Assembly: GCA_947492375.1 (NCBI GenBank)
Contig: CANLMI010000001.1
Span: forward strand, 372,001 to 436,000
DNA length: 64,000 nt
From: an uncultured Kordiimonas sp.
GTDB taxonomy: Bacteria; Pseudomonadota; Alphaproteobacteria; Sphingomonadales; Kordiimonadaceae
Reading direction: 5' to 3'
The notes beneath the pieces are model-generated. The model worked only from the letters and a program-made list of their open reading frames with translations. It had not been told where the DNA came from and made no database searches. The translations under genes were made by a program, and so were the position numbers. Below are positions 1 to 64,000 of this stretch, piece after piece (positions within the stretch are counted from its first letter, which is position 1; every line of letters starts with the position of its first letter).

Positions 1-1
1 T

Positions 2-877
2 GCAGATGATGAGGTTAATCCAAGTTTGAGGGCTGGCAGGGGCTTTAGTCATTTCTTTGGTTTGAATGATTTGATCCAGTCTGATGATCCTGGTATTTAT
101 GAAACTGGTTTGACGGGGGCTGAAAATCATAATATCGGCGCTGGTCAGTCTTTGACTTTCCGTGTTCGTGATGAGCTTGGCCGCGAGCTTGCAACGGTGA
201 ATGTTGCAGGGCTTGGAACAACATATAACGATGCGGTTGCAGCTCTGAATAATGTGACGGGTCTTGGTGCCTTTGTGAATTTTTCTTTGAACGGGGAAGG
301 GGCGCTAGACTTTACTGTTAACCCTCCGCGCTCTGATGTTAATCTTGAGCTTGTGACGGATAGTACGCAAATTGGAACAACGGGCCTTAGCCTCGGCCGT
401 GTTTTTGGATTGGCAGAGGGGCAGCGTGCGCGGGCGGCGCAAGATATCACTATAGTAGACCGTGTAAGAGAAAATCCGAATACTCTTGGTCTTAGTGTGC
501 TCTCAGTGACCGCCGCTGTTGGTGAGCTTGCTCTGAATGACGGGGATCAGAGAGGTGCTTTGGCTTTTCAGGAGCTGGAAACCATACAAGTTGGTTTTGA
601 ACAGGCAGGTGAGTTGAATGCAGGTAACGTAACACTTAGTCAATTTACGGCTCAGTTTCTTGGTAACGCAGGGTTGCAAGCACTGCGCGCGACTAATCTG
701 GAAGAAGATAATCAGGCATTGCTTGGTGAGTTGCAGGAACGCCTCTCGGATATCACAGGTGTGAATTTGGATGAGGAATTAGCCAATCTGGTCGTTTTCC
801 AGAATGCATATAGTGCAGCAGCACGGGTGCTCACGAGCGTGCAAGAGCTATACGATTCACTGTTGAACGCGGTGTAG
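2..877 (+). CDS. flgK: Flagellar hook-associated protein 1, C-terminal part (partial)
   Basis: The reading frame is already open at the first bases of the window, so the N-terminus lies upstream; 291 residues are visible. FlgK is the first hook-filament junction protein, secreted through the flagellar export apparatus and assembled on the distal hook. The last 60 residues carry the family signature: a heptad-type helix ending in QNAYSAAARVLTSVQELYD, the C-terminal helix that packs against the N-terminal rod helix in the axial proteins. The preceding segment is the variable surface-exposed domain. A strong ribosome binding site (GGGAGG) follows the stop and serves flgL 10 bp later, so the two are cotranscribed. 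The TTG at 26 is not taken as a start because the frame continues upstream of it. Confidence 0.9.
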   Translation, partial: ADDEVNPSLRAGRGFSHFFGLNDLIQSDDPGIYETGLTGAENHNIGAGQSLTFRVRDELGRELATVNVAGLGTTYNDAVAALNNVTGLGAFVNFSLNGEGALDFTVNPPRSDVNLELVTDSTQIGTTGLSLGRVFGLAEGQRARAAQDITIVDRVRENPNTLGLSVLSVTAAVGELALNDGDQRGALAFQELETIQVGFEQAGELNAGNVTLSQFTAQFLGNAGLQALRATNLEEDNQALLGELQERLSDITGVNLDEELANLVVFQNAYSAAARVLTSVQELYDSLLNAV

Positions 878-887
878 GGAGGTAATT

Positions 888-1814
888 ATGGTTTCAAGGG
901 TTTCCAGTTTCGGGCAGCAGCAACTTCTCATTCGTGGCATTCAAGAAAATCAGGCGCGTGTATTTGAAAACCAGCGTCAGATTTCAACAGGCCGGATTAC
1001 TGATGAATTTAGAGGGCTCGGCGGTAGTACGGGCACAATTCTTGGGTCACGGTCGTTTCTGTCACGGGTGGAATCGTATCAGCAAACCATTACGACAATT
1101 CGTGGCAGGATTGACGGCAATGATGTGCAGGTTGGCGGCATTATCGGGGCAGTAGAGTCATTGCAAGATAATGTATTGGCCGCTGTTGCTAATAATAATG
1201 CCCAAGGGTTCAGTGAGCAGTTAGAGCAAACTTTTCAGTTCCTGACTAATTCATTGAATTCAAATATTGATGGAACTTTCCAGTTTTCGGGTGCCAGCAC
1301 AGGTACTGTTCCTGTTAATGTTACTGATTTGGCTAGTCTGGCGGCGCTTCCGAGCGTTAGTGACGCTTTTGATAATGCTGATATTGCCTTTGAAGCCCGT
1401 ATTGCAGACGGCGTAGACATAGAGTTCGGTTTGCTGGCTGATGAAGTTGCAACAGAGGCATTTCAGGTTCTTGTAGATCTGTATAATTTTGACAATGGCC
1501 CAAGCGGGCCAATAAACGGTGAGCTGGATGCAACTCAATTTGCTTTCTTGCAAACGCAGGTAGGCGCGCTGAATGACACGATTGACGGGTTGCGGCAAAC
1601 CGAGGTTGATAACGGCCTTTCATTTAACCGTTTGAATGTTGTTGAGCAGCAGCATGCCGATACTGTGATCTTTCTGCAAACATTCATATCTGATCAAGAA
1701 GATGTGGACTTGGCAGAAACTGTTACACAATTGAATAATAATCAGGTTGCCCTAGAGGCGTCCTTTCAGGCTGTTGCAAGCCTTAGTCGTTTATCGCTTT
1801 TGAATTTCTTATAA
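888..1814 (+). CDS. flgL: Flagellar hook-filament junction protein FlgL
   Basis: A 308-residue flagellin-family protein, the second hook-filament junction component. The N-terminal helix (RVSSFGQQQLLIRGIQENQ, then QISTGRITDEF) matches the flagellin/FlgL N-terminal pattern, including the STG turn. The C-terminal about 90 residues form the matching coiled-coil arm and end in ASLSRLSLLNFL. The central 110 residues are a variable domain. It starts at an ATG with a GGGAGG Shine-Dalgarno 6 to 7 bases upstream and follows flgK by 10 bp, the usual flgK-flgL order. Flagellin itself is shorter in the middle and lacks this flgK linkage, so FlgL is preferred. Confidence 0.9.
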   Translation: MVSRVSSFGQQQLLIRGIQENQARVFENQRQISTGRITDEFRGLGGSTGTILGSRSFLSRVESYQQTITTIRGRIDGNDVQVGGIIGAVESLQDNVLAAVANNNAQGFSEQLEQTFQFLTNSLNSNIDGTFQFSGASTGTVPVNVTDLASLAALPSVSDAFDNADIAFEARIADGVDIEFGLLADEVATEAFQVLVDLYNFDNGPSGPINGELDATQFAFLQTQVGALNDTIDGLRQTEVDNGLSFNRLNVVEQQHADTVIFLQTFISDQEDVDLAETVTQLNNNQVALEASFQAVASLSRLSLLNFL

Positions 1815-2182
1815 GCCCCACTCGTTAATCAGCTTTCATATCTTATTAGGGTTTTGATGCATATAGTAGTTATGCACTACCTAAAAGCTTATCGTGTTAA
1901 CGAATTCTTAGGCTTTTTAGTGAAAATTTTAATTAAATTAACTTAATAACGAAAATTTTTGAATTTTTTTTAAAATACGACTCACAATATATAGACTCTA
2001 AGAATCAATATGATTCGATATATAGTGTTTCATAAAGGAATTCTTAACTGACTTATGCAAAAGGCAATCTAAGCTGTTGATTCTTATCTCTGAATCTATA
2101 TTCTAATAGAAATTGAGTTTGATTTTTGCTTTAGGTGAAGAAGTTGCACCTGTAGGGACAGAATGTCAGAGGGGCGTGAAAA
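1815..2182. other. AT-rich intergenic region with two small dyads
   Basis: No gene of convincing quality is seen in these 368 bases. Two perfect inverted repeats are visible: TGCATA/TATGCA with a 7-base loop at 1858-1876, just after flgL, and GAATCA-ATA-TGATTC at 2002-2016. Neither has a T-run, so neither looks like a rho-independent terminator. The very AT-rich stretch 1919-1990 and the second dyad probably belong to the promoter region of the DUF2336 gene that begins at 2183. Confidence 0.5.
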
Positions 2183-3301
2183 TTGGTAAGCAATGAGCTA
2201 CAGAATCTACTGTTGCTTGCTCGGAGTAAATCTTCGGATGCTCGTTCACGTCTGTTGGAAAATATTTCTGATCTCTTTTTATCTGATACAGGACGCCTTA
2301 GTGAGCATGAGCGCGCGCTTATGTCTGACATATTAAGCAAACTCGTCGGGCAAGTGGAAAAAGATATCCGTAAAGAGCTTGCTGTTATTCTGGAGCAAAC
2401 AGGCAGCGATTACCCCGATGTTGTTAAGTTGTTAGCAAATGACGAGATAGATATCGCGCGGCCTTTGCTGGAAAATAGCAAACTTCTTCAAGACCCGGAC
2501 CTCATTGAAATTATTCGTATGCGCACGGACGAGCATCGTATGTCAGTGGCTATGCGTGAAGAACTGTCTGAGCAGGTTACCGATAATTTGATGGAATATG
2601 GTAACGATGATGTGCTGGAAACGCTCTTAAATAATCATGATACGTCGCTTTCTAAGCGTGCGATGGAATATATGGTAGCGGAATCCCGCAGAGTTGACCG
2701 TTTTCAAGAGCCCTTGCTCATGAGGTCGGATTTGCCCGGTGATTTAGCCTATAAAATGTATTGGTGGGTGTCTGCTGCTCTCAGGAAACGTATTGTAACT
2801 GAATTTGAAGTTGAGCCGGTGCAGTTTGAACGGATGGTTCGCAGGGCAGCAAGCTCGGTCATTACTGAACAAACAAGTGAGCAAAGCTCTTATGTGAGAG
2901 CTCAGAAGCTGGTTCGCCGTATGTATGAGAATGGTGAGCTATCAATACAGTTTTTGATTTCCACTTTGAGGCAGCAAAGGGTGGCTGTGTTTGTTGCTGG
3001 CACTGCGGAACTTTCAGGGATTAGTTTTCGCACGGCGTGGCGTATTTTTAGTGATGCAGGCGGTGAAAGCTTTGCTGTTTTGGCAAAGTCCATTGGTATG
3101 GACCGAAGCCAGTTCACTAGTATTTTTCTACTTTTGGGGCAAGTTCGCGGTGCTAAGGAAACCAAAGCGCCGGGATTTATCAAAAATATACTTGAGCTTT
3201 TTGACTCTATTTCAGAGCAAAATGCTCGTGGTGCTGTTCAGGTTTGGCAACGTGAGGGAGCGTACCAAGAAGCTATTGAGGAACTCGATAATGTTGTTTG
3301 A
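2183..3301 (+). CDS. DUF2336 domain protein
   Basis: A 372-residue, mostly helical, soluble protein with no signal peptide or membrane segment. Its N-terminal 230 residues match the DUF2336 pattern common in Alphaproteobacteria: RLSEHERALMSDIL near residue 37, then helical repeats reminiscent of HEAT repeats with DPDLIEIIRMR and SLSKRAMEYMV. The function is unknown; family members often sit beside two-component or flagellar genes. The frame has a stop (TGA) two codons before TTG 2183, so TTG is the only upstream start; GAGGGG lies 8 bases before it. The stop overlaps a 29-codon ORF that itself overlaps the following histidine kinase, so translation of all three is probably coupled and the protein may act with that kinase. 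Confidence 0.8.
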   Translation: MVSNELQNLLLLARSKSSDARSRLLENISDLFLSDTGRLSEHERALMSDILSKLVGQVEKDIRKELAVILEQTGSDYPDVVKLLANDEIDIARPLLENSKLLQDPDLIEIIRMRTDEHRMSVAMREELSEQVTDNLMEYGNDDVLETLLNNHDTSLSKRAMEYMVAESRRVDRFQEPLLMRSDLPGDLAYKMYWWVSAALRKRIVTEFEVEPVQFERMVRRAASSVITEQTSEQSSYVRAQKLVRRMYENGELSIQFLISTLRQQRVAVFVAGTAELSGISFRTAWRIFSDAGGESFAVLAKSIGMDRSQFTSIFLLLGQVRGAKETKAPGFIKNILELFDSISEQNARGAVQVWQREGAYQEAIEELDNVV

Positions 3302-3380
3302 CAATAACGGGCTACCATTGAATGGCTGGGACAGTAATCGACTTACTAAAGTTTGGTTGCGGGGAGGTGATCAAGAATGA
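3291..3380 (+). CDS. Possible coupled 29-residue small ORF
   Basis: An ATG at 3291 opens inside the last codons of the DUF2336 gene and the frame ends in a TGA that overlaps the ATG of the histidine kinase (ATGA at 3377-3380). It would encode 29 residues beginning MLFDNNG and ending RGGDQE. The two overlaps would keep ribosomes moving from the DUF2336 gene to the kinase. No strong Shine-Dalgarno precedes this ATG. It could be a coupling device, a real microprotein, or chance; conservation in relatives would decide. Confidence 0.35.
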   Translation: MLFDNNGLPLNGWDSNRLTKVWLRGGDQE

Positions 3381-5080
3381 AACTGGGTAGAGCATCGCAA
3401 AAAGGTAAGGTTGTTGATCTTGCTGATCGTAGGCCAGAGAATGCTGAAAATGCCCCCTTTGGGGCAACAATTAAAAAATCCTGGGCAACTAAGGAGCCTG
3501 CCAATAGTAAGGTTCTGGATATTGTTGACCGGATTGTAATTGACGAATCCTTACCTTCCTATGTTGCATCATTGGATGGGTCGATAATCAATCTGAATGA
3601 TCATTACCGTAAACTCGATAAGGTTCTGGATGATATTGCACTAGCGCCGGGGCCATCCGATACATTTGGTGGTATAAAAATCCCTTCATTGATGCCCGTA
3701 ATTGAAGATGTTTTAGCGAGCGAAACAACAGTGCGCGCAGAAGAAATTGCTATTGTTAAAGGGCGTGAGCGAATATTTCTTGGCCGTCACATGCCGGTTC
3801 GTAATGCAAGCGGTGATATTATTGCAATAGCAGGCACCTACGAAGATGTTACTTTGCAGGTGAACGGAATCGAGGAAGCCAATAAAACGCAAGCACGGTT
3901 TCAGGATTTTGCTCGGGCAAGTTCTGATTGGTTTTACGAATGTGGGCCTGACCTGACTATTCGGTCGCTTTCAGATCGTTTCACTGCAATCGTCGGACAG
4001 CCAGCATCCTTGTTCATCGGATCAAGGTTTGAACAGTTCGGCCGCCTGGAGAAAAACCTTGCCGGAAGGTCTGATGGTCCTGAAGCTATTAAGGGTAAAA
4101 AACCTTTTCGGGAGCAGTTATTTGTCATTAATGACCCTAGCGGTGTTGAATTAAAGTTTCACCTTTCCGCTGTTCCTGTTTTTGATCGTAATGGTGAGTT
4201 TAAGGGGTACCGCGGCGTCGGTATGGATGTTTCAAAACGGTATGAGCAAGCGGCAGAAGCTGATGCTATTCGGGAAAACCTTGAAACGCTTTTGGCCGAA
4301 TTAACCCGTAAAAACCATGCGCTTGATGAAGCAACCGAGCAGGCTACCAGTGCCTTGCGAGCGAAAAATGAATTTCTTGCGGCAATGAGCCATGAGCTGA
4401 GAACCCCTTTGAACGCAATTATTGGCTTTGCTGAGGCGTTCAAATATGAAACCTTTGGTGAATTAACACCTGCCTATCTTGATTATGCTGGAGATATTCA
4501 TAATTCAGGCATTCATCTTCTAGGACTTATTAACGACATTCTTGATGTTGCTGTGATTGAAAGTGGTGGACTGTCTCTGCAACTCGAAGACATGTCGGTC
4601 GATGAGCTGGTAAATAAAGCGGTTCATATGAACAAAGAAGCTGCGACAAAGAAAAATGTAGCGATGGGTAAAGCTGAAACGGATGACACCACGGTTCTGA
4701 TGGTTGATGACAGGCGTGCGACCCAGATTTTTGTTAATCTATTGTCAAATGCGGTTAAATTCACCCCGGAAGAGGGGGAAATTGGCATTGATGTAGCGAA
4801 AAATAAAAATGGTAAGTTCGTTGATATAACTGTTTGGGATACCGGAATTGGCATCGCTGAAGAACATCATGAATTTGTCTTTGATCGTTTTCATCAGGTT
4901 ACAGATCATATTTATTCTCGCCAACAGGAAGGCACTGGCCTTGGCTTGCATATATCGAGAGAGCTGGCACGCCGAATGGGCGGTGATATCTCGCTGACCA
5001 GTGAAGTTGATAGGGGAAGCCGTTTTACTGTGCGCTTACCTGTTGCAGAAAATAGCAAACCGAATTTTAATGTAATTTAA
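3377..5080 (+). CDS. Soluble PAS-domain sensor histidine kinase
   Basis: A 567-residue hybrid of sensor and transmitter modules with no membrane segment, so a cytoplasmic sensor. Two PAS-like regions are visible at about 60-165 (ending GTYEDVT) and 185-300 (ending GVGMDVS, the usual PAC end), followed by a coiled coil. The HisKA H-box is FLAAMSHELRTPLN with the phospho-accepting His near residue 339. The ATPase domain has N box VNLLSNAVKFTP, G1 box DTGIGI and G2 box GTGLGLHISRELARRMGG. There is no receiver domain, so an unlinked response regulator is required. An AGGTGA motif precedes the ATG. The arrangement resembles the PleC/DivJ group of alphaproteobacterial kinases. It follows a DUF2336 gene with overlapping coding signals, which suggests joint function. 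Confidence 0.88.
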   Translation: MKLGRASQKGKVVDLADRRPENAENAPFGATIKKSWATKEPANSKVLDIVDRIVIDESLPSYVASLDGSIINLNDHYRKLDKVLDDIALAPGPSDTFGGIKIPSLMPVIEDVLASETTVRAEEIAIVKGRERIFLGRHMPVRNASGDIIAIAGTYEDVTLQVNGIEEANKTQARFQDFARASSDWFYECGPDLTIRSLSDRFTAIVGQPASLFIGSRFEQFGRLEKNLAGRSDGPEAIKGKKPFREQLFVINDPSGVELKFHLSAVPVFDRNGEFKGYRGVGMDVSKRYEQAAEADAIRENLETLLAELTRKNHALDEATEQATSALRAKNEFLAAMSHELRTPLNAIIGFAEAFKYETFGELTPAYLDYAGDIHNSGIHLLGLINDILDVAVIESGGLSLQLEDMSVDELVNKAVHMNKEAATKKNVAMGKAETDDTTVLMVDDRRATQIFVNLLSNAVKFTPEEGEIGIDVAKNKNGKFVDITVWDTGIGIAEEHHEFVFDRFHQVTDHIYSRQQEGTGLGLHISRELARRMGGDISLTSEVDRGSRFTVRLPVAENSKPNFNVI

Positions 5081-5137
5081 GTAATAGCTGACTGATAAAA
5101 ATACAGCAGCACATTTTCTCCGGGACGGGAAAAAGAT

Positions 5138-5171
5138 AAGACCTCGGTAATAAATTTACCGAGGTCTTTTT
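5138..5171. terminator. Bidirectional hairpin terminator
   Basis: A perfect 13-bp stem (AAGACCTCGGTAA at 5138-5150 with its complement at 5156-5168) closes a 5-base loop. T-rich tracts follow on both strands, so it can end the kinase transcript and the convergent S10 peptidase transcript. Confidence 0.9.
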
Positions 5172-5188
5172 CTATTTGAATTGCTTGT

Positions 5189-6697
5189 TTATTTAGAAAT
5201 AAAGCTTCTGATATCCTTGACGAGCTGATCAAGCGATGGTTCATGAACATACATCATGTGACCTGCTGGATAGTATGTAAAGTCAACACGTTTAGTATCT
5301 ATGCCATTGGCATTATAAGTATTTTCGCTGGCAAAAAAGGGTGTTGCAAAGTCATAATAGCCGTTGGCGACCATGATTTTAAGATGTTTGTTTTCACGTA
5401 GTGCTTTGCCTACATGTGGTGCAACATTCACGTAACTGCCGCTGTAGCTGCCGTTTCCTCGTGCGGTCCAATGACGCCCTGGTGTGCCAGACAAAATTTC
5501 ATACTTGCGTTCAATACTTACTTTCAGATCATTGATCATGTAATGGTTAAGGGCTGCGGTATAGGCTGAATCAATGCCATAGCCGGATGGATCATTGTCG
5601 AAACGTTCTCCGATGCCATCATAGTCTACGCCTTTATATCTTGCGTCTAATCTGCCGATAGAGAAACCTTCATTTCGTAGTAATTCTTTCATGAAGCGCA
5701 TGTTGCTAACACGCAGATTGGCATTGATGAAATATTGTTTGGATGCCCCTGTATAGGCGCTTAATCGTTCTGCAATATCATCAAAGGATTCTGCACTCAG
5801 CCGATTACCCTGAAGCAACGCAGATGCGTAATCTCCGAGCGTGAAGCTGCGAACCTCATCGAGAAAACTCTCTAATGTTCTACCTTTCTTATCGACCTTA
5901 CCGTGATACCAGCCTGCCGCTGCCATTGTCGGAAGATAGGAAATATAGGGGGTATCATTACCAGGTTGATAGCGTGCTGTTTGAAAATCAAGAATACTTG
6001 AGATCATAACAACGCCGTTTATGGCAATATCAGTCCAGCCACCCTGTAATTCATTTAAAAGCGCAGCGGCACGTGTCGTACCATAGCTTTCACCTGATAA
6101 ATATTTGGGGGAATTCCAACGGTTATTTTTGACAAGCCAAAGACGGATAAACTCCGCAACTGACTTTGCGTCTTTTTCAACTCCCCAGAAATCTTTCCCG
6201 TCGCCCTTTCCAATTGCGCGTGAATATCCTGTTCCAACAGGGTCAATAAAAACCATATCCACTGTATCAAGAATTGAAAAGGGATTATCAATCAGGCGGT
6301 AAGGGGCTGCACCGTCATCTTTGGCGTCAGAGGGGATTGCAACTCGTTTCGGGCCGTAAACACCCATATGAAGCCACACTGAAGAAGAGCCTGGACCACC
6401 GTTAAAAATAAAGAAAACAGGGCGTGTGCTATTATCCTTGATGTCATTACGAATGTAACTGACGGAAAATATAGCCGCGGTGTTTTCTCCCTTTTTGTTC
6501 TTAAGGTATGTTTCACCAGCAGATGCCGTATAGCGTAGTTTTGTGCCATTGAATGTGCCTGTATGCTCCGTCTCAAAGGATAACGGTGCGGCAACTTTCA
6601 TTTGTTTGGCTGGTTTTTGTTCTTGTGCTGCCAACCCTGTGTACGTGAGTAGGCATACGGTGAGTATTGTTTTCATCGCTAGATATATATATTTCAT
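5189..6697 (-). CDS. Secreted serine carboxypeptidase, family S10
   Basis: A 502-residue alpha/beta-hydrolase exopeptidase expected in the periplasm. After a signal peptide (hydrophobic TILTVCLLTYTGLA, cleavage likely after AAQ) come the S10 marks: oxyanion-loop motif NGGPGSSS, nucleophile GESYGT with Ser near 204, acid residue in GYYDFATPF and catalytic His in GHMMYVHEPS. Bacterial S10 homologues of this length are common in marine Alpha- and Gammaproteobacteria. The frame can be extended to 6772, but ATG 6697 is preferred because GAGGGG lies 7 bases upstream and the signal peptide then starts properly. It is a monocistronic minus-strand gene ending at the shared terminator. Confidence 0.9.
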   Translation of the reverse strand: MKYIYLAMKTILTVCLLTYTGLAAQEQKPAKQMKVAAPLSFETEHTGTFNGTKLRYTASAGETYLKNKKGENTAAIFSVSYIRNDIKDNSTRPVFFIFNGGPGSSSVWLHMGVYGPKRVAIPSDAKDDGAAPYRLIDNPFSILDTVDMVFIDPVGTGYSRAIGKGDGKDFWGVEKDAKSVAEFIRLWLVKNNRWNSPKYLSGESYGTTRAAALLNELQGGWTDIAINGVVMISSILDFQTARYQPGNDTPYISYLPTMAAAGWYHGKVDKKGRTLESFLDEVRSFTLGDYASALLQGNRLSAESFDDIAERLSAYTGASKQYFINANLRVSNMRFMKELLRNEGFSIGRLDARYKGVDYDGIGERFDNDPSGYGIDSAYTAALNHYMINDLKVSIERKYEILSGTPGRHWTARGNGSYSGSYVNVAPHVGKALRENKHLKIMVANGYYDFATPFFASENTYNANGIDTKRVDFTYYPAGHMMYVHEPSLDQLVKDIRSFISK

Positions 6698-6812
6698 GAC
6701 TTTCCCCTCATTCAATCGTTCTTGAAGATAGCAATAGCTTAGCGCGGGCATGGTGAGGTTACCAATCACCAAATTGCGAAATTATATCCCGAATGCGCTT
6801 AGGTTAGGGTAA

Positions 6813-7571
6813 CTAGTAGACAAACTGTTCTGTAAAAATGCGTTCAGCAAGATTATGTTCTCGGTCAAACAACAAATTTAATTCAATCTCTCTAGCCTCT
6901 TCGATTACAACATTGGTCACGTCGCGCACTTCATGCATGTCTGCCACTGCTGATACTGGCCTTTTATCAGGATCAATAACTTTAAGTTCAACGGAAACAG
7001 TGTGGGGTAAAAGGGCACCTCGCCACCTTCGAGGCCTGAAAGCCGAAAGAGGTGTAAGTGTCAGAAGGTCTGCGCCGAGTGGAACAATAGGCCCATGAGC
7101 AGAAAGATTATATGCCGAGCTACCTGCTGGCGTTGCAACCAGGAGGCCGTCCCCGACTAATTCGGGTATGCGTACTTTACCATCAATTGAAATACGAATT
7201 TTTGCGGCCTGACGTGTCTCTCGCAGGAGGGAAACTTCATTAACTGCCATATATTGAACAGTTTTTTCATCGCGCGTTGTTACCAACATCCTGAGGGGGT
7301 GTAATGTAAACGGATCGGCCTTTTGAATACGATCTTCCAATCGTTCATCTGAATATTCATTCATTAAAAAGCCTACAGTCCCGCGGTTCATGCCGTAAAT
7401 CGGGATGCTGCGCTGCATATAGGTATGAAGCGTTTGCAGCATATGGCCATCTCCGCCAAGCGCGACAATTACATCAGCTTCATCTGTATCAACGATATCA
7501 TATTTTTCGCGTAGCTTCTTCGCAGCTTCCGGCGCGTCGCCGAACTTGCTCGCGATCAATGCTATTTTCAT
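6813..7571 (-). CDS. nadK: NAD kinase
   Basis: A 252-residue ATP-NAD kinase that phosphorylates NAD to NADP in the cytosol. It shows the GGDGHML catalytic loop (Asp is the base), [11 protein letters not shown], and the diagnostic [19 protein letters not shown] block that binds NAD. Its length fits the short alphaproteobacterial NadK form. ATG 7571 is chosen over ATG 7586 because AAGGG sits 6 bases before it. It lies downstream of moaA on the same strand with 130 bp between, so a shared transcript is possible. Confidence 0.93.
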
Positions 7572-7701
7572 TCGCGACCCTTTCATTCTGCCGGACTTGA
7601 AATTTCATAAGGAAATATGCAACACCAAAAGCCATCAGTGTGCAAGCGCGAATACATTGAAACTAAATTATTTTAAGAAATGGGGCCAGATTAACGATAC
7701 C

Positions 7702-8730
7702 CTAACCACCAGTCATGCTCATGTGGCGGCCAACGGTGCCTGTCATTTTTCCGTCTTTCATCGCGAAATCATGCCCATAAGGCTTTTCCTGCATTGCATT
7801 GCCGAGTAGTTTATTAAGCTCTGCTTCAGGGTTTGTTGACCTGATGGCTTCTCTAAGGTCAACATGATTGCTTTGGCCAAGACACATATATATACGGCCA
7901 GTGCATGTTACCCGAACGCGATTACAGCCATCGCAAAAATTATTGGTAAGGGGGGTGATTACGCCGAGCTTGCTGGCTGAGTTTTCAATCGAGTAATATC
8001 TGGCTGGGCCGCCAGTGCGGTGTGTGTTTGGTGTTAATGTAAAGTCAGTTTTTAAATTATCAATGACGCCGGTTAGGGGCAGATAGCTATCTTCGCGTGC
8101 GCTATCTATGTTACCCAAAGGCATTGTCTCAATTAGGGTAAGATCAAGCCCTTTCGTGATACACCAGTTTAAGATGTCGCTAATTTCATGCTCGTTCTTA
8201 TTTTTTAAGGCCACGGTGTTTATCTTGACTTTAAGGCCTGCTGATAACGCTGCGTCAATCCCTTCCATAACTTTGGAAAGGCTATCCCGGCGTGTAATTT
8301 CTGCAAAGGCGTCGCGCTTGAGTGTATCAAGGGAAATATTTACACGCCTAACGCCCGCGTTATACAAGTCGGTTGCCATTTTAGATAACTGCGTTCCATT
8401 TGTTGTCACAGTTACTTCATCAATACGCTTGCTGTTAATTTGTTTACCAAGCTGCTCAAATAGCCAGATAATATCTTTGCGCACCAGTGGCTCACCGCCC
8501 GTCAACCTGATACGCCTCACACCTCTATCGATAAAAGCATTACACAGCATGAGCATTTCTTCCAGGCTCAGGACTTCTGCTTTAGGAAGAAATATCATAT
8601 TTTCTGCCATACAATAATGACATCGAAGATCACATCTATCGGTTACAGATAACCGCAAATAGGAAATTTGACGGCCAAATGTATCCGTTAAAGCTGTTGG
8701 GTTTTGATTAGTAGTTTTCATGATTGTCAT
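7702..8730 (-). CDS. moaA: GTP 3',8-cyclase MoaA (molybdenum cofactor synthesis, step 1)
   Basis: A 342-residue radical-SAM enzyme that, with MoaC, converts GTP to cyclic pyranopterin monophosphate. The N-terminal 4Fe-4S site is C33-X3-C37-X2-C40 (CDLRCHYC). The second cluster is formed by FCDGCNRVRVTCTGRIYMC near the C-terminus, and the chain ends in the conserved Gly-Gly (MTGG) needed for activity. LTGGEPLVR is the SAM-binding GGE motif. No other moa gene is adjacent, so the rest of the pathway is elsewhere. ATG 8721 is an alternative start; no strong Shine-Dalgarno separates the two. Confidence 0.95.
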   Translation of the reverse strand: MTIMKTTNQNPTALTDTFGRQISYLRLSVTDRCDLRCHYCMAENMIFLPKAEVLSLEEMLMLCNAFIDRGVRRIRLTGGEPLVRKDIIWLFEQLGKQINSKRIDEVTVTTNGTQLSKMATDLYNAGVRRVNISLDTLKRDAFAEITRRDSLSKVMEGIDAALSAGLKVKINTVALKNKNEHEISDILNWCITKGLDLTLIETMPLGNIDSAREDSYLPLTGVIDNLKTDFTLTPNTHRTGGPARYYSIENSASKLGVITPLTNNFCDGCNRVRVTCTGRIYMCLGQSNHVDLREAIRSTNPEAELNKLLGNAMQEKPYGHDFAMKDGKMTGTVGRHMSMTGG

Positions 8731-8806
8731 ATTGCGTACTTATACGGCAACTTCAAGTCATTCTATTGTGAAAGTCTGTGTTACGGAAGCTGTAGTTTAC
8801 AAATTT

Positions 8807-9217
8807 TTAGCCATCTTCATCAAGTAGGCGGCCAAACGTTTCATTAATGCGTGAAAAGGCGGCTGCATTTGCTTGGAATGTATTTTCTTCTTCGCGAAGA
8901 TCGGCAAGCTGCTGGATAACATCCGAAAAACCGGACCCACCAGCCAGAGTGTTAGTAGCAGCTGATGCAGCGACATTTACGTCAGTGAGGGCCGAATTGG
9001 TCGGAGAAGAGGCCGAAATGTTCTGAGTGTTCGGAGAGGCCAGAGCAGTTTCTGAAGAGGGAGCGACCGGATCTAAAGTGGGAGAATTAGAGGAGGAAAG
9101 ATCATTTGCACTATTGTTTGAGCGGGATAGGTTCGAAACAATATCCTGTGCAAGTCGGGTCGCTCTCTGTTCAGACTGTATAAGGCCATTTGCCGCTATA
9201 TTGATAGCTTGAACCAT
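8807..9217 (-). CDS. Miniature flagellar rod/hook-like protein
   Basis: A 136-residue protein that looks like a rod or hook axial protein with its middle removed. The first 30 residues (AINIAANGLIQSEQRATRLA) follow the flagellar rod N-terminal pattern of A..GL..Q..A...A.NI.N. The last 35 (LREEENTFQANAAAFSRINETFGRLLDE) follow the C-terminal flagellar helix of the FlgC/FlgE/FlgG type. About 60 Ser/Ala/Asn-rich, low-complexity residues lie between them. It may be an export-competent rod or junction accessory protein. It stands alone here, about 7 kb from flgKL, upstream of moaA on the same strand. Confidence 0.6.
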   Translation of the reverse strand: MVQAINIAANGLIQSEQRATRLAQDIVSNLSRSNNSANDLSSSNSPTLDPVAPSSETALASPNTQNISASSPTNSALTDVNVAASAATNTLAGGSGFSDVIQQLADLREEENTFQANAAAFSRINETFGRLLDEDG

Positions 9218-9368
9218 TATCTTTGTCCGTCTTTACTCATTACTGATAAAGTCAAAATACCACGGACCAGTAAAAAACATGTTAACAGAAACAATCAATC
9301 TTCTGTTTTTCTGCTCCATAATGTTTGTTAGGGTGTTTTTTAAATTTTCAAAGGTGTGGAGAAATGCC

Positions 9369-10010
9369 GTGGAACTTGATGTTGTAATTGATGTGGTTTG
9401 CCCGTGGTGTTTTGTTGGCAAGCGCCAGCTTGAAAAGGCAATGCGAGAGCGCCCTGATGCAATCAAAGAGGTTCGCTATCGCCCCTACCAGTTGGGCCCT
9501 GATACGCCGTCAGGCGGTGTTGACCGCAAAACATATTATGACAAAAAATTCGGTGAAAATAGCGAGCAGTTAATGGTGATGCGCAAACATTTGCACACGG
9601 CAGGTGAGACGCTTGGTATTTCCTTTGATTTTGAGAGCGAATGCATGATCGCAAATACCCTTGATGCCCACCGTTTGATCAGATGGTCAATGTCCGAAGG
9701 GCTGCAATCAAAGGTCGCAGAAGGCATTATGGTGCGTTATTTTGAGGAAAGTAAATATATCGGCGATCATGGCTTGCTCCGCGAGGTTGCGGAAGAGGCG
9801 GGCATGGACGGCGAACTCGTGAGTGAACTCTTGGCAAGCGAGCGTGATGTTGACCATGTGAAGGCTGAGGTCGCGAATGCCTCGCGTATGGGCATAACAG
9901 GGGTACCGTTTTTTATATTTAACGGCAAACATGCCGTATCGGGTGCACAGGACGCAAGTGTGCTGGTGAATGTGATTGATCAATTAGGCGCGCAAACCGC
10001 TGAGCAATAA
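9369..10010 (+). CDS. DsbA-family oxidoreductase, FrnE-like
   Basis: A 213-residue thioredoxin-fold protein with the CPWC active site in DVVCPWCFVGKRQLE, residues 10-13, and a helical insertion, ending with the cis-Pro region TGVPFFIFN. There is no signal peptide, so it is a cytoplasmic thiol oxidoreductase of the FrnE / 2-hydroxychromene-2-carboxylate-isomerase-like group rather than periplasmic DsbA. The frame is open from 9279, but GTG 9369 is preferred: GGAG lies 7 bases upstream and homologues begin with a short strand directly before the CPWC strand. The 65-codon gene that follows may be cotranscribed. Confidence 0.85.
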   Translation: MELDVVIDVVCPWCFVGKRQLEKAMRERPDAIKEVRYRPYQLGPDTPSGGVDRKTYYDKKFGENSEQLMVMRKHLHTAGETLGISFDFESECMIANTLDAHRLIRWSMSEGLQSKVAEGIMVRYFEESKYIGDHGLLREVAEEAGMDGELVSELLASERDVDHVKAEVANASRMGITGVPFFIFNGKHAVSGAQDASVLVNVIDQLGAQTAEQ

Positions 10011-10043
10011 GCCGAAAAGCGTAGAATGCCAGCAAAACGCAGA

Positions 10044-10282
10044 TTACAATAAAGGACGACAGTATGTCAGAGCTCACTTACTTAAATAACCGTCTGGTTT
10101 TAGCCGAAACTGAAGAAGACATGCATCTAGTACTTGATGAAATTTTTGATAGCTGTGCCGTCGGTGTACATAATGCCTTTGAGTTTGTTTTTGAAACACC
10201 ATTATCTGGGCTGCAGGAACAGTGGAAGCAAGCTTATCCGGCTGAGCGAAAACTAGGTTAAACTGACGTTACAATAAAGGAC
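10044..10282 (+). repeat. 14-bp direct repeat flanking a small gene
   Basis: TTACAATAAAGGAC occurs at 10044-10057, just before the start of the 65-codon gene and including its ribosome binding site, and again at 10269-10282, 8 bases after its stop. The second copy also forms an imperfect inverted repeat with the following CCTTTTATTGTAA. Confidence 0.7.
10064..10261 (+). CDS. Small acidic hypothetical protein
   Basis: A 65-residue protein of unknown function. It is acidic (a run of Glu and Asp in residues 15-30) and probably helical, with no signal peptide or metal motif. The start is supported by AAAGGAC 7 bases before the ATG. It lies 53 bp after the FrnE-like gene and may share its transcript. 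It is not recognised as a member of any family. Confidence 0.6.
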   Translation: MSELTYLNNRLVLAETEEDMHLVLDEIFDSCAVGVHNAFEFVFETPLSGLQEQWKQAYPAERKLG

Positions 10283-10610
10283 CTTTTATTGTAATTTCTA
10301 CATCATAAAAAAAGGAGCATTACAGATGTAATGCCCTTAAGGCCTTGGGGAGGATTATCTTCTTTTATTTGGCTGTTTTTAATTATCTCAAATCAGTTTT
10401 TTCGAGTGAAGATATAGTGAAAAGAAAGTGTGGCCGGTACTCAGAACGCTATCACCATACCGGCCTACTCAACACTATTGCCATAGTTCCATGGTGATCT
10501 TTCAGAAATAATCACCCTTAATTTAGACGTAATATGGATAAGTTTATGTCTAATATGTGAAACATTAAGGCGCTGATGTGGCACTATAATGTTGCCTTGG
10601 AAAGGCGATC
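10262..10610. other. Structured intergenic region, no clear gene
   Basis: These 349 bases hold no convincing ORF but several inverted repeats: GCATTACA/TGTAATGC at 10318-10335; GGCCGGTA (10432-10439) with TACCGGCC (10458-10465); and ATCACCAT (10451-10458) with ATGGTGAT (10491-10498). The last two share one base and interleave, so they would form alternative stems. The region could hold a noncoding RNA or a long 3' leader; no terminator-type T-run follows. Confidence 0.4.
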
Positions 10611-11222
10611 TTAGAATTTCAAATTAATGCCAAGCTTTGGCTGGAATTGTTCGAAGCCACGATCATAGTCTAAATAGTCAAGACTGAGTTTAATACTAAT
10701 ATGATCTGTAAGTGCCTTCTCATACCCTAGGCCAACAATATAACCTTGTTCGTACAAACTATTGAGAGGAAGAAATGTAATGCCATCAGGGTTTACAAAG
10801 GGTTGAGTATCGAGTGAAAAACGTGAACTGACAGTACCAATTTTCCCAAAAAATAAATTTGTCCCAAAAGCTTTACCAAATATTATAGCTGCTGACCATT
10901 GGAAATCTGAATCGATATTTGATCGAATTATTTCGTCGGGAGGCAAGCCAATGTTCGTTATAACACCTGTATCGAAATTGGTGTCACCAAAACTGCCTTC
11001 AATACCGAAAACCCAATCTCTTGTGCTATGCAATCGGTATCCTAAATTTAAACCATAGTAAAAAGTACTATCTTCAGAAATAGATAGTTCAGTCCGGTCA
11101 AAGCCGCCTTCAATGCCACCATAAAATCCTTCAAATCGCCTTTTATCTTCCTCTTCTTGAGCCAGTATAACAGTGTTATTTGCCACAATGAAAACTGCAG
11201 TTCCTATAATTATTTTACGCAT
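10611..11222 (-). CDS. Outer-membrane beta-barrel protein
   Basis: A 203-residue protein with a signal peptide (MRKIIIGTAVFIVANNTVILA, cleaved before QEE) and alternating hydrophobic strands ending in GINLKF. A C-terminal Phe is typical of barrels inserted by BamA. The strand pattern (FYGGIEGGFDRTELS, YGLNLGYRLH, IVGLGYEKAL) matches the small OmpA-like/Omp25-type 8-stranded barrels of Alphaproteobacteria. No ligand can be named. Its base composition is more AT-rich than mfd upstream. GGAGG precedes the ATG. A hairpin terminator lies between it and mfd, so it has its own promoter. Confidence 0.75.
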   Translation of the reverse strand: MRKIIIGTAVFIVANNTVILAQEEEDKRRFEGFYGGIEGGFDRTELSISEDSTFYYGLNLGYRLHSTRDWVFGIEGSFGDTNFDTGVITNIGLPPDEIIRSNIDSDFQWSAAIIFGKAFGTNLFFGKIGTVSSRFSLDTQPFVNPDGITFLPLNSLYEQGYIVGLGYEKALTDHISIKLSLDYLDYDRGFEQFQPKLGINLKF

Positions 11223-11320
11223 AAAACCTCCAATCGCTAAATCATGCGAGGTATGATTTTAGCTGATAATTTGTCGTATTAGTGGTTTGTCCGTGTCAAA
11301 AATATGGCTATAGTTTGCAA

Positions 11321-11347
11321 AAAAAAAGCACTCAAACTGAGTGCTTT
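11321..11347 (-). terminator. Rho-independent terminator downstream of mfd
   Basis: A 10-bp perfect stem (AAAGCACTCA at 11325-11334, TGAGTGCTTT at 11338-11347) has a 3-base loop. On the minus strand it is followed by a run of at least seven T. It lies about 170 bp after the mfd stop, so it ends either a long mfd 3' UTR or a small RNA encoded in the gap. Confidence 0.85.
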
Positions 11348-11460
11348 CGTTGGGGGATACCAACAAGGTTCACCTATTTCTCAAATTGAAAATTGGGCGG
11401 AGCCTGTTATTTTTATCTGACGTTCGGCTGAAGCCTTTTTGCATGATAAATTGGGCGAAC
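11321..11460 (-). ncRNA. Candidate small RNA between mfd and its terminator
   Basis: On the minus strand the last 140 bases before the terminator hold a second stem, GTTGG-TATCCC-CCAAC (about 11349-11364), directly before the terminator stem. The C-rich loop could pair with a Shine-Dalgarno sequence. Two stems plus a T-run is a common Hfq-sRNA layout. No promoter could be assigned with confidence, and a processed mfd 3' UTR is equally possible. Confidence 0.3.
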
Positions 11461-11519
11461 TTATGTCCTTTGAATTAACAAAATAAACTTATTGTACTTT
11501 TGTTAAATTATAAATTGAA

Positions 11520-14500
11520 TTATTCCGCCTGTTTCGCCTTCGAGACAATAGTTGCCAGTTTTTTCGTAATGGCAGCAACGGTTTTAAGCCTGATACCAAT
11601 CTTGTCCATCTTGGTTTTATAAACCAGTTTATGGTCAGGGCGTAGTTTCGCCGTTGCACCTGTTGAACTGATAAAGTCTACGAGGCCAGCCGGGTCAGCA
11701 AACTTGTCATCCTTAAAGGATAAGACAACACCTTTTTGCCCCGCGTCCAGCTTATCAATACCAGCGCGTTTAGCATGACCCTTGATGATCATAATCGCGG
11801 CAAGCTGTTTCACCTCGGGGGTTAAAGGGCCAAACCTGTCGATCAATTCAGCACAGAAAGCATCCACATCCTCGCGTGTGTCGAGGTCGGCAAGGCGGCG
11901 GTACAGTGCCATACGCTGGGTTAGGTCAGGCACATATTTCTCAGGTATCATAACCGTCGCGCCGAGATTGATTTGCGGTGACCAGTCACTTTCACCGAAA
12001 TCATCGTCGGTGCCAGCGCGGGCGTCAGCGACGGCCTCCTCCAGCATTTTCTGGTATAGCTCAACACCCACTTCTTTCACATGGCCTGATTGTTCGTCAC
12101 CGAGGAGGTTACCAGCCCCTCTGATGTCCATATCATGGCTTGCGATGGTAAAGCCAGCCCCAAGCGTATCAAGGGACTGAAGCACTTGCAGGCGTTTGTC
12201 AGCATTATCATTCAGCATACGATTGGCAGGTGTTGTGAGATAAGTATAGGCCCGTATTTTGGAGCGTCCAACACGCCCTCTAAGCTGATACAACTGCGCC
12301 AGGCCAAACATATCAGCGCGGTGGATAATCATGGTGTTCGCGCGCGGGATATCAATACCCGATTCGATGATTGTGGTGGAAAGCAACACATCATACTGGC
12401 CTTCATAAAAGGCTGTCATCACGTCTTCAATAGTTTTGGCAGGCATTTGCCCGTGCGCCACAATAAACTTAACCTCAGGCACGTCTTCTTTCAAAAACTC
12501 AATAATACCTTCGAGGTCAGCGATACGCGGGCACACATAAAAACTCTGACCGCCGCGGTAATGTTCGCGCAGTAATGCTTCACGCACAACAACAGGATCA
12601 AATGGCAGCACAAACGTGCGAACGGCCAACCTGTCTACAGGCGGTGTTGCAATAATGGATAGGTCGCGCAAGCCGCTCATCGCCATTTGCAGCGTGCGCG
12701 GGATTGGTGTCGCGGTTAATGTTAAAACATGAACGTTTGATTTGAGTTCTTTAAGTTTTTCTTTATGGGCGACACCGAAATGTTGTTCCTCGTCCACAAT
12801 CAGCATGCCAAGGTTTTTAAATTCAATCCCTTTCGCAAGAAGCGCATGGGTGCCGATCACGATATCAAGCGTACCCTGTCGCATTTCTTCTTTGCTCGCC
12901 TTGGCATCCTTACCGCTTACCAGACGCGAAAGCTGACCAATGCGAACAGGAAGCCCCTTGAAACGCTCGGTAAAGTTCATGAAATGCTGGCGCGCGAGCA
13001 AGGTGGTCGGCGCGACCACCGCAACCTGATGGCCTGCCATCACGGCGAGGAATGCAGCCCGCAAGGCAACTTCGGTTTTCCCGAAACCTACGTCGCCGCA
13101 AACAAGTCTGTCCATCGGACGACCAGAGGCGAGGTCTTTGATTACATCACCAATAGAGCGCAATTGATCATCGGTTTCAGTGAACGGAAAGCGTGCGCAA
13201 AATTCATCGAACATGCCTTCCTGCGCTGTAATTCGCTGCCCTTCTCTTAGCTCGCGCTCTGCCGCCAATTTTATCAATTGATCCGCCATTTCGCGGATGC
13301 GGGCCTTCATCTTGGCCTTGCGCGCCTGCCATGCGACGCCGCCAAGTTTATCGAGCGAGCCGCCACCATCTTCGCTGCCAAAGCGTGACAGAACTTCGAT
13401 GTTTTCTACGGGCACGAAAAGCTTGTCGCCGCCTTGATAAGTGACAAGGAGGCAATCATGCGACGCGCCTGATACGCTGACGGTTTCCAGCCCTTCAAAC
13501 TTGCCGATGCCGTGGCTTGTGTGAACAACCAAATCGCCGGGGGCGAGGGCGTTTGCTTCCGTCAGGAAATTATCAGCGCGTTTGCGCTTACGTGACTTCC
13601 TAACCAGCCGGTCACCTAAAATATCCTGCTCTGAAATAACCGCGAGATCATCAGTTTCAAATCCGCGCTCTAGCGGTAAAACCGTCACGGTTATCAGGCG
13701 TTTGTTTTCGCGCCTTATTTCTGACCAGTCTGATGAGATACCGATAGGGTGAACATCATGATCTTCCAAGACGCCTTTAAGGCGCTCTGCCGCGCCTTCT
13801 GAATAACTAGCGAAAACAACGCGTTTGCCATCTTTTTGAAGCGCATGGATATGGTCACGGACAGCATCATAGATATTCAGGCTGCGGTTATTACGCTCGG
13901 GCGAAAAATCGCGGGCGGCACGGGCACCGAAGGATACAACATCGATGTTTTCCGGTAGTTCAAAAGGACTTAGTTTTCTGAGGTTAAAGGCCTCAGTAGC
14001 CGCTTGCCACTCGATCTCGTTCAAATAAAGCGCACCAGCAGGGATGGGCTTATAACTTGTTGTGGTAATGCTTTTATGATCACGGGCGATTTCCATCGCT
14101 TCCTTGCGTGCATCATAATAGTCGCTGATGGCTTTAAAACGTTCGTTTGCCGCTTCGTCCACCTGATGATCGATGGTAACAACTGGATTATCCAGATAAT
14201 CAAACAGTGTCGACATATCCTCGTGAAAGAACGGTAACCAGTGTTCTGCACCCTGATATTTCCGGCCTTCTGATATGGCTTCATAGAGCGGGTCTTCGCC
14301 CTTTGTTGGACCAAAGGTATTGACATAATTGGTGCGGAAACGGCGCACACCTTCAGCCCCAAGTGAAAATTCGCTCGCGGGTTTCAGGTGTAATTGCTTG
14401 GTTGTACCCGTTGTGCGCTGTGTCAACGGGTCAAATCGGCGAATTGTATCCAACTCGTCGCCAAAGAAATCAAGTCGCAGGGGCTCAGGCGCGTCCGGCG

Positions 14501-15050
14501 GGAACAAATCAATCAAACCCCCACGGATCGCAAATTCGCCGCGGTCCATAACTTGACTAGAGCGGTTATAGCCGTTTGACGCCAGAAAGTCCGTCAGCGT
14601 TTGCATGTCCACGTCGTCACCGGGAACGGCATGGAATGTTGCCGATTTAACGCTTTCTATCGTTGGAACACGCTGCAAACATGCATTGATTGTTGTTAAG
14701 ACGAGTAATGGTTTTGCAAGTTTGCTTTTCGTGAGGCGGGAGAGGGCCGCCATTCGTTTCGCAATTATATCGCTCGCGGGGCTAACACGGTCATAGGGCA
14801 GGCAGTCCCACGCCGGAAATGCAATGATTTCAATCTCAGGCGCAAAAAAGGCAACCTCTGTCTTGATGGCTGAAAGGCGCGCATCATCGCGGGTGATATG
14901 AAAAACAGGGCGTTTGTCGCTTGCAAACGCGCGCGCCGCCAAGTCACCTAGCAGAGTTGCGTCAAAGCCATCAGGAACACCGCCAACACTAAGAGGCAAG
15001 TCTTCGCTGACAAGTTTATCAAAAAGCATGTCAGTTTGCGGTTTGGTCAT
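11520..15050 (-). CDS. mfd: Transcription-repair coupling factor Mfd
   Basis: A 1176-residue translocase that removes stalled RNA polymerase and recruits UvrA. Domains in order are the UvrB-like N-terminal region (about 1-350), the RNA-polymerase-interacting CarD-like domain (LVVHTSHGIGKFEGLE, about 510), the RecG-type helicase core with Walker A GDVGFGKT near 651 and DEEQ box near 752, motif VI QLRGRVGRS, and the C-terminal TRCF domain. The length is normal. It is convergent with nothing and ends upstream of a hairpin terminator. sdhE lies upstream on the same strand with recG diverging beyond it, a familiar alphaproteobacterial grouping. GC content is higher than that of the neighbouring barrel gene. 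Confidence 0.97.
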   Translation of the reverse strand: MTKPQTDMLFDKLVSEDLPLSVGGVPDGFDATLLGDLAARAFASDKRPVFHITRDDARLSAIKTEVAFFAPEIEIIAFPAWDCLPYDRVSPASDIIAKRMAALSRLTKSKLAKPLLVLTTINACLQRVPTIESVKSATFHAVPGDDVDMQTLTDFLASNGYNRSSQVMDRGEFAIRGGLIDLFPPDAPEPLRLDFFGDELDTIRRFDPLTQRTTGTTKQLHLKPASEFSLGAEGVRRFRTNYVNTFGPTKGEDPLYEAISEGRKYQGAEHWLPFFHEDMSTLFDYLDNPVVTIDHQVDEAANERFKAISDYYDARKEAMEIARDHKSITTTSYKPIPAGALYLNEIEWQAATEAFNLRKLSPFELPENIDVVSFGARAARDFSPERNNRSLNIYDAVRDHIHALQKDGKRVVFASYSEGAAERLKGVLEDHDVHPIGISSDWSEIRRENKRLITVTVLPLERGFETDDLAVISEQDILGDRLVRKSRKRKRADNFLTEANALAPGDLVVHTSHGIGKFEGLETVSVSGASHDCLLVTYQGGDKLFVPVENIEVLSRFGSEDGGGSLDKLGGVAWQARKAKMKARIREMADQLIKLAAERELREGQRITAQEGMFDEFCARFPFTETDDQLRSIGDVIKDLASGRPMDRLVCGDVGFGKTEVALRAAFLAVMAGHQVAVVAPTTLLARQHFMNFTERFKGLPVRIGQLSRLVSGKDAKASKEEMRQGTLDIVIGTHALLAKGIEFKNLGMLIVDEEQHFGVAHKEKLKELKSNVHVLTLTATPIPRTLQMAMSGLRDLSIIATPPVDRLAVRTFVLPFDPVVVREALLREHYRGGQSFYVCPRIADLEGIIEFLKEDVPEVKFIVAHGQMPAKTIEDVMTAFYEGQYDVLLSTTIIESGIDIPRANTMIIHRADMFGLAQLYQLRGRVGRSKIRAYTYLTTPANRMLNDNADKRLQVLQSLDTLGAGFTIASHDMDIRGAGNLLGDEQSGHVKEVGVELYQKMLEEAVADARAGTDDDFGESDWSPQINLGATVMIPEKYVPDLTQRMALYRRLADLDTREDVDAFCAELIDRFGPLTPEVKQLAAIMIIKGHAKRAGIDKLDAGQKGVVLSFKDDKFADPAGLVDFISSTGATAKLRPDHKLVYKTKMDKIGIRLKTVAAITKKLATIVSKAKQAE

Positions 15051-15135
15051 GATTGTCTGTCTTTAAAGCTTTGGCCTGTTTAATGGCTTAATTTTTTACG
15101 GCTTAATTTTCGTCGCGCATAATTTAGTTGGATGT

Positions 15136-15438
15136 TTATCTGGCACGGAGCTTCATAAAATCCAGTTTCTGAAGGCGGCTCATCATCTCACCCTGAAATT
15201 TCTCAGGCACGTTCTCGTCTTTCGTGATCCAATCAAGGATTTCCTGATCCTGCTCTTCAAAGATGCTTTCAAACCAATGGCAATCAGCGTCAGTGAACTG
15301 ATCAAGGTTTGCTTCGATAAAATTACCAAAAATCAAATCAAGTTCCTTGATGCCGCGATGCCATGCCCGAAAAACAAGCCGGCGTTTTCTGTTTTCCAGA
15401 TCAAGTTCTTTATGCGGATTATAGTCTAGGTCAGTCAT
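15136..15438 (-). CDS. sdhE: Succinate dehydrogenase assembly factor SdhE (DUF339)
   Basis: A 100-residue helical protein that promotes covalent attachment of FAD to the SdhA flavoprotein. The family motif is the Arg-Gly pair in WHRGIKELDLIFG (about residues 29-41), preceded by RKRRLVFR, with ESIFEEQDQEILDWIT in the C-terminal half. It sits between recG (divergent) and mfd (same strand, 85 bp downstream), the usual alphaproteobacterial position. Cotranscription with mfd is likely. Confidence 0.92.
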   Translation of the reverse strand: MTDLDYNPHKELDLENRKRRLVFRAWHRGIKELDLIFGNFIEANLDQFTDADCHWFESIFEEQDQEILDWITKDENVPEKFQGEMMSRLQKLDFMKLRAR

Positions 15439-15619
15439 ATCAGGTCTTCACACATTGATGATCAATATTGCTATAGGGTTTATTCAGAATTTTATGCTGG
15501 TCAGATCAATAAAATATATGAAAATTACAAGCACCCCATTGGCGGGCGGCACACCATAAGCTATGGTCCCTCATCAATAAAGCATAAATTTTTCACTGGA
15601 ACGGAAACTTGATCATCTA

Positions 15620-17704
15620 ATGCGTCCCGAAGCCCTGTTTACATATTTCGCTGATATCGAGAGCTTGCCGGGTGTTGGTAAGCGGAACCGGCAGGCGTTT
15701 GAGCGCCTTGCGGGTGCGCGGCTTGTGGATATGGTGTTTCATATTCCTGCGAGCGTGATCAACAGAAGTTATCACCCCAAGGTGATGGAGGCAGCGCCCG
15801 GCTCGATCGCAACAATTGAGGTTGATGTGATTGCGCACAAGGCGGCTCCGAACAAGCGTGCGCCCTATAAAATTATCTGTCAGGATGAAACGGGGTTTCT
15901 GACACTGGTGTTTTTCCATGCCCGCGCTGATTGGCTCAGGAAACAATTGCCGGAGGGCGAGCGCCGGATCATCAGTGGGAGGCTGGAGCATTTTCAGGAT
16001 CAGGTGCAAATCACCCACCCTGATTATATGGTGCCGCTCGATCAGGTGGATGATTTGCCGTTGATGGAGCCGATCTATCCCATGACAGCGGGATTGTCTG
16101 CCAAGGTATTCAGAAAGGCCTTGAACGGCGCCTTGGATACCATTCCTGACCTTCCTGAATGGCATGATCCGTCCTTAATGGAGCGGGAAAACTGGCCAGC
16201 GTTCAAGCCATCCTTACTGTCGCTTCATCGCCCGGAAAACGCTGAAGTGATCGAGCCTGAAAGCCTGCCGCGCCGCCGCCTTGCGTATGATGAACTGCTC
16301 GCGACACAGCTTGCAACCGCTGTTGTGCGCGAACGCACGCGGCGAAAAAAGGGCAGGGCACTTAAAGGCAGCAGCAATATCCGAAAGCAAATCCTAAGTG
16401 CGCTTCCTTATGCCTTAACGGGTGATCAGGAGGGCGCGCTGGGTGAAATCATTAGCGATATGGAAAGCGACCGCTCGATGCTGCGCCTGATGCAGGGGGA
16501 TGTTGGCAGCGGTAAAACCATTGTTGCACTCCTCGCGATGGCGGCAGCGGTGGAGGCAGGGGCGCAGGCGGCAATCCTCGCGCCTACTGAAATCCTCGCG
16601 CGCCAGCACCTTGAAAGTATCGCCCCGCTCGCGGAAGGTGCTGGGCTTAAGGTTGCGCTGTTGACTGGTCGCAATAAGGGTAAACCACGCCAAGCGCTCC
16701 TCGAAACCCTGAAGGCGGGGGAAATTGATATCCTTATCGGGACCCATGCGATCATTCAGGATGATGTGGACTTTAAGGACCTCGGTTTTGCTGTGATTGA
16801 CGAGCAACACCGTTTCGGTGTGCAACAGCGCCTTACGCTATCATCGAAGGCGGTGAACGGGATCGATGTTCTGGGCATGACGGCAACGCCGATCCCGCGC
16901 ACGCTTACGCTCACCCTATACGGCGATATGGATGTGTCGCGGATTCAGGAAAAACCACCAGGCCGCAAACCGATTGACACCCGGGTTATCTCGAACGAGC
17001 GCTTGATGGATGTGTTGGGCGGTGTTGAGCGCGCCGTGAAGTCAGGCGCGCGGGTTTATTGGGTTTGCCCTTTGGTTGAAGAAAGCGAAATGCTTGACCT
17101 CGCTGCCGCTGAGGATCGCCACAAGGCCCTTCAAAAAATATTCGGAAATCAGGTTGGCCTTGTGCATGGCCGGATGAAGGGCGCCGAGAAAGACGAGGTG
17201 ATGGCCAAGTTTCAAGCGGGTGACATTTCTATCCTTGTTGCGACAACCGTGATTGAGGTTGGGGTTAATGTGCCTGAGGCAACGATTATGGTGATCGAAC
17301 ATGCGGAACGCTTTGGCCTTGCGCAATTGCATCAGCTTCGGGGCCGTGTGGGGCGGGGCGCTGATAAATCCACCTGCCTCCTTGTGCGCGCTGAACATGT
17401 GGGGGAGGTTGCGAAATCGCGGCTTAAGATCATGCGTGAGAGCGAAGATGGTTTCCTAATTGCAGAAGAAGACCTGAAACTACGCGGTAGCGGCGAAATA
17501 CTAGGTACGCGCCAAAGCGGGATGCCTGATTTTAAGCTTGTTGATTTCGCGGTGCATAGCGACCTTATCGAAATGGCTCGCGATGACGCTCGATTGATTG
17601 TCTCCAAAGACATGGAGCTAATGAGCGAACGCGGCAAAGCGCTAAGGCACCTTCTATATCTGTTTGAGCGTGATGAGGGCATCCGACTAATGCAGTCGGG
17701 TTGA
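15620..17704 (+). CDS. recG: ATP-dependent DNA helicase RecG
   Basis: A 694-residue branch-migration helicase that processes stalled forks and Holliday junctions. The N-terminal wedge/OB domain (FHIPASVINRSY, then residues 60-150) is followed by the helicase core: Walker A GDVGSGKT near 295, DEQH box IDEQHRFGVQQR near 393, TATPIPRTL, and motif VI HQLRGRVGRG. The C-terminal region has the LRGSGEILGTRQSG signature shared with Mfd. The length is typical. It is transcribed away from sdhE and mfd and is GC-rich like them. Confidence 0.97.
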   Translation: MRPEALFTYFADIESLPGVGKRNRQAFERLAGARLVDMVFHIPASVINRSYHPKVMEAAPGSIATIEVDVIAHKAAPNKRAPYKIICQDETGFLTLVFFHARADWLRKQLPEGERRIISGRLEHFQDQVQITHPDYMVPLDQVDDLPLMEPIYPMTAGLSAKVFRKALNGALDTIPDLPEWHDPSLMERENWPAFKPSLLSLHRPENAEVIEPESLPRRRLAYDELLATQLATAVVRERTRRKKGRALKGSSNIRKQILSALPYALTGDQEGALGEIISDMESDRSMLRLMQGDVGSGKTIVALLAMAAAVEAGAQAAILAPTEILARQHLESIAPLAEGAGLKVALLTGRNKGKPRQALLETLKAGEIDILIGTHAIIQDDVDFKDLGFAVIDEQHRFGVQQRLTLSSKAVNGIDVLGMTATPIPRTLTLTLYGDMDVSRIQEKPPGRKPIDTRVISNERLMDVLGGVERAVKSGARVYWVCPLVEESEMLDLAAAEDRHKALQKIFGNQVGLVHGRMKGAEKDEVMAKFQAGDISILVATTVIEVGVNVPEATIMVIEHAERFGLAQLHQLRGRVGRGADKSTCLLVRAEHVGEVAKSRLKIMRESEDGFLIAEEDLKLRGSGEILGTRQSGMPDFKLVDFAVHSDLIEMARDDARLIVSKDMELMSERGKALRHLLYLFERDEGIRLMQSG

Positions 17705-17767
17705 CATTGAGCTAACTTGTATAGAATTTGGATTGAGTAAATAATAAAATTAAAGGGGAACAATATT

Positions 17768-18346
17768 ATGTCATTGCGTCAGTTTATATTGGCTTTTCAA
17801 TTCATTATTGTTGCTTTGGTTCTAAGTGGGTGTTTTAAAAATCCTTGGTACGACGATAGCGATCCGAGGGTAGAAGCTGCAAAATTAAAAACCAAACTTC
17901 AGAAAGAAAGGTTTAATTTTGAAACTGTCCCAAAAACAGGCGTTACGTATCTGAGTTATGACTTTCAACATGGTTTTCAAGTTACCTATTATGAAAATGA
18001 GAATAAAGTTTGGTTGTGGTATGGTGGAAATGATGTTGCATTACCAGCAGCATGGAAAATTACTGAAAATATTGATGCAAAGTCAGAAGATTTTAGATGG
18101 AGTGCTTGCTTTAAGTATGGCCCTGACACTTATAACCCTGCAACTAAAAAATCAGTCGGTCAATATGAATGTACTTTAGCTGTAAATGTTTTGAACTTGT
18201 GGGTTGGTATGATCGACGGCGATCTGTTCAATCTTTCGTCAGGGGAAGTTCCTTATGTGAGAGAGAAATGCGATGCCCCGAACGAATTCAAAATTATGAG
18301 TGAATACTCAGTAATCTACAATCCAGTCATTGACTGCAAAAAATGA
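17768..18346 (+). CDS. Hypothetical lipoprotein
   Basis: A 192-residue protein with a lipoprotein signal: hydrophobic LAFQFIIVALVLSGC with the lipobox LSGC at about residue 21, followed by FKNPWYDDSD. Asp and Arg rather than a strict +2 Asp follow, so the outer membrane is the likely destination. The mature part has no recognised domain; it contains several Cys and aromatic residues (WRWSACFKYG). AAGGGGAA precedes the ATG. It is clearly AT-rich compared with recG and the carboxyltransferase gene on either side, which suggests an accessory or recently acquired gene. Confidence 0.65.
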   Translation: MSLRQFILAFQFIIVALVLSGCFKNPWYDDSDPRVEAAKLKTKLQKERFNFETVPKTGVTYLSYDFQHGFQVTYYENENKVWLWYGGNDVALPAAWKITENIDAKSEDFRWSACFKYGPDTYNPATKKSVGQYECTLAVNVLNLWVGMIDGDLFNLSSGEVPYVREKCDAPNEFKIMSEYSVIYNPVIDCKK

Positions 18347-18378
18347 TCAATTCTCTGGCTTGTTGACTAACGCGGTCT

Positions 18379-18411
18379 AATTCTATTTGATGGAACTCAT
18401 TAAATAGAATT
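18379..18411 (+). promoter_or_regulatory. Perfect hairpin just before the carboxyltransferase ribosome binding site
   Basis: AATTCTATTT (18379-18388) and AAATAGAATT (18402-18411) form a 10-bp perfect stem with a 13-base loop, directly followed by AGAGG and the ATG at 18425. It lacks a T-run, so it reads as a leader structure close to the start codon rather than a terminator. Confidence 0.5.
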
Positions 18412-18424
18412 AGAGGCACAATCA

Positions 18425-19939
18425 ATGGCGTGGGAAAAAGAGTTAGAAGAAAAGAAAAAGCGTGAGGCCTTGGCCGAGAAAATGGGCGGTGAGGAAAAGG
18501 TCGCACGTCAGCATTCTCGTGGCAAGATGGATGTTCGCGCCCGCGTTATTCGTATGGCTGACCCCGGTAGTTTCCGCGAAATTGGTAAGCTCGCCGGTAA
18601 GGGTATTTACGGCGATGACGGCGAGTTAGAAGATTTTATCCCTGCAAATTTTGTGTTCGGTAAGGCCGAGGTGGACCGGCGCCCGGCAGTGATTGGCGGC
18701 GATGATTTCACGGTACGTGGTGGTGCTGCGGATGCCGCTATTTGGCGCAAGGCCATGCTGGCTGAACAAATGGCGCATGAATGGAAAACGCCGCTTATTC
18801 GCCTGATCGACGGCACGGGCGGTGGGGGCTCGGTAAAATCACTTGAGGATATGGGCCTCACATACGTGCCGTGGTTGCCGGGCTGGGAACATGTAGTGAA
18901 AAACCTTGATAGCGTGCCTGTTGTCTCGCTCGCACTTGGTTCTGTCGCGGGGCTTGGGGCCGCACGCGTGGTCGCGTCGCACTATAGTGTCATGGTTAAG
19001 GGCATATCGCATATGTTCACGGCGGGCCCTGCGGTGGTGGCCGCAATCGGCGAAACCCTCACGAAAGACGAGCTTGGCGGCGCAGAAATTCATGCCCGCA
19101 ACGGTGCGGTTGATGATTTGGTTGAAAGCGAGGAAGAGGCCTTTGCCGCCGCGCGTAAATTCCTGTCCTACCTGCCATCCTACGCGGGCGGTGACCATAC
19201 ACGTATTGAGGGCGGCGATATGGTGCTGCGCCGTGATGAGGCATTATTGGACGCAGTGCCGGAGGATCGCCGTGCGGCCTACAGCATGCGGAAAATTCTG
19301 GATAGTGTGATGGACCGAGAGAGCGTGTTTGAAATTGGCCGGCGCTGGGGTCAATCCGCGATTACGGCGCTCGCGCGCTTAGATGGCTGGCCCGTTGCGG
19401 TGATTGCGAGTGATCCAAGTTTCATGGGCGGATCATGGTCTGCGGATGCAGCGCGTAAGGTCGAACGATTTGTTAAACTTGCGAACACCTTCCGCCTGCC
19501 TGTGGTGCATTTTGTTGATAATCCGGGCTTTATGATCGGGTTAGAGGCTGAAAAGGCCGCAACCATCCGCTACGGTGTTGATGCGCTTAATGGCATTTAT
19601 AATTCCATGGTGCCGTGGGCGACGATTGTGGTGAGGAAAGCATACGGCGTCGCGGGCGCCGCGATGAGCAATCATACCGAGTTTCAGTACCGTTTTGCAT
19701 GGCCATCAGGCGATTGGGGTAGCTTGCCGCTAGAGGGCGGGATCGAAGTTGCCTACAAATCCGAGTTAGAAGCAGCGGATGATCCGGCGGCACATCTGGA
19801 AGATATCAAGGCGCGGCTCGATAAGGTTAGAAGCCCCTTCAGGACGGCAGAAGCCTTTATGATCGAGGATGTGATTGACCCGCGTGAAACTCGCCCGCTT
19901 TTGTGTGAATTTGCAACGCTCGCGCAGAATAGGCTATAA
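18425..19939 (+). CDS. Acyl-CoA carboxylase, carboxyltransferase (beta) subunit
   Basis: A 504-residue crotonase-fold carboxyltransferase of the propionyl-CoA/acetyl-CoA carboxylase beta family, which moves the carboxyl group from carboxybiotin to an acyl-CoA. The N-terminal half has IDGTGGGGSV and GSVAGLGAARVVASHY, the acyl-CoA oxyanion region. The C-terminal half has DNPGFMIG, VRKAYGVAGAAMS and the WPSGDWGSLPLEGG block, matching the carboxybiotin domain. The length fits PccB. No biotin carboxylase or biotin carrier gene is adjacent, so the partner is elsewhere and the substrate cannot be fixed. It is GC-rich, unlike the AT-rich hypotheticals on both sides. Confidence 0.85.
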   Translation: MAWEKELEEKKKREALAEKMGGEEKVARQHSRGKMDVRARVIRMADPGSFREIGKLAGKGIYGDDGELEDFIPANFVFGKAEVDRRPAVIGGDDFTVRGGAADAAIWRKAMLAEQMAHEWKTPLIRLIDGTGGGGSVKSLEDMGLTYVPWLPGWEHVVKNLDSVPVVSLALGSVAGLGAARVVASHYSVMVKGISHMFTAGPAVVAAIGETLTKDELGGAEIHARNGAVDDLVESEEEAFAAARKFLSYLPSYAGGDHTRIEGGDMVLRRDEALLDAVPEDRRAAYSMRKILDSVMDRESVFEIGRRWGQSAITALARLDGWPVAVIASDPSFMGGSWSADAARKVERFVKLANTFRLPVVHFVDNPGFMIGLEAEKAATIRYGVDALNGIYNSMVPWATIVVRKAYGVAGAAMSNHTEFQYRFAWPSGDWGSLPLEGGIEVAYKSELEAADDPAAHLEDIKARLDKVRSPFRTAEAFMIEDVIDPRETRPLLCEFATLAQNRL

Positions 19940-19969
19940 AACATAAGTCACATAAAAATAGGGGGTATT

Positions 19970-20467
19970 ATGAAGAAGACCGATGTCTTAGGCCGTGATT
20001 TCGCGGTGTTTACACTGAAGAAAGCAACGCGATATAAAATACTAGCTTCGTTGCTCGTATCACTAATTGTAATGACTATAGTTTGGTGGAACTTGGAACC
20101 TGATCCAATATCTGGTGACGATCCGAAATTATATCGCACCTTGCTTCAATATGCTATGTTTGGAACATTTTTAGCTTTTGGTAAAGCTGCATATAATTTG
20201 TTTTTAGACATGGAATATCTGCACTTTACTGAAGACAAGTTCTCATATGGTGATGAGGGTAGCGAAGTATCAGATTACTGGATAAATGTGGTAGATATAA
20301 AGGCCTATGAAGTATTGAAAGGCAATATTCCATATCCAGAAGTGGGGCTTAAGCTCTTCATGGCAGATAAATCCGTCCATATATTTGATCCGAAAAAAGT
20401 TGATTTTTCCAAGGTTGACGCCCTTGCGATTGCATTAGAGTTTTGGAACAAAAGAAAAAAGGCTTAG
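19970..20467 (+). CDS. Hypothetical membrane protein with two transmembrane segments
   Basis: A 165-residue protein with a positively charged N-terminus, hydrophobic segments at about 24-42 (ILASLLVSLIVMTIVWW) and 60-80 (YAMFGTFLAFGKAAYNLFL), and a soluble C-terminal region of about 85 residues rich in beta strand (KLFMADKSVHIFDPKKVDF). The tail resembles a bacterial PH-like domain, but this is only suggested by layout. It is AT-rich, preceded by GGGGG and 30 bp after the carboxyltransferase stop, so it may be read through from that gene. Function unknown. Confidence 0.6.
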   Translation: MKKTDVLGRDFAVFTLKKATRYKILASLLVSLIVMTIVWWNLEPDPISGDDPKLYRTLLQYAMFGTFLAFGKAAYNLFLDMEYLHFTEDKFSYGDEGSEVSDYWINVVDIKAYEVLKGNIPYPEVGLKLFMADKSVHIFDPKKVDFSKVDALAIALEFWNKRKKA

Positions 20468-20581
20468 GGCTTTTAGTTTGCAATGCCATCTATCCTTCGT
20501 TTATCGTGGGATAGACGTTAGCGTGTTTTGAACGCCACATAATATTACTTTCTTTTCATGGCCTTTAGGGAGGGGCACATC

Positions 20582-21409
20582 ATGCAAGAATTTTTCGAAC
20601 AATTAGATATTAATCAGTATGTGCCTGCGGCAGTTGAGTTTGGCACTAATATTCTGCTTGCCATTCTGATATTGATCGTTGGTTTCTGGATCGCAGGGCG
20701 GATTTCCGCAGGTATCCGCAATCTGGGCGCAAAGTATGACAAGCTGGATGACACGCTGTTTCGTTTTCTCGGCAGTATTGCCCGCTATGTCGTGCTGGCA
20801 TTTGTGTTTATTGCGGTTCTCAACCGATTTGGTGTGCAGACAACATCGATTGTTGCGCTATTGGGTGCAGCTGGCCTTGCGGTTGGTTTGGCGCTTCAGG
20901 GGGCGCTCTCAAACCTGTCGGCAGGGGTTCTCCTTCTTATCTTTCGCCCGTACAAAGTGGGTGATTTTGTCGATGCGGCAGGCAAGTTTGGTAAGGTAAC
21001 AGAAATTGACCTGTTCACCACCATCATGCAAACGTTTGATAACCAGCAGATTATTATCCCGAACGGGCAAATATGGGGTGAGCAGATCGTCAACCATAGC
21101 CACCATCCGGTGCGCGGCGTTGATATGCACTTTGGCATTGCTTATGACGAAGATATCGATAAGGCAAAAGCCGTGATTATGGATGTGTTGAGCGCGCACG
21201 AGCATGTGCTTAAAGACCCTGCGCCTTTCGTGGAGGTGGAAACCCTGAATGATAGCTCAGTTGATTTCTTAGTGCGCCCCTTCTGTGACGGTGCGCATTA
21301 TTTCGATATTCTGTATTCGGTGCCAGAGCAGGTGAAAAAGGCCCTTGATAAAGCCGAAATCGAAATCCCATTCCCGCACCGCAAGGTTATTATGTTCAAG
21401 GGTGACTGA
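20582..21409 (+). CDS. mscS: Small-conductance mechanosensitive channel, MscS family
   Basis: A 275-residue inner-membrane channel that opens under osmotic down-shock. There are three hydrophobic segments: residues about 17-40 (NILLAILILIVGFWIAG), 60-85, and the pore-lining TM3 with its Gly/Ala pattern (GAAGLAVGLALQGALSNLSAG). The beta domain follows with FRPYKVGDFVDAAG and QIIIPNGQIWGEQIVN, the standard MscS signature. ATG 20582 is chosen because GGGAGGGG lies 7 bases upstream; the frame extends to 20558. The 3' end of this gene is duplicated 800 bp downstream. Confidence 0.93.
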   Translation: MQEFFEQLDINQYVPAAVEFGTNILLAILILIVGFWIAGRISAGIRNLGAKYDKLDDTLFRFLGSIARYVVLAFVFIAVLNRFGVQTTSIVALLGAAGLAVGLALQGALSNLSAGVLLLIFRPYKVGDFVDAAGKFGKVTEIDLFTTIMQTFDNQQIIIPNGQIWGEQIVNHSHHPVRGVDMHFGIAYDEDIDKAKAVIMDVLSAHEHVLKDPAPFVEVETLNDSSVDFLVRPFCDGAHYFDILYSVPEQVKKALDKAEIEIPFPHRKVIMFKGD

Positions 21410-21413
21410 TTTA

Positions 21414-21452
21414 TACTGCATCATGCCCGACTTGACTGAGCATGATGCAGTA
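21414..21452. repeat. 13-bp perfect inverted repeat after mscS
   Basis: TACTGCATCATGC (21414-21426) and GCATGATGCAGTA (21440-21452) enclose a 13-base loop. There is no T-run, so it is not a standard terminator. The downstream duplicate at 22214 keeps only the left arm and loop. The sequence ATGCCCGACTTGA resembles dispersed palindromes seen in many alphaproteobacterial intergenic regions. Confidence 0.75.
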
Positions 21453-21467
21453 ATATTGGGGTAAGCT

Positions 21468-22142
21468 ATGAGACAAAATAGCTTGAATATTGATGAGCCG
21501 GAATATGATGTATTTCCAGCGGTTATTAAAGCATTTGATATATCTTTACCTGATAAAGATATACGTCGCTTAGAAACCGTTGGCGATCTTTACATTGAGA
21601 TATGTAACCAAAAATTCTCTGATGGTAGTATGAAATTGGGGCGTGGTGTTGATTTCGTATTTTCTCTTATAAAAGAAGCCTGCGATGAAGCTAAAATCGT
21701 TAAGGATATAAGTAAAGAAACGCATCTATCATCGCTTAAGCGTGTAAACCGAAAAAAACTAATCAAGCATATAGAGAGTAAGCATCAATTTGCGATAAAC
21801 AAGCAATGGAGATATGATTGGTTGGGGTGTATAGGCATGTTAATGGCGTCTCTAATTCCAATTATTCTGTTATTTCGGATGAATTGGTATTATGCGATTG
21901 GGACATTGCTATCGGGTTTCATGATATTAAAATTTATGCCACGTAAGCTCCTGGATGCTATCGTTACTTTTGAAGATTTGGCTGTATATATTTTCCACCT
22001 TAATTACGGTAAGTTACTTAAGCAGGGTATCAATAATGACGCAGCTGAAGTTTGGGATGCCTTAATGTTTCATGTAGAGCCCTGTATTGATTTCCCCATT
22101 GAAGAAGTTACACCAAAAACCCAATTGTGGAGCCAAGAATAA
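21468..22142 (+). CDS. Hypothetical membrane protein flanked by a duplicated mscS tail
   Basis: A 224-residue protein with a soluble, charged N-terminal region of about 110 residues and a hairpin of two transmembrane segments at about 124-160 (LGCIGMLMASLIPIILLF, then AIGTLLSGFMILKF), followed by a short cytoplasmic tail. No family is recognised. It is AT-rich compared with mscS. It lies between two imperfect copies of the mscS 3' end, so it appears to have been inserted by, or with, a duplication event. GGGGTAAGCT precedes the ATG. Confidence 0.6.
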   Translation: MRQNSLNIDEPEYDVFPAVIKAFDISLPDKDIRRLETVGDLYIEICNQKFSDGSMKLGRGVDFVFSLIKEACDEAKIVKDISKETHLSSLKRVNRKKLIKHIESKHQFAINKQWRYDWLGCIGMLMASLIPIILLFRMNWYYAIGTLLSGFMILKFMPRKLLDAIVTFEDLAVYIFHLNYGKLLKQGINNDAAEVWDALMFHVEPCIDFPIEEVTPKTQLWSQE

Positions 22143-22262
22143 ACTAGAGAATAGCCTATTCGAAATCTAATACCCACCCACAAGGCTATTATATTTAAGG
22201 GTGATTGATTTATACTGCATTATGCCCGACTTGACTGACTGCCCAGAATAATGGTTACAAAA

Positions 22263-22297
22263 ATGGATTCCCGATCAGGTCAGGAATGACAGTAATG
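22263..22297. repeat. REP-like intergenic palindrome
   Basis: The segment with ATTCCCGATCAGGTC and AGGAATGAC forms an imperfect palindrome of the type scattered between genes in many Alphaproteobacteria. It lies directly after the decayed mscS-tail copy and before the convergent kinase gene. Confidence 0.4.
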
Positions 22298-22322
22298 GTA
22301 TCTTGGTAAACTGGATTAAAGA

Positions 22323-22844
22323 TTATTTCAATAAAGTGAAAAGTTTTTTGATACTTTGATCCGGTTCTTCATTTGCTGTGTCTATTATAATATCTACATC
22401 ATCCCAACGTTCATAGTGACGGGTTAAGACATCATCCCAGGTTGGTAATTTAAGATTTGATACTGTTGTTTTTCTGTTTTCTACACGTATCCGGTGTTCC
22501 ACTTTATCAGAGCATTGCACTTCTATTTGTATATACTTGACATCTAGTTGGGTCGCTACTTTCTTCCAAGCTTCACGTGAAGCCGAAATTGCGTTTACCG
22601 AGTCCGCTATTACGGATATTCCGTTTCTTAGATTGTCAGAAGCAATGTCGAATGCTGCTTGATAACCTTTGTCGTATTTTAGCGAACCACATACATTTTT
22701 GATGGCCTGTTCAATTGTGTCAACGCGGAGGTAAGCAGAATTAATATAGCCAGCTAAGGATTGAACTAGTTCTGATTTCCCAGTACCGGGTAACCCACCA
22801 AAGATGTATAATATTGCGGGTGATGAATGTTGGCTTATAGACAA
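22323..22844 (-). CDS. P-loop kinase-like ATPase
   Basis: A 173-residue protein with Walker A GGLPGTGKSEL (about residues 16-26), a DTIEQAI segment after strand 2, and RVENRKTT in the lid region, as in the small P-loop kinases related to gluconate kinase, chloramphenicol phosphotransferase and zeta toxins. The substrate is unknown. It starts with TTG, 6 bp after the ceramide-synthase-like gene, and is therefore probably in its operon. It is more AT-rich than that gene. A role in phosphorylating a sphingoid or small molecule is conceivable but unsupported by sequence. Confidence 0.65.
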   Translation of the reverse strand: MSISQHSSPAILYIFGGLPGTGKSELVQSLAGYINSAYLRVDTIEQAIKNVCGSLKYDKGYQAAFDIASDNLRNGISVIADSVNAISASREAWKKVATQLDVKYIQIEVQCSDKVEHRIRVENRKTTVSNLKLPTWDDVLTRHYERWDDVDIIIDTANEEPDQSIKKLFTLLK

Positions 22845-22850
22845 TAATTG

Positions 22851-23990
22851 TTAGAGAATAGTCTTCTCAAATATCCCGTAGGTTTTATATTCTTCGCAGC
22901 CGATATCGATGAGGATAGAGCGCATGCCTTCGTTTTCATCTAAAATCCAGCCAAGCTCGCCCCAATATGCACCGCGCTCCATCACCTGGTCAGTGCTGTA
23001 ATCGATCATCCACATAGCCATCGCCGCACCAACGGGGCGTCTTTGGAACGCTTGCTTTACACCCATTAAGGGCACGCGCATGCGGCCTTCCTTTTTGCTA
23101 AGGATACGGCGCGATAGCAGCTTGAAAACATTGAAAGGGAACAGGCTGCCCCCAAAATCCTTGATGTCGTCATTGAGGTCAGGGATTGTTACCATAAAGG
23201 CAACAGGCTCGCCGTCATATTCACAGATTACTGTGCGGTGAGGTTTCAGAATAAGTTTTAGGCTCGTTGCAAGATGTTCGCCCTCTGCCTGTGTAAACGG
23301 TGTAAAGCCCCAATTGTTCGCCCACGCGTCTGATACGATATCAATGATATGGTTGATATCACGGTCGTAATTTTTCATATCCATTTCGCGCAGGATGACA
23401 CGCTTGTTGCGCTTGGCGGCTGTAACGATCCGCTTCATCTTTTCCGGGAAGCCCTTTAATAGATCAAGTTCATAGGCGATCAGGTCATGCGCTTTATTGA
23501 GGCCATAACTTTCGACCCACTCTTGATAATCTGGCTTGCCGTGAGGCATTAGGAAGCAGGGCGGGGTATCAAACCCGTCAACCAGCATGCCACATTCTTC
23601 CTTTGGTGATAATGACCATGGCCCTTGCATGGTTTGCATACCGCGCTCTTTAAGCCAATCTTCGGCTGTTTTGAGAAGTGCGTGCGCTGTTCGCTCATTA
23701 TCGGCTTCAAATAGACCAAAATACCCTAGGTCAGGGCCCCATTTTTCCTGCGCCAGCTTATCAATCTGTGCTGAAATACGCCCAACAGTTTTTCCCTCTT
23801 TTTCTGCAAGCCAAAGCTGAACTTCAGCATTATCGAAAAAGGGGTTCTTCTTAGGGTTTAAATCTTCGAGTTTTAGAAAGGTTAAAGGCTGAACCCAGTT
23901 CGGGTCAGCCTTATAATGATCGTGGGTCATGCGAATGAAGGCCTTTAGGTCGGCCTTCATTTCGACTTTGCGAATGGATAAATCACTCAC
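22851..23990 (-). CDS. bcerS: GNAT-type acyltransferase, probable bacterial ceramide synthase
   Basis: A 379-residue protein of the YghO-like N-acyltransferase family. In Caulobacter a member of this family, encoded near the serine palmitoyltransferase operon, acylates the sphingoid amine and is called bCerS; it is unrelated to eukaryotic ceramide synthases. Family marks seen are DPNWVQPL near residue 32, FFDNAEVQLWLAEKEGKTVGRISAQI, GPWSLSPKEECGMLVDGFD and the C-terminal GELGWILDENEGMRS. No membrane segment is evident. It follows a fatty-acid hydroxylase by 12 bp and precedes a P-loop kinase by 6 bp. The four other ceramide genes are 10-13 kb away in this window, which strongly supports the assignment. 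The start is GTG with a weak Shine-Dalgarno. Confidence 0.8.
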   Translation of the reverse strand: MSDLSIRKVEMKADLKAFIRMTHDHYKADPNWVQPLTFLKLEDLNPKKNPFFDNAEVQLWLAEKEGKTVGRISAQIDKLAQEKWGPDLGYFGLFEADNERTAHALLKTAEDWLKERGMQTMQGPWSLSPKEECGMLVDGFDTPPCFLMPHGKPDYQEWVESYGLNKAHDLIAYELDLLKGFPEKMKRIVTAAKRNKRVILREMDMKNYDRDINHIIDIVSDAWANNWGFTPFTQAEGEHLATSLKLILKPHRTVICEYDGEPVAFMVTIPDLNDDIKDFGGSLFPFNVFKLLSRRILSKKEGRMRVPLMGVKQAFQRRPVGAAMAMWMIDYSTDQVMERGAYWGELGWILDENEGMRSILIDIGCEEYKTYGIFEKTIL

Positions 23991-24002
23991 GAGGGTATGA
24001 AC

Positions 24003-24797
24003 CTATGTCGCTTCGGAGTTGTTGATGTGTGAGCTGGTTTTGTAGGTTGCGCGTTTTTCCCGAGGGCGCCTGTTATCAACGCCGCCAGATGCTTCGGCAA
24101 CCCACGGATATTTCTCGGCTTCTTCCTCGGTATAACCGAGATTAAAGACGGTTTTACTTTTAACAGGGCGATCCTTACGCAGGTAATAGGTGCCAAGCAA
24201 ACGATCCCAACCAAAGTTGGTGATGCCATAATTTCCATCTTCGTTGTGGAAATGGTGCATCATGTGCTGTTCTTTGATGTGCTTAAGCCATTTTGCTTTT
24301 GGCTTGAAATTCAAATGTTCAATACAGTGGAAAAATTCGTTCAGAATTGTCCACAGGCATCCGGTAGCAAAGGCCGCAAGTGCACCGCCCCAGCCGCCAA
24401 TCAGGTAACCTGCTGGCATGTTAATGAGCGCGAGCGGTGGCACTGTTGTATGTAGCGCACCGAAGAGAACCTCAAGGTTATGAGGGTCTTGATGGTGATC
24501 ATAATGCACACGTTTCCAGAATTTTGCAGTGAACGGAATTTTATAAAGCCAGCGACCATGCAGGATAAATCTGTGTGTTACATACCAGCTAGGGGCAAAA
24601 ATAAAGATGGCGAATGCAATTGAAACCGCTACGCTAAGGATGCTTTCCGCATAAAAATATGTCGCTACATAACCTGCTATCACAAGCGCGATATACACTT
24701 GAATAGCATAATAGCTGAAAAATGCCGGAAACAATTCCTTAAAGCCCATTTTGTCAAGATAATGGGTTTCGCGTTTAAAAAGGCCACTTGCTGCCAT
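24003..24797 (-). CDS. Fatty-acid hydroxylase / sterol desaturase family membrane enzyme
   Basis: A 264-residue integral-membrane di-iron enzyme. Hydrophobic segments lie at about 27-45 and 52-72, with further ones near 115-140. The three His clusters are HRFILH, HYDHH and HCIEH with HMMHHFH, the pattern of the fatty-acid hydroxylase superfamily that hydroxylates acyl or sphingoid chains using oxygen. It is the first gene of an operon whose second gene is the ceramide synthase candidate, so a hydroxylated sphingolipid (2-hydroxyacyl or C4-hydroxy base) is a reasonable inference. GGAGAG lies 7 bases before the ATG. Other members act on carotenoids or sterols. Confidence 0.83.
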   Translation of the reverse strand: MAASGLFKRETHYLDKMGFKELFPAFFSYYAIQVYIALVIAGYVATYFYAESILSVAVSIAFAIFIFAPSWYVTHRFILHGRWLYKIPFTAKFWKRVHYDHHQDPHNLEVLFGALHTTVPPLALINMPAGYLIGGWGGALAAFATGCLWTILNEFFHCIEHLNFKPKAKWLKHIKEQHMMHHFHNEDGNYGITNFGWDRLLGTYYLRKDRPVKSKTVFNLGYTEEEAEKYPWVAEASGGVDNRRPREKRATYKTSSHINNSEAT

Positions 24798-24920
24798 TAA
24801 TATCTCTCCGTCTGCGCCGATGGTTTTTGTATATGATCTACGATCAAAGTTTCGATCTGGCGCTTACTAAAATTTGTGCGCTTATATCAAAATGCTTACG
24901 ATCAGGCAATCCTTGTCGGA

Positions 24921-26495
24921 TCAATTACTTGTGGTCTTTGGTCGCACCGGCGAATGGTTATCAATTTTTTTCTTAAGCGAAGGCTTTATAAACCGGCCAA
25001 ATTTACCCAAGGCACACAGGTCATCATCATGAAACCCAAACCTAAAAATAACAAAGAGTGCGATTAACAATGATGTTGTGGCAATAATAAGGCTAAAGGG
25101 GCTTGGTAAATTATTTACATAGAGAGATAAATTCCAAATTAGCCCTGCATTTATTAAGGCAACAATAAATGGCCTTAAGGTTTCGGTAGAATAGGGGGAA
25201 AGTTTAAATAAAACCCGCGCCTGAATTAAATTGAGGAAGGCGGTAACATTCATGCCGATAGCAGCGCCAATAGCTGCCCCTGTCACACCGTAATCGGGAA
25301 TAAGATAGTATCCGATGATATAGAGGGTAACTATGCCTGTTAGGCCGTTTATCGCAGGTAAGAGGCGGTGCCCGAGCATTTCAATAATTGCGCTTGCCGG
25401 GCCTGTGGATGCTTCGATCATTCTGCCAAGTATCAAGCATATGATTGCTGTGAATGCGGCAAAGAATTCAGGCTTCATGATGCTTAAAACATCGGGCGCA
25501 GCAAGATAAATGGCTGCCCCGAACGGAAGGGCGAGAGCAAGTGAAAGGCGTGTTGCAAAGGCGTACATGTCTTGAAGGGCTCTGCGATCGCCTTCGCCGT
25601 CACGTTCCGCTGCCAAGGGAGCCATAACATATTCAAATGTAATACGAATGCCTTGTAAAACACTCGCTATTTTGCGTGCAACGGCATAATAGCCGCTTGC
25701 CATTGCGCCAGCGGCGCCTGGTAGCAATATATTGAGGAAGATAACCGGAAATTCGCTAAATAATTTTTTGATCATGTTGGAGGGCATAACCGAAAAACCG
25801 TACTGGCGCATTTCGCGTTGCTGTTCGCCGAGCATTGGCGCTTTCATCAATTTTGACAAAGAATAATAACGTGACAGAAGCTTAATCGCTATCAAAGACG
25901 TAATTAGTACACTGACAAGGTGAGCAAGGAATAATCCGTAAGTTAAAAAACCCAGGAGGGCAAAGATAATAGCTGCGACAAGGCGGATACCTTGTTCATA
26001 GAAAATACGAACTTTAATTTCCGGCCCGAAGGTTCGGGTTGCCCGGATGGCCGCGGTTGAAACTTCAACGAATGTCCAGAAAGGTAAAACCCATATATAT
26101 AGGCGTATGATATTTACCAAATCACCGCTTTGTGCCTCAGCAGCATTTAAGAAATTAGAAATATATGGGGCGATGATTGTTCCAAGGAGCGCCATTATAA
26201 TTGAAATGACAAGGCTTAACTTTATAGCATGCCCGGCAACATGGTCAGCACAGTCACTTTTCATGCGAGGAACATATCGCTGTAATGTTGTTGTCATTGC
26301 CATTTCTGAAAAGGCGGTAGAAACTTTTACGTAACTCCATAAGGCGGCAAATAGGCCAAATATCTCAGCGCCGTAAAACCATGAAAAAGCTATGATTGAA
26401 AGTGCTTCAATAATAGCGCCCATACGGCCCAGAAAAACATAACCTGCACCACCAGCGAGGCGGTGATTTTGATTTTTGAAATCAATTTCAGTCAT
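24921..26495 (-). CDS. MOP-superfamily lipid/oligosaccharide flippase
   Basis: A 524-residue polytopic membrane protein with about 12 to 14 hydrophobic segments, in the Wzx/MurJ-like polysaccharide-export branch of the MOP superfamily (FLGRMGAIIEALSIIAFSWF at the start, FSEMAMTTTLQRYVPRM, GVTGAAIGAAIGMN near 420). Such proteins flip lipid-linked glycans or lipids across the inner membrane. Its ATG overlaps the lptG stop (ATGA at 26492-26495), so it is translated with lptG and lptF. Its substrate could be an LPS precursor or, given the flanking genes, a glycosylated sphingolipid; sequence alone cannot decide. Confidence 0.8.
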   Translation of the reverse strand: MTEIDFKNQNHRLAGGAGYVFLGRMGAIIEALSIIAFSWFYGAEIFGLFAALWSYVKVSTAFSEMAMTTTLQRYVPRMKSDCADHVAGHAIKLSLVISIIMALLGTIIAPYISNFLNAAEAQSGDLVNIIRLYIWVLPFWTFVEVSTAAIRATRTFGPEIKVRIFYEQGIRLVAAIIFALLGFLTYGLFLAHLVSVLITSLIAIKLLSRYYSLSKLMKAPMLGEQQREMRQYGFSVMPSNMIKKLFSEFPVIFLNILLPGAAGAMASGYYAVARKIASVLQGIRITFEYVMAPLAAERDGEGDRRALQDMYAFATRLSLALALPFGAAIYLAAPDVLSIMKPEFFAAFTAIICLILGRMIEASTGPASAIIEMLGHRLLPAINGLTGIVTLYIIGYYLIPDYGVTGAAIGAAIGMNVTAFLNLIQARVLFKLSPYSTETLRPFIVALINAGLIWNLSLYVNNLPSPFSLIIATTSLLIALFVIFRFGFHDDDLCALGKFGRFIKPSLKKKIDNHSPVRPKTTSN

Positions 26496-27676
26496 GACGG
26501 TTTATTATTTGTTGACTGTTTGTTGAATATACGGTTTGCGATTTTTGCGGGCATTCTGCCCTCTTCAGTATTGAATAATACAGCATAACCGACAAGAAGG
26601 AATAACAAAAATGGTGACCAAGCTGCTAAAAGGGGCGGGGCAACACCAAATTCCCCCATCGCAAGCATAAAATTATCTGCTACAAAAAAGCTGAAGCCGA
26701 GTGCCATGCCAAATACCAGCCGAATGATTAGATTACCAGCGCGTGTTACACCAAAAGCCGCAACCGCAGCGAGTAAAGGCATGAGCAAGGATGAGGCTGG
26801 GGCCGCAAATTTTTGTAGGAAACTTGCCATCGGTTGGTCTGTTGATAGCCCTTCACGCTCCAATTGCTGGATGCTCTTCCATAGCTGAATAAATGAAACA
26901 TGGTCCGGGCGAACGGTGAGGGCAAGAAAACGTTCAGGTTCAACTGAAATATTCCATTTTATTGAAGGTGTTATCGCCAAATTATGACTTTCAACATCAA
27001 AGCGCCTTACTTCGTGCAATGTCCATTCATTGTTTTGATATATAGCAAAATCAGCTCTGGCCATTGCGCGTAAATGCCCGATGTCACTTTTTTCAAAGAT
27101 AGAAATAACGTCAAGGACAACCCTGTTGCCAATTTCACTGACATTTTCAACCAGGATCAGTGTATTTTCTTCTTTGATCCAGACACGGCCAACTGGCCCT
27201 TCATTGGGTGGCAGGTCGATTGCAAAATCATTTGCTTCCCAGTATTCCAGTTCAGCATTTGCATCAACGACGACAGTTTCATTAAAAACAAAGTGAACGC
27301 CAGCAATCATGAAAGTCGCGAGGCCAAGCGGTAATAAAATGCGGTGTGCTGATAGCCCGGCCGCTTTCATGACAACAACTTCACTGTTCTGATTGAGCGT
27401 CGCGAGAGTGAGAAGGCTGGCAATCAATGTTGCAAACGGTGCAAATTGGCTAGCTAGTTGGGGTGCTCTCAAGGCAATGAAAGATACAATAGAAACCCAT
27501 GAAGCCCCTTCTGCGGCGAGAACATCATCTGCTTGAGCAAGCAGAACAAGCATCATTAATACAGATACTAACCCGAGTAAAATTCCGATAAACCGGGTAA
27601 TCAGCATTTTTACCATGTAGCGCGACAGTGTTTTAGAAGGTATCATTGTGCGCCTAATATTTCTTATTATGCTCAT
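26492..27676 (-). CDS. lptG: LPS export ABC transporter permease LptG
   Basis: A 394-residue YjgP/YjgQ-family permease. It has a cytoplasmic start (TLSRYMVKMLITRFIGILLG), two N-terminal membrane segments, a large periplasmic beta-jellyroll domain (about 140-265), and three to four C-terminal membrane segments including FGVTRAGNLIIRLVFGMALG. With LptF and the LptB ATPase it extracts LPS from the inner membrane and feeds LptC/A. The ATG at 27676 overlaps the lptF stop (ATGA), so the start is set there, although the frame extends to 27751. It is the second gene of lptF-lptG-flippase. It is assigned G rather than F by gene order. Confidence 0.88.
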   Translation of the reverse strand: MSIIRNIRRTMIPSKTLSRYMVKMLITRFIGILLGLVSVLMMLVLLAQADDVLAAEGASWVSIVSFIALRAPQLASQFAPFATLIASLLTLATLNQNSEVVVMKAAGLSAHRILLPLGLATFMIAGVHFVFNETVVVDANAELEYWEANDFAIDLPPNEGPVGRVWIKEENTLILVENVSEIGNRVVLDVISIFEKSDIGHLRAMARADFAIYQNNEWTLHEVRRFDVESHNLAITPSIKWNISVEPERFLALTVRPDHVSFIQLWKSIQQLEREGLSTDQPMASFLQKFAAPASSLLMPLLAAVAAFGVTRAGNLIIRLVFGMALGFSFFVADNFMLAMGEFGVAPPLLAAWSPFLLFLLVGYAVLFNTEEGRMPAKIANRIFNKQSTNNKPS

Positions 27677-28863
27677 GCTTCGGCTTTCATGATCCAACGT
27701 GTCAAACGGCGAAGTGGCGTGGAAATTACATCCCACACTTTGTCGACCCATGCTAACGGGTCGCCGCCAACTTTATAGGCAGCAACACGAAACAGGCCAA
27801 TACTTACAACTGCAAACAACGCGAATAGGGCCCAAATAGTCAGGTATGGTGAAACACCACTGGCAACGGCAGTTTCCATGCCCTCCATAACTTCATTATA
27901 TACGATCAAGAGCGCGATGCTAACAACAATCCCGGTGCTTCGGCCTGTACGTTTGTTCGTTAATCCCATAGGGATTGCGAGGAAAGGTAATACTAGAAAA
28001 CTCAGGCTATGCATTAATCGCCAGTGATAATTGCCGCGTATAGAGTTTCTTAATTCTTCTTCCAGAATGGGATTATCCTTTTCAGCCCATAATTCAGGTA
28101 GGGTCATTTCAAGTTCTTCACCGCCGCGCCCCCGAAATGGTGCGCTGTCGGGTAAGGGGATTGTTATATCTTGCTGGCTGAAGGTGAGAACCCGAGGTTT
28201 GTTCTGGCTTTCGTTCAGGTCGATCAGGGTGCCATCATATAAGCGTAGTAAAATAGTTTGTTCATCGCTTGTTGCAAAGAAACCGCCCCTTTCTGCTGTA
28301 ACGGCAACACTGCCTCGGCTGTCTCGGCGTTCCATGAAAATACCTTTTAATTCAGCACCTTCATTGTTTGATTCTTCAATCCTGAGAACCATGTTATCGC
28401 CGAACTCAACAAATTCACCAACACGTATACTAGCCCCGAGCGCTCCGCTTCGAAGGTCAAATACCATGCCTTCATATGCATAGCGACTATAGGGTTGAAT
28501 CCATCCAACAAGTATTGTGTTTATGACCAATAACAATAGCGCCAGAAGAAAGGCAGGGCGAGCCAAGCGAAATAGGCTGATACCAGCATTTGTCATGGCG
28601 TCATATTCACTCGACATTGATATTTTTCTAAAGGCAATCAGGGTGCCGAGAAGCATGCCAATTGGTAAAGCCAACCCCATATAGTGGGGGGTTAAGTTTG
28701 CCAGCATGTTAAAAACCACACTGACCGGGCCGCCTTCGTTCACAACAAAATCGAATAGTTTCAGCATCTTCTCTAAAATAAGAAGAAGCGCAGCTATTGA
28801 TAAGGTCACAATGAGAGGGCCTGTTATCTGGCGAATAATATATTGATCTAAACGATTAAACAT
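27673..28863 (-). CDS. lptF: LPS export ABC transporter permease LptF
   Basis: A 396-residue YjgP/YjgQ-family permease, the partner of LptG. It begins MFNRLDQYIIRQI, the usual amphipathic start, followed by membrane segments at about 15-35 and 57-77, a periplasmic domain of about 150 residues, and C-terminal membrane segments with IPMGLTNKRTGRS, a conserved coupling loop. Genes for LptB, C and A are not in the window. The neighbouring ceramide genes raise the possibility that this pair is a paralogue serving sphingolipids; it may equally be the only lptFG of the genome. Its upstream region carries a four-unit half-site array. Confidence 0.9.
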   Translation of the reverse strand: MFNRLDQYIIRQITGPLIVTLSIAALLLILEKMLKLFDFVVNEGGPVSVVFNMLANLTPHYMGLALPIGMLLGTLIAFRKISMSSEYDAMTNAGISLFRLARPAFLLALLLLVINTILVGWIQPYSRYAYEGMVFDLRSGALGASIRVGEFVEFGDNMVLRIEESNNEGAELKGIFMERRDSRGSVAVTAERGGFFATSDEQTILLRLYDGTLIDLNESQNKPRVLTFSQQDITIPLPDSAPFRGRGGEELEMTLPELWAEKDNPILEEELRNSIRGNYHWRLMHSLSFLVLPFLAIPMGLTNKRTGRSTGIVVSIALLIVYNEVMEGMETAVASGVSPYLTIWALFALFAVVSIGLFRVAAYKVGGDPLAWVDKVWDVISTPLRRLTRWIMKAEA

Positions 28864-28909
28864 ATATTGCGGCTACACTGGTTCCCGATGAGTTGCAAGT
28901 AAGAAATTC

Positions 28910-28943
28910 ACAGTATCCATACTATTCATAGTATTCATACTGT
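28910..28943. promoter_or_regulatory. Ordered array of four 7-bp half-sites upstream of lptF
   Basis: The units ACAGTAT, ATACTAT, ATAGTAT and ATACTGT are separated by exactly 2 bases each (CC, TC, TC). They make a 34-bp sequence whose outer pair and inner pair are both perfect inverted repeats. It lies 47 bp before the lptF start and 137 bp before the divergent DUF2141 gene, so it could bind a regulator of both. Confidence 0.6.
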
Positions 28944-29080
28944 AACGAATAGTTCAGTAGTAATTTACAATGATTTTGACGAATATACGATATCGATCGT
29001 AATTATACACCAAGTGCGACACAATTTCGCCACCATCGAGATGCATTTGCTTATGAGTAGTGAATTATTTGGAGATATTT

Positions 29081-29662
29081 ATGCTTAAGAAGCAAAATAT
29101 TCGATCAACAATTGTAACTGGGCTGTTGGGGCTGGCTATAGCTGGTGTTTCTAACGAGTTTGTGGCGGCACAGGCTGTTGCAGATGAAAATTTGCCTTCC
29201 AGCAACAAACGGGACGTTACTGACATTCATTCAATATGCTCACCGGGTGAAAATAATGCGTCTGTACTTGTTCATGTAGAAAATATAGCAAGTGTTGAGG
29301 GTAATATTCGTGCGCAAGTATATAGCGATAAGGAAGAAGACTTTCTTGAAAAAGGTAGAAAGTTGGTCCGTATTGATATCCCTGTAGAGGCTAATGAACA
29401 ATCTGTGTGTGTTCCTTTACCAGCAACAGGCAACTATAGTTTGGTAATTTTGCATGATAAAAATGCGAACGGTAAAGCAGACTTCTTTTCTGAAGGTTTT
29501 GGATTTTCAAATAACCCTAAGCTAAGGTTTGGCCCGCCGGATGTGGAAGACGCAGCATTTTCTGTCCATGAAGGGGTTAATCAAATGACTGTGAACCTTC
29601 AATATATTCTTGGTACTGATGATGCAAAGAAAAAGAAACGCCGGAGCGTCAGGCGTCGCTAA
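29081..29662 (+). CDS. Secreted DUF2141 protein
   Basis: A 193-residue exported protein: a signal peptide (KKQNIRSTIVTGLLGLAIAG, cleavage near VAAQA) followed by the DUF2141 beta-sandwich domain at about 60-175, recognised by NIRAQVYSDKEEDFL, LVILHDKNANGKADFF and GFGFSNNP. It ends in a basic tail (KKKKRRSVRRR). The domain resembles a calcium-binding Ig-like fold through its D-K-N-A-N-G-K segment. The function is unknown, but the gene stands at the head of a plus-strand set containing a lipid kinase. ATG 29081 is preferred because TTGGAGAT lies 6 bases upstream. Confidence 0.82.
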   Translation: MLKKQNIRSTIVTGLLGLAIAGVSNEFVAAQAVADENLPSSNKRDVTDIHSICSPGENNASVLVHVENIASVEGNIRAQVYSDKEEDFLEKGRKLVRIDIPVEANEQSVCVPLPATGNYSLVILHDKNANGKADFFSEGFGFSNNPKLRFGPPDVEDAAFSVHEGVNQMTVNLQYILGTDDAKKKKRRSVRRR

Positions 29663-29829
29663 ATAGATAAATTCCTTGGAACCAGAATTCATCATTTACC
29701 CAGTTATTATGCTTCGTTAAGTTTACATGCTAGGGCTTGAGTTTTCTGGTTTTTTGCACTAAGACCTAATCCATTATTTCAAATTTATGACAATTACATC
29801 AATGATTTCATTAATGGGTAGAACGTGCG

Positions 29830-30825
29830 GTGCAACTTGATCAGTCAAAATTTAACAGTGGTGCTGCTGTGCCTTTAATCGCTGTGCTCTCAAACCCTAA
29901 ATCAACCACCAATGCAGCAGGCATGGGGGAAATCCGTAAAGTTATTAACGAAAGCGCAAATTTGCTGCATTTCGAGCTCGACGGTGTTGAAACAATGGAT
30001 GAAGCACTTGAGCTGTTCTCGCGTGCAAATCCTGCGTTAATTATTGTTAATGGCGGTGATGGTACAATTGGTGTTGCCCTGCAATCATTATTATATCGTA
30101 ATCCTTTTTCTGTAACGCCCCCTATTGCTTTTCTGCCGGGCGGCAAAACAAACATGACGGCCGCTGATTTGGGCATGAAAGGCGACCCGATCAAGGTTTT
30201 AAAACGGTTAATTAAACTCGTTAAAGCAGGTGAGCTATCTGAACGCCTCACCACTCGTAACTTGATCGAGCTGGACCTGGACGATGGAAATGAGCCGAAA
30301 GTGGGCACATTTTTTGGGACAGCGGGGATCGTTAAGGGTATTTACTGGTGCCGGGAAAACGCTTATGCGAAAGGGCTACCTAATTCGCTTGCTCATGTTT
30401 GGTCGGTTTTCAAATTAGTGACAAGTGCATTTGGCTTTGGCAAAGATAAGGCCATGATGATTTCTGACCCCATGAATGTTGTTGTGCCTGGAAAGGCGCG
30501 AATAAGCGGTCAATTTGCTTCTGTGACGGCAACAACTTTGGATACATTAATCTTGGGGTTAAAACCATATAGTACGGAAGGCTTGGGCGGGCTTCGGTTT
30601 GCTGCGGTTGAAACAGGTGGGCGTAATGTGTTCAGGGCGCTATGTGGTATAATAACAGGTAAATTTGGCAAGAAGTACATTCAAGGCGTTCATACAAGGC
30701 GTGGTGATCACATTCGTATTGAGGGAAGTGACCCTGTAACTTTAGATGGGGAAATGTATACACCGTTGGCTGGAAAGCCGATATTGCTAAAAGGGGATAA
30801 AACCCTTACATTTGTGAAATTATAG
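29830..30825 (+). CDS. Lipid kinase, DAGK catalytic family; probable ceramide kinase
   Basis: A 331-residue soluble kinase of the diacylglycerol/sphingosine/ceramide kinase superfamily. The nucleotide-binding motif is VNGGDGTIGVALQSLL near residue 78, with SNPKST at the first strand (about 20) and GGKTNMTAADLG near 110. The C-terminal beta domain ends RIEGSDPVTLDGEMY, the conserved site near the lipid pocket. In Caulobacter a homologous DAGK-family enzyme beside the ceramide operon phosphorylates ceramide, so ceramide 1-phosphate formation is inferred here. The start is GTG. It is followed after 18 bp by a nucleotidyltransferase-like gene. Confidence 0.78.
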   Translation: MQLDQSKFNSGAAVPLIAVLSNPKSTTNAAGMGEIRKVINESANLLHFELDGVETMDEALELFSRANPALIIVNGGDGTIGVALQSLLYRNPFSVTPPIAFLPGGKTNMTAADLGMKGDPIKVLKRLIKLVKAGELSERLTTRNLIELDLDDGNEPKVGTFFGTAGIVKGIYWCRENAYAKGLPNSLAHVWSVFKLVTSAFGFGKDKAMMISDPMNVVVPGKARISGQFASVTATTLDTLILGLKPYSTEGLGGLRFAAVETGGRNVFRALCGIITGKFGKKYIQGVHTRRGDHIRIEGSDPVTLDGEMYTPLAGKPILLKGDKTLTFVKL

Positions 30826-30843
30826 ATTGTTCACGTTTGTGAA

Positions 30844-31806
30844 ATGCAAAAAGAGTATCAGCACATGCCTGATTTAGCAGCGTTTGACGCGCTCGATAGT
30901 TTTTTTCAAAACGAATGGCAACGTGATGTGCCGGAAGCGATAAGAGTTGCGGCAACTGATATCTCCAAAAGATATGGTTCTGCGGTAAGTGGTGTACTAT
31001 TTTATGGTTCCTGCCTACGTACCGGTGAAATTGAAGATAAAATTCTCGACTTTTATATTATCGTAGATAGTTACCGTGAAGCTTATGACAAGAGATGGCT
31101 CGCGGCAGCAAATAAACTAATTCCACCGAATGTGTTTTATTGTGAAGTAGAGCATGAAGGCCTTACTGTCAGGTCTAAGTATGCAGTATTGTCATTGGAA
31201 GATTTAGAATATAGATGCAGTCAGAAATGTTTAAATGTTTCTGTTTGGGCCCGTTTCTGCCAGCCATGTCTCTTGATGATACCTAAAACCGAGATAGTGT
31301 CCACTCGTATTCGGAATGCTATATCCAATGCTGCTTTAACTATGATTGCGCATATTCTACCGGTTTGCAGTGAAACAAGGGCTTCAAAAGATTTATGGGT
31401 TACTGCCTTTGAGCATACTTATGCTTCAGAAGTTCGCTCCGAACCGGACGGCAAGGGGCTTGAGATTTATGAGCTTGATAGCGATCGTTATGATCGGTTG
31501 ACCCCTTTGTTGTTAAAGCAATTAGGGTCAGAAACCTTGGATACAGAGCGTAAACAACCTGCTCGGTGGCCTTTGATCAAGAATAGGGTTCAATGGTTCT
31601 TTAGGCGTATGAATGGTAAATTCGTCAGCCTTGCCAGACTAATCAAGGCATCAATGACATTTGACGGTGGGATTGATTATCTGGCATGGAAAATTGGGCG
31701 CCATTCTGGTGTTAAAATTGAAGTGACAGAAAAAATGCGTAAGCGGCCAGTTTTATCCGGTATTACCTTATTTTGGAATTTACGCCGCAAAGGTGCCTTT
31801 AAGTAA
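30844..31806 (+). CDS. Nucleotidyltransferase-like protein, possible sphingolipid head-group enzyme
   Basis: A 320-residue soluble protein. The segment GVLFYGSCLRTGEIEDKILDFYIIVD (about 49-75) has the GS-X-G plus D-X-Y layout of the Pol-beta nucleotidyltransferase fold, though the second acidic residue is displaced compared with canonical GS...DxD. The rest is helical with a basic C-terminus (RKRPVLSGITLFWNLRRKG). It lies 18 bp after the lipid kinase. In Caulobacter the ceramide-phosphoglycerate genes follow the kinase in the same way; a head-group transferase role is inferred from this, not proven. ATG 30865 is a possible later start. Confidence 0.6.
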   Translation: MQKEYQHMPDLAAFDALDSFFQNEWQRDVPEAIRVAATDISKRYGSAVSGVLFYGSCLRTGEIEDKILDFYIIVDSYREAYDKRWLAAANKLIPPNVFYCEVEHEGLTVRSKYAVLSLEDLEYRCSQKCLNVSVWARFCQPCLLMIPKTEIVSTRIRNAISNAALTMIAHILPVCSETRASKDLWVTAFEHTYASEVRSEPDGKGLEIYELDSDRYDRLTPLLLKQLGSETLDTERKQPARWPLIKNRVQWFFRRMNGKFVSLARLIKASMTFDGGIDYLAWKIGRHSGVKIEVTEKMRKRPVLSGITLFWNLRRKGAFK

Positions 31807-31842
31807 ATTTAATCTGCTGACTGATGATAAAGAAGGCAGTCG

Positions 31843-32850
31843 ATGATGTTAAATCACCGTATCATGGAATTAGGTTTACTGATGTTTTTAACTGGAACAT
31901 CGGAGCAAACCCTTGACACCCCCCTTGAGCTTGATATCCCGCTTGATTGTAACATTAACCAGAATTGCTGGGTCGTAAATTATTTTGATCAGGATCCAAG
32001 CGACAAAGCTGCTGATTATCGATGTGGCCCGCATAGCTATGATACCCATGCCGGTACTGATTTTGCTATTCCTGATTTGGCGGCAATGCGTGAAGGTGTT
32101 TCTGTCGTTGCAAGTGCAAGCGGTACTGTTGTTGGTGTTCGCAGTCACATGCAGGATATATCCGTTGCGGAGATAGGCCGCAGTGCTCTTAAGGGGCTCG
32201 ATTGTGGAAATGGTGTTAGCATTGATCATGGTAATGGTTGGCGCACACAATACTGCCATATGCGACGAGATTCTATTGTTGTAAAAACGGGTGACCGTGT
32301 TGACACAGGTGATAAGCTTGGCTTGGTTGGGCTTTCAGGAAACACTGTCTTTCCTCATGTGCATTTAAGTGTGTTTAGGGGGGACAACAAAGTTGATCCA
32401 TATAGTGTTAACGGAGAGTTATCCTGCACAGGTACTCCTGAATTTTTGTGGGCAAGCCATGTAAAAAGCGATTTAAAGTATATGCCAGCAGTGCCATATA
32501 TTGCCGGGTTCACCGCAGAAAGAGCGGATAGTAAAAAAGCCCGAAATGGCAGTTATCATGATAAAATTTTCGATGTTGATACACCGGTCATCACATTTTG
32601 GGTTGATCACTATAACCTGCGAAAAGGCGATAAATTGACAATGAGTATTTTGGCCCCCAACGGCGAGGTGATTAGCGAAAATACTAATACTATGGATGAA
32701 AATAAGGCGCGTTGGTTTCAGTTTATTGGGCGGCGGAAGCCTAAATCCGGTTGGCCGAGAGGCACTTATATGGCCGAGGTTAAAGTTTATCCATTCGATC
32801 AGGATAGTTCAGCAGTTAGGCGTAAAGTTGTAACACTAGAGATTGAATAA
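31843..32850 (+). CDS. M23-family metallopeptidase (LytM domain)
   Basis: A 335-residue protein with a LytM zinc peptidase domain. Zinc ligands appear in HAGTDFAI (HxxxD, about residue 67) and HVHLSVF (about 175). The segment between is typical: VVASASGTVVG, GNGVSIDHGNGWRTQYCHM, VKTGDRVDTGDKLGLVGLSGN. The N-terminus is short, mildly hydrophobic and not a clear signal peptide, and a C-terminal region of about 120 residues resembles an Ig-like domain. It probably acts on cell-wall peptides. It is 36 bp after the nucleotidyltransferase-like gene and ends at a hairpin terminator. Confidence 0.83.
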   Translation: MMLNHRIMELGLLMFLTGTSEQTLDTPLELDIPLDCNINQNCWVVNYFDQDPSDKAADYRCGPHSYDTHAGTDFAIPDLAAMREGVSVVASASGTVVGVRSHMQDISVAEIGRSALKGLDCGNGVSIDHGNGWRTQYCHMRRDSIVVKTGDRVDTGDKLGLVGLSGNTVFPHVHLSVFRGDNKVDPYSVNGELSCTGTPEFLWASHVKSDLKYMPAVPYIAGFTAERADSKKARNGSYHDKIFDVDTPVITFWVDHYNLRKGDKLTMSILAPNGEVISENTNTMDENKARWFQFIGRRKPKSGWPRGTYMAEVKVYPFDQDSSAVRRKVVTLEIE

Positions 32851-32851
32851 A

Positions 32852-32884
32852 AAAGGCAGCTTATAACCTATACAAGCTGCCTTT
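32852..32884. terminator. Bidirectional hairpin terminator
   Basis: An 11-bp perfect stem (AAAGGCAGCTT at 32852-32862, AAGCTGCCTTT at 32874-32884) closes an 11-base loop between the convergent M23 peptidase and serine palmitoyltransferase genes. It is flanked by a short T-rich tract on each strand. Confidence 0.85.
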
Positions 32885-32905
32885 CTATAAGAAAACAAGA
32901 TAGCT

Positions 32906-34120
32906 TTATTCAGCGGCAACATCAGTCAATTGTAAATCAACTTTTTCTGCTGTTTTGATAAAGCGGTCGATGATCAAATCAATTTGTTCGGAAGTGTGCT
33001 GGGCACAAATACTTGCGCGCATGAGGTTTACACCGCCAGGTGTTGCAAAAGCAGCAGCCATATTTACGTAAACACCAGCTAGTATAAGCTCTTCCCAGAA
33101 CAAGGTTGCTTGATGTAAGTCGGGCAGGCATACAGCAATGATCGGGCTTTCGGCTTTCTCTGTCGCCATTGTAAAGCCAGCGTTCTTGAGGCCAGCGTGC
33201 AATCGTTTGGAATTTTCCCAAAGATGGGCACGGCGATTGCCTGCGCGTTTTATACCTTCGATCGATTTTGTTGCTGATGCTACGACTGAAGGGGGTAGCG
33301 ACGCTGTAAACATATACGGCCTGCAAACAGTGCGTAAAATATCAAATTTGGGATGATTGGAAACGGCAAAGCCGCCGACGGTTCCAACAGATTTTGAAAA
33401 TGTACCAACGATAAAGTCAGACAGATGTTCTACGCCAATCTCTTCTGCAACTCCGCGGCCATTTTCGCCGCAAAATCCCATAGAGTGCGCTTCATCAACT
33501 AACGTCATTGCACCGTATTTTTTGGCAACTTCCAACAGCTCTTTCAAAGGGGCTGCATCGCCGAGCATTGAGTATATACCTTCAACGACAACAAGCTTGC
33601 CAGCGTCTTCCGGCAATCGGCGTAATCTTTTTTCCAGGCTGTCAGCGTCGTTATGCTTAAAACGAACAACCGTTGCATTTCCCATAGCGGCGCCATCATA
33701 AATTGATGCATGGCTGTCTGCATCCAGCAAAAGATAGTCGTCTTTACCTGCTAACACAGATATCAACCCCAAATTTGCCTGGTACCCTGTTGAGAATACC
33801 ATGCAGCTTTCCATGCCATAGAAATCTGCAAGAGTTTGCTCTAAAGCTTTGTGACCGCCATAAGTGCCGTTTAATACACGAGAGCCTGTAGTTCCAGTGC
33901 CAAAGTCATCAAGGGCTTTTTTAGCCGCTTCAACAGCTTCTTCAGCGAATGTCATTCCCATATAATTGTTAGTGCCGGCAAGAATAGTATGCCTGCCGTT
34001 TATCATGGCTTCGGTCTCGGATATTATTTCATCCATGACGACCTTGAACGGGTCTGCTTTTGTAAAGGGCAGGGCAGATTTTTGCGCAACAATTGGGTCG
34101 AACTTATCAAATAGGTCCAT
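32906..34120 (-). CDS. spt: Serine palmitoyltransferase
   Basis: A 404-residue PLP enzyme of the alpha-oxoamine synthase family that condenses serine with an acyl thioester to give 3-oxosphinganine, the first step of sphingolipid synthesis. It shows NNYMGMTF, GSRVLNGTYGGH, DADSHASIYDGA (His stacking on PLP), VDEAHSMGF and the Schiff-base Lys in GTFSKSVGTVGG near residue 242. 8-Amino-7-oxononanoate synthase and KBL share the fold. The adjacent acyl carrier protein, reductase and acyl-ACP synthetase, the same set as in Caulobacter and Sphingomonas, make serine palmitoyltransferase the best call. It lies 4 bp after the acpR-like gene, is last in the operon and ends at a hairpin. Confidence 0.9.
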   Translation of the reverse strand: MDLFDKFDPIVAQKSALPFTKADPFKVVMDEIISETEAMINGRHTILAGTNNYMGMTFAEEAVEAAKKALDDFGTGTTGSRVLNGTYGGHKALEQTLADFYGMESCMVFSTGYQANLGLISVLAGKDDYLLLDADSHASIYDGAAMGNATVVRFKHNDADSLEKRLRRLPEDAGKLVVVEGIYSMLGDAAPLKELLEVAKKYGAMTLVDEAHSMGFCGENGRGVAEEIGVEHLSDFIVGTFSKSVGTVGGFAVSNHPKFDILRTVCRPYMFTASLPPSVVASATKSIEGIKRAGNRRAHLWENSKRLHAGLKNAGFTMATEKAESPIIAVCLPDLHQATLFWEELILAGVYVNMAAAFATPGGVNLMRASICAQHTSEQIDLIIDRFIKTAEKVDLQLTDVAAE

Positions 34121-34124
34121 CGGC

Positions 34125-34373
34125 TTATCCGTTATCAGCTACAATTTTATCTACAGCATCAGCAACATGTGCGATTGTCTCTAAGTCTGGTAAAAGATTA
34201 AGAGGTATCACGATATCAAACTCATCTTCGATCTCTGCAACTAAATCCATTACTGTTAGCGAATCTAATTCAAGATTGGTTGCGAACGTTGTCTCGGGGG
34301 CTAGCTCGATACCTTTTTTATTAAACGGGGTTATAAGCTCGTAAATTGTATTGAGTGTCTCGGCGTTTGCCAT
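34125..34373 (-). CDS. acpR: Acyl carrier protein dedicated to sphingolipid synthesis
   Basis: An 82-residue acyl carrier protein. The phosphopantetheine site is Ser38 in LELDSLTVMDL, followed by the acidic recognition helix VAEIEDEFDIVIP. It differs from the canonical AcpP DSLD motif (here DSLT). In Caulobacter the equivalent small ACP in the ceramide operon is required for ceramide synthesis, carrying the acyl group loaded by the neighbouring synthetase to serine palmitoyltransferase. It sits 4 bp before spt and 70 bp after the reductase gene. Confidence 0.9.
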   Translation of the reverse strand: MANAETLNTIYELITPFNKKGIELAPETTFATNLELDSLTVMDLVAEIEDEFDIVIPLNLLPDLETIAHVADAVDKIVADNG

Positions 34374-34443
34374 ATTTCATTGTCCGATTTTAATTTCTAA
34401 GTAATCAACTGGTATATTTAGAACCACCGCATAAGCCAATTGA

Positions 34444-35403
34444 TCATAAATGTCCATTCTGACGATACCATTCTAGTGTGTTTTGTAAACCTGCTTCAAG
34501 GCTAAAACGTGGCGAGTAATCTGGTATCACAGGTCTTCGACTGTTTTTTATTGCCCAGTCAGGATGTGAAAGGTGATATGCGCTTGATAGTGTTAACATT
34601 GATGGTTTTCTCGATATTTGGGCGAATAAATCACTGAATATTCCGAGAAAGGCAAGAACAGGAAAGGGTACAGGTACGATTCTGGGGCGTTTTCCATCAA
34701 TTTTAAAAACCGCTTCTGAAATATCCTGTAATCGATACCCGCCTGCCTTGCCGTCATCTAATTCAACAATATCATTATTATAGCCGGTATCCGGCAGTTT
34801 TCTGATTGCCTCAGCTAAGTCAGCAACATGTATCATCGAAAAACGGTTTTTTGCGCTACCTGGTGCCGGAAGAAAACCAAACCGGCTCGATTTAAAGATT
34901 TTTAAAATTTCCATATCGTGAGGGCCGTATATGGCTGGTGGGCGCACAATTGTCCACCTAAATGGCCATTTACCTGACTTTAGCGCACCTTCGGCTGCGT
35001 TTTTGCTGGCACCATAATTCGATATTTGTGGTTCTCTAGCCGCGAGACTTGAGATGAGGATGAAACGATCAACTTCATTGGACTTCGCGGCTTTTAAGAG
35101 GTTTTTGGTGCCTCCTAAATTCACATCAAAGAAAGTATTTCGATTTAGCGCTTTGGTTAAGCCGGCACAATGAACAACAATATTTGCGCTCTTACACAGA
35201 TTGTTAAGCGCTTTTGTATCATCTAAATCACCTTCGACCCAGGTGATTTGGTCGGTGTTGGTTTTGGGGCTTCTTGTTAATGCATTTATTTTAAAACCTG
35301 CATTAACGTATTGTTCTACAATGTGTTTGCCGAGAAAACCTGTTGCCCCGGTCAAAGCTACTGTTTGACCGGAATTAGGGGATGGCGCTTTTGATTGCTT
35401 CAT
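34444..35403 (-). CDS. cerR: NAD(P)-dependent SDR/epimerase-type reductase, probable ceramide reductase
   Basis: A 319-residue extended short-chain dehydrogenase. The Rossmann motif is GATGFLGKHIV (about residues 19-29), the catalytic pair is YGASK near 130, and the region VHCAGLTKALN with RPPAIYGPHDMEILKIF is typical of NAD-dependent epimerases. In the Caulobacter operon the homologous gene, CerR, reduces the 3-oxo group on the ceramide precursor. Its ATG shares one base with the stop of the acyl-ACP synthetase (TAATG at 35403), so the two are translationally coupled. There is no membrane segment apart from a hydrophobic stretch at about 230 (VPFPVLAFLGIF). Confidence 0.85.
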   Translation of the reverse strand: MKQSKAPSPNSGQTVALTGATGFLGKHIVEQYVNAGFKINALTRSPKTNTDQITWVEGDLDDTKALNNLCKSANIVVHCAGLTKALNRNTFFDVNLGGTKNLLKAAKSNEVDRFILISSLAAREPQISNYGASKNAAEGALKSGKWPFRWTIVRPPAIYGPHDMEILKIFKSSRFGFLPAPGSAKNRFSMIHVADLAEAIRKLPDTGYNNDIVELDDGKAGGYRLQDISEAVFKIDGKRPRIVPVPFPVLAFLGIFSDLFAQISRKPSMLTLSSAYHLSHPDWAIKNSRRPVIPDYSPRFSLEAGLQNTLEWYRQNGHL

Positions 35404-37151
35404 TAGCTGGCGATGGCCTGTAAGTGGCCTGATAGATACTGGTTGCGAGCCTTGGACCTGCTTAATTTACCCGAAGACGTTCTGGGAAGTGAGCGAGGGG
35501 GGACAAGTTCGACCATACAGTTGATGCCAGTTATGCTTTGTATGTGGCTGCGCATTTCATCGATAAAGTTTTCACGCTCTGAAGAGTCTGAAACACGGCA
35601 CTGGGCGAGTATCATTGGAATTTCTTCAGCGTTTTCGCCCGGTACAGAAATCGCTGCAACGTCGCCGTTTTTAACACCTGGTAATTGCTCGACAGCCCAT
35701 TCGATATCTTGCGGCCAATGATTACGACCATTTACAATGATCATGTCTTTGGCGCGGCCAACGATATAGAGGTAACCATTTTTCATGTAACCCATATCGC
35801 CAGTATCTAACCAGCCGTCTTCGCTAAGCACAGCGCGTGTTGTTTCCGGGTCGTTGAAATATTCGCGCATTACTGATGTGCCGCGAACAAGCACCCGTCC
35901 AACACTGGCCTCAGGAAGCTGATTATCTTCTTCATCACGAATATGAAGCTCGTATTCAGGTAGTGGTTTACCGCAGTTTACCACTTCTCTTTTACGGGCG
36001 TTATCAGCAGAACCATTAACCATTACATGGCGGCCGCCGCTCAAAAGCGCTTCTTCAACAAGGTCGATTTCGATACCTTTACCAACTTCGGCAAAACTTA
36101 CGCCGAGTGTGCATTCGGCAAGACCATAGCTTGGTAAAAAAGCTGTGTCACTGAAACCAACTGACGCAAATGTATTTGTGAACGCACGCATAACGTCTGG
36201 GCGAATCATATCGCCGCCAATGCCTGCGACCCGAAGCTTTGATAGGTCTAACTCATCCATCCCATTACGGCGCGAAGATACTCTGCGCGAACAGATATCA
36301 AATCCAAATGTTGGGCTATAGGTAATTGTGCCGCCGTTCATGCTCATGACGCGTAGCCAGCTTAAGGGGCGGCGTGCAAATTCTTCTGTAGGGATAAAAT
36401 CAACAGAAACCTGACAGTTAACTGTTGTTAATAGCGTACCAACCAAGCCCATGTCGTGGTAAAATGGTAACCATGAAATGCATCGGTCATCTTCACGAAG
36501 TTGAACACCGTGAGCACCCATACCATATGTGTTGGCCAATAATGACTTATGAGTCACTGCAACGCCGTGAGGGAAACGTGTACTTCCTGATGAATATTGA
36601 AGGTAAGCAAGATCCTCTGTAGACGGAAGGCGGTGTTCGCCGTCTTTTTCAGAGTTTTCATACTCTTCTGTAGACCCTTTAAACAAGAGATCCATATCTT
36701 CGGTTGCAGCTTCGATAATTTGCTCCATAAATTCTGGAGCCATGATGCCATTGGCTTTGCAGCTTTTCATTTGCATGCGAAGTTGTGCAACATACCCTTC
36801 TTTACCACCAAACGAGGTTGGAAGAGGTAAGGGAACCGGAAGTACGCTTGCGTACTGGCAACCAATAAAAAAGGCGACAAAATTAGCGCTTGTTTCTGCA
36901 ATAAGCGCAATTCTATCGCCTTTTTGGAAGCCTAACCCTGATAATTTACGACCAATAACATGAGCACGATCCCGAATTTCGCGCCATGTTGTGGATTCTA
37001 CAAGGTTACCACGTGCATCATAAAAATTTGCCCCGCGCACACCTTTGGCAGCATATTCAATCGATTCAACAAGAGTATCAAAATCTGAATACCGACGAGG
37101 AAGAGTCGGATCTAGTGTAGGAGTAATAGTCATTGTATCGATATCAACCAT
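35403..37151 (-). CDS. aasR: Fatty acyl-AMP ligase / acyl-ACP synthetase for sphingolipid synthesis
   Basis: A 582-residue ANL-superfamily enzyme of the FAAL-like branch. It shows the adenylation P-loop LQYSSGSTRFPHGVAVTH near 190 (His in the place usually held by Lys), WLPFYHDMGLVG, PSYGLAECTLGVSF, DTGDMGYM and the hinge GRAKDMIIVNGRNHWPQDIE, then PRTSSGKLSRSKAR near the C-terminus with the catalytic Lys. It activates a fatty acid as acyl-AMP and loads the adjacent ACP. AGGGC lies a few bases before the ATG. First gene of aasR-cerR-acpR-spt; its upstream region contains a GTCCAA/TTGGAC dyad. Confidence 0.88.
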   Translation of the reverse strand: MVDIDTMTITPTLDPTLPRRYSDFDTLVESIEYAAKGVRGANFYDARGNLVESTTWREIRDRAHVIGRKLSGLGFQKGDRIALIAETSANFVAFFIGCQYASVLPVPLPLPTSFGGKEGYVAQLRMQMKSCKANGIMAPEFMEQIIEAATEDMDLLFKGSTEEYENSEKDGEHRLPSTEDLAYLQYSSGSTRFPHGVAVTHKSLLANTYGMGAHGVQLREDDRCISWLPFYHDMGLVGTLLTTVNCQVSVDFIPTEEFARRPLSWLRVMSMNGGTITYSPTFGFDICSRRVSSRRNGMDELDLSKLRVAGIGGDMIRPDVMRAFTNTFASVGFSDTAFLPSYGLAECTLGVSFAEVGKGIEIDLVEEALLSGGRHVMVNGSADNARKREVVNCGKPLPEYELHIRDEEDNQLPEASVGRVLVRGTSVMREYFNDPETTRAVLSEDGWLDTGDMGYMKNGYLYIVGRAKDMIIVNGRNHWPQDIEWAVEQLPGVKNGDVAAISVPGENAEEIPMILAQCRVSDSSERENFIDEMRSHIQSITGINCMVELVPPRSLPRTSSGKLSRSKARNQYLSGHLQAIAS

Positions 37152-37642
37152 ATTTGCCCTGGCCTAACAATACTCGGACTTTACGAAAACAACAAGTAAA
37201 AGACTGAATTAATATACTAATTAGCCCGATACAAAAGATTATCGCAAAATCCTGTATTCAAGTCCAATATCATTTTGGACACAGTTATACATTTTCTTCC
37301 ACAATATGTGAAAGAACATCAAAGCTGAATTACATATTGATTGTCTTTTTCGCAAGAGAATTTTAACACATTGTAGCATTTCAATTATGACGCTGTCTTG
37401 ATTTGAGAATGGTAAAGTTGCTTTTATCTTTGAATAAGATTTTACGAGAAAATATAAAAATGCTAGCGTTTCTGCCGATATTGGGCGGTATATGGTAAGG
37501 TAAATACAGATGCTGGCATTGATAAAATGATCGGGTTTGAGTATAAAATCGTGAGAGATTTAAGGTGTAATGAAAATGTCATGTTGCAGAGTAGCAACAC
37601 ATTGTTTGCTACACCCGATTAGTATTTGATCAAATATTTTAC
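37152..37642. promoter_or_regulatory. Divergent intergenic region with several dyads
   Basis: This 491-bp gap separates the sphingolipid operon (minus) from recX (plus) and shows no good ORF. GTCCAA-N7-TTGGAC lies at 37262-37280, about 110 bp before aasR, and is a plausible operator. Near recX, GGTGTA (37564-37569) with TACACC (37610-37615) encloses GTAGCAA (37591-37597) with TTGCTAC (37606-37612), and TGTTGC/GCAACA (37582-37599) offers a competing stem. This could be a structured leader for recX. Confidence 0.45.
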
Positions 37643-38272
37643 ATGATGAATGTATACCATATGAAACAACAAAGATTCAAAAAGGTCTCTGCTGGATATA
37701 TTGAGCGTGCAGCGCTGCATTATTTGGGGCGGTTTTCTTCGTCAGAGGCAAATCTGCGTACGGTTCTGGCGCGCAAGGTTCGCCGCCGTAATCAGGTGAA
37801 TAATACTGATTCAGATGAAAACTATTCCCATAAAGAGGAAGACATAAACACGGAGCAGATGGGCTGGATTGATGATGTTGTTAGCAAATGTGTAAAATAT
37901 GGGTATATCGATGATGTTCGTTATGCGGAAGAGCGATCCCGTGGACTTTTGCGAAAAGGCAAGCCGTTACGCACGATCAAGTTAGATCTTGCGTCAAAGG
38001 GTATAAGCTCTGAAATCATTAGCGATGCTATCGCCACGCTTGAATTACATGAAACGATTGAAGGTAAGGAAGTTGATGCCGATCTGTTCGCTGCGGTTTC
38101 TTTTGTTAAACGGCGCAGATTTGGCCCCTTTCGGCGAGAAATGCCTGAAACAGAAGCCAATTTAAAGTTTCAAAAAGAATTGGCATCAATGGCCCGTACC
38201 GGATTTGGTTTCGACTTGGCTAAAAAAGTTCTGGAAATGAAAGAGGATGAAGCTTTAGAATTTTTGCGTTAA
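37643..38272 (+). CDS. recX: RecX-family regulatory protein
   Basis: A 209-residue helical protein of the RecX family, which caps RecA filaments. The start of the domain is AALHYLGRFSSSEANLRTVLARKV, followed by DDVRYAEERSRGLLRKGKPLRTIKLDLASKGIS, the three-helix repeat characteristic of RecX; later, KRRRFGPFR. An insertion of about 25 charged residues (NNTDSDENYSHKEED) follows the first repeat. recA is not adjacent. ATG 37661 is a possible alternative start. Its 3' end overlaps the end of the convergent mocA-like gene by 18 bp. Confidence 0.85.
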   Translation: MMNVYHMKQQRFKKVSAGYIERAALHYLGRFSSSEANLRTVLARKVRRRNQVNNTDSDENYSHKEEDINTEQMGWIDDVVSKCVKYGYIDDVRYAEERSRGLLRKGKPLRTIKLDLASKGISSEIISDAIATLELHETIEGKEVDADLFAAVSFVKRRRFGPFRREMPETEANLKFQKELASMARTGFGFDLAKKVLEMKEDEALEFLR

Positions 38273-39865
38273 ACCAAACTGCGCAATCATTTCCGGGGTA
38301 TCCAAGTCAATTAATATGCCGGGGTCATTAATTTCGACTTCCAGAACAGTTTCTTCGTTTTCCTTGATTATTGATCGCCCGCCTCGATCCCCAGATAAGT
38401 CTTTGACGCCGTGAAAATATGACCTTCGCCATAAAACAGGATTACCACGTTTTCTTTGGAATGTCGGGATAATCACGTCATATTCAGGGTGCGTAACAGC
38501 GGTTTCGATAAGCCTGTCAATCGTTTGCGGGTTAATGAAAGGCATATCAGCGAGCGCAATCAGAATATAGTCAGTTTCTTCATGAAACAATTCATTCGCA
38601 ATTTTGAGGCTTTCTGACATGCCAGTTTCAAAGCGCGGGTTAAAGTGAATTTGCACAGTATGCTGTGCCATAACAGCTTCAATTTTTTCACTGTCGTGCC
38701 CGGTAATGACAAGTACGTTTTTTTCATCAATAAACTTGGATTTGGTGATTGCCGTAACAGTTTTTGAAATGACTGGCTCACCGTCAGCTTTAACAAGTAA
38801 CTTGTTAGTTTTCGCCCGAGAAGATTTTCCCGCTGCTAAAATAGCGACTTTAATAGAGGGCAGCTTGATTTTGTTTGGGGTATTGTCGATCTGATATCTT
38901 GGGCTTGGGCGGGTTTTGTCTTCTTTTAGCAATCCGCCGATACCCATATGTTTAATATCATCACTCGAGATATGAAGCCGCGCAGCAAAGCGCTGCAATA
39001 TCCAATCGAATCCATTAAGGGCAGGGGATTTGGCGCAGCTCGGAAGGCCGATAACTGTTTTATCATCGATATAGCCAAGCATGAGCAGGTTTCCGGGATC
39101 AACAGGCATGCCAAGGTGCTGTATTTGCCCGCCCGCTTTTATAAGGGCCGCAGGCACGACATCGCGGTGATCGGAAATCGCCGACAAACCAGAAATTAAG
39201 ATTAAATCAACATCAGTTTGTGAGGAAGCTGTTCTGATCTCTTGTGATAACTCTTGTAACGAATGTTCACACTGTGTCACAGATATTATGTAGCCAGAAG
39301 AAGACTTTATCCGGTTTTCTATAGCAGAAAATGCTTTTTCGTTAAGGCTTTTTGATGAGGAAATGATTATTGACCGATATTCCTTGAAGGGTTTCACATC
39401 TATTTTGGCAGTGTGAGTGGGTAATTGATCGATAAACCTTTGAGGAATAGCGTATGGTATTATTTTGACAGTGGCCAGCAATTGCCCCTTTTTGACAGAC
39501 TGCATGTTATGCAGCGTAGCGAGGGTAATCGACTCGTCAATAAAATTATATTGGCTAAGGTCCGGGGGAAATGAAATCATGCCATCTGTGGCAGCGAGAA
39601 TGTTACACCTCCCTCTGGCACTTTTGTCTGTGATTATGTTTTGCCCTGCTATGTGGTTAGCAATGGCTAAAGCGGCAGTGTTTTCTTCTATGTCATCATC
39701 GCCCAGTTTGAAAACCTGAAGTTCATCAATGCCTTGGTCCTGAAAAAACTGTATATATTCATCCGTTATTAGTGTGGTTTTTTTGACTTTTTCATGTTTC
39801 AGCACCACACTGTGTGCCAACCGCCAGCCCCTGCAAGATTCAGTTTTTCGGATTTCAAATTTCAT
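38255..39865 (-). CDS. Molybdopterin-binding / MobA-like nucleotidyltransferase fusion (MocA type)
   Basis: A 536-residue two-domain protein. Residues 1-330 resemble the MoeA/MogA molybdopterin-binding domain (DVDLILISGLSAISDHRDVVPAAL near 225). Residues 345-536 are a MobA-type GT-A nucleotidyltransferase (VAILAAGKSSRAKTNKLLVKADG, ADMPFINPQTIDRL, RGNPVLWRR). Such proteins attach a nucleotide, usually CMP, to molybdopterin for xanthine-dehydrogenase-family enzymes. It follows xdhC by 4 bp, supporting that role. The stop is 18 bp inside the convergent recX gene. No dehydrogenase structural gene is in the window. Confidence 0.85.
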   Translation of the reverse strand: MKFEIRKTESCRGWRLAHSVVLKHEKVKKTTLITDEYIQFFQDQGIDELQVFKLGDDDIEENTAALAIANHIAGQNIITDKSARGRCNILAATDGMISFPPDLSQYNFIDESITLATLHNMQSVKKGQLLATVKIIPYAIPQRFIDQLPTHTAKIDVKPFKEYRSIIISSSKSLNEKAFSAIENRIKSSSGYIISVTQCEHSLQELSQEIRTASSQTDVDLILISGLSAISDHRDVVPAALIKAGGQIQHLGMPVDPGNLLMLGYIDDKTVIGLPSCAKSPALNGFDWILQRFAARLHISSDDIKHMGIGGLLKEDKTRPSPRYQIDNTPNKIKLPSIKVAILAAGKSSRAKTNKLLVKADGEPVISKTVTAITKSKFIDEKNVLVITGHDSEKIEAVMAQHTVQIHFNPRFETGMSESLKIANELFHEETDYILIALADMPFINPQTIDRLIETAVTHPEYDVIIPTFQRKRGNPVLWRRSYFHGVKDLSGDRGGRSIIKENEETVLEVEINDPGILIDLDTPEMIAQFGLTQKF

Positions 39866-39869
39866 AAGT

Positions 39870-40823
39870 TTACGGTGTTATGTTTCTGTGTGTCTGAATG
39901 ATCTCTGCCATAATCGATGTGGCTATCTCTGCCGGGGTTTTTGCTTTGATATTTAAGCCAATTGGGCCATGTATCCGGCTGATTTCATCTTTCGAAAAGC
40001 CATAATCTTGCATGCGGTTTATTCTAGCCGCATGCGTTTTTTTACTGCCGAGGGCGCCGATATAAAACACATCGTTTTTAAGCGCAGGAATTAACGCAGG
40101 GTCATCTAGTTTCGGGTCATGGGTAAGTGCTATTACCGCGCTATGGCTATCTAATTTTTTGTTGGAAAAATAGTCGTCTGGCCATTCTAAAGCCCCGTGT
40201 GCTGACTTAAATTCACGGTTTTGTATGAAGCCTTCACGCGGGTCAATAACTGTAACGTCATAATCGTTTTCATGGGCAAAAACGCATAAATGTTGAGCGA
40301 TATGGACGGCGCCAATTATGAATAATTTAGGCTTTGGTTTAATTTCTAAAAGGAAAAAACCTTCTAAATTTGCGGGCAGGTCTGGTTTTGCCGATAATTC
40401 TTTAGTTTTTGAAGAAATAATCCCGCCGGTTTTTAGATCGATATAAAGACACGCATACGAGCGACCTGATAATGCTTTAAGGGCATCTTGTATTCCACGG
40501 TGGTTTTGCTGTGTAATTACGACGATCAAAATTTCAATTTCGCCGCCGCACGCTAATCCGACTGCCCAGGCATCGTTATCTGCAACGGAAAAAGTAAGCG
40601 TTTTTACAGCTTTATTCACTCGTAACATATCAGAGGCTTCGGCGATAACGCTTGCTTCTACACATCCACCAGAAACGGACCCTTCAAATAGCTCGTCATC
40701 ACGAATAGCCATTATACTGCCAATTTGGCGCGGAGCAGAACCCCAAGTTTTTTTGACAATTGCAATGGCAGCTTGGTGGCCATTGTTGAGCCAGTTTTGT
40801 AAGTGTCTGAGTTCTTTTTGCAT
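39870..40823 (-). CDS. xdhC: XdhC/CoxI-family molybdenum cofactor chaperone
   Basis: A 317-residue protein of the XdhC family, which binds molybdenum cofactor, supports its sulfuration and inserts it into xanthine or CO dehydrogenase. The N-terminal XdhC/CoxI domain shows VKKTWGSAPRQIGSIMAI and GSVSGGCVEASVI. The C-terminal Rossmann domain shows LFIIGAVHIAQHL, VIDPREGF and ALTHDPKLDDPAL, GALGSKKTHAARI. The order xdhC-mocA with a 4-bp gap suggests one operon. It is divergent from nhaB. Confidence 0.9.
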   Translation of the reverse strand: MQKELRHLQNWLNNGHQAAIAIVKKTWGSAPRQIGSIMAIRDDELFEGSVSGGCVEASVIAEASDMLRVNKAVKTLTFSVADNDAWAVGLACGGEIEILIVVITQQNHRGIQDALKALSGRSYACLYIDLKTGGIISSKTKELSAKPDLPANLEGFFLLEIKPKPKLFIIGAVHIAQHLCVFAHENDYDVTVIDPREGFIQNREFKSAHGALEWPDDYFSNKKLDSHSAVIALTHDPKLDDPALIPALKNDVFYIGALGSKKTHAARINRMQDYGFSKDEISRIHGPIGLNIKAKTPAEIATSIMAEIIQTHRNITP

Positions 40824-41015
40824 TTTTAGGCAATACCAAGTATTTTTTTATAAAGCCAGCCGATTTAAAAAGTACAATAAGAGCGTTTGTTCTATCGCAC
40901 GATAATGATTTCACCAGATATGCTTGATTTCGGTGATTGGGGCAAGTAAAGCTAGCCGTGTGTTAAAATGTATTCATATACATGAATATTTGTTTCCAGA
41001 TGATAGGGGATATTA

Positions 41016-42599
41016 ATGGCAGTTTTTGCTAGTCCAGTAGGAAGAAACTTCCTTGGAAATTCCGCAGAATGGTACAAGATGACGATCTTGGCATTCCTTG
41101 TTCTTAATCCGATATTATATTTTACTGTTGGCCCATATGTTGCTGGCTGGGCGCTCATTATCGAATTTATTTTCACGTTAGCAATGGCGCTTAAATGCTA
41201 TCCGTTACAGCCAGGTGGTTTGCTTGCAATCGAAGCTGTTGCCTTGGGGATGACCTCGACCTCAACCGTTGTGCATGAGATAGAGAGCAACCTTGAGGTT
41301 ATCATGCTGCTCGTCTTTATGGTGGCGGGAATTTATTTCTTAAAAAGCATGCTGCTGTTCGTATTCACAAAAATTCTGGTGCATGTAAGAAATAAGATTG
41401 TACTGTCACTTATCTTTTCGATTATGGCGGCTGTCTTATCAGCTTTCCTTGATGCTTTGACGGTAACGGCGGTGGTGATTGCCATTTCAGTTGGCTTTTA
41501 CTCGATTTACCATAAGGTGGCATCCGGTAAGACCTTTGGTGATGGTCATGATCATTCAACCGACGGTGAAATTGATAAATTGAACGAGAGCGATCTCGAA
41601 CAGTTCCGGGCGTTCCTGCGAAGCCTTATGATGCATGCGGCGGTTGGTACAGCACTTGGCGGTGTTATGACACTGGTTGGTGAGCCACAAAACATTCTTA
41701 TTGCGTCACGTGCTGGTTGGGAATTTGATGAGTTCTTCTTCCGTATGTTGCCTGTAACGCTGCCTGTTCTTGGTGCTGGTTTGTTGACCTGTGCGCTCTT
41801 GGAAGCGACAGGCATGTTTGGATACGGGGCAAAAATTCCGGCAAAAGTGCTTAATATTATCATTGATTATGATCAGTATGAAAGTGAGCGCCGTACAAGC
41901 CGGGATAAAGCTGCTCTTATCGTTCAGGGTATTGTTGCGGTCTGGTTGGTGATTGCGCTGATTATTCATATCAGTCCGGGTTTGGTTGGCTTATCTGTAA
42001 TCGTTCTGGCGTCAGCCCTTATTGGTATTACTGAAGAACATCAGATTGGTCATGCTTTCGAGGAAGCATTGCCGTTTACTGCCTTACTTGTTGTCTTCTT
42101 CTCGATTGTTGGTGTGATTAGTGACAATGCGCTCTTTGCGCCAGTTACAAACTTTGTTCTATCACTTCCTACGGCTTCTGAGCAGATCACGGCGCTCTTT
42201 GTCGCTAACGGGGTTCTGTCCGCAATATCAGATAATGTATTTGTTGCAACGGTTTATGTGACTGAAACAACAAAGGCACTTGCTGATGGGGTTATCACTC
42301 GTGATACCTATGATCTGATGGCGGTTGCGATCAATACAGGCACTAACATCCCGTCTGTGGCTACACCAAATGGTCAGGCAGCATTCTTGTTTCTTTTAAC
42401 ATCGGCGCTCGCACCACTGATTCGACTTTCCTATATGAAGATGGTTGTCATGGCACTGCCGTATACAATTGTTATGTCGATTGTCGGTTTTATCGGCGTA
42501 TACAGTTTCCTACAGCCGATGACTGACCAGATGTATGAGGCTCATCTCATTGAGCATCATTCTGCTACAATCAGTGATGTTGAAGGGTCTGGTCATTAA
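41016..42599 (+). CDS. nhaB: Na+/H+ antiporter NhaB
   Basis: A 527-residue antiporter with about 12 membrane segments. It matches NhaB from its first residues ([22 protein letters not shown]) through [30 protein letters not shown] and [27 protein letters not shown] to [34 protein letters not shown]. It exports sodium in exchange for protons, fitting a marine or brackish lifestyle. AGGGG lies a few bases before the ATG, and a strong terminator follows the gene. Confidence 0.95.
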
Positions 42600-42655
42600 G
42601 AAAAATGCTGTAAGTTAGCATTAATTTCCAACTAACTTTCAAATTGATAAATATT

Positions 42656-42691
42656 ATGCCCGTAACAAAAGAGTTGCGGGCATCTTTTTTT
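42656..42691 (+). terminator. Rho-independent terminator after nhaB
   Basis: An 11-bp stem (ATGCCCGTAAC at 42656-42666, GTTGCGGGCAT at 42673-42683, one G-U pair) has a 6-base loop and is followed by C and eight T. Confidence 0.92.
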
Positions 42692-42850
42692 CTGGCTAGC
42701 ATTAGTTATAGGTGGAATTCTTGAAGCCATTGAGCTGAATAGAGTTTTAGATAAAGGGAGGGGGCAAACAGCGCTAAAGTCGCTTGTTTACCGCGAGTAA
42801 GGCAATACCCCCATAATAGTCGGATGAAACCGATAGTATATGAGGTAGCT

Positions 42851-43417
42851 ATGCAATCTGTATCTTCAGATTCGCTAAATCCTGACGAAAGCCAGGATCA
42901 AGGGGAAGAAGCCAGTGTAAAAATAACTGGCAAAATTAAATGGTTTGATGCCGTAAAAGGCTATGGCTTTGTTGTACCTGATGATGAAGAGGGTGATGTA
43001 CTCCTGCATTTTTCGGTTCTCCGTGATGCCGGGCGGCGTTCTGTTCCGGAAGGAACGACAGTTGTGTGCGATGCCGTAGAGCGTGGCCGTGGTCGTCAGG
43101 CTCAAAAAATTCACTCACTTGATTTGTCAACGGCGGTTTCACCCGAAGATTTTGGGCGTTCCTCTTTTTCACATCCGGGAATGGATGTGGAAGTCTCTGA
43201 TGAATTTGAAGACGTGATAGTTAAGTGGTTCAACCGGACCAAGGGCTATGGTTTTGTGTCTCGTACTCAAGATGGCCCGGATATTTTTGTCCATATTGAA
43301 ACTCTGAGACGTGCTGGCTTGACTGACCTTGAGCCGTCACAGGCTGTGCGTGTGCGGATCGGCACTGGAGAGAGAGGTCCTTTGGTTGCCCAAATTGCTT
43401 TACCGGGTGATGCATAG
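42851..43417 (+). CDS. Tandem cold-shock-domain protein
   Basis: A 188-residue protein with two cold-shock domains. The first, residues about 23-90, has [19 protein letters not shown] and DVLLHFSVL (RNP1 and RNP2). The second, about 122-187, has [20 protein letters not shown] and DIFVHIETL. The double-CSD layout with a short acidic spacer is typical of Alphaproteobacteria. It binds single-stranded RNA/DNA as a chaperone or regulator. The start is set at 42851, where GAGG precedes by 5 bases, although the frame opens at 42824. A long AT-rich leader and a downstream terminator make it monocistronic. Confidence 0.9.
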
Positions 43418-43449
43418 GCGTTTATCGGCCTTAATTTTGTTTTGATTGT

Positions 43450-43475
43450 AAAGGGGCTGTTTTGCCCTTTTTTCT
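43450..43475 (+). terminator. Terminator after the cold-shock gene
   Basis: An 8-bp stem with one G-U pair (AAAGGGGC at 43450-43457, GCCCTTTT at 43464-43471) and a 6-base loop runs into T-rich sequence. Confidence 0.75.
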
Positions 43476-43521
43476 TTTGAGGTATGGTTATACTCAATGG
43501 GTAGATAAAAGGTAGGCGGTC

Positions 43522-43971
43522 ATGTTTTCAAAAATGGCAACTGAGGAAATGGTTGCACAGGCATCCCCTCCAGATGGGTATTATTCGATTGTATCCAATT
43601 CGCCGTTCGGCTGGGAGGTTGGCCCGTTTTTTGAGCGTGAGCTGCCTAATTTGGATGTAGAACGGGGCTTTAGAGTTGATAATAAACACCTGAATGCTGG
43701 CGGTGTTTGTCATGGTGGTGTTCTCATGACATTTGCAGATATTTTGATCGCATCAGCGGTGATGAAGATACTGGACCCGCCCTTTGTAACAGTTAAATTG
43801 ACAACAGATTTTATTGGCACTGTCGGCCTGGATAGTTGGGTATATGGAACTGCTGAAGTGATGGGAGTAGAAGATGGATTTGCTTCCGTTACAGGTGTGA
43901 TTAAAGTTGATGATCAAATCGTGGCGACCATTAGCGCTGTTTTTAAATCATTAGTACGAGTGAAAGCTTGA
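43522..43971 (+). CDS. PaaI-type hotdog thioesterase
   Basis: A 149-residue single hotdog-fold protein. The core motif HLNAGGVCHGGVLMTFADILIASAV (about 58-80) matches the PaaI/YiiD acyl-CoA thioesterase signature, with Asn/Gly and the Asp in the long helix, followed by VTVKLTTDFIGTV. It probably hydrolyses a short or aromatic acyl-CoA. AGGCGG lies 4-5 bases before the ATG. It stands alone between two terminators. Confidence 0.82.
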   Translation: MFSKMATEEMVAQASPPDGYYSIVSNSPFGWEVGPFFERELPNLDVERGFRVDNKHLNAGGVCHGGVLMTFADILIASAVMKILDPPFVTVKLTTDFIGTVGLDSWVYGTAEVMGVEDGFASVTGVIKVDDQIVATISAVFKSLVRVKA

Positions 43972-44209
43972 AGTATTTAGAGCTTTGATTTTAAATTGTT
44001 TGGGTGAGAGTTTTTATAGGTTCGAGGGAATCGGCATTAGCTAGACATAAGGACAAGCTATTATATAGATATATGGCAAATATAGTATATTCTTTAAAAT
44101 TACTGAGGCATCTATTGCCTGTATTTCTCACCATTTTAGATTTTTTTTGAAGTTTTGTAATTTTTCGCTTGCTTCCTAAAGCAGCAGAAACTATACGATC
44201 CCAACTTGT

Positions 44210-44286
44210 CGGGGAGTGGCGCAGCCTGGTAGCGCACCTGTTTTGGGTACAGGGGGTCGCTGGTTCGAATCCAGTCTCCCCGACCA
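44210..44286 (+). tRNA. tRNA-Pro (anticodon UGG)
   Basis: A 77-base cloverleaf. The acceptor stem CGGGGAG/CTCCCCG, the anticodon stem CCTGT/ACAGG with loop TTTGGGT (anticodon TGG), the T-loop TTCGAAT and an encoded CCA are all present. Confidence 0.95.
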
Positions 44287-44317
44287 GTTATAAAAAAGAA
44301 GACCAGGATACTGAAAC

Positions 44318-44349
44318 AGCCGAGCTTTTGCTCGGCTTTTCTTTTTCTA
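44318..44349 (+). terminator. Terminator after tRNA-Pro
   Basis: An 8-bp perfect stem (AGCCGAGC at 44318-44325, GCTCGGCT at 44330-44337) with a TTTT loop is followed by TTTCTTTTTCT. Confidence 0.9.
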
Positions 44350-44396
44350 TCTCTACCTTATGAATATAAAATATGTTAAGTTAAAATTAGCATAGA

Positions 44397-44969
44397 TTGA
44401 AGGTGATAAGAGTTAGGGGAAATACAGTACAAATAATACCTGAAAATAAAGAACCCTTTTCTTGGTCTGAGTGCTTTGACTCTATTTGTAGTGCTGCTTT
44501 AACACCGCAAAACTTAATTGACTTTGATAGTGGACATGTCGCCCATCAATTTAATGAATATTGGTATGGTTTGGCTGCTGGAAAAATGCCGCATAATCGT
44601 CAGTTTTCCCCGGTTGATATTAAGGCATGCCTGAAGTGGCTTATGGTTTTCAAGGAAGTAGAAGTTGATGGTGATAAAAATTTCCTTTTGACCCTCATTG
44701 GGGCTTCAGCCTCCGAGATGACTGTTCATGCAAAAAAGGGTCAATACTTACATGAATTTACCGAATCTGAATGTTATGGAACCCGAAAGGCAGCGATGAC
44801 AAATGCTGTCACTTCGGCTAACCCCGTATTTGCTAGAATTCATATGACACCTACAGGTGAATATAAAACAAATGTGCTTGTGGGCATGTTTCCTTTTGTT
44901 GATGATACCGGGCACCGAATTTATGTTGTTCCATGCCCTGAAAACAAGAAATTACGAGCCCTGATGTAA
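44397..44969 (+). CDS. PAS-like (PAS_5 type) hypothetical protein
   Basis: A 190-residue soluble protein with the outline of the short alphaproteobacterial PAS_5 family. It has a helical start (GHVAHQFNEYWYGLAAGKMPHNRQFSPVDIKACLKWLMV), then a five-strand core with FLLTLIGASASEM and a closing VLVGMFPFVDDTGHRIYVVPCP. Members lack output domains and their ligand is unknown. The start codon is TTG at 44397 with GAAGG-like sequence close by, so the exact start is uncertain. Confidence 0.65.
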   Translation: MKVIRVRGNTVQIIPENKEPFSWSECFDSICSAALTPQNLIDFDSGHVAHQFNEYWYGLAAGKMPHNRQFSPVDIKACLKWLMVFKEVEVDGDKNFLLTLIGASASEMTVHAKKGQYLHEFTESECYGTRKAAMTNAVTSANPVFARIHMTPTGEYKTNVLVGMFPFVDDTGHRIYVVPCPENKKLRALM

Positions 44970-45148
44970 TCAGACGATACATTCCATTGGCTTCAGTGAT
45001 ACGAAATATACTTTTTCAAAATTCCCAATTGATTTTTCTTGGAATTAGGCTAGGGTGCGCGAACTTTTTATTGATGTTTTACGCGAAACATTGATAAATG
45101 GTTTGGTGAAAATCAAAACGTAATCGCAACATGAATGAGGGAATGGGC

Positions 45149-45427
45149 ATGAAAGCGCGCATTTACCAGCCAGCAAAAACAGCAATGCAGTCAGGTACGG
45201 CAAATACACGCCAGTGGCTGCTTGAATTTGAGCCAGCATCTGGAAAGCAGATCGATAGCTTGATGGGCTGGGTCGGTTCGAGCGATACACGCGGGCAGCT
45301 CCGTATGAAGTTTGCTTCACTTGACGACGCCAAATCATATGCGAAACGCCATGATATTTCGGTTGAGGTTCAAAAGCCTCATGTTAAAAAACGCCGTATT
45401 CAGGCATATTCGGATAATTTCAAATAA
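45149..45427 (+). CDS. NADH dehydrogenase accessory subunit, NDUFS4-like
   Basis: A 92-residue protein of the ETC complex I subunit (NDUFS4/AQDQ, 18 kDa) family found in Alphaproteobacteria and mitochondria. Diagnostic segments are ARIYQPAKTAMQSG at the start, WLLEFEPAS, DTRGQLRMKFASLDDAKSYAKRH and the C-terminal RIQAYSDNFK. It stabilises the N-module of complex I. The nuo operon is elsewhere. ATG 45149 is chosen because GAGGG lies 8 bases before it; in-frame ATGs at 45131 and 45143 are alternatives. Confidence 0.93.
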   Translation: MKARIYQPAKTAMQSGTANTRQWLLEFEPASGKQIDSLMGWVGSSDTRGQLRMKFASLDDAKSYAKRHDISVEVQKPHVKKRRIQAYSDNFK

Positions 45428-45433
45428 TAAAAT

Positions 45434-45510
45434 GGCTCCGTAGCTCAACTGGATAGAGCAATTGACTTCTAATCAATAGGTTGCAGGTTCGAGTCCTGCC
45501 GGGGTCGCCA
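45434..45510 (+). tRNA. tRNA-Arg (anticodon UCU)
   Basis: A 77-base cloverleaf beginning GGCTCCG with anticodon loop CTTCTAA (TCT), T-loop TTCGAGT and an encoded CCA. Two G-U pairs occur in the acceptor stem. It lies 6 bp after the NDUFS4-like gene stop. Confidence 0.93.
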
Positions 45511-45541
45511 CCTCTTAAAAATAGCATTGATTTAAGTAACG

Positions 45542-45992
45542 TTAGGGATGTGTTAGAGATTCTCTCCAATGTTTTTCGGAGACAATGCAAATACCAGTGC
45601 AGCCATCACGATATTTGACAGCTTTTTCAATTTTGCGTCCATACGCTAAATGTGATTTCGGGTGCTGGAGAGCAAATTGGAAGTGTTGTAGATTTGAGAA
45701 CTTCACCAATTTCAAAATTTGATCCAGAAAATTCGGTCAGCGTTTCGAGTAATTCAGTTTTTTCATTTTCATCAACAATGCCATCAGATAAAATCTCAGT
45801 AATTCTATCAAATAGTAATGCTATTACAGTATTGCTGGTTATGTGTTTATTTGCGACTAACCATTTATGAAGGAAATGAACTTCCTCTTCTGAAACGATA
45901 CCGTCAGCAATAATGCCACGTGCTAAGCCAATTAGTTCATCGATTTGGCGTTCATCAAGGTGGGCTCGATTGTATTTATTCATATTATCCAT
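45542..45992 (-). pseudogene. BRCT-domain protein with internal deletion and frameshift
   Basis: The first 115 residues are intact and match the helical, TerB-like N-terminal region of a known alphaproteobacterial family (RQIDELIGLARGIIADGIVSEEEVHFLHKWL, FSGSNFEIGEVLKSTTLPI, PAPEITFS). Family members then continue into a BRCT domain. Here the frame runs into WTQN and stops at 45627. In the next frame, beginning with TAT at about 45644, the typical family ending appears: YGRKIEKAVKYRDG, then IVSEKHWRES, with a stop at 45542. About 50 codons of the BRCT core are missing at the junction AGCG/TATGG. The gene is therefore a deletion derivative, unlikely to make a functional BRCT protein. Confidence 0.8.
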
Positions 45993-46157
45993 AATTAGTT
46001 CCTAATATTTAGACATTAAAAGCATAACAAAAATTTAGGTTTGTAAACGTGATTGAGATCACAGTTTGAGAGGTTGGATTATTTCCTACCTATAGAAGTT
46101 TCTCAATTTTTTTCTATTGTATGCGATGAATGAATTGCAGCATGGGGAGTGTTAGGC

Positions 46158-46750
46158 GTGAAACTTGGTTCTAATAAGACGGTGAGTTTACCGTTGGTCG
46201 TGTTTTATATGACATGGCAGTTGTTTTTATCGGTGTGTTTGTTGCGCTTTTGCTTGATCAATATTAGGAAAATCTTAAAGAGAATGAAACGACGGCTGAA
46301 CGCTTGTCTTCTATCCAGCAGGAATTACTCTTAAACCTCGCTGAACTGGAGGAAAAGGCGGAGTATCATGAGCGCATATCACCGCTTGCCTTCGAGGCGC
46401 TAAAGAATTTGGAAGGTGGGGCTGCATATACAGATTCCAGTTGGTTAGAGGGCGTCAAATACCCAGTTACACGAACGGCTTTCTTCACCACTGCGCTGCA
46501 AATTGGCACTTTTAATCAGGTGTCCCCAGCTTTAACGGCGTCGATAAATGGTGCCTATCAGTGTTTTGACCAGTTATCTAATCTAACAAATGCATATCTG
46601 CCGACACTCGTGGAAACCAAATATAATGATGGCCTGCGGTTCTTTAATATCATCGGTTTTGCAACCGCGTCGCTCTGTAACACCGAGAAAGTGTGTATTG
46701 CCCAAATTACCACAGCGGATCAGGCGATTGGTAAGTATTTAAGTAAATAG
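46158..46750 (+). pseudogene. Membrane-anchored protein gene broken by a frameshift and an amber codon
   Basis: A GTG at 46158 with GGGGAG 8 bases upstream starts KLGSNK, but near 46177 the frame must shift by one base to continue DGEFTVGRVLYDMAVVFIG and the membrane segment VFIGVFVALLLDQY. That frame then meets TAG at 46265-46267 (CAA TAT TAG GAA) and continues as ENLKENETTAERLSSIQQEL and a soluble helical domain to 46750. One base loss plus one C-to-T change would explain both. The intact downstream part, 46304-46750, could still be translated as a soluble 148-residue fragment. Family not recognised; the layout is one N-terminal membrane anchor plus a periplasmic domain. Confidence 0.75.
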
Positions 46751-46758
46751 AGTGACGT

Positions 46759-47844
46759 TCAAGTAAGGTCTTTAACCGCCGCCGCCTTAATAAGTGCGGT
46801 GATATGCATGCCTTGTGATAATTGCATTGATGTCATTGATTTTTCGGTGATTTGTGCGGTTATTGATTGCACGCTATTTTCAAGCTGAAGTGTGACCAAA
46901 ATGCTCTCGCTATGAGGTGTTATCGAAGTGATGGTGCCCGTCAGATGATTGAGGATACTTGTTCCTTCAACAGGGCTTAGGCTGAGCGAAATATCGCGTG
47001 AGCGTAGACGAAGTTTAATGTCATGTCCGCTCATCACTTTTGGCGCATCAGCAGGCATTGTAATAAAGACAGGTTGGCCGGCGACACTGATTCGTGCAAG
47101 CTGTCCTTCTTGTTCCTCCCATACGCCAGATAGGATACTGCTGCTTTCAGGCAGACCCAAAACATTAAAAAGTTCAGGTGTTTGGGATATTTCTTCCAGC
47201 GTACCGGCTGCACGAATTTGATTGTTATCCATCAAAACGGCGTAGTCTGCCACATTGATCATGTCATCATAATCATGAGTGATCATTAGAATGGGCAGGT
47301 TAGTTTTTTGATGAAGGTTTTTAATCAGTTTTAGAACACTTGATTTCGCAAGGGCATCAAGGCCGGCAGTAGGCTCGTCTAGCACCAAAAATTTTGGTTT
47401 GCTTGCAACGGCGCGGGCAACTGCGACCCGGCGTGCCTCACCGCCCGACAGCGTATGCGGCATGCGTTTCATGAGCGAAGTAATAGAAAGTATATCCATC
47501 TCTTCCTGAGCATAGGCAGCATCATTGTTTTTAGCGGCGCCATAAGCGATGTTTTGCTCAACCGTCATATGCGGGAACAATGCTGTATCCTGCGGAACCC
47601 AGCCAAGCGCGCGTTTATGCGGTGGGAGGCTTTCAGCTTTTTGTGAATTATACAAATAATCACCGCTCAGAGTGATGACACCGGATGTTGGCTGAATAAG
47701 GCCGAGAATAAGCCGGGTTAAGGTCGATTTGCCAGCCCCCGAGCGTCCGATTAAAACACTGATACCTTCTGGTAGATCAAAGCGAGCGCCGCCGCGTTGC
47801 TCGCCGAGGCGCCATTCTACATCGACTGATAGCGCATGCATCAT
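46759..47844 (-). CDS. modC: Molybdate ABC transporter ATP-binding protein ModC
   Basis: A 361-residue ABC ATPase: Walker A GRSGAGKST near 33, signature LSGGEARRVA near 128, Walker B FLVLDEPTAGLD, and a switch His in MITHDY. The C-terminal region (about 290-355) has the MOBE fold that binds molybdate and inhibits the pump (GTSILNHLTGTI, QSITAQITEKS). Its ATG overlaps the modB stop (ATGA at 47841-47844). modA is not adjacent. Confidence 0.93.
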   Translation of the reverse strand: MMHALSVDVEWRLGEQRGGARFDLPEGISVLIGRSGAGKSTLTRLILGLIQPTSGVITLSGDYLYNSQKAESLPPHKRALGWVPQDTALFPHMTVEQNIAYGAAKNNDAAYAQEEMDILSITSLMKRMPHTLSGGEARRVAVARAVASKPKFLVLDEPTAGLDALAKSSVLKLIKNLHQKTNLPILMITHDYDDMINVADYAVLMDNNQIRAAGTLEEISQTPELFNVLGLPESSSILSGVWEEQEGQLARISVAGQPVFITMPADAPKVMSGHDIKLRLRSRDISLSLSPVEGTSILNHLTGTITSITPHSESILVTLQLENSVQSITAQITEKSMTSMQLSQGMHITALIKAAAVKDLT

Positions 47845-48530
47845 GATATGAGCCCCATTTTAGTGCGTGCTCTACGGCTCAATAGCTCGCTTATGACAAG
47901 GCTTATGACAGCCGGTATCAGGCATAGAATTGCAAGCCTGAGGGCGCTAGCTTCACCGCCTGGTGTTTGTGCTTCGGTATAGAGGGCGAGGGGTAAGGTC
48001 TGTGTGAGGCCGGGAATGTTGGCAGCAAAAGTGATTGTTGCGCCAAATTCACCGATGGCGCGCGCAAAGCCCAGTACATAGGCTGTCAACAGGCTAGGTA
48101 CCGCGAGGGGTAAGCTAATGGTGATAAAACGCTTAAAGGGGCTTGCGCCCAGTGTTGCGGCAACGTCGCTATATATTTGTGGCTCGGCTTCAAAAGCTTG
48201 CCTTATCGCCCGCACCATCAAAGGCATAGCCATAATACCGCTGGCAATTGCGGCCCCTTGCCAACTGAAAGAGGGATTGATGCCCAAACCCGATAGGAAA
48301 GAGCCAAACGGGGTGGCAGGTGATAGAGTGATTAGGAGAAGGTAACCAATCACAACTGGTGGTACAACGAGCGGAAAATACACAAAAACTTCTATTATTA
48401 TTTTTCCCAAAAAGTTTCTGCGTGCGAGGATATAGGCGAGGGCAACCGCAACAGGAAATAGGAACACTGTTGAAACACCAGCAACTTTCAGGCTGAGGCT
48501 CAGGGCTTCTATTTCACTTGATGTCAGCAC
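47841..48530 (-). CDS. modB: Molybdate ABC transporter permease ModB
   Basis: A 229-residue permease with about five to six membrane segments and the EAA loop in the segment IYSDVAATLGASPFKRFITISLPLA (about 120-145), standard for ModB/CysT-type permeases. FPLVVPPVVIGYLLL and ARAIGEFGATITFAANIPG are diagnostic of ModB. It is translated with modC through an ATGA overlap. The usual upstream modA gene for the periplasmic binding protein is absent; metC lies upstream on the same strand. Confidence 0.93.
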   Translation of the reverse strand: MLTSSEIEALSLSLKVAGVSTVFLFPVAVALAYILARRNFLGKIIIEVFVYFPLVVPPVVIGYLLLITLSPATPFGSFLSGLGINPSFSWQGAAIASGIMAMPLMVRAIRQAFEAEPQIYSDVAATLGASPFKRFITISLPLAVPSLLTAYVLGFARAIGEFGATITFAANIPGLTQTLPLALYTEAQTPGGEASALRLAILCLIPAVISLVISELLSRRARTKMGLIS

Positions 48531-48578
48531 GCCGATGGCTTTCCTCTTGTTTATTTATGGGGCTATCTTACTGGGTCC

Positions 48579-49763
48579 TTATGGAGCTACGTTATCGCTG
48601 TAGCGCTGCAGTCCTGCTGCAAGGTCGGCTTTTAAGTCGCTGATGTTTTCAAGGCCGATATGAACGCGGAGTAACGGGCCGGGCGCTTGCCATTTACGGG
48701 CTGTACGTACGCTGGCAGGGTCACTTGGCAGGATCAAACTTTCATAGCCACCCCAGCTAAAGCCCATTTTGAAATATTTCATTTCATCAACCATATGGGC
48801 TGTATCTGGATAATCGCCGTGTTTCAGCACAATAGAAAACAGGCCGGTTGACCCCGTAAAATCACGGCGCCAGATATCATGGCCTTGGCTGCCTGTAAGT
48901 GCAGGGTGGCGTACTTCGTGAACAAGGGGCTGATCTTGAAGCCATTTTGCGATTTCTAGCGTGCTTTCTTCATGTTGCTTTAACCGAACGCCAAGCGTGC
49001 GCAAGCCGCGAAGTGCCAGTGACGCATCATCCGCTGAAACGGTTTGCCCCAGCGAATATGCTGTTTGCCGAAGCCTCTTAAACATCCGCGCGTTTGCTGT
49101 GGCAGAGCCGAGCATCACATCTGAATGGCCGCCAATATATTTCGTACAGGCATGAACGCTAATGTCGGCACCGAGTTCAAGGGCAGGGTAATATAACGGT
49201 GTACCCCATGTATTATCGCAGACGATTAGAATTTTATGTCGCTTGGCGACCTCTGATATAGCGGGAAGATCCTGAACTTCGAATGTTAGCGAGCCTGGGC
49301 TTTCGACCAAAATCATTGCTGTATTATCTTTGATCAGGCCTTCGATATTAGTGCCGAGTGATGGATCATAAAATTCTGCCGTGACCCCCATTTTCTTGAG
49401 GAAGCCATTGGCAAACGAACGGGTAGGGTCATAAGCGCTGTCTGTGATTAGGATATGATCACCTGTTTTAACGCAAGCAAGGATAGCTGCATTAACGGCC
49501 GCGACGCCGCTTGGAAACAGCATTGTCCCTTCGCCGTCCTCTAGTTCAGTAATTGCATCCTCAAGCGCCCACTGTGTTGGTGTGCCCTTACGGCCATAAA
49601 ATAAATGCCTTGCACTCGGATCTTTTACGCGTTCACGCATTTCAGCATATGTGTCGAACAGGCAAGTGGAGGCCCGGTAAACTGGTGGGTTTACAATGCC
49701 GTGGGTCCATTCCTTGCGGCGGCCAGCTGTTACAAGTTTGGTATCACGCTGTTTTTCTGACAT
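48579..49763 (-). CDS. metC: Cystathionine beta-lyase
   Basis: A 394-residue PLP enzyme of the Cys/Met metabolism family, converting cystathionine to homocysteine, pyruvate and ammonia. It shows RHLFYGRKGTPTQWALEDAI, LFPSGVAAVNAAILA, LVESPGSLTFEVQDLP, DNTWGTPLYY and the PLP Lys region SVHACTKYIGGHSDVMLG. SLRTLGVR-type and FSWGGYESLI motifs separate it from cystathionine gamma-synthase. Its start lies directly after the sseA stop with no gap, so the two sulfur genes are coupled. Confidence 0.93.
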   Translation of the reverse strand: MSEKQRDTKLVTAGRRKEWTHGIVNPPVYRASTCLFDTYAEMRERVKDPSARHLFYGRKGTPTQWALEDAITELEDGEGTMLFPSGVAAVNAAILACVKTGDHILITDSAYDPTRSFANGFLKKMGVTAEFYDPSLGTNIEGLIKDNTAMILVESPGSLTFEVQDLPAISEVAKRHKILIVCDNTWGTPLYYPALELGADISVHACTKYIGGHSDVMLGSATANARMFKRLRQTAYSLGQTVSADDASLALRGLRTLGVRLKQHEESTLEIAKWLQDQPLVHEVRHPALTGSQGHDIWRRDFTGSTGLFSIVLKHGDYPDTAHMVDEMKYFKMGFSWGGYESLILPSDPASVRTARKWQAPGPLLRVHIGLENISDLKADLAAGLQRYSDNVAP

Positions 49764-50639
49764 TTATTTGCCTGTCCTTATCATATCTGTTGCAGCACCC
49801 ACTTTACTATGATGCGATGCCCAATCAATCCATGCACCGTCATAGATCGAAGTGTCCCATTTGCCAAGCAAACTTAATGCAACGGCAATTGTGCATGCCG
49901 TAATTCCTGAGCCACAAGTGGCTGTAATTGGCTGATCGAGGTTAATATCTAATTGCTCAAAAACTATTTTGATGTCGTTTGGGCTTTTGTAAGTGCCATC
50001 ATTGTTGAATAGGCTTTGAAAGGGCAGGTTTATTGAATTTGGTATGTGCCCGGAAGGCAGGTTTGGCCTTGGTTCAGGGGTGCTGCCAGTAAAGCGCCCT
50101 TTCGAACGTGCATCAAGAATTTGATGTATTTTCGATATGGAGGCAGTTTGGACAGCAGTGCGGGAGACAGAAAGGGAGGTAATCTCTTTTGGTTTATAAA
50201 GGTTAGTATCCGGGTTTTCTTCGATTATAGCTTTCCCGGTTGTTAAAGGATATCCTGCCTTTCGCCATGCTGCTTGACCGCCGTCAAGGATGTACACTTC
50301 ATTCAAGCCAAAATAACGAAACATCCACCAAACACGGGCGCTCGAGTGAAGGGGGCTATTGTCATAACAAATGATAGTGTCGTTTTCTTTGATGTCGTAT
50401 GCATCAATAGCGCGTTGAAAGCCCGTTAGGCCAGGTAACATATGCGGCAGTGTGGCGGTGGTATCTGCGATTTTGTCAATGTCAAAAAAATGCGCCCGTT
50501 TGATATGGGCGGTCAGATATTCAGCATATGCATCGCGCCCTGTAGCACCAAGATGATAGCTACAATCAAATATCTTGATATTCGCTATGTTGCGTTTGCT
50601 GTGAAGCCATTCAGGTGTGATTAGAGGCGATGCTGGCAA
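49764..50639 (-). CDS. sseA: 3-Mercaptopyruvate sulfurtransferase (rhodanese family)
   Basis: A 291-residue protein with two rhodanese domains. The N-terminal domain (about 10-130) contains YHLGATGRDAYAEYLTAHIKRAHFFDID. The C-terminal domain (about 165-280) holds the active-site loop ATCGSGITACTIAVAL, whose CGSGITA sequence is that of mercaptopyruvate rather than thiosulfate sulfurtransferases. DARSKGRFTGSTPEPRPNLPSGHIPNSINLPF is typical. It produces sulfide or persulfide from 3-mercaptopyruvate, linking cysteine breakdown to metC downstream. Confidence 0.92.
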   Translation of the reverse strand: MPASPLITPEWLHSKRNIANIKIFDCSYHLGATGRDAYAEYLTAHIKRAHFFDIDKIADTTATLPHMLPGLTGFQRAIDAYDIKENDTIICYDNSPLHSSARVWWMFRYFGLNEVYILDGGQAAWRKAGYPLTTGKAIIEENPDTNLYKPKEITSLSVSRTAVQTASISKIHQILDARSKGRFTGSTPEPRPNLPSGHIPNSINLPFQSLFNNDGTYKSPNDIKIVFEQLDINLDQPITATCGSGITACTIAVALSLLGKWDTSIYDGAWIDWASHHSKVGAATDMIRTGK

Positions 50640-50741
50640 GTATCTTCCTTTCAGTTTTAAAGAAGCTTATTACCGAAGAGGTATTGATGCAATGAGGGGC
50701 GTACAATCATTTTGAATGTGCTTAGATATTAGCCAAAAAGA

Positions 50742-50769
50742 AAAAGGGGTATCCGTAGATACCCCTTTT
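50742..50769 (-). terminator. Hairpin terminator downstream of hspQ
   Basis: A 12-bp perfect stem (AAAAGGGGTATC at 50742-50753, GATACCCCTTTT at 50758-50769) has loop CGTA. On the minus strand it runs into TCTTTTT, ending the hspQ transcript. Confidence 0.88.
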
Positions 50770-50854
50770 AAGGTGGTGGCAGCTATAATTCGCTTGCCAA
50801 GGGAAACATTTACCCTCCCAAACTCTGAAGGGGTTTTTATGTACTGAGAACTAA

Positions 50855-51175
50855 TTAGTTGAAAATTTGCCTCGATGATAAACCGCCATCATGATGAGGA
50901 TGAAAGAATTCTGACAGTTGAGGGTGGTCAAAATCGCTTTCTTCATCGCAGGCAATGATATTTTCTTCGGCGACATAGGTTGTGTGTTCCTGACCATCTA
51001 CCAGAATATGATACCATGGTCGTTGTTTTGACGGTCGTGAAATAGCCATTAATTCATACCATTCATCCGACTGCTCATAAATTGCATCTACGTCAAAAAT
51101 TATCCCTCGGTATCCAAGGCTGATGTGCCGGATAACCTGACCGGGTATAAATCGGGCAACGTAAATTTTTGCCAT
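50855..51175 (-). CDS. hspQ: Heat shock protein HspQ (hemimethylated-DNA-binding domain)
   Basis: A 106-residue protein of the YccV/HspQ family, a specificity factor for Lon protease in enterics. The fold is visible in ARFIPGQVIRHISLGYRGIIFDVDAIY, RPWYHILVDGQEHTTYVAEENI and HPQLSEFF. ATG 51175 is chosen because AGGAG lies 7 bases before it; an in-frame start at 51196 lacks support. A 3' UTR of about 85 bases leads to the terminator. Confidence 0.9.
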   Translation of the reverse strand: MAKIYVARFIPGQVIRHISLGYRGIIFDVDAIYEQSDEWYELMAISRPSKQRPWYHILVDGQEHTTYVAEENIIACDEESDFDHPQLSEFFHPHHDGGLSSRQIFN

Positions 51176-51459
51176 TCTTTTTCTCCTGGCCGACATACAA
51201 ATCGGTACTCATTCGTCGACAAGGCCGCTTCTTGGGCCTGATTCTTACTTAAGATACGATGGCTTTATTAATAAAATCTGAATGCTAAGTTTTTATAATA
51301 TATAGAATTTTAGTAAATATTTCATATAGTTGGATGAAGGTTGCCATTGGAAAAATATATGGATTTTTGTAGGCGACTTGCTTTGGTTATTTTGTCTTGA
51401 TTTAAAATGGTTTAGGCCTATGAATAGCCATGAACCATCAAAATACGTGAGAGATAGAC

Positions 51460-51924
51460 ATGGTAAAAAATGTATATGAAGGGTTGGAACAACTTGGAAG
51501 TTCGAGTGCACAGCCCCAGTCGCCAGAAGAAGCAGTGCTGGAAATGGTTCAGAACCCGCGCGCAGGTACTGACTATTTAGTGCGTTTTACATGCCCGGAG
51601 TTTACAAGCCTTTGCCCAGTGACTGCGCAGCCGGATTTTGCGCATCTTGTACTTGATTATGTGCCGGATCAAAAGTTGGTTGAAAGTAAGTCGCTGAAGC
51701 TTTTTTTACAGTCGTTTAGAAATCATCAGGCTTTTCACGAAGATTGTACAGTTGGTATTGCCGAGCGCTTGGTTGAAGAAATGCAGCCCAAGTGGCTTCG
51801 TTTTGGCGGCTATTGGTATCCGCGCGGTGGTATTCCGATTGATGTCTTTTTCCAAACAGGTAAAGCCCCTGAGAATGTCTGGATACCAGAGCAAGGGGTG
51901 CCAACTTATCGTGGGCGTGGATAG
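51460..51924 (+). CDS. queF: NADPH-dependent 7-cyano-7-deazaguanine reductase QueF
   Basis: A 154-residue type-I QueF that reduces preQ0 to preQ1 in queuosine synthesis. The active-site Cys is in [17 protein letters not shown] (about 45-61) with the catalytic Asp nearby, and the NADPH-binding motif [20 protein letters not shown] is complete. It is convergent with queE and queC, which supply preQ0. AGAGATAGAC precedes the ATG. Confidence 0.96.
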
Positions 51925-51939
51925 TAGCTGGCCTTTTCC

Positions 51940-52575
51940 TTAAGGAATATTGATAGCCTTGTGGGTTTGAACGCTTAAATGCCATTTTGGGTTGGCTTTG
52001 CAATAATTCACAGCAGCCTTTGTATTTTCAACAAGGTGCGGGCTATCCATTGGTTGTAAATAGAAATGCTTGAAATCGAGGTTTTCGAATTGTTCGGGAT
52101 TACCGTCGATCTGTGGATAGACGAGTTTGAGTTCGTGCCCTTTTGTTACAATCATACTTGAGCCCATTTTGGGGCTGATGCACAGCCAGTCAATGCCAGT
52201 AGGGGGCTCAATCGTACCATTGCTCTCAACGGCAATGATAAAGTTTTTTGAGTGCAGTGCATCAACCAGTTCTTGATCAAGCTGTAAAAGTGGCTCGCCG
52301 CCAGTGCATACAATAAAAGGTGGCTCATCACTATTACTAGGCCAGTGTTTGATCACGGTGTTAACTAGGTCAGAAGCTGTTTTAAATTTACCGCCGCCAA
52401 TACCATCCGTGCCGATGAAATCAGTGTCGCAGAATTGGCAGATTGCATTTGCTCTGTCTTCTTCGCGCCCTGTCCAGAGATTACAGCCAGAGAAACGACA
52501 AAAAATAGCCGGGCGCCCTGCATTAGTGCCTTCGCCTTGAAGTGTGTAGAATATTTCTTTTACACTATAGACCAC
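51940..52575 (-). CDS. queE: 7-Carboxy-7-deazaguanine synthase QueE
   Basis: A 211-residue radical-SAM enzyme that contracts carboxytetrahydropterin to CDG. Cluster Cys residues are spaced CX14CX2C (FCRFSGCNLWTGRE...ICQFCDTDF), the variant typical of Alphaproteobacteria. IFYTLQGEGTNAGRPAIF is the N-terminal signature and CTGGEPLLQLD the SAM motif. The frame runs open to 52695 inside queC, but GTG 52575 is the natural start: it lies 2 bp beyond the queC stop, AAGGGC precedes it and homologues begin here. Confidence 0.93.
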   Translation of the reverse strand: MVYSVKEIFYTLQGEGTNAGRPAIFCRFSGCNLWTGREEDRANAICQFCDTDFIGTDGIGGGKFKTASDLVNTVIKHWPSNSDEPPFIVCTGGEPLLQLDQELVDALHSKNFIIAVESNGTIEPPTGIDWLCISPKMGSSMIVTKGHELKLVYPQIDGNPEQFENLDFKHFYLQPMDSPHLVENTKAAVNYCKANPKWHLSVQTHKAINIP

Positions 52576-52576
52576 A

Positions 52577-53296
52577 TTATTGCCCTTGGTTTTGATACCG
52601 CGTTGGATCGTTGATGCCTGCTTCGATAAAGCCTTTTTGTCGTAGCAGGCAACTATCGCAGTGCTCACATGCGCGGCCGTCGCTGTCTGGATCATAACAG
52701 CTAATTGTCATTGAATAATCAACGCCTAATTTTGTCCCGACTGTTACAATTTCTGCTTTGGTCATATCGATTAACGGTGTTTGTATGTTTATTGCCTGAT
52801 CATCCGAAACGCCGGCTTTTGTCGCGAGGTTTGCCATTTTTTCATAAGCAGCAATATATTCAGGTCTACAATCAGGGTATCCACTATAATCCAGTGCGTT
52901 TACCCCGATAAAAATGTCTTTCGCGTTTATTGTTTCTGCGTAGGCGAGAGCAAAAGACAGAAAAATTGTATTGCGGGCCGGCACATAAGTAACAGGGATA
53001 TCATTACTCATATTCTCATTTTCGCGGCCTTTTGGCACGTCGATATCGTCTGTAAGGGCGCTACCGCCAAATAACCGAAGGTCAAGATTGGCAGTCTTAT
53101 GTTCTATCACATTCAGTTCTTGAGCGATTTTATTGGCGGCTGTTAACTCAACACTGTGGCGTTGACCATATTGAAAACTGAGCGCGAAAACATCAAAGCC
53201 ATTGTTTTGCGCAATCCGAACAACAGTCGCAGAGTCAAGCCCACCCGAAAGTAAGACGATTGCTTTTTTATTATTTTGTGTTTCTCTGGTTGCCAT
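52577..53296 (-). CDS. queC: 7-Cyano-7-deazaguanine synthase QueC
   Basis: A 239-residue PP-loop ATPase that turns CDG into preQ0. The PP-loop is [12 protein letters not shown] (about 16-27) and the C-terminal zinc site is [36 protein letters not shown] is typical. It is followed by queE with a 1-base gap. queD is not in the window, so that step is encoded elsewhere. Confidence 0.96.
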
Positions 53297-53547
53297 ATTT
53301 ATCTCTTAATTCGCTCTTAAATACGCCGGATTGTGTAGTCTTGAGGCGGGCGTATAGCATTTCGGTGTCGGAAATGTAAACAAATTCCCATGAATTTAGG
53401 GAATTTAAGAATAATCAAGCTGGATTTATATCAAATTGTAATTTTAAGCTTTTGTTTACATATTCGGGGGAAACTGAATTTATCGTTTAGCAATAGTGCT
53501 TATGATGCTTTGAGAACACAACTTTAGTCGGTGGTTAGGAGGATAAA

Positions 53548-54033
53548 ATGATCAGGCAAATTTTATTGGCAGCAATCACTTTTGGAGCTTTCAGCGCTTT
53601 AAACAGTGCTGATGTTTCGGCAAATAGCTTGTGTATTCGAGCGATTGAAGAAAAAGCAGATAAAGTTCGATTTGTTCAAACACATTTTATGGTGGCAGCA
53701 CTGCAGTGCAGATATGATAGTTCGAGCAAACTTCCCGAGCTTTATAATGATTTTGTTCGTGGCCATGATACCCATTTAAAGAATAGCGAAGCTCCGTTGC
53801 GTGAGTTTCTCAAGAGGCAAGGCGAGCAAACGCTTGATACTTATATGGTAACGATTGCTAATAAGGTTTCGTTGCAAAGCGTTAATGTAAATGAATTTTG
53901 TGGCCGTACGGAAGCCGCGGCTGAGCTTTCTAATTTTGCTTCTAGCCCAGTAGCTTTGCTGGATTTGATGCCTGTAAGGTATAGCCGTCCAGCATCGCGG
54001 TGTACTAGCGAGCCGGTTTCATTACGATATTAA
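53548..54033 (+). CDS. Hypothetical secreted protein
   Basis: A 161-residue protein with a signal peptide (MIRQILLAAITFGAFSALNS, cleavage near VSANS) and a mature region of about 135 residues, helical in outline, with four Cys (LCIRAIE, ALQCRYD, NEFCGR, SRCTSE) that could form two disulfides. The family is not recognised; proteins of this outline are annotated only as hypothetical in related bacteria. TAGGAGGAT precedes the ATG. It ends at a terminator shared with the OmpA-family gene. Confidence 0.7.
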   Translation: MIRQILLAAITFGAFSALNSADVSANSLCIRAIEEKADKVRFVQTHFMVAALQCRYDSSSKLPELYNDFVRGHDTHLKNSEAPLREFLKRQGEQTLDTYMVTIANKVSLQSVNVNEFCGRTEAAAELSNFASSPVALLDLMPVRYSRPASRCTSEPVSLRY

Positions 54034-54073
54034 ATAGGTTTAAGATACTAGGTTATAGATCTCAGGCGAGACA

Positions 54074-54100
54074 AAAAAGGAGGCATTATGCCTCCTTTTT
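54074..54100. terminator. Bidirectional hairpin terminator
   Basis: AAAAAGGAGGC (54074-54084) pairs perfectly with GCCTCCTTTTT (54090-54100) around ATTAT. It lies between the convergent secreted-protein and OmpA-family genes. Confidence 0.9.
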
Positions 54101-54131
54101 CCATATCTAATTCATGTGCTTTCTATGCAGT

Positions 54132-55247
54132 TTAGCGCGATAAAACGATTTCAACGCGTCTGTTTTGCGCTTCTTTTATATTATCGGCTGTTGAAACAAG
54201 CGGTGATGTTTCGCCTTTGCTTGAAACTAGAATAGCACGTCCTGGTACACCGTTAGCTACCAAAGCCGAGCGCACATTTTCTGCGCGTTGACGTGATAGG
54301 CGTGTGTTATAATCATTACTACCAGCACGGTCTGTATGACCAGTTGTACGAATTTGTACGACTTTGAATTTCTTGAATGCATCAGCAGCAGCATCAATGA
54401 TTGATTGTGCACTATTTGTGATATCAGCACTGTCAAAATCAAAGAAAACGATGAACGGCCCAGGTAGTGGAACGGGTTTTGGTTCAGGCTTTGGCTCTGG
54501 TTTTGGTTCAGGCTTTGGCGTTGGTGCTGCTACAGGTGCTGGCTCTGGCGCAGGAACTGGCTCGGGTACAGTTGCAGGCTCAATTCCTTTTGAACCACCG
54601 CCAAATAACCATGTTAAGCGAGCGAAAATTTCATGGTTTTGGAACCGGAAATCAGCAATGCCATCTGGTGTTTGGAAATCGGCTTGAAGAGTTCTAAAAT
54701 AACGGTAACCGATGCCTAATTCTACATTGTCATTGAGTTTGCGTGCAGCGTGGAACATGGCCTGACCTGCGAACTCAGTTTCGGTATCATCGACGATCGT
54801 ACCAAGTGTTGTTGCCAAACCTTCCACATCAAGGCGTGCAAAGCCAACGCCTGCACCAATGAATGCTTTCCAGCCTTCAAAAGTGGCGATGTTATAATGG
54901 ACATTACCCATGAAAGCATCAGATTGTTGTTCGCCACTAGCGTCTCTAAGGCCATTTATGCCAAAAGGGCCGCCGTTAACAAAGTCTACCTGATCGTAGC
55001 TGTTTCTACGAAAGGCATATTCCAGCTCATAGCGCCATTTGCCAATTTGATTTCCTATGAATGCGCCTGTCATAATACCAGGGTCATTATCGGCATTTGC
55101 AAATAAATCTCCGGTAGCATTAACACGTGCATCATCAGCAAATGTATATCCAAGCTGCAAACCTGCATAAACACCGTCATCATCGTCAGCGACGGCAACA
55201 AAATTTGCTGTTGTCATAAGAAGTGCAGATAGCAATACTTTACGCAT
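54132..55247 (-). CDS. OmpA-family outer membrane protein
   Basis: A 371-residue protein: signal peptide (MRKVLLSALLMTTANFVAVA), an N-terminal 8-stranded beta-barrel of about 200 residues (GVYAGLQLGYTF, NVELGIGYRYF, IFARLTWLFGGG), a Pro/Glu/Ala/Lys linker with repeated PEPK units (about 223-262), and an OmpA C-terminal domain (about 265-371) that binds peptidoglycan, shown by FDFDSADI, TTGHTDRAGSNDYNTRLSRQRAENVRSAL and NRRVEIVL. It ties the outer membrane to the wall. GGAGG lies 7 bases before ATG 55247; the extension to 55259 is not needed. Confidence 0.93.
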   Translation of the reverse strand: MRKVLLSALLMTTANFVAVADDDDGVYAGLQLGYTFADDARVNATGDLFANADNDPGIMTGAFIGNQIGKWRYELEYAFRRNSYDQVDFVNGGPFGINGLRDASGEQQSDAFMGNVHYNIATFEGWKAFIGAGVGFARLDVEGLATTLGTIVDDTETEFAGQAMFHAARKLNDNVELGIGYRYFRTLQADFQTPDGIADFRFQNHEIFARLTWLFGGGSKGIEPATVPEPVPAPEPAPVAAPTPKPEPKPEPKPEPKPVPLPGPFIVFFDFDSADITNSAQSIIDAAADAFKKFKVVQIRTTGHTDRAGSNDYNTRLSRQRAENVRSALVANGVPGRAILVSSKGETSPLVSTADNIKEAQNRRVEIVLSR

Positions 55248-55374
55248 GATTTCCTCCAATTATATTTATCTTATTTATATTTATTAAGAACTTATTAATG
55301 AAGGTGATACTAGCGAATTGTGGTCAAAACAAGCGTATTTAATGGCTTTTTCTCTCATCAATATAAAAATGAAA

Positions 55375-55409
55375 CATAAAAGGCACACTTTAATCAGGTC
55401 AAAGTGCGC
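55375..55409 (-). terminator. Terminator downstream of the glutamate-synthase-like gene
   Basis: A 9-bp stem with one G-U pair (GCACACTTT at 55383-55391, AAAGTGCGC at 55401-55409) is followed on the minus strand by CTTTTATGTTT. Confidence 0.7.
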
Positions 55410-55441
55410 TATGAGATTTATACTTTAAACTAAACGTTAGG

Positions 55442-56965
55442 TTAGTTTTTCGCTAGCTGTTCGCCAACTTTTACATCCGGGTACATATGAGACATTGCAT
55501 TCGGCCTGCCATTTTCTTGTACTATAATTGCATGCGAGCGATTGAGTTCCCGAGGTTCTTTTACGCCGCATGAATGGGCAATTACACCCACTTCATATAC
55601 AACGTGCTCGATATAATTTGCAACTCTCTCAGCTTTGTCTGACGGTACTAGCCCGCGCTGAAGTTTTGGGTCGTGGGTTGTGATGCCAGTAGGGCATGTG
55701 TTTTTATTACACTGCAAGGCTTGAATACAGCCAAGTGAGAACATGAACCCACGAGCCGATACAACAAAATCGGCCCCCATGCACAGTGCCCATGCAACAT
55801 CTGCTGGTGTGATTAATTTGCCAGATGCGATAACCTTGACGCGGTCTTTTAGGGCGTAGGCGTTTAGCTTATCAACCACCACTGGAAGGCTTTCCCAAAT
55901 CGGGAGGCCCATATAATCCATTAAGCTCATGGGGGCAGCACCTGTGCCGCCATCACCTGAGTCAATAGTTATAAAGTCTGGGGCGCTCTCAATTCCACGT
56001 TCATGGATTTTTTCTAGCATTTGTTCTAACCATTCGAAGCTACCCATCACTGTTTTCATGCCAACAGGTTTTCCCGTAACTGAGCGAACATGGCTTATTG
56101 TATCAAGGAGGCTATCGAGGTCATTGATTTCTGGGTGGCGATTGGGGCTAATCGAATCTTCACCTACCTTAATGCCGCGAATTTCAGCGATTTCTTCACT
56201 AACTTTCTCACCCGGTAAAATACCACCTTTGCCGGGTTTGGCGCCTTGTGCGAGCTTAAGCTCAAACATGCGGATATTATCTCTGGCGGCCAATTCTTTC
56301 AGTTTTATGTCTGATAGATTGCCGTTTTCATCGCGGACACCGTATTTTGCCGTACCTATTTGAAAGACAATATCGCCGCCACCGGAAAGGTGATAGCTCG
56401 ATAGTCCACCTTCGCCAGTATTCATCCAAGCACCCGCTTTTGCGGACCCTTTAGAAAGGGCCTCAACAGCAACTTTGGAAAGAGCGCCATAAGACATGCC
56501 AGACACGTTAAAAAGGGCCGATGTTCTGTAAGGCGTTTCACAGTAAGGGCCTACTTCGATTTCCCGGGTTTTTACAGCATCTTTGCGCATAGTAGGGAAA
56601 GCGCAGTTTGCAAACATAATAGTGCCGGTATCATGAAGGTTTCTCGTTGATCCAAATGCTAAAGTCGTATCATCGCGTTTTGCCGCTCTATAGACATAAG
56701 ATCGTTGTTCACGATTGAAAGGCATTTCCTCGCGGTCCATCGCGAAAAAATATTGACGGAAGAAAACTCCGATATGTTCCATCCAATAGCGCCCGCGCCC
56801 AATGACGGGGAAATTACGCCGGACTGCGTGCTTTGTTTGAGTACGGTCGACAACATATAGGATGATAGTGCCTAAAACCAGAAGTCCAATTACAAATACA
56901 AACAGCAATACGAAGAACGTGAGCGCTTCGATGACAAAAGTTGGAATTCCCATTTGCTCTAACAT
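55442..56965 (-). CDS. FMN-binding glutamate-synthase-like protein, membrane-anchored
   Basis: A 507-residue protein with one N-terminal membrane helix (about 13-40, FFVLLFVFVIGLLVLGTIIL) and a cytoplasmic TIM barrel of the glutamate synthase central/FMN type. Motifs: NVSGMSYGALSKVAVEALSKG, GEGGLSSYHLSGGGDIVFQIG, AQGAKPGKGGILPGEKV, ITIDSGDGGTGAAP (FMN phosphate) and a CIQALQCNKNTCPTGI cluster of Cys like that holding the 3Fe-4S centre. It lacks the amidotransferase domain, so it is not a full GltB; the acceptor substrate is unknown. It is monocistronic and divergent from the small gene at 57405. Confidence 0.88.
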   Translation of the reverse strand: MLEQMGIPTFVIEALTFFVLLFVFVIGLLVLGTIILYVVDRTQTKHAVRRNFPVIGRGRYWMEHIGVFFRQYFFAMDREEMPFNREQRSYVYRAAKRDDTTLAFGSTRNLHDTGTIMFANCAFPTMRKDAVKTREIEVGPYCETPYRTSALFNVSGMSYGALSKVAVEALSKGSAKAGAWMNTGEGGLSSYHLSGGGDIVFQIGTAKYGVRDENGNLSDIKLKELAARDNIRMFELKLAQGAKPGKGGILPGEKVSEEIAEIRGIKVGEDSISPNRHPEINDLDSLLDTISHVRSVTGKPVGMKTVMGSFEWLEQMLEKIHERGIESAPDFITIDSGDGGTGAAPMSLMDYMGLPIWESLPVVVDKLNAYALKDRVKVIASGKLITPADVAWALCMGADFVVSARGFMFSLGCIQALQCNKNTCPTGITTHDPKLQRGLVPSDKAERVANYIEHVVYEVGVIAHSCGVKEPRELNRSHAIIVQENGRPNAMSHMYPDVKVGEQLAKN

Positions 56966-57404
56966 TAGTACCTCATGATTTTGCTAAATAAAAGCCTGCG
57001 AAGTTGTCCATCATTAATGCGCTGAACGAGATATGTAAACCTTATGATATGTAATCGACTTGATAATCTCGTTACAAAATGCGCCGTACTATTATGTATG
57101 ATCAAATGAACTGGTTTAACTATACATCTTTGCCTTTTAATTGTTGCCTTGTCCTTTAAATCAGATTGTCCCTGAATTACGGGACATGAAACCTGACCAT
57201 TTAGTCAGTATATACGCCTTGTGTTAGCTCTGTATTGTTAACAACATAGCTTCTGGTTGGCTGATAAAGCGCCCATACTGGCTACAATTATACTTTAGTT
57301 CCTAGTTAATTTTCATAGACCGCAAGTGTTTTAGTCTTGCGTTAAATTGTTTTGCCGCCGTGTCGTGTTTACAGCGTTACAGGGTGATCTATTGGATTAT
57401 TGTT
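56966..57404. promoter_or_regulatory. Divergent promoter region with a lux-box-like dyad
   Basis: This 439-bp gap holds no convincing gene. At 57167-57186 lies a 20-bp imperfect palindrome with arms TGTCCC and GGGACA around a central AATT. This is the size and symmetry of LuxR-family operators. It lies 202 bp before the glutamate-synthase-like gene and 219 bp before the small plus-strand gene. Confidence 0.45.
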
Positions 57405-57785
57405 ATGGTATGCGCAGATTATAATCACTTCAATGTTTGGCATAATGGCCAGCATATCGCTATTCAAATAGACCGTGATGCTGCTTGGAGCCATGAGAAA
57501 TTATGCGATATACTTTCTGTGTCGTCTCGTCAGTCGGTAAGGTTTATCTTAATTGACAAGCGAAATCATATTACCAAGTGCCGCAATGAAAAGTTCGGCG
57601 TTAATATTGGTGAGAAATTAGGTAAGTATCTTGTTGAGAAGAATGCTCGCCTTGCTGTTGTTTTACACAAAGATGATCACATGGAAAAAATAGCTTTCTA
57701 TGGAGCATCCAAAAATGGTGGCAGGGTTTTATCAACCGATAATTACGACGAGGCAGTTTTTTGGCTAAGGGGTGAGTTTGTTTGA
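57405..57785 (+). CDS. Small alpha/beta hypothetical protein, STAS/SpoIIAA-like
   Basis: A 126-residue protein with alternating strands and helices (HIAIQIDRDAAWS, VRFILIDKRNHI, RLAVVLHKDD) ending in GGRVLSTDNYDEAVFWLRGEF. This ending resembles the last helix of SpoIIAA/STAS-like domains (RVF.....EA..WL). Small proteins of this outline are sometimes found beside LuxR regulators, and the LuxR gene here is convergent, 2 bp away. The function is unknown. The frame opens at GTG 57360, but ATG 57405 gives a domain-sized protein; no clear Shine-Dalgarno distinguishes them. Confidence 0.55.
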   Translation: MVCADYNHFNVWHNGQHIAIQIDRDAAWSHEKLCDILSVSSRQSVRFILIDKRNHITKCRNEKFGVNIGEKLGKYLVEKNARLAVVLHKDDHMEKIAFYGASKNGGRVLSTDNYDEAVFWLRGEFV

Positions 57786-57787
57786 AT

Positions 57788-58576
57788 TTATGATACTAAG
57801 CCGATCGACATGCCTCTTAGTGCGGCTGTTATTCTGCTTGAGACGCCAAGTTTTGAGAAAATACGCTTGAGATAAGTATCAACGGTATAGCTGGAAACGC
57901 CAATAATTTCAGCGATAACCGAGTTGCTTTTTCCTTTCACAACCCAATTTAAGATTTCTTGCTCTCGATCTGATAACTTGATGTCTTCTTTGTGTTTATT
58001 GTTTAAAAGCCTGCAATAATGATGATGACCCAGTTGGGCCATGCTTTGAAAATATGCCAATGTTAAGGGTGATATTCTAACTTGATATGCGTCAAATCCA
58101 AGGCCGACTGTTGCATTGCGTCCGTTCGGGCCAAAGACGGGAATGGATAGCCCTTCTTTTATCCCGTAGTCTAACCCCATAAGCATGAATTTTTTTCCAT
58201 CTGCCCCGATCTCGGGCGCGTTGATGATATCAGACCACCAGCATGGTTCTGCCCGTTTAACAACATATTTAGGAATCGGGTCAATATTATAAAGCCGTTC
58301 TGAATAGTATTTTTCTGCCCAGCCCTTGGGGTATCCTTTTTCAAAGGCCGTATACATTGGTGCGTAATCGCTGGCACCGGGAGGAGGGAGGTGACAATAT
58401 GTTGCCATTGAAACCCCGTTACCATTTGCATATTTCCAGCAAATATCGCTAAGCGCGTCAAAAGTTTCCGCCGTTTTTATTTGGTTTAAAAATATTTCGG
58501 CAAATCGGTCAGCATGCTTGTGTAATGTTATAGATAACATAATGAAACCATAACACGAATTAAGGTGCTTTTCCAT
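57788..58576 (-). CDS. LuxR-family regulator with autoinducer-binding domain (solo)
   Basis: A 262-residue quorum-sensing-type regulator. The N-terminal autoinducer-binding domain keeps the usual ligand-site residues: Trp and Tyr in GWAEKYYSERLYNIDPI, the Asp of DP, Trp in EPCWWSDI, and Gly in IKEGLSIPVFGPNG. The C-terminal GerE helix-turn-helix is LSDREQEILNWVVKGKSNSVIAEIIGVSSYTVDTYLKRIFSKLG. No luxI homologue is in the window, so it behaves as a solo here. An alternative start is ATG 58540. A strong palindrome lies 10-40 bases upstream of the gene. Confidence 0.9.
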   Translation of the reverse strand: MEKHLNSCYGFIMLSITLHKHADRFAEIFLNQIKTAETFDALSDICWKYANGNGVSMATYCHLPPPGASDYAPMYTAFEKGYPKGWAEKYYSERLYNIDPIPKYVVKRAEPCWWSDIINAPEIGADGKKFMLMGLDYGIKEGLSIPVFGPNGRNATVGLGFDAYQVRISPLTLAYFQSMAQLGHHHYCRLLNNKHKEDIKLSDREQEILNWVVKGKSNSVIAEIIGVSSYTVDTYLKRIFSKLGVSSRITAALRGMSIGLVS

Positions 58577-58585
58577 GCATGAATA

Positions 58586-58617
58586 GCGCGAATACTATGG
58601 GGTATAGTATTCTGCGC
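58586..58617. promoter_or_regulatory. Palindrome directly upstream of the luxR gene
   Basis: GAATACTAT (58590-58598) and ATAGTATTC (58604-58612) are perfect 9-bp arms around GGGGT, extended by GCGC on both sides (58586-58589 and 58614-58617, one extra T). Its position just before the luxR start suggests an autoregulatory operator. Confidence 0.6.
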
Positions 58618-58726
58618 CTGAGTGAGCGAGGTATATATTGATATTAATGTAGTAATTCAAATTCTTAGAACAATCGTATCGGTGAACTATATAGAGGGCG
58701 AGTTCAAAAAAGTACAAAAAACGAGC

Positions 58727-58762
58727 ACAAAAAAAAGAGCTAACCATTTCGGCTAACTCTTT
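58727..58762 (-). terminator. Terminator after tRNA-Asn
   Basis: On the minus strand a stem of about 12 bp (58734-58745 with 58751-58762, two G-U pairs) and a 5-base loop run into eight T. It ends the tRNA-Asn transcript. Confidence 0.88.
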
Positions 58763-58770
58763 GATTTAAT

Positions 58771-58846
58771 TGGCTCCCCAGGCCGGACTCGAACCAGCGA
58801 CCCAATGATTAACAGTCATTTGCTCTACCAACTGAGCTACTGGGGA
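58771..58846 (-). tRNA. tRNA-Asn (anticodon GUU)
   Basis: A 76-base cloverleaf on the minus strand: acceptor stem TCCCCAG/CTGGGGA, D-loop AGTTGGTAGA, anticodon loop CTGTTAA (GTT), T-loop TTCGAGT, discriminator G and an encoded CCA. Confidence 0.96.
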
Positions 58847-59065
58847 TCAGTATGACGCGCTTTCGAGTAACCCCGTCTGCGCTTGGGTGGGCTCTTTATA
58901 CTCAAAAATTTTTCCCTGCCAAGCCCTATTTTTAATTTTTATGATGTTTTTTAAAAAAATCGCAGAAATGCGATAGTTTGAAATAATCAATATGCAATAT
59001 ATTCTATGGTGAATGTGTTAGTTTACTGTGCAAACTTGGTAGTAATTTCATATTTGGGGGTGATT

Positions 59066-59611
59066 ATGGAAAATACAAAAGACCTTCTCAATAAAATCAG
59101 TGATGGTAAGCGCATAAAGTATGTTTTTTTCTGGTCGCACAAAGAGCAATCCGATCACGTTACAAAGTCGTGTTTAAGTCAATGGTATGCGCGGGGAGGG
59201 ACCGAAGATAAGTTAGAGTATCTTACAGCAGAACACTATATGATGGCCGAAAAGGCTCGGCTATTTGGTGATTTGCAAAAAATTGACCTGATACTTAAGG
59301 CTGACAATCCAGGTAAGGCAAAAGCACTGGGGCGGGAAGTACTGAATTTTGATCAGGAAATTTGGAACAGTAGAAAGTTTGATATAGCTGTTCGCGGGAA
59401 TTACTTGAAATTCTCTCAGAACTCTGACCTAAGAGAGTTCTTGTTGAATACAGGTGAGCGTATTCTTGTCGAGGCAAGCCCAATAGATCCTATATGGGGT
59501 ATCGGGTTATCAATAGATGACCCTGACCATGAAAAACCTCAGAAGTGGAAAGGACAGAATCTACTTGGGTTTGCATTAATGAAAGCCAGAGATTTACTTC
59601 GAAACAAATAA
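59066..59611 (+). CDS. NADAR-domain (YbiA-like) protein
   Basis: A 181-residue protein of the NADAR family. Diagnostic parts: FFWSHKEQSDHVTKSCLSQWY at the N-terminus, EYLTAEHYMMAEKARLFGD, then REVLNFDQEIWNSRKFDIAVRGNYLKFSQN and ASPIDPIWGIGLSIDDPD with WKGQNLLGFALMKARD. Known members hydrolyse N-glycosidic bonds in riboflavin intermediates (YbiA), and others remove ADP-ribose from guanine in DNA or RNA in phage-linked toxin systems. It ends 9 bp before a duplicated tRNA-Cys 3' end, so it sits beside an integration scar. ATG 59066 is chosen for GGGGGTG just upstream. Confidence 0.88.
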   Translation: MENTKDLLNKISDGKRIKYVFFWSHKEQSDHVTKSCLSQWYARGGTEDKLEYLTAEHYMMAEKARLFGDLQKIDLILKADNPGKAKALGREVLNFDQEIWNSRKFDIAVRGNYLKFSQNSDLREFLLNTGERILVEASPIDPIWGIGLSIDDPDHEKPQKWKGQNLLGFALMKARDLLRNK

Positions 59612-59884
59612 GTTTTGATGGAAATATAATGGAGGCGCGAATGAGAATCGAACTCGTGTACACGCTGGTGGGATAACATCGATCTCTGTATATCCCTTCA
59701 TTACCGCATGTTGTAAGACTTCGTATACACCCCAGAGCAGTGCATCTATTGTATTTGTTACGTAAAAGCTCTCACGCGCATATGTACGCCGGTCCGGAGT
59801 GTGCACACCTATGCGGAAACCGCGATACTTAACACCTCGATTGAATTTAGGTACAGCATATTCAACGGCTAAGAAATATGCCCT
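59594..59884 (-). pseudogene. Open-frame remnant between the att-like repeats
   Basis: On the minus strand a frame is open from 59884 down into the repeat, reading AYFLAVEYAVP, KYRGFRIGVHTPDRRTYA, TIDALLWGVYEVLQHAVM and KGYTEIDVIPPA, a composition that looks like real protein. GAGG and ATG lie just upstream (ATG at 59888-59890), but the next codon is TGA, so a normal start is blocked. It is probably the tail of a gene carried by the lost integrative element. The family is not recognised, and a chance open frame cannot be excluded. Confidence 0.35.
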
Positions 59885-60139
59885 TCACATAATAACCTCA
59901 TCCAAAAAAGGAATTGGAGTATATCATAAGAACAAAAAAAGAACAAATTGTATTGATGTAATCAAGAAAATCTAATGAGCTAAACAGAGTAATTGGCGAT
60001 TTAATTAGAAAATACGCTTAAGAACAAACATAGAATGTTGAAAGTGGTGTTGAAAAAATGTTGAAAGTAAACTGGGGTAAGTGCGCTAAGTCATTGAAAT
60101 ATAATGGAGGCGCGAACGAGAATCGAACTCGTGTACACG
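59621..60139 (-). repeat. 44-bp att-like direct repeat of the tRNA-Cys 3' end (59621-59664 and 60096-60139)
   Basis: The 3' 35 bases of tRNA-Cys plus 9 bases beyond it (60096-60139) recur at 59621-59664 with 43 of 44 identities. The second copy lacks the rest of the tRNA. A duplicated tRNA 3' end downstream of the intact gene is the signature of a tyrosine-integrase attachment pair. The 475 bp between the copies hold no integrase. Confidence 0.85.
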
Positions 60140-60178
60140 GATTTGCAATCCGCTGCGTCGCCACTCCGCCATCGCGCC
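60105..60178 (-). tRNA. tRNA-Cys (anticodon GCA)
   Basis: A 74-base cloverleaf on the minus strand: acceptor GGCGCGA/TCGCGCC-type pairing, anticodon loop TTGCAAA (GCA), T-loop TTCGATT and an encoded CCA. Its 3' end is the integration target duplicated at 59621-59664. Confidence 0.95.
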
Positions 60179-60441
60179 TCATTGTGGCTGTCAATTGATA
60201 CTGACTGATCGTGCTTATAAGCAGCTTTTTCTTTTTCGTAAAGCCTCTTTCTATCTGTTTTTTATTTTCAGTGGTTTTGGCTTTCGGATGGGGCGCCATG
60301 CCTGATTATAACGTTTAATACTTTGATGCATTAACAGATATTTGTCCTTTTCCTTGATACGGTACCTGCCGATAGCTGATTTCTCGCATATTTGCATAAT
60401 TTAATGCTTTTCATTATGATGGCTGCGGAAGGGGAAATCAT

Positions 60442-62418
60442 ATGAAGGTAAGTCTATTTTCATTAGTTATGGCGTTGGGGGTAGGTACAGACGCTGCGGC
60501 AGTTTATGCCGAGCAGGAAAACCAGAAACCACCAGAGCTTGTTGATAATAATGTTCAGCGTAATAATGAGCAGACAAATCTTTATTGGGGGGATACCCAT
60601 TTACATACATCATACTCATTTGACGCTTTTATGAGCGGTAATGAAACTATTGATCCGGATGCGGCTTACCGCTGGGCAAAGGGGTTGCCGATTGTTCATC
60701 CCTATAACCGTTCGCGTGTTCAAATTGGTGCGCCATTGGATTTTCTGGTGGTGGCAGATCATGCTGAATTGATGGGGGTTATTCGTGCTGTTAATAATGA
60801 TACGGCAGAGCTTGCAGATGTATCCTGGTGGGATGGTGTCAAACGGTGGTTTGCTATTAGAACTTTGAAATCAAAAATTGCTGATGGAACTGCAGGGGAG
60901 GTGTTTAGGTCATTATTACCTGTATCGGCAGCAAATCCTGACGGTGACCCGGTTGCAGATCCAAACAATAAGCTTCCTGGTGGGGCGTTTGGCGATACGA
61001 CCAAAATTGAAACAACGGCTTGGGGCGATATTGTCGAAGCCGCGGAACGGCATAATTCCCCGGGTGAGTTCACGGCCATGATCGGTTGGGAATGGAGCTC
61101 GATACCGACGGGCGCTAATCTACACCGTGTTGTCATAACGCCAACTGATGCAAGCACAGCTAAACAATTTCTCCCTTATGGTTCGGATAATAGCCAATAC
61201 CCCCAGGATTTATGGAATTGGCTACAGTCAACATCAGAAGCGAGTGGTGCAGAGTTTCTGGCTATTCCCCATAATTCCAATATCTCGAAGGGATACATGT
61301 ATCCCTCTGTTACCTTGAAAGGTGAAAAGATTGATCGTGCTTATGCAGAAACGCGTCAGCGCTGGGAACCTGTGAGCGAGATCACTCAGATCAAGGGTGA
61401 TAGCGAAACTCATCCTGTTTTGTCACCGAATGATGAATTTGCCGATTTTGAAACCTATGGGTTTTATATCCAGCAAGAGCCAGAAACAGAACCATATAGC
61501 CCAAAAGAGGGTGATTATATCCGTTCAGGGTTAAAACGCGGGCTCGAAATTGAAGCTGATATTGGTGTTAACCCTTATAAATTCGGTGTTGTTGGCTCAA
61601 CTGATGCTCACGGGGGACTTTCCGCGGTAGAGGAGGATAATTTCCTCGGGAAGTTTGCGCGCGATTCTATTCCTGAAAATAAAGCCAGTTTTGGTATTGG
61701 CAGAACTGTAAATGGTTGGGATATGGCCGCGCAGGGTTTGGCGGCGGTTTGGGCACCAGAAAATACCCGTGAAGCGATTTTTAGTGCTTTTAAACGCCGT
61801 GAAGTTTATGGCACCACCGGGCCGCGCATGCGTGTACGATTTTTTGCAGGCTGGGGCTTTGACGAATTGAATGAGGATCAAAGTAATTTAGCTGAAGTTG
61901 GATATAGACAGGGGGTGCCGATGGGCGGTGACCTGTTCGGTAATGGCAATGGTCAGGCGCCTGAATTTCTAATACATGCAGTTCGTGACCCCGCCACTGT
62001 TAACCTTGAGCGTGTGCAGGTTGTGAAAGGATGGTTGGATAAAGACGGTAAACCACAGGAAAAGGTATTTAATGTCGCGTGGTCAGGTGATCGCCAGATT
62101 ACAGGTGATGGAGATTTGCCGACGCTTCAACATACCGTTGACCTTGAAACAGGTAAAACGGCTAATACAATCGGTGAGCCTGAGTTTATACTGAAATGGA
62201 GAGATCCTGAATTTAACCCAACTGAGCGGGCATTTTATTATGTTCGTGTGTTTGAAATTCCTTCGGCGCGGCATTCGTTACTTGATGCCATCGCCCTTCA
62301 GGCAGATGCCTATGATGGCAGGCCTTCTGTGCAGCAAGAACGGGCCTATACATCATCGATTTGGTATACACCCCAAGTGAACACCACAGATACCCCCGGT
62401 AGTGATAAAGCTGAGTGA
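60442..62418 (+). CDS. Secreted DUF3604 protein (PHP-like)
   Basis: A 658-residue exported protein. After a signal peptide (KVSLFSLVMALGVGTDAAAV, cleavage near AEQ) comes the DUF3604 domain spanning almost the whole chain. It has PHP-type metal motifs: WGDTHLHTSYSFDAF near residue 50, VVADHAELMGV near 100, IGWEWSS, IPHNSNISKGYMYP, VGSTDAHGG, and YGTTGPRMRVRFFAG. The metal-binding His/Asp pattern suggests a hydrolase, perhaps a phosphoesterase, but no substrate is established. GGAAGGGGAAATC precedes the ATG. It is followed by a PpiC-type protein and a HupE/UreJ protein in one probable operon. Confidence 0.88.
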   Translation: MKVSLFSLVMALGVGTDAAAVYAEQENQKPPELVDNNVQRNNEQTNLYWGDTHLHTSYSFDAFMSGNETIDPDAAYRWAKGLPIVHPYNRSRVQIGAPLDFLVVADHAELMGVIRAVNNDTAELADVSWWDGVKRWFAIRTLKSKIADGTAGEVFRSLLPVSAANPDGDPVADPNNKLPGGAFGDTTKIETTAWGDIVEAAERHNSPGEFTAMIGWEWSSIPTGANLHRVVITPTDASTAKQFLPYGSDNSQYPQDLWNWLQSTSEASGAEFLAIPHNSNISKGYMYPSVTLKGEKIDRAYAETRQRWEPVSEITQIKGDSETHPVLSPNDEFADFETYGFYIQQEPETEPYSPKEGDYIRSGLKRGLEIEADIGVNPYKFGVVGSTDAHGGLSAVEEDNFLGKFARDSIPENKASFGIGRTVNGWDMAAQGLAAVWAPENTREAIFSAFKRREVYGTTGPRMRVRFFAGWGFDELNEDQSNLAEVGYRQGVPMGGDLFGNGNGQAPEFLIHAVRDPATVNLERVQVVKGWLDKDGKPQEKVFNVAWSGDRQITGDGDLPTLQHTVDLETGKTANTIGEPEFILKWRDPEFNPTERAFYYVRVFEIPSARHSLLDAIALQADAYDGRPSVQQERAYTSSIWYTPQVNTTDTPGSDKAE

Positions 62419-62454
62419 TAGTATACATGGTTATAATACGGTCCAGAGGTGGTC

Positions 62455-63315
62455 ATGATTAGATCCTTTTTTCGTGAACCGCTTGTTTGGTTTTTGTTTG
62501 GCGGCGTATTCTTTTTTCTTTTACTGAAAATGGCTGATCCTTTGGACGGTGATACTATCATTTTTGATGATGCAGATATCATTAGCTATTTGCAGTATCG
62601 ATCTAAAGCTTTCGATGAGAACGCTGCTCGTGAGGCCTGGAAAGCGATGGATGAACAGGGGCGGGCACAGATAGAAGCCGATTATACGCGTGACGAAATA
62701 TTATATAGAGAAGCGCTGAAGCTTGGGTTGGATACAAATGATGAAGTTGTCCGGCGGCGTATCATTCAAAAAATGGATTATGTGCTCGCGGGCTTTGCTT
62801 CATTAAAGGAAGAGGTCAGTGAAGAAGCACTGCGTCAATATTACCGCGATAACATCAGCAATTATAAGCGCGGCGCTCTTATCAGTTTTTCGCATTGGTT
62901 TTTTGATCGCCGCAAGAATGGAATAGAGGATGCCGGGAAAAGGGCTGCTGCGGCACTAAATTTTTTATCGCATAACCAGAAAGAAGAGTTGCCTTCTGGT
63001 AGTGACCGTTTCTTCTTTCAAAAGAATTATGTTGAGCAGTCTTTCGGTACGATAGAAAGCCATTTTGGAAGTGAGTTTGCTGCAAGTGTTTTCAACGAAG
63101 AGTTGCCATTGAGGCAGTGGACAATGCCGATACAGTCCGAGTATGGGGTTCATCTGGTTTTTGTGCACAGTTTATTGCCTTCCGGCACTCTTTCTTTTGA
63201 AGAGGTTGCGCCTCGTGTTCTTATAGATTATCGAAGGGAATTGAATGGCGATATGCGAAAAATCGCATACGAGAAAATAAAATCTACATACCATATATCA
63301 CGTGTTGAAAAATGA
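62455..63315 (+). CDS. Membrane-anchored PpiC-type peptidyl-prolyl isomerase
   Basis: A 286-residue protein with one N-terminal membrane helix (about 8-26, PLVWFLFGGVFFFLLLKMA) and a periplasmic part with a SurA/PpiC-like helical arm (DEILYREALKLGLDTNDEVVRRRIIQKMDYV) and a degenerate parvulin domain (about 135-245, RGALISFSHWFF, SEYGVHLVFVHSLLPSG). Parvulin key residues look partly lost, so it may act as a chaperone only. ATG 62455 follows GAGGTGG. It overlaps the next gene by ATGA at 63312. Confidence 0.82.
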   Translation: MIRSFFREPLVWFLFGGVFFFLLLKMADPLDGDTIIFDDADIISYLQYRSKAFDENAAREAWKAMDEQGRAQIEADYTRDEILYREALKLGLDTNDEVVRRRIIQKMDYVLAGFASLKEEVSEEALRQYYRDNISNYKRGALISFSHWFFDRRKNGIEDAGKRAAAALNFLSHNQKEELPSGSDRFFFQKNYVEQSFGTIESHFGSEFAASVFNEELPLRQWTMPIQSEYGVHLVFVHSLLPSGTLSFEEVAPRVLIDYRRELNGDMRKIAYEKIKSTYHISRVEK

Positions 63316-64000
63316 TTGCCCGGTTAGCGTTTGTTGTAGTTTTTATTATGATGCTATTGAGTGCGAATAAGGCAATTTTTGCGCACGAAGGTCGGCCCGT
63401 TTATATCGAGGCTACCGTGTCAGGTACAGAAGTGCAGTTGTTATGGAAGGTTCCACCTGTTTTGGAAACGCATGATGTACCGTCGGTTTCTATTGAAAAT
63501 AAAGATTGTGCCATTCATGCAGTGCTTGCGCGTCAGCCACTATTTGGCGCCGTAATTTATAAATGTAAGTCGGTTCAGAGTAAGCTTCATATTAAGATTG
63601 ATTATCCGCGTTCCAATCCTGTTTTATCAACATTATTATTTCTAAAGTCATCAGACATTGAAATACATCAATTGTTTGGCCCCGATGAAGAAAATATCAC
63701 AGTAAACCTTGCTGGTAATATTCATAAAAGTTTCTCGGCTGCTTCTTATGCCTTGATTGGGGCAGAGCATATACTGGCAGGGTATGACCATCTACTTTTT
63801 GTCTTATGTCTTGTGTTTTTATGTCGGGATACAAGATCACTTATATATGCGGTTACTGGCTTTACGGTCGGGCATTCCTTGACACTTGCTGTTGCCGTTT
63901 TATGGGAGGTGTCGGTTCGGCCTGATTTTGTGGAGCCAATGATTGCAGCAAGTATTATAATACTGGCGAGAGAAATCATATTGCCAGCAAGAACTTTGAC
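63312..64000 (+). CDS. HupE/UreJ-type membrane protein (partial, runs off the window)
   Basis: 229 residues are visible; the gene continues past the window end. It has a signal peptide (RLAFVVVFIMMLLSANKAIFA, cleavage before HEG), an extracytoplasmic domain of about 120 residues, and then the HupE/UreJ_2 membrane domain with GAEHILAGYDHLLFVLCLVFL and GFTVGHSLTLAVAVL, where conserved His and Asp suggest metal transport. Its ATG overlaps the stop of the PpiC-type gene (ATGA), showing tight coupling of the DUF3604 / PpiC / HupE set. Confidence 0.85.
   Translation, partial: MIARLAFVVVFIMMLLSANKAIFAHEGRPVYIEATVSGTEVQLLWKVPPVLETHDVPSVSIENKDCAIHAVLARQPLFGAVIYKCKSVQSKLHIKIDYPRSNPVLSTLLFLKSSDIEIHQLFGPDEENITVNLAGNIHKSFSAASYALIGAEHILAGYDHLLFVLCLVFLCRDTRSLIYAVTGFTVGHSLTLAVAVLWEVSVRPDFVEPMIAASIIILAREIILPARTL

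Follow-up and report, generated by a model that had tools for sequence, protein, structure and literature searches.

A gene island in the genome of an uncultured Kordiimonas sp. is likely to serve both the synthesis and the export of a phosphorylated ceramide lipid, in a bacterium without lipid A. The island lies at positions 22323 to 37151 of the 64,000-nucleotide stretch of DNA analyzed here (the window). Its LptF2G2 pair would feed the lipid into an LptC-LptA-LptD bridge.

We infer the substrate of each enzyme in this organism, the headgroup, and the transport step. AasR would charge AcpR, and SPT would condense the acyl-AcpR with serine. CerS would then acylate and CerR reduce the product, giving a ceramide that CpgB would phosphorylate. 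CpgC, of the Tam41 type, would probably convert this to CDP-ceramide, leading to a simple headgroup rather than CPG2. Chain modification would fall to the hydroxylase, and flipping of the lipid possibly to the MATE-like protein. Together with the housekeeping LptB, LptF2G2 would pull the lipid into the retained LptC-LptA-LptD bridge.

Composition and conservation of the island

The open reading frames of the block agree with the coordinates in a preliminary description of this DNA. As read from the sequence, the block does hold five ceramide genes, a kinase, cpgC, lptF and lptG, a MATE-like flippase, DUF2141, and a hydroxylase (Table 1). The five ceramide functions claimed in that description were confirmed by family matches and by homology to YghO and the Roseomonas cluster. 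Its lipid kinase, hydroxylase, lptFG, DUF2141, and M23 families were likewise recovered by profile matches. The flippase that it named does match a MATE-like family, but with a marginal score.

Table 1. Genes of the island and its flank (positions in the window)
Gene or product	Position	Strand	Evidence
P-loop kinase (AAA_33)	22323..22844	-	Pfam family match
cerS, GNAT-type ceramide synthase	22851..23990	-	PF00583; homologue of E. coli YghO (1e-84) and of a Roseomonas cluster protein (7e-84)
Fatty-acid hydroxylase	24003..24797	-	PF04116 (FA_hydroxylase) 3e-18
MATE-like flippase	24921..26495	-	MatE 3e-5, 24.1 bits, slightly below Pfam cut-off 24.9
lptG2, sphingolipid-type LptG	26492..27751	-	TIGR04408 278.7 bits, cut-off 240; clade support 100/100
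lptF2, sphingolipid-type LptF	27673..28863	-	TIGR04407 239.4 bits, cut-off 230; clade support 100/100
DUF2141 protein, candidate accessory of the export path	29060..29662	+	PF09912 4e-25
cpgB-like ceramide kinase, DAGK family	29830..30825	+	PF00781 (DAGK_cat) 7.8e-15; adjoins cpgC in most cpgB-holding loci
cpgC-like Tam41-fold nucleotidyltransferase, predicted CTP:ceramide-1-phosphate cytidylyltransferase	30844..31806	+	Predicted structure; alignment with 31 relatives
M23 peptidase	31843..32850	+	PF01551 1.3e-17
spt, serine palmitoyltransferase	32906..34120	-	NF047599 605.5 bits, cut-off 500
acpR, dedicated acyl carrier protein	34125..34373	-	PF00550 (PP-binding) 1.7e-10
cerR, 3-oxo-sphingolipid reductase, SDR/epimerase family	34444..35403	-	PF01370 2e-23; homologue of Roseomonas and E. 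coli cluster epimerases
aasR, acyl-ACP synthetase (fatty acyl-AMP ligase)	35403..37151	-	NF006624 812 bits, cut-off 600; beside cerR-acp-spt in relatives too
recX, flanking gene, marks island edge	37643..38272	+	PF02631; adjoins aasR in Kordiimonad and f34 loci

The top model for SPT was NF047603 (607.2 bits, below its own cut-off of 670), and lysine K243 lies within a TFSK block that is invariant in the alignment. The nearest named SPT among the matches listed, a list that may omit records near the window, is that of Eilatimonas milleporae (79% identity).

The Pfam search with CpgC was empty even at an E value of 10, and neither CpgC nor DUF2141 gave a useful hit when its sequence was searched against the PDB. 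The AlphaFold model of CpgC (pLDDT 89.6) has a predicted fold like that of Tam41, the mitochondrial and bacterial CDP-DAG synthase, which provided the top three PDB matches. The best of these was Tam41 with CTP (E 9.5e-7, TM-score 0.48 to 0.55). This fold agrees with the earlier "nucleotidyltransferase-like" label. However, CpgC is only 13 to 14% identical to Tam41, and its predicted substrate is ceramide-1-phosphate. The DUF2141 model (pLDDT 79.6) has a predicted beta-rich fold. Its structural matches were weak, the sole one with E < 0.001 having a TM-score of 0.27, and we therefore claim no mechanism for this protein.

We found SPT (E 1e-100) together with an LptF/LptG gene in 55 of 59 genomes of the order. 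The two lie no more than 15 kb apart on one contig in 46 of these 55, and they are unlinked in five (G038, G039, G044, G049, and G053). In the other four they are on separate contigs, so linkage cannot be judged. The conserved linkage argues against a chance grouping of spt and lptFG. Conserved synteny and the LptFG type described below support, but do not prove, the proposal of the preliminary description that these genes jointly serve a single modified sphingolipid that is exported; the transport part we infer.

The position of the flippase between lptG and cerS is kept in Kordiimonad and f34 loci. The hydroxylase adjoins cerS in many members of the class and is absent from several Kordiimonad loci. 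DUF2141 lies within 1.2 kb of lptF in 53 of 74 loci whose lptF scored best with that of the window, a count that includes the window and a few genomes represented twice. An M23 gene between cpgC and spt was seen only in the window and the same-genus genome G001 among the loci examined; elsewhere, weak M23 matches lie kilobases away from spt (L138, L084, L095, and L100). A homologue of the kinase at 22323 was absent from every other locus examined, that of G001 among them, and several of these loci end near cerS. We dropped both genes from the pathway because this conservation is missing. They had been counted as island genes and are probably local additions outside the lipid pathway.

Lipid A markers, the Lpt bridge, and LptFG types

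LpxC had no match in the window's genome (G000), and none of the 59 genomes of the order scored above the cut-off; the sole sub-threshold match was in G014. The E. coli and Caulobacter controls both matched. LpxK was also without a match in G000, as it was in all 15 LpxC-negative, SPT-positive genomes of the class. Lipid A absence is judged here by these two markers, LpxC and LpxK.

The LPS-exporter set LptB (probable), C, A, D, F, and G is nevertheless present in G000. There is one LptD and one LptF/LptG pair, which is the island's. The only PF06835 (LptC) match in the genome is on contig C2, where LptA and an ABC ATPase are its neighbors; no second LptC was found near spt. The ATPase after lptA is the probable LptB, assigned by position. 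It is the absence of lipid A marker genes from the genome, which the preliminary description had no means of seeing, that makes the island's LptFG pair informative. The loss of LpxC and LpxK, while the bridge is kept, suggests that the bridge now carries sphingolipid. As far as our searches show, this loss with LptC, LptA, and LptD kept and the sole LptFG pair in the island is new within the open-licence PMC literature.

LptF and LptG trees (39 rows) each split into an LPS-type and a sphingolipid-type half with support of 100/100. All 14 rows from LpxC-negative, SPT-positive genomes fell in the sphingolipid-type half of both trees, as did, outside that set, the row of Sphingomonas parapaucimobilis. 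The window pair is outside the LPS-type clade in both trees and groups with spt-linked pairs from genomes carrying LpxC as well as SPT (100/100 in both). The pair of the E. coli island could not be placed (mean identity of 0.18 to 0.22 to both types).

The window's machinery resembles the E. coli LptB2FGC-A-D LPS exporter in its LptF/LptG family and in keeping LptC, LptA, LptD, and a probable LptB. It differs in the absence of LpxC and LpxK, in the clade of its pair, and in LptG, where Asp-Asp replaces K40-K41. A structure with bound LPS shows K40 in contact with the 4'-phosphate and K41 with the inner core (PMC6744409). Of 16 LPS-type rows, 13 have basic residues at both positions, versus 0 of 22 ungapped sphingolipid-type rows; positions 34 and 136 did not separate the types cleanly. 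However, the K40E/K41E change leaves E. coli growth unharmed (PMC5548808), so the Asp-Asp signature is a hint only.

LPS genomes read pepA-lptF-lptG-lptD-surA, and an LPS-type lptFG was present at the lptD locus in 4 of 4 examined LPS genomes with lptD there. None was found in the 13 lptD stretches of LpxC-negative, SPT-positive genomes, and pepA directly adjoins lptD in 9 of these 13 loci.

LptFG pairs across Alphaproteobacteria

In 131 of 143 Alphaproteobacteria genomes, the number of LptFG pairs equaled the summed presence of LpxC and SPT. Exactly one pair was found in 14 of 15 LpxC-negative, SPT-positive genomes, and LptD in all 14 that hold LptFG. At least two pairs were found in 7 of 8 genomes with both markers, one in 106 of 113 with LpxC only, and none in 4 of 7 with neither. 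The Fisher p-values overstate independence because the surveyed genomes are related. G114 has LpxC and SPT yet a single pair, and family f26 is mixed (LpxC in G076, none in G173). Three genomes with neither marker keep a pair (G099, G102, and G158; that of G099 is LPS-type). All three hold LpxK, so lipid A is probably made there. G105 has SPT and ceramide genes without an LptF/LptG or LptD match. Sphingolipid can therefore apparently be made without Lpt, and G105 counts against a strict SPT-Lpt rule.

On balance, we favor the view that LptFG is a swappable extractor specific for a lipid class. Several alphaproteobacterial families would have lost lipid A and the LPS-type lptFG, by clean deletion from pepA-lptFG-lptD-surA, and kept LptD with a sphingolipid-type LptFG (and LptC, LptA, and LptB where checked). 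LptD would there be a sphingolipid translocon. Within the order, extra sphingolipid-type LptF copies adjoin glycosyltransferases, and one LptF-glycosyltransferase fusion was seen; these may be glycosphingolipid modules. Genomes without the two lipid A markers but with LptD and one non-LPS LptFG are a natural experiment, as their Lpt cargo should not be LPS. If this view is true, Lpt exports outer-leaflet lipids in general and its extractors can be exchanged, and bacteria without lipid A offer a clean setting for testing LptF/LptG recognition.

Alternative readings and described clusters

The Lpt line might instead export another outer-membrane lipid or glycan-lipid, its linkage to sphingolipid genes reflecting common regulation or history only. 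G105 and the glycosyltransferases beside extra LptF copies fit such a cargo. We consider it unlikely, because one LptFG type goes with SPT and the other with LpxC, and glycosphingolipids may be what the glycosyltransferase modules are for. It is very improbable that divergent genes make LPS and that the island pair is its normal exporter. Although LptF and LptG exceed the NCBI LPS-exporter cut-offs and LptD is kept, LpxC and LpxK are both absent while the controls match, the LPS-type lptFG site is empty, and the island pair is in the other clade.

An ordinary Caulobacter-type cluster for ceramide diphosphoglycerate (CPG2) would hold much of what we found. The Caulobacter crescentus region CC_1168-CC_1152 comprises 17 genes, including lptC2/F2/G2, a flippase, a ceramide kinase, and a CDP-DAG-synthase-like protein (PMC11324152). 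Like the island, it groups aasR, cerR, acpR, spt, cerS, ceramide kinase, CC_1161 (cpgC), lptF2, lptG2, and flippase, as judged from the description in PMC11324152 and from the Roseomonas cluster. The preliminary claim that lptFG and a flippase go beyond described ceramide clusters is therefore wrong. The shared features are the five ceramide genes, the predicted cpgB and cpgC (by family, homology to the Roseomonas cluster, and fold), and the linked second-type lptF/lptG and flippase, the last with a marginal family score. Unlike that region, the island lacks lptC2 and adds the hydroxylase, M23, and P-loop kinase genes, and the window's genome lacks LpxC, LpxK, and LPS-type lptFG. Searches of G000 at E 1e-5 with the Roseomonas CpgA and CpgD proteins found nothing. 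In a set of 22 genomes, CpgA (E < 1e-5) and strong CpgD (E < 1e-50) coincided completely: both occurred in the same 8 genomes, and none of the 8 tested genomes of the window's order was among them. CPG2 is thus a very improbable product, and a phosphorylated ceramide lipid, probably with a simple headgroup, remains our preferred reading.

PMC11324152 (Olea-Ozuna 2024) states that the route of bacterial sphingolipids to the outer membrane is unknown, and proposes that second-type LptFG moves phosphosphingolipids, as a point not investigated there. According to PMC11087976, no sphingolipid flippase or transporter has yet been identified. The Roseomonas mucosa plasmid cluster (L038, NZ_CP147881) shares aasR, cerR, spt, cpgC, cpgB, DUF2141, lptF, lptG, hydroxylase, and cerS homologues with the window, and has an annotated ACP. 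The MATE-like protein of the window found no counterpart there, where an annotated oligosaccharide flippase is present instead. Unlike the window, it also holds cpgA, cpgD, a metallophosphoesterase, and an NTP transferase.

LptFG content and lipid A genes

The window's genome (G000) encodes exactly two LptF/LptG proteins, both within the sphingolipid island. The lptC-lptA-ABC ATPase and lptD-surA-pdxA-rsmA groups are intact. LpxK had no match in this genome. None of 59 genomes from the order had an LpxC match over the cut-off; G014 had one below it, and the controls from Caulobacter and E. coli were positive. In the simplest account, lipid A has given way to a sphingolipid. The LPS-type extractor (lptFG) would have been deleted, and a sphingolipid-type extractor would now supply the retained Lpt bridge. 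Gene content, the LptFG types, and the pepA-lptD junction are direct observations, and the substrate and direction of transport are predicted.

One set of 143 Alphaproteobacteria, each with a completeness of at least 95, was scored for LpxC, LptF/LptG genes, serine palmitoyltransferase (SPT; E 1e-80), and LptD. The number of LptFG pairs equaled [LpxC]+[SPT] in 131 genomes, with the five genes of G075 scored as two pairs. Exactly two LptF/LptG genes were found in 106 of the 113 LpxC+/SPT- genomes (exceptions: G072, four; G191, three; G078, G083, G122, and G196, one each; G184, none). Seven of the eight LpxC+/SPT+ genomes had four or five, and G114 had two. LpxC was missing from 22 genomes, G180 and G194 being assigned there by inference. 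Fifteen of them have SPT; 14 carry one LptFG pair and G105 none. In 12 of the 14, no more than 15 kb separates the pair from spt; it is unlinked in G038 and could not be placed in G115. The seven LpxC-/SPT- genomes had no LptF/LptG (four genomes) or two genes (G099, G102, and G158).

LpxK, searched in 31 genomes, was absent from all 15 LpxC-/SPT+ genomes and present in all eight LpxC+/SPT+ genomes. It was also present in G099, G102, G132, and G158, although LpxC was not found there. Therefore, their missing LpxC probably reflects assembly gaps. Correcting for these gaps post hoc raises the fit to 133 of 143; G132 becomes an exception, and G099, G102, and G158 fit. Among genomes lacking both markers, LptFG was kept in 14 of 15 with SPT versus none of three without (G063, G124, and G140; Fisher p 0.005, not corrected for kinship).

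G105 shows that the SPT-Lpt link is not obligatory, because it has SPT without an LptF/G or LptD match. This 5.4-Mb single-contig genome, also without an LpxC or LpxK match, carries an SPT cluster with cerS (L137), and its gene content suggests a sphingolipid without Lpt. Three small genomes of family f2 (G036, G047, and G056; 1.9-2.2 Mb, completeness 78-95%) have SPT without an LptF/LptG match, through either real loss or gaps.

Two LptFG types and the pepA-lptD junction

Unrooted trees of 39 LptF and 39 LptG rows both split 16 versus 23, with 100/100 support. The 16-row, LPS-type side holds 11 pairs of LpxC+/SPT- genomes, the pairs of G074, G149, G172, and G186 that are not linked to spt, and G099 (LpxK found, LpxC not found, no SPT). 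The spt-linked pairs of those four genomes fall among the 23 sphingolipid-type rows. So do all 14 rows of LpxC-/SPT+ genomes; 12 of these rows come from the survey, where 14 such genomes have LptFG, and the other two are G001 and G005. This side also includes one pair each from G075, G127, and G177, two of which adjoin cluster genes, and Sphingomonas parapaucimobilis and Roseomonas, whose lipid A gene status was not part of the comparison. Ten added LptF copies from the order all joined it in a quick LptF tree (SH-aLRT 100), L170 on a long branch. Residues 40 and 41 of LptG (E. coli numbering) form a basic pair in 13 of 16 LPS-type rows. None of the 22 ungapped rows of the sphingolipid type has such a pair, and the window LptG has Asp-Asp. 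Publications on the two residues point both ways, and we treat the difference as a hint.

All four LPS genomes examined with lptD at this site (G149, G100, G161, and G059) have the order pepA-lptF-lptG-lptD-surA-pdxA-rsmA, with pepA 3.6 kb away in G100. G186 has this order too, but lacks lptD there. In G000, 210 bases and no gene separate pepA from lptD. This junction occurs in 9 of 13 LpxC-/SPT+ lptD loci examined (G000, G032, G038, G082, G084, G098, G125, G155, and G180), with at most about 490 bases between the two genes as measured from tblastn ends. We did not find pepA in the lptD stretches of G111, G115, G173, and G194, and none of the 13 stretches had an LPS-type lptFG match.

Island layout and headgroup genes

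Family searches found all five ceramide functions claimed in the preliminary description. Their combination with lptFG and a flippase had been thought to go beyond described clusters. However, a 17-gene Caulobacter region including lptC2, lptF2, lptG2, and a flippase is in print (PMC11324152), and the combination is therefore known. Passages of that paper propose that these proteins move phosphosphingolipids and state that transport was not investigated there. A passage of PMC11087976 describes flippases and transporters for bacterial sphingolipids as not yet identified.

Judged from gene order, the island likely comprises three transcription units.

Likely transcription units of the island
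Unit	Genes	Position	Strand	Basis
1	aasR-cerR-acpR-spt	37151 to 32906	minus	gene order
2	DUF2141-cpgB-cpgC-M23	29060 to 32850	plus	gene order
3	lptF-lptG-MATE-hydroxylase-cerS-kinase	28863 to 22323	minus	gene order

We compared spt neighborhoods across genomes, both named and unnamed; contig ends cut some of these neighborhoods. A core of the block was conserved: aasR-cerR-acp-spt, cpgC-cpgB-DUF2141, and lptF-lptG-MATE-cerS are common to Kordiimonad and f34 loci, and recX marks the edge in both. M23 lies between cpgC and spt only in the window and the same-genus genome, and the 22323 kinase had no counterpart in any other locus examined. The hydroxylase occurs in many class members and is absent from several Kordiimonad loci. 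The stretch adjoining the island (38255-40823) contains an XdhC family gene and an open reading frame whose nucleotidyltransferase domain is MobA/MocA-like; both are probably related to molybdenum cofactor.

A Pfam search with CpgC gave no hit at a threshold as loose as E 10. Its structure model has Tam41 CDP-DAG synthases as its first three PDB matches, and a CDP-ceramide step is therefore the natural prediction. An InterPro CDP-DAG-synthase signal in CC_1161 was noted earlier (PMC11324152). The window cpgC would correspond to CC_1161 by its place and its homology to a Roseomonas cluster protein, rather than by head-to-head comparison. Searches of G000 with the Roseomonas cpgA and cpgD proteins at E 1e-5 gave nothing. 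Of 22 genomes tested, the 8 that match cpgA with E under 1e-5 are also the 8 that have strong cpgD matches, scored at E under 1e-50. Nine further genomes of the 22 have weaker cpgD-family matches (best 6e-18, G002), taken to be paralogues. CpgD is treated in parts of PMC12275187 and PMC13228409.

DUF2141 and additional lptF loci

In 53 of 74 loci, many closely related and a few counted twice, DUF2141 (window 29060-29662, and relatives) has a sphingolipid-like lptF no more than 1.2 kb away. Its placement suggests that it may correspond to CC_1157, described as probably unrelated in a passage of PMC11324152.

An E. coli island (L039, 9576-17355; L182, 5455-13234) has aasR-cerR-acp-spt, then an extra lptG-lptF, adjoining the cerS homologue yghO. 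Of the 5426 complete genomes of E. coli, 4014 contain 80% or more of the 6.2-kb query, and 4140 of 4141 places are chromosomal. Its LptG has Asp-Asp at positions 40-41. The spt of E. coli B is already published (PMC9386255); "lpt" occurs 0 times in that paper's text.

In five loci of LpxC-less genomes from the order (L161, L162, L164, L165, and L170), an extra lptF, with lptG in L161 and L162, adjoins glycosyltransferase-4 genes. These lptF copies are sphingolipid-type in the quick tree (L170 long), and the loci share a family of about 310-350 aa without a Pfam match. They could possibly be glycosphingolipid export modules. In L165 (6487-8925), an LptF domain (1-359) and a glycosyltransferase domain (439-772) share a single open frame of 812 aa.
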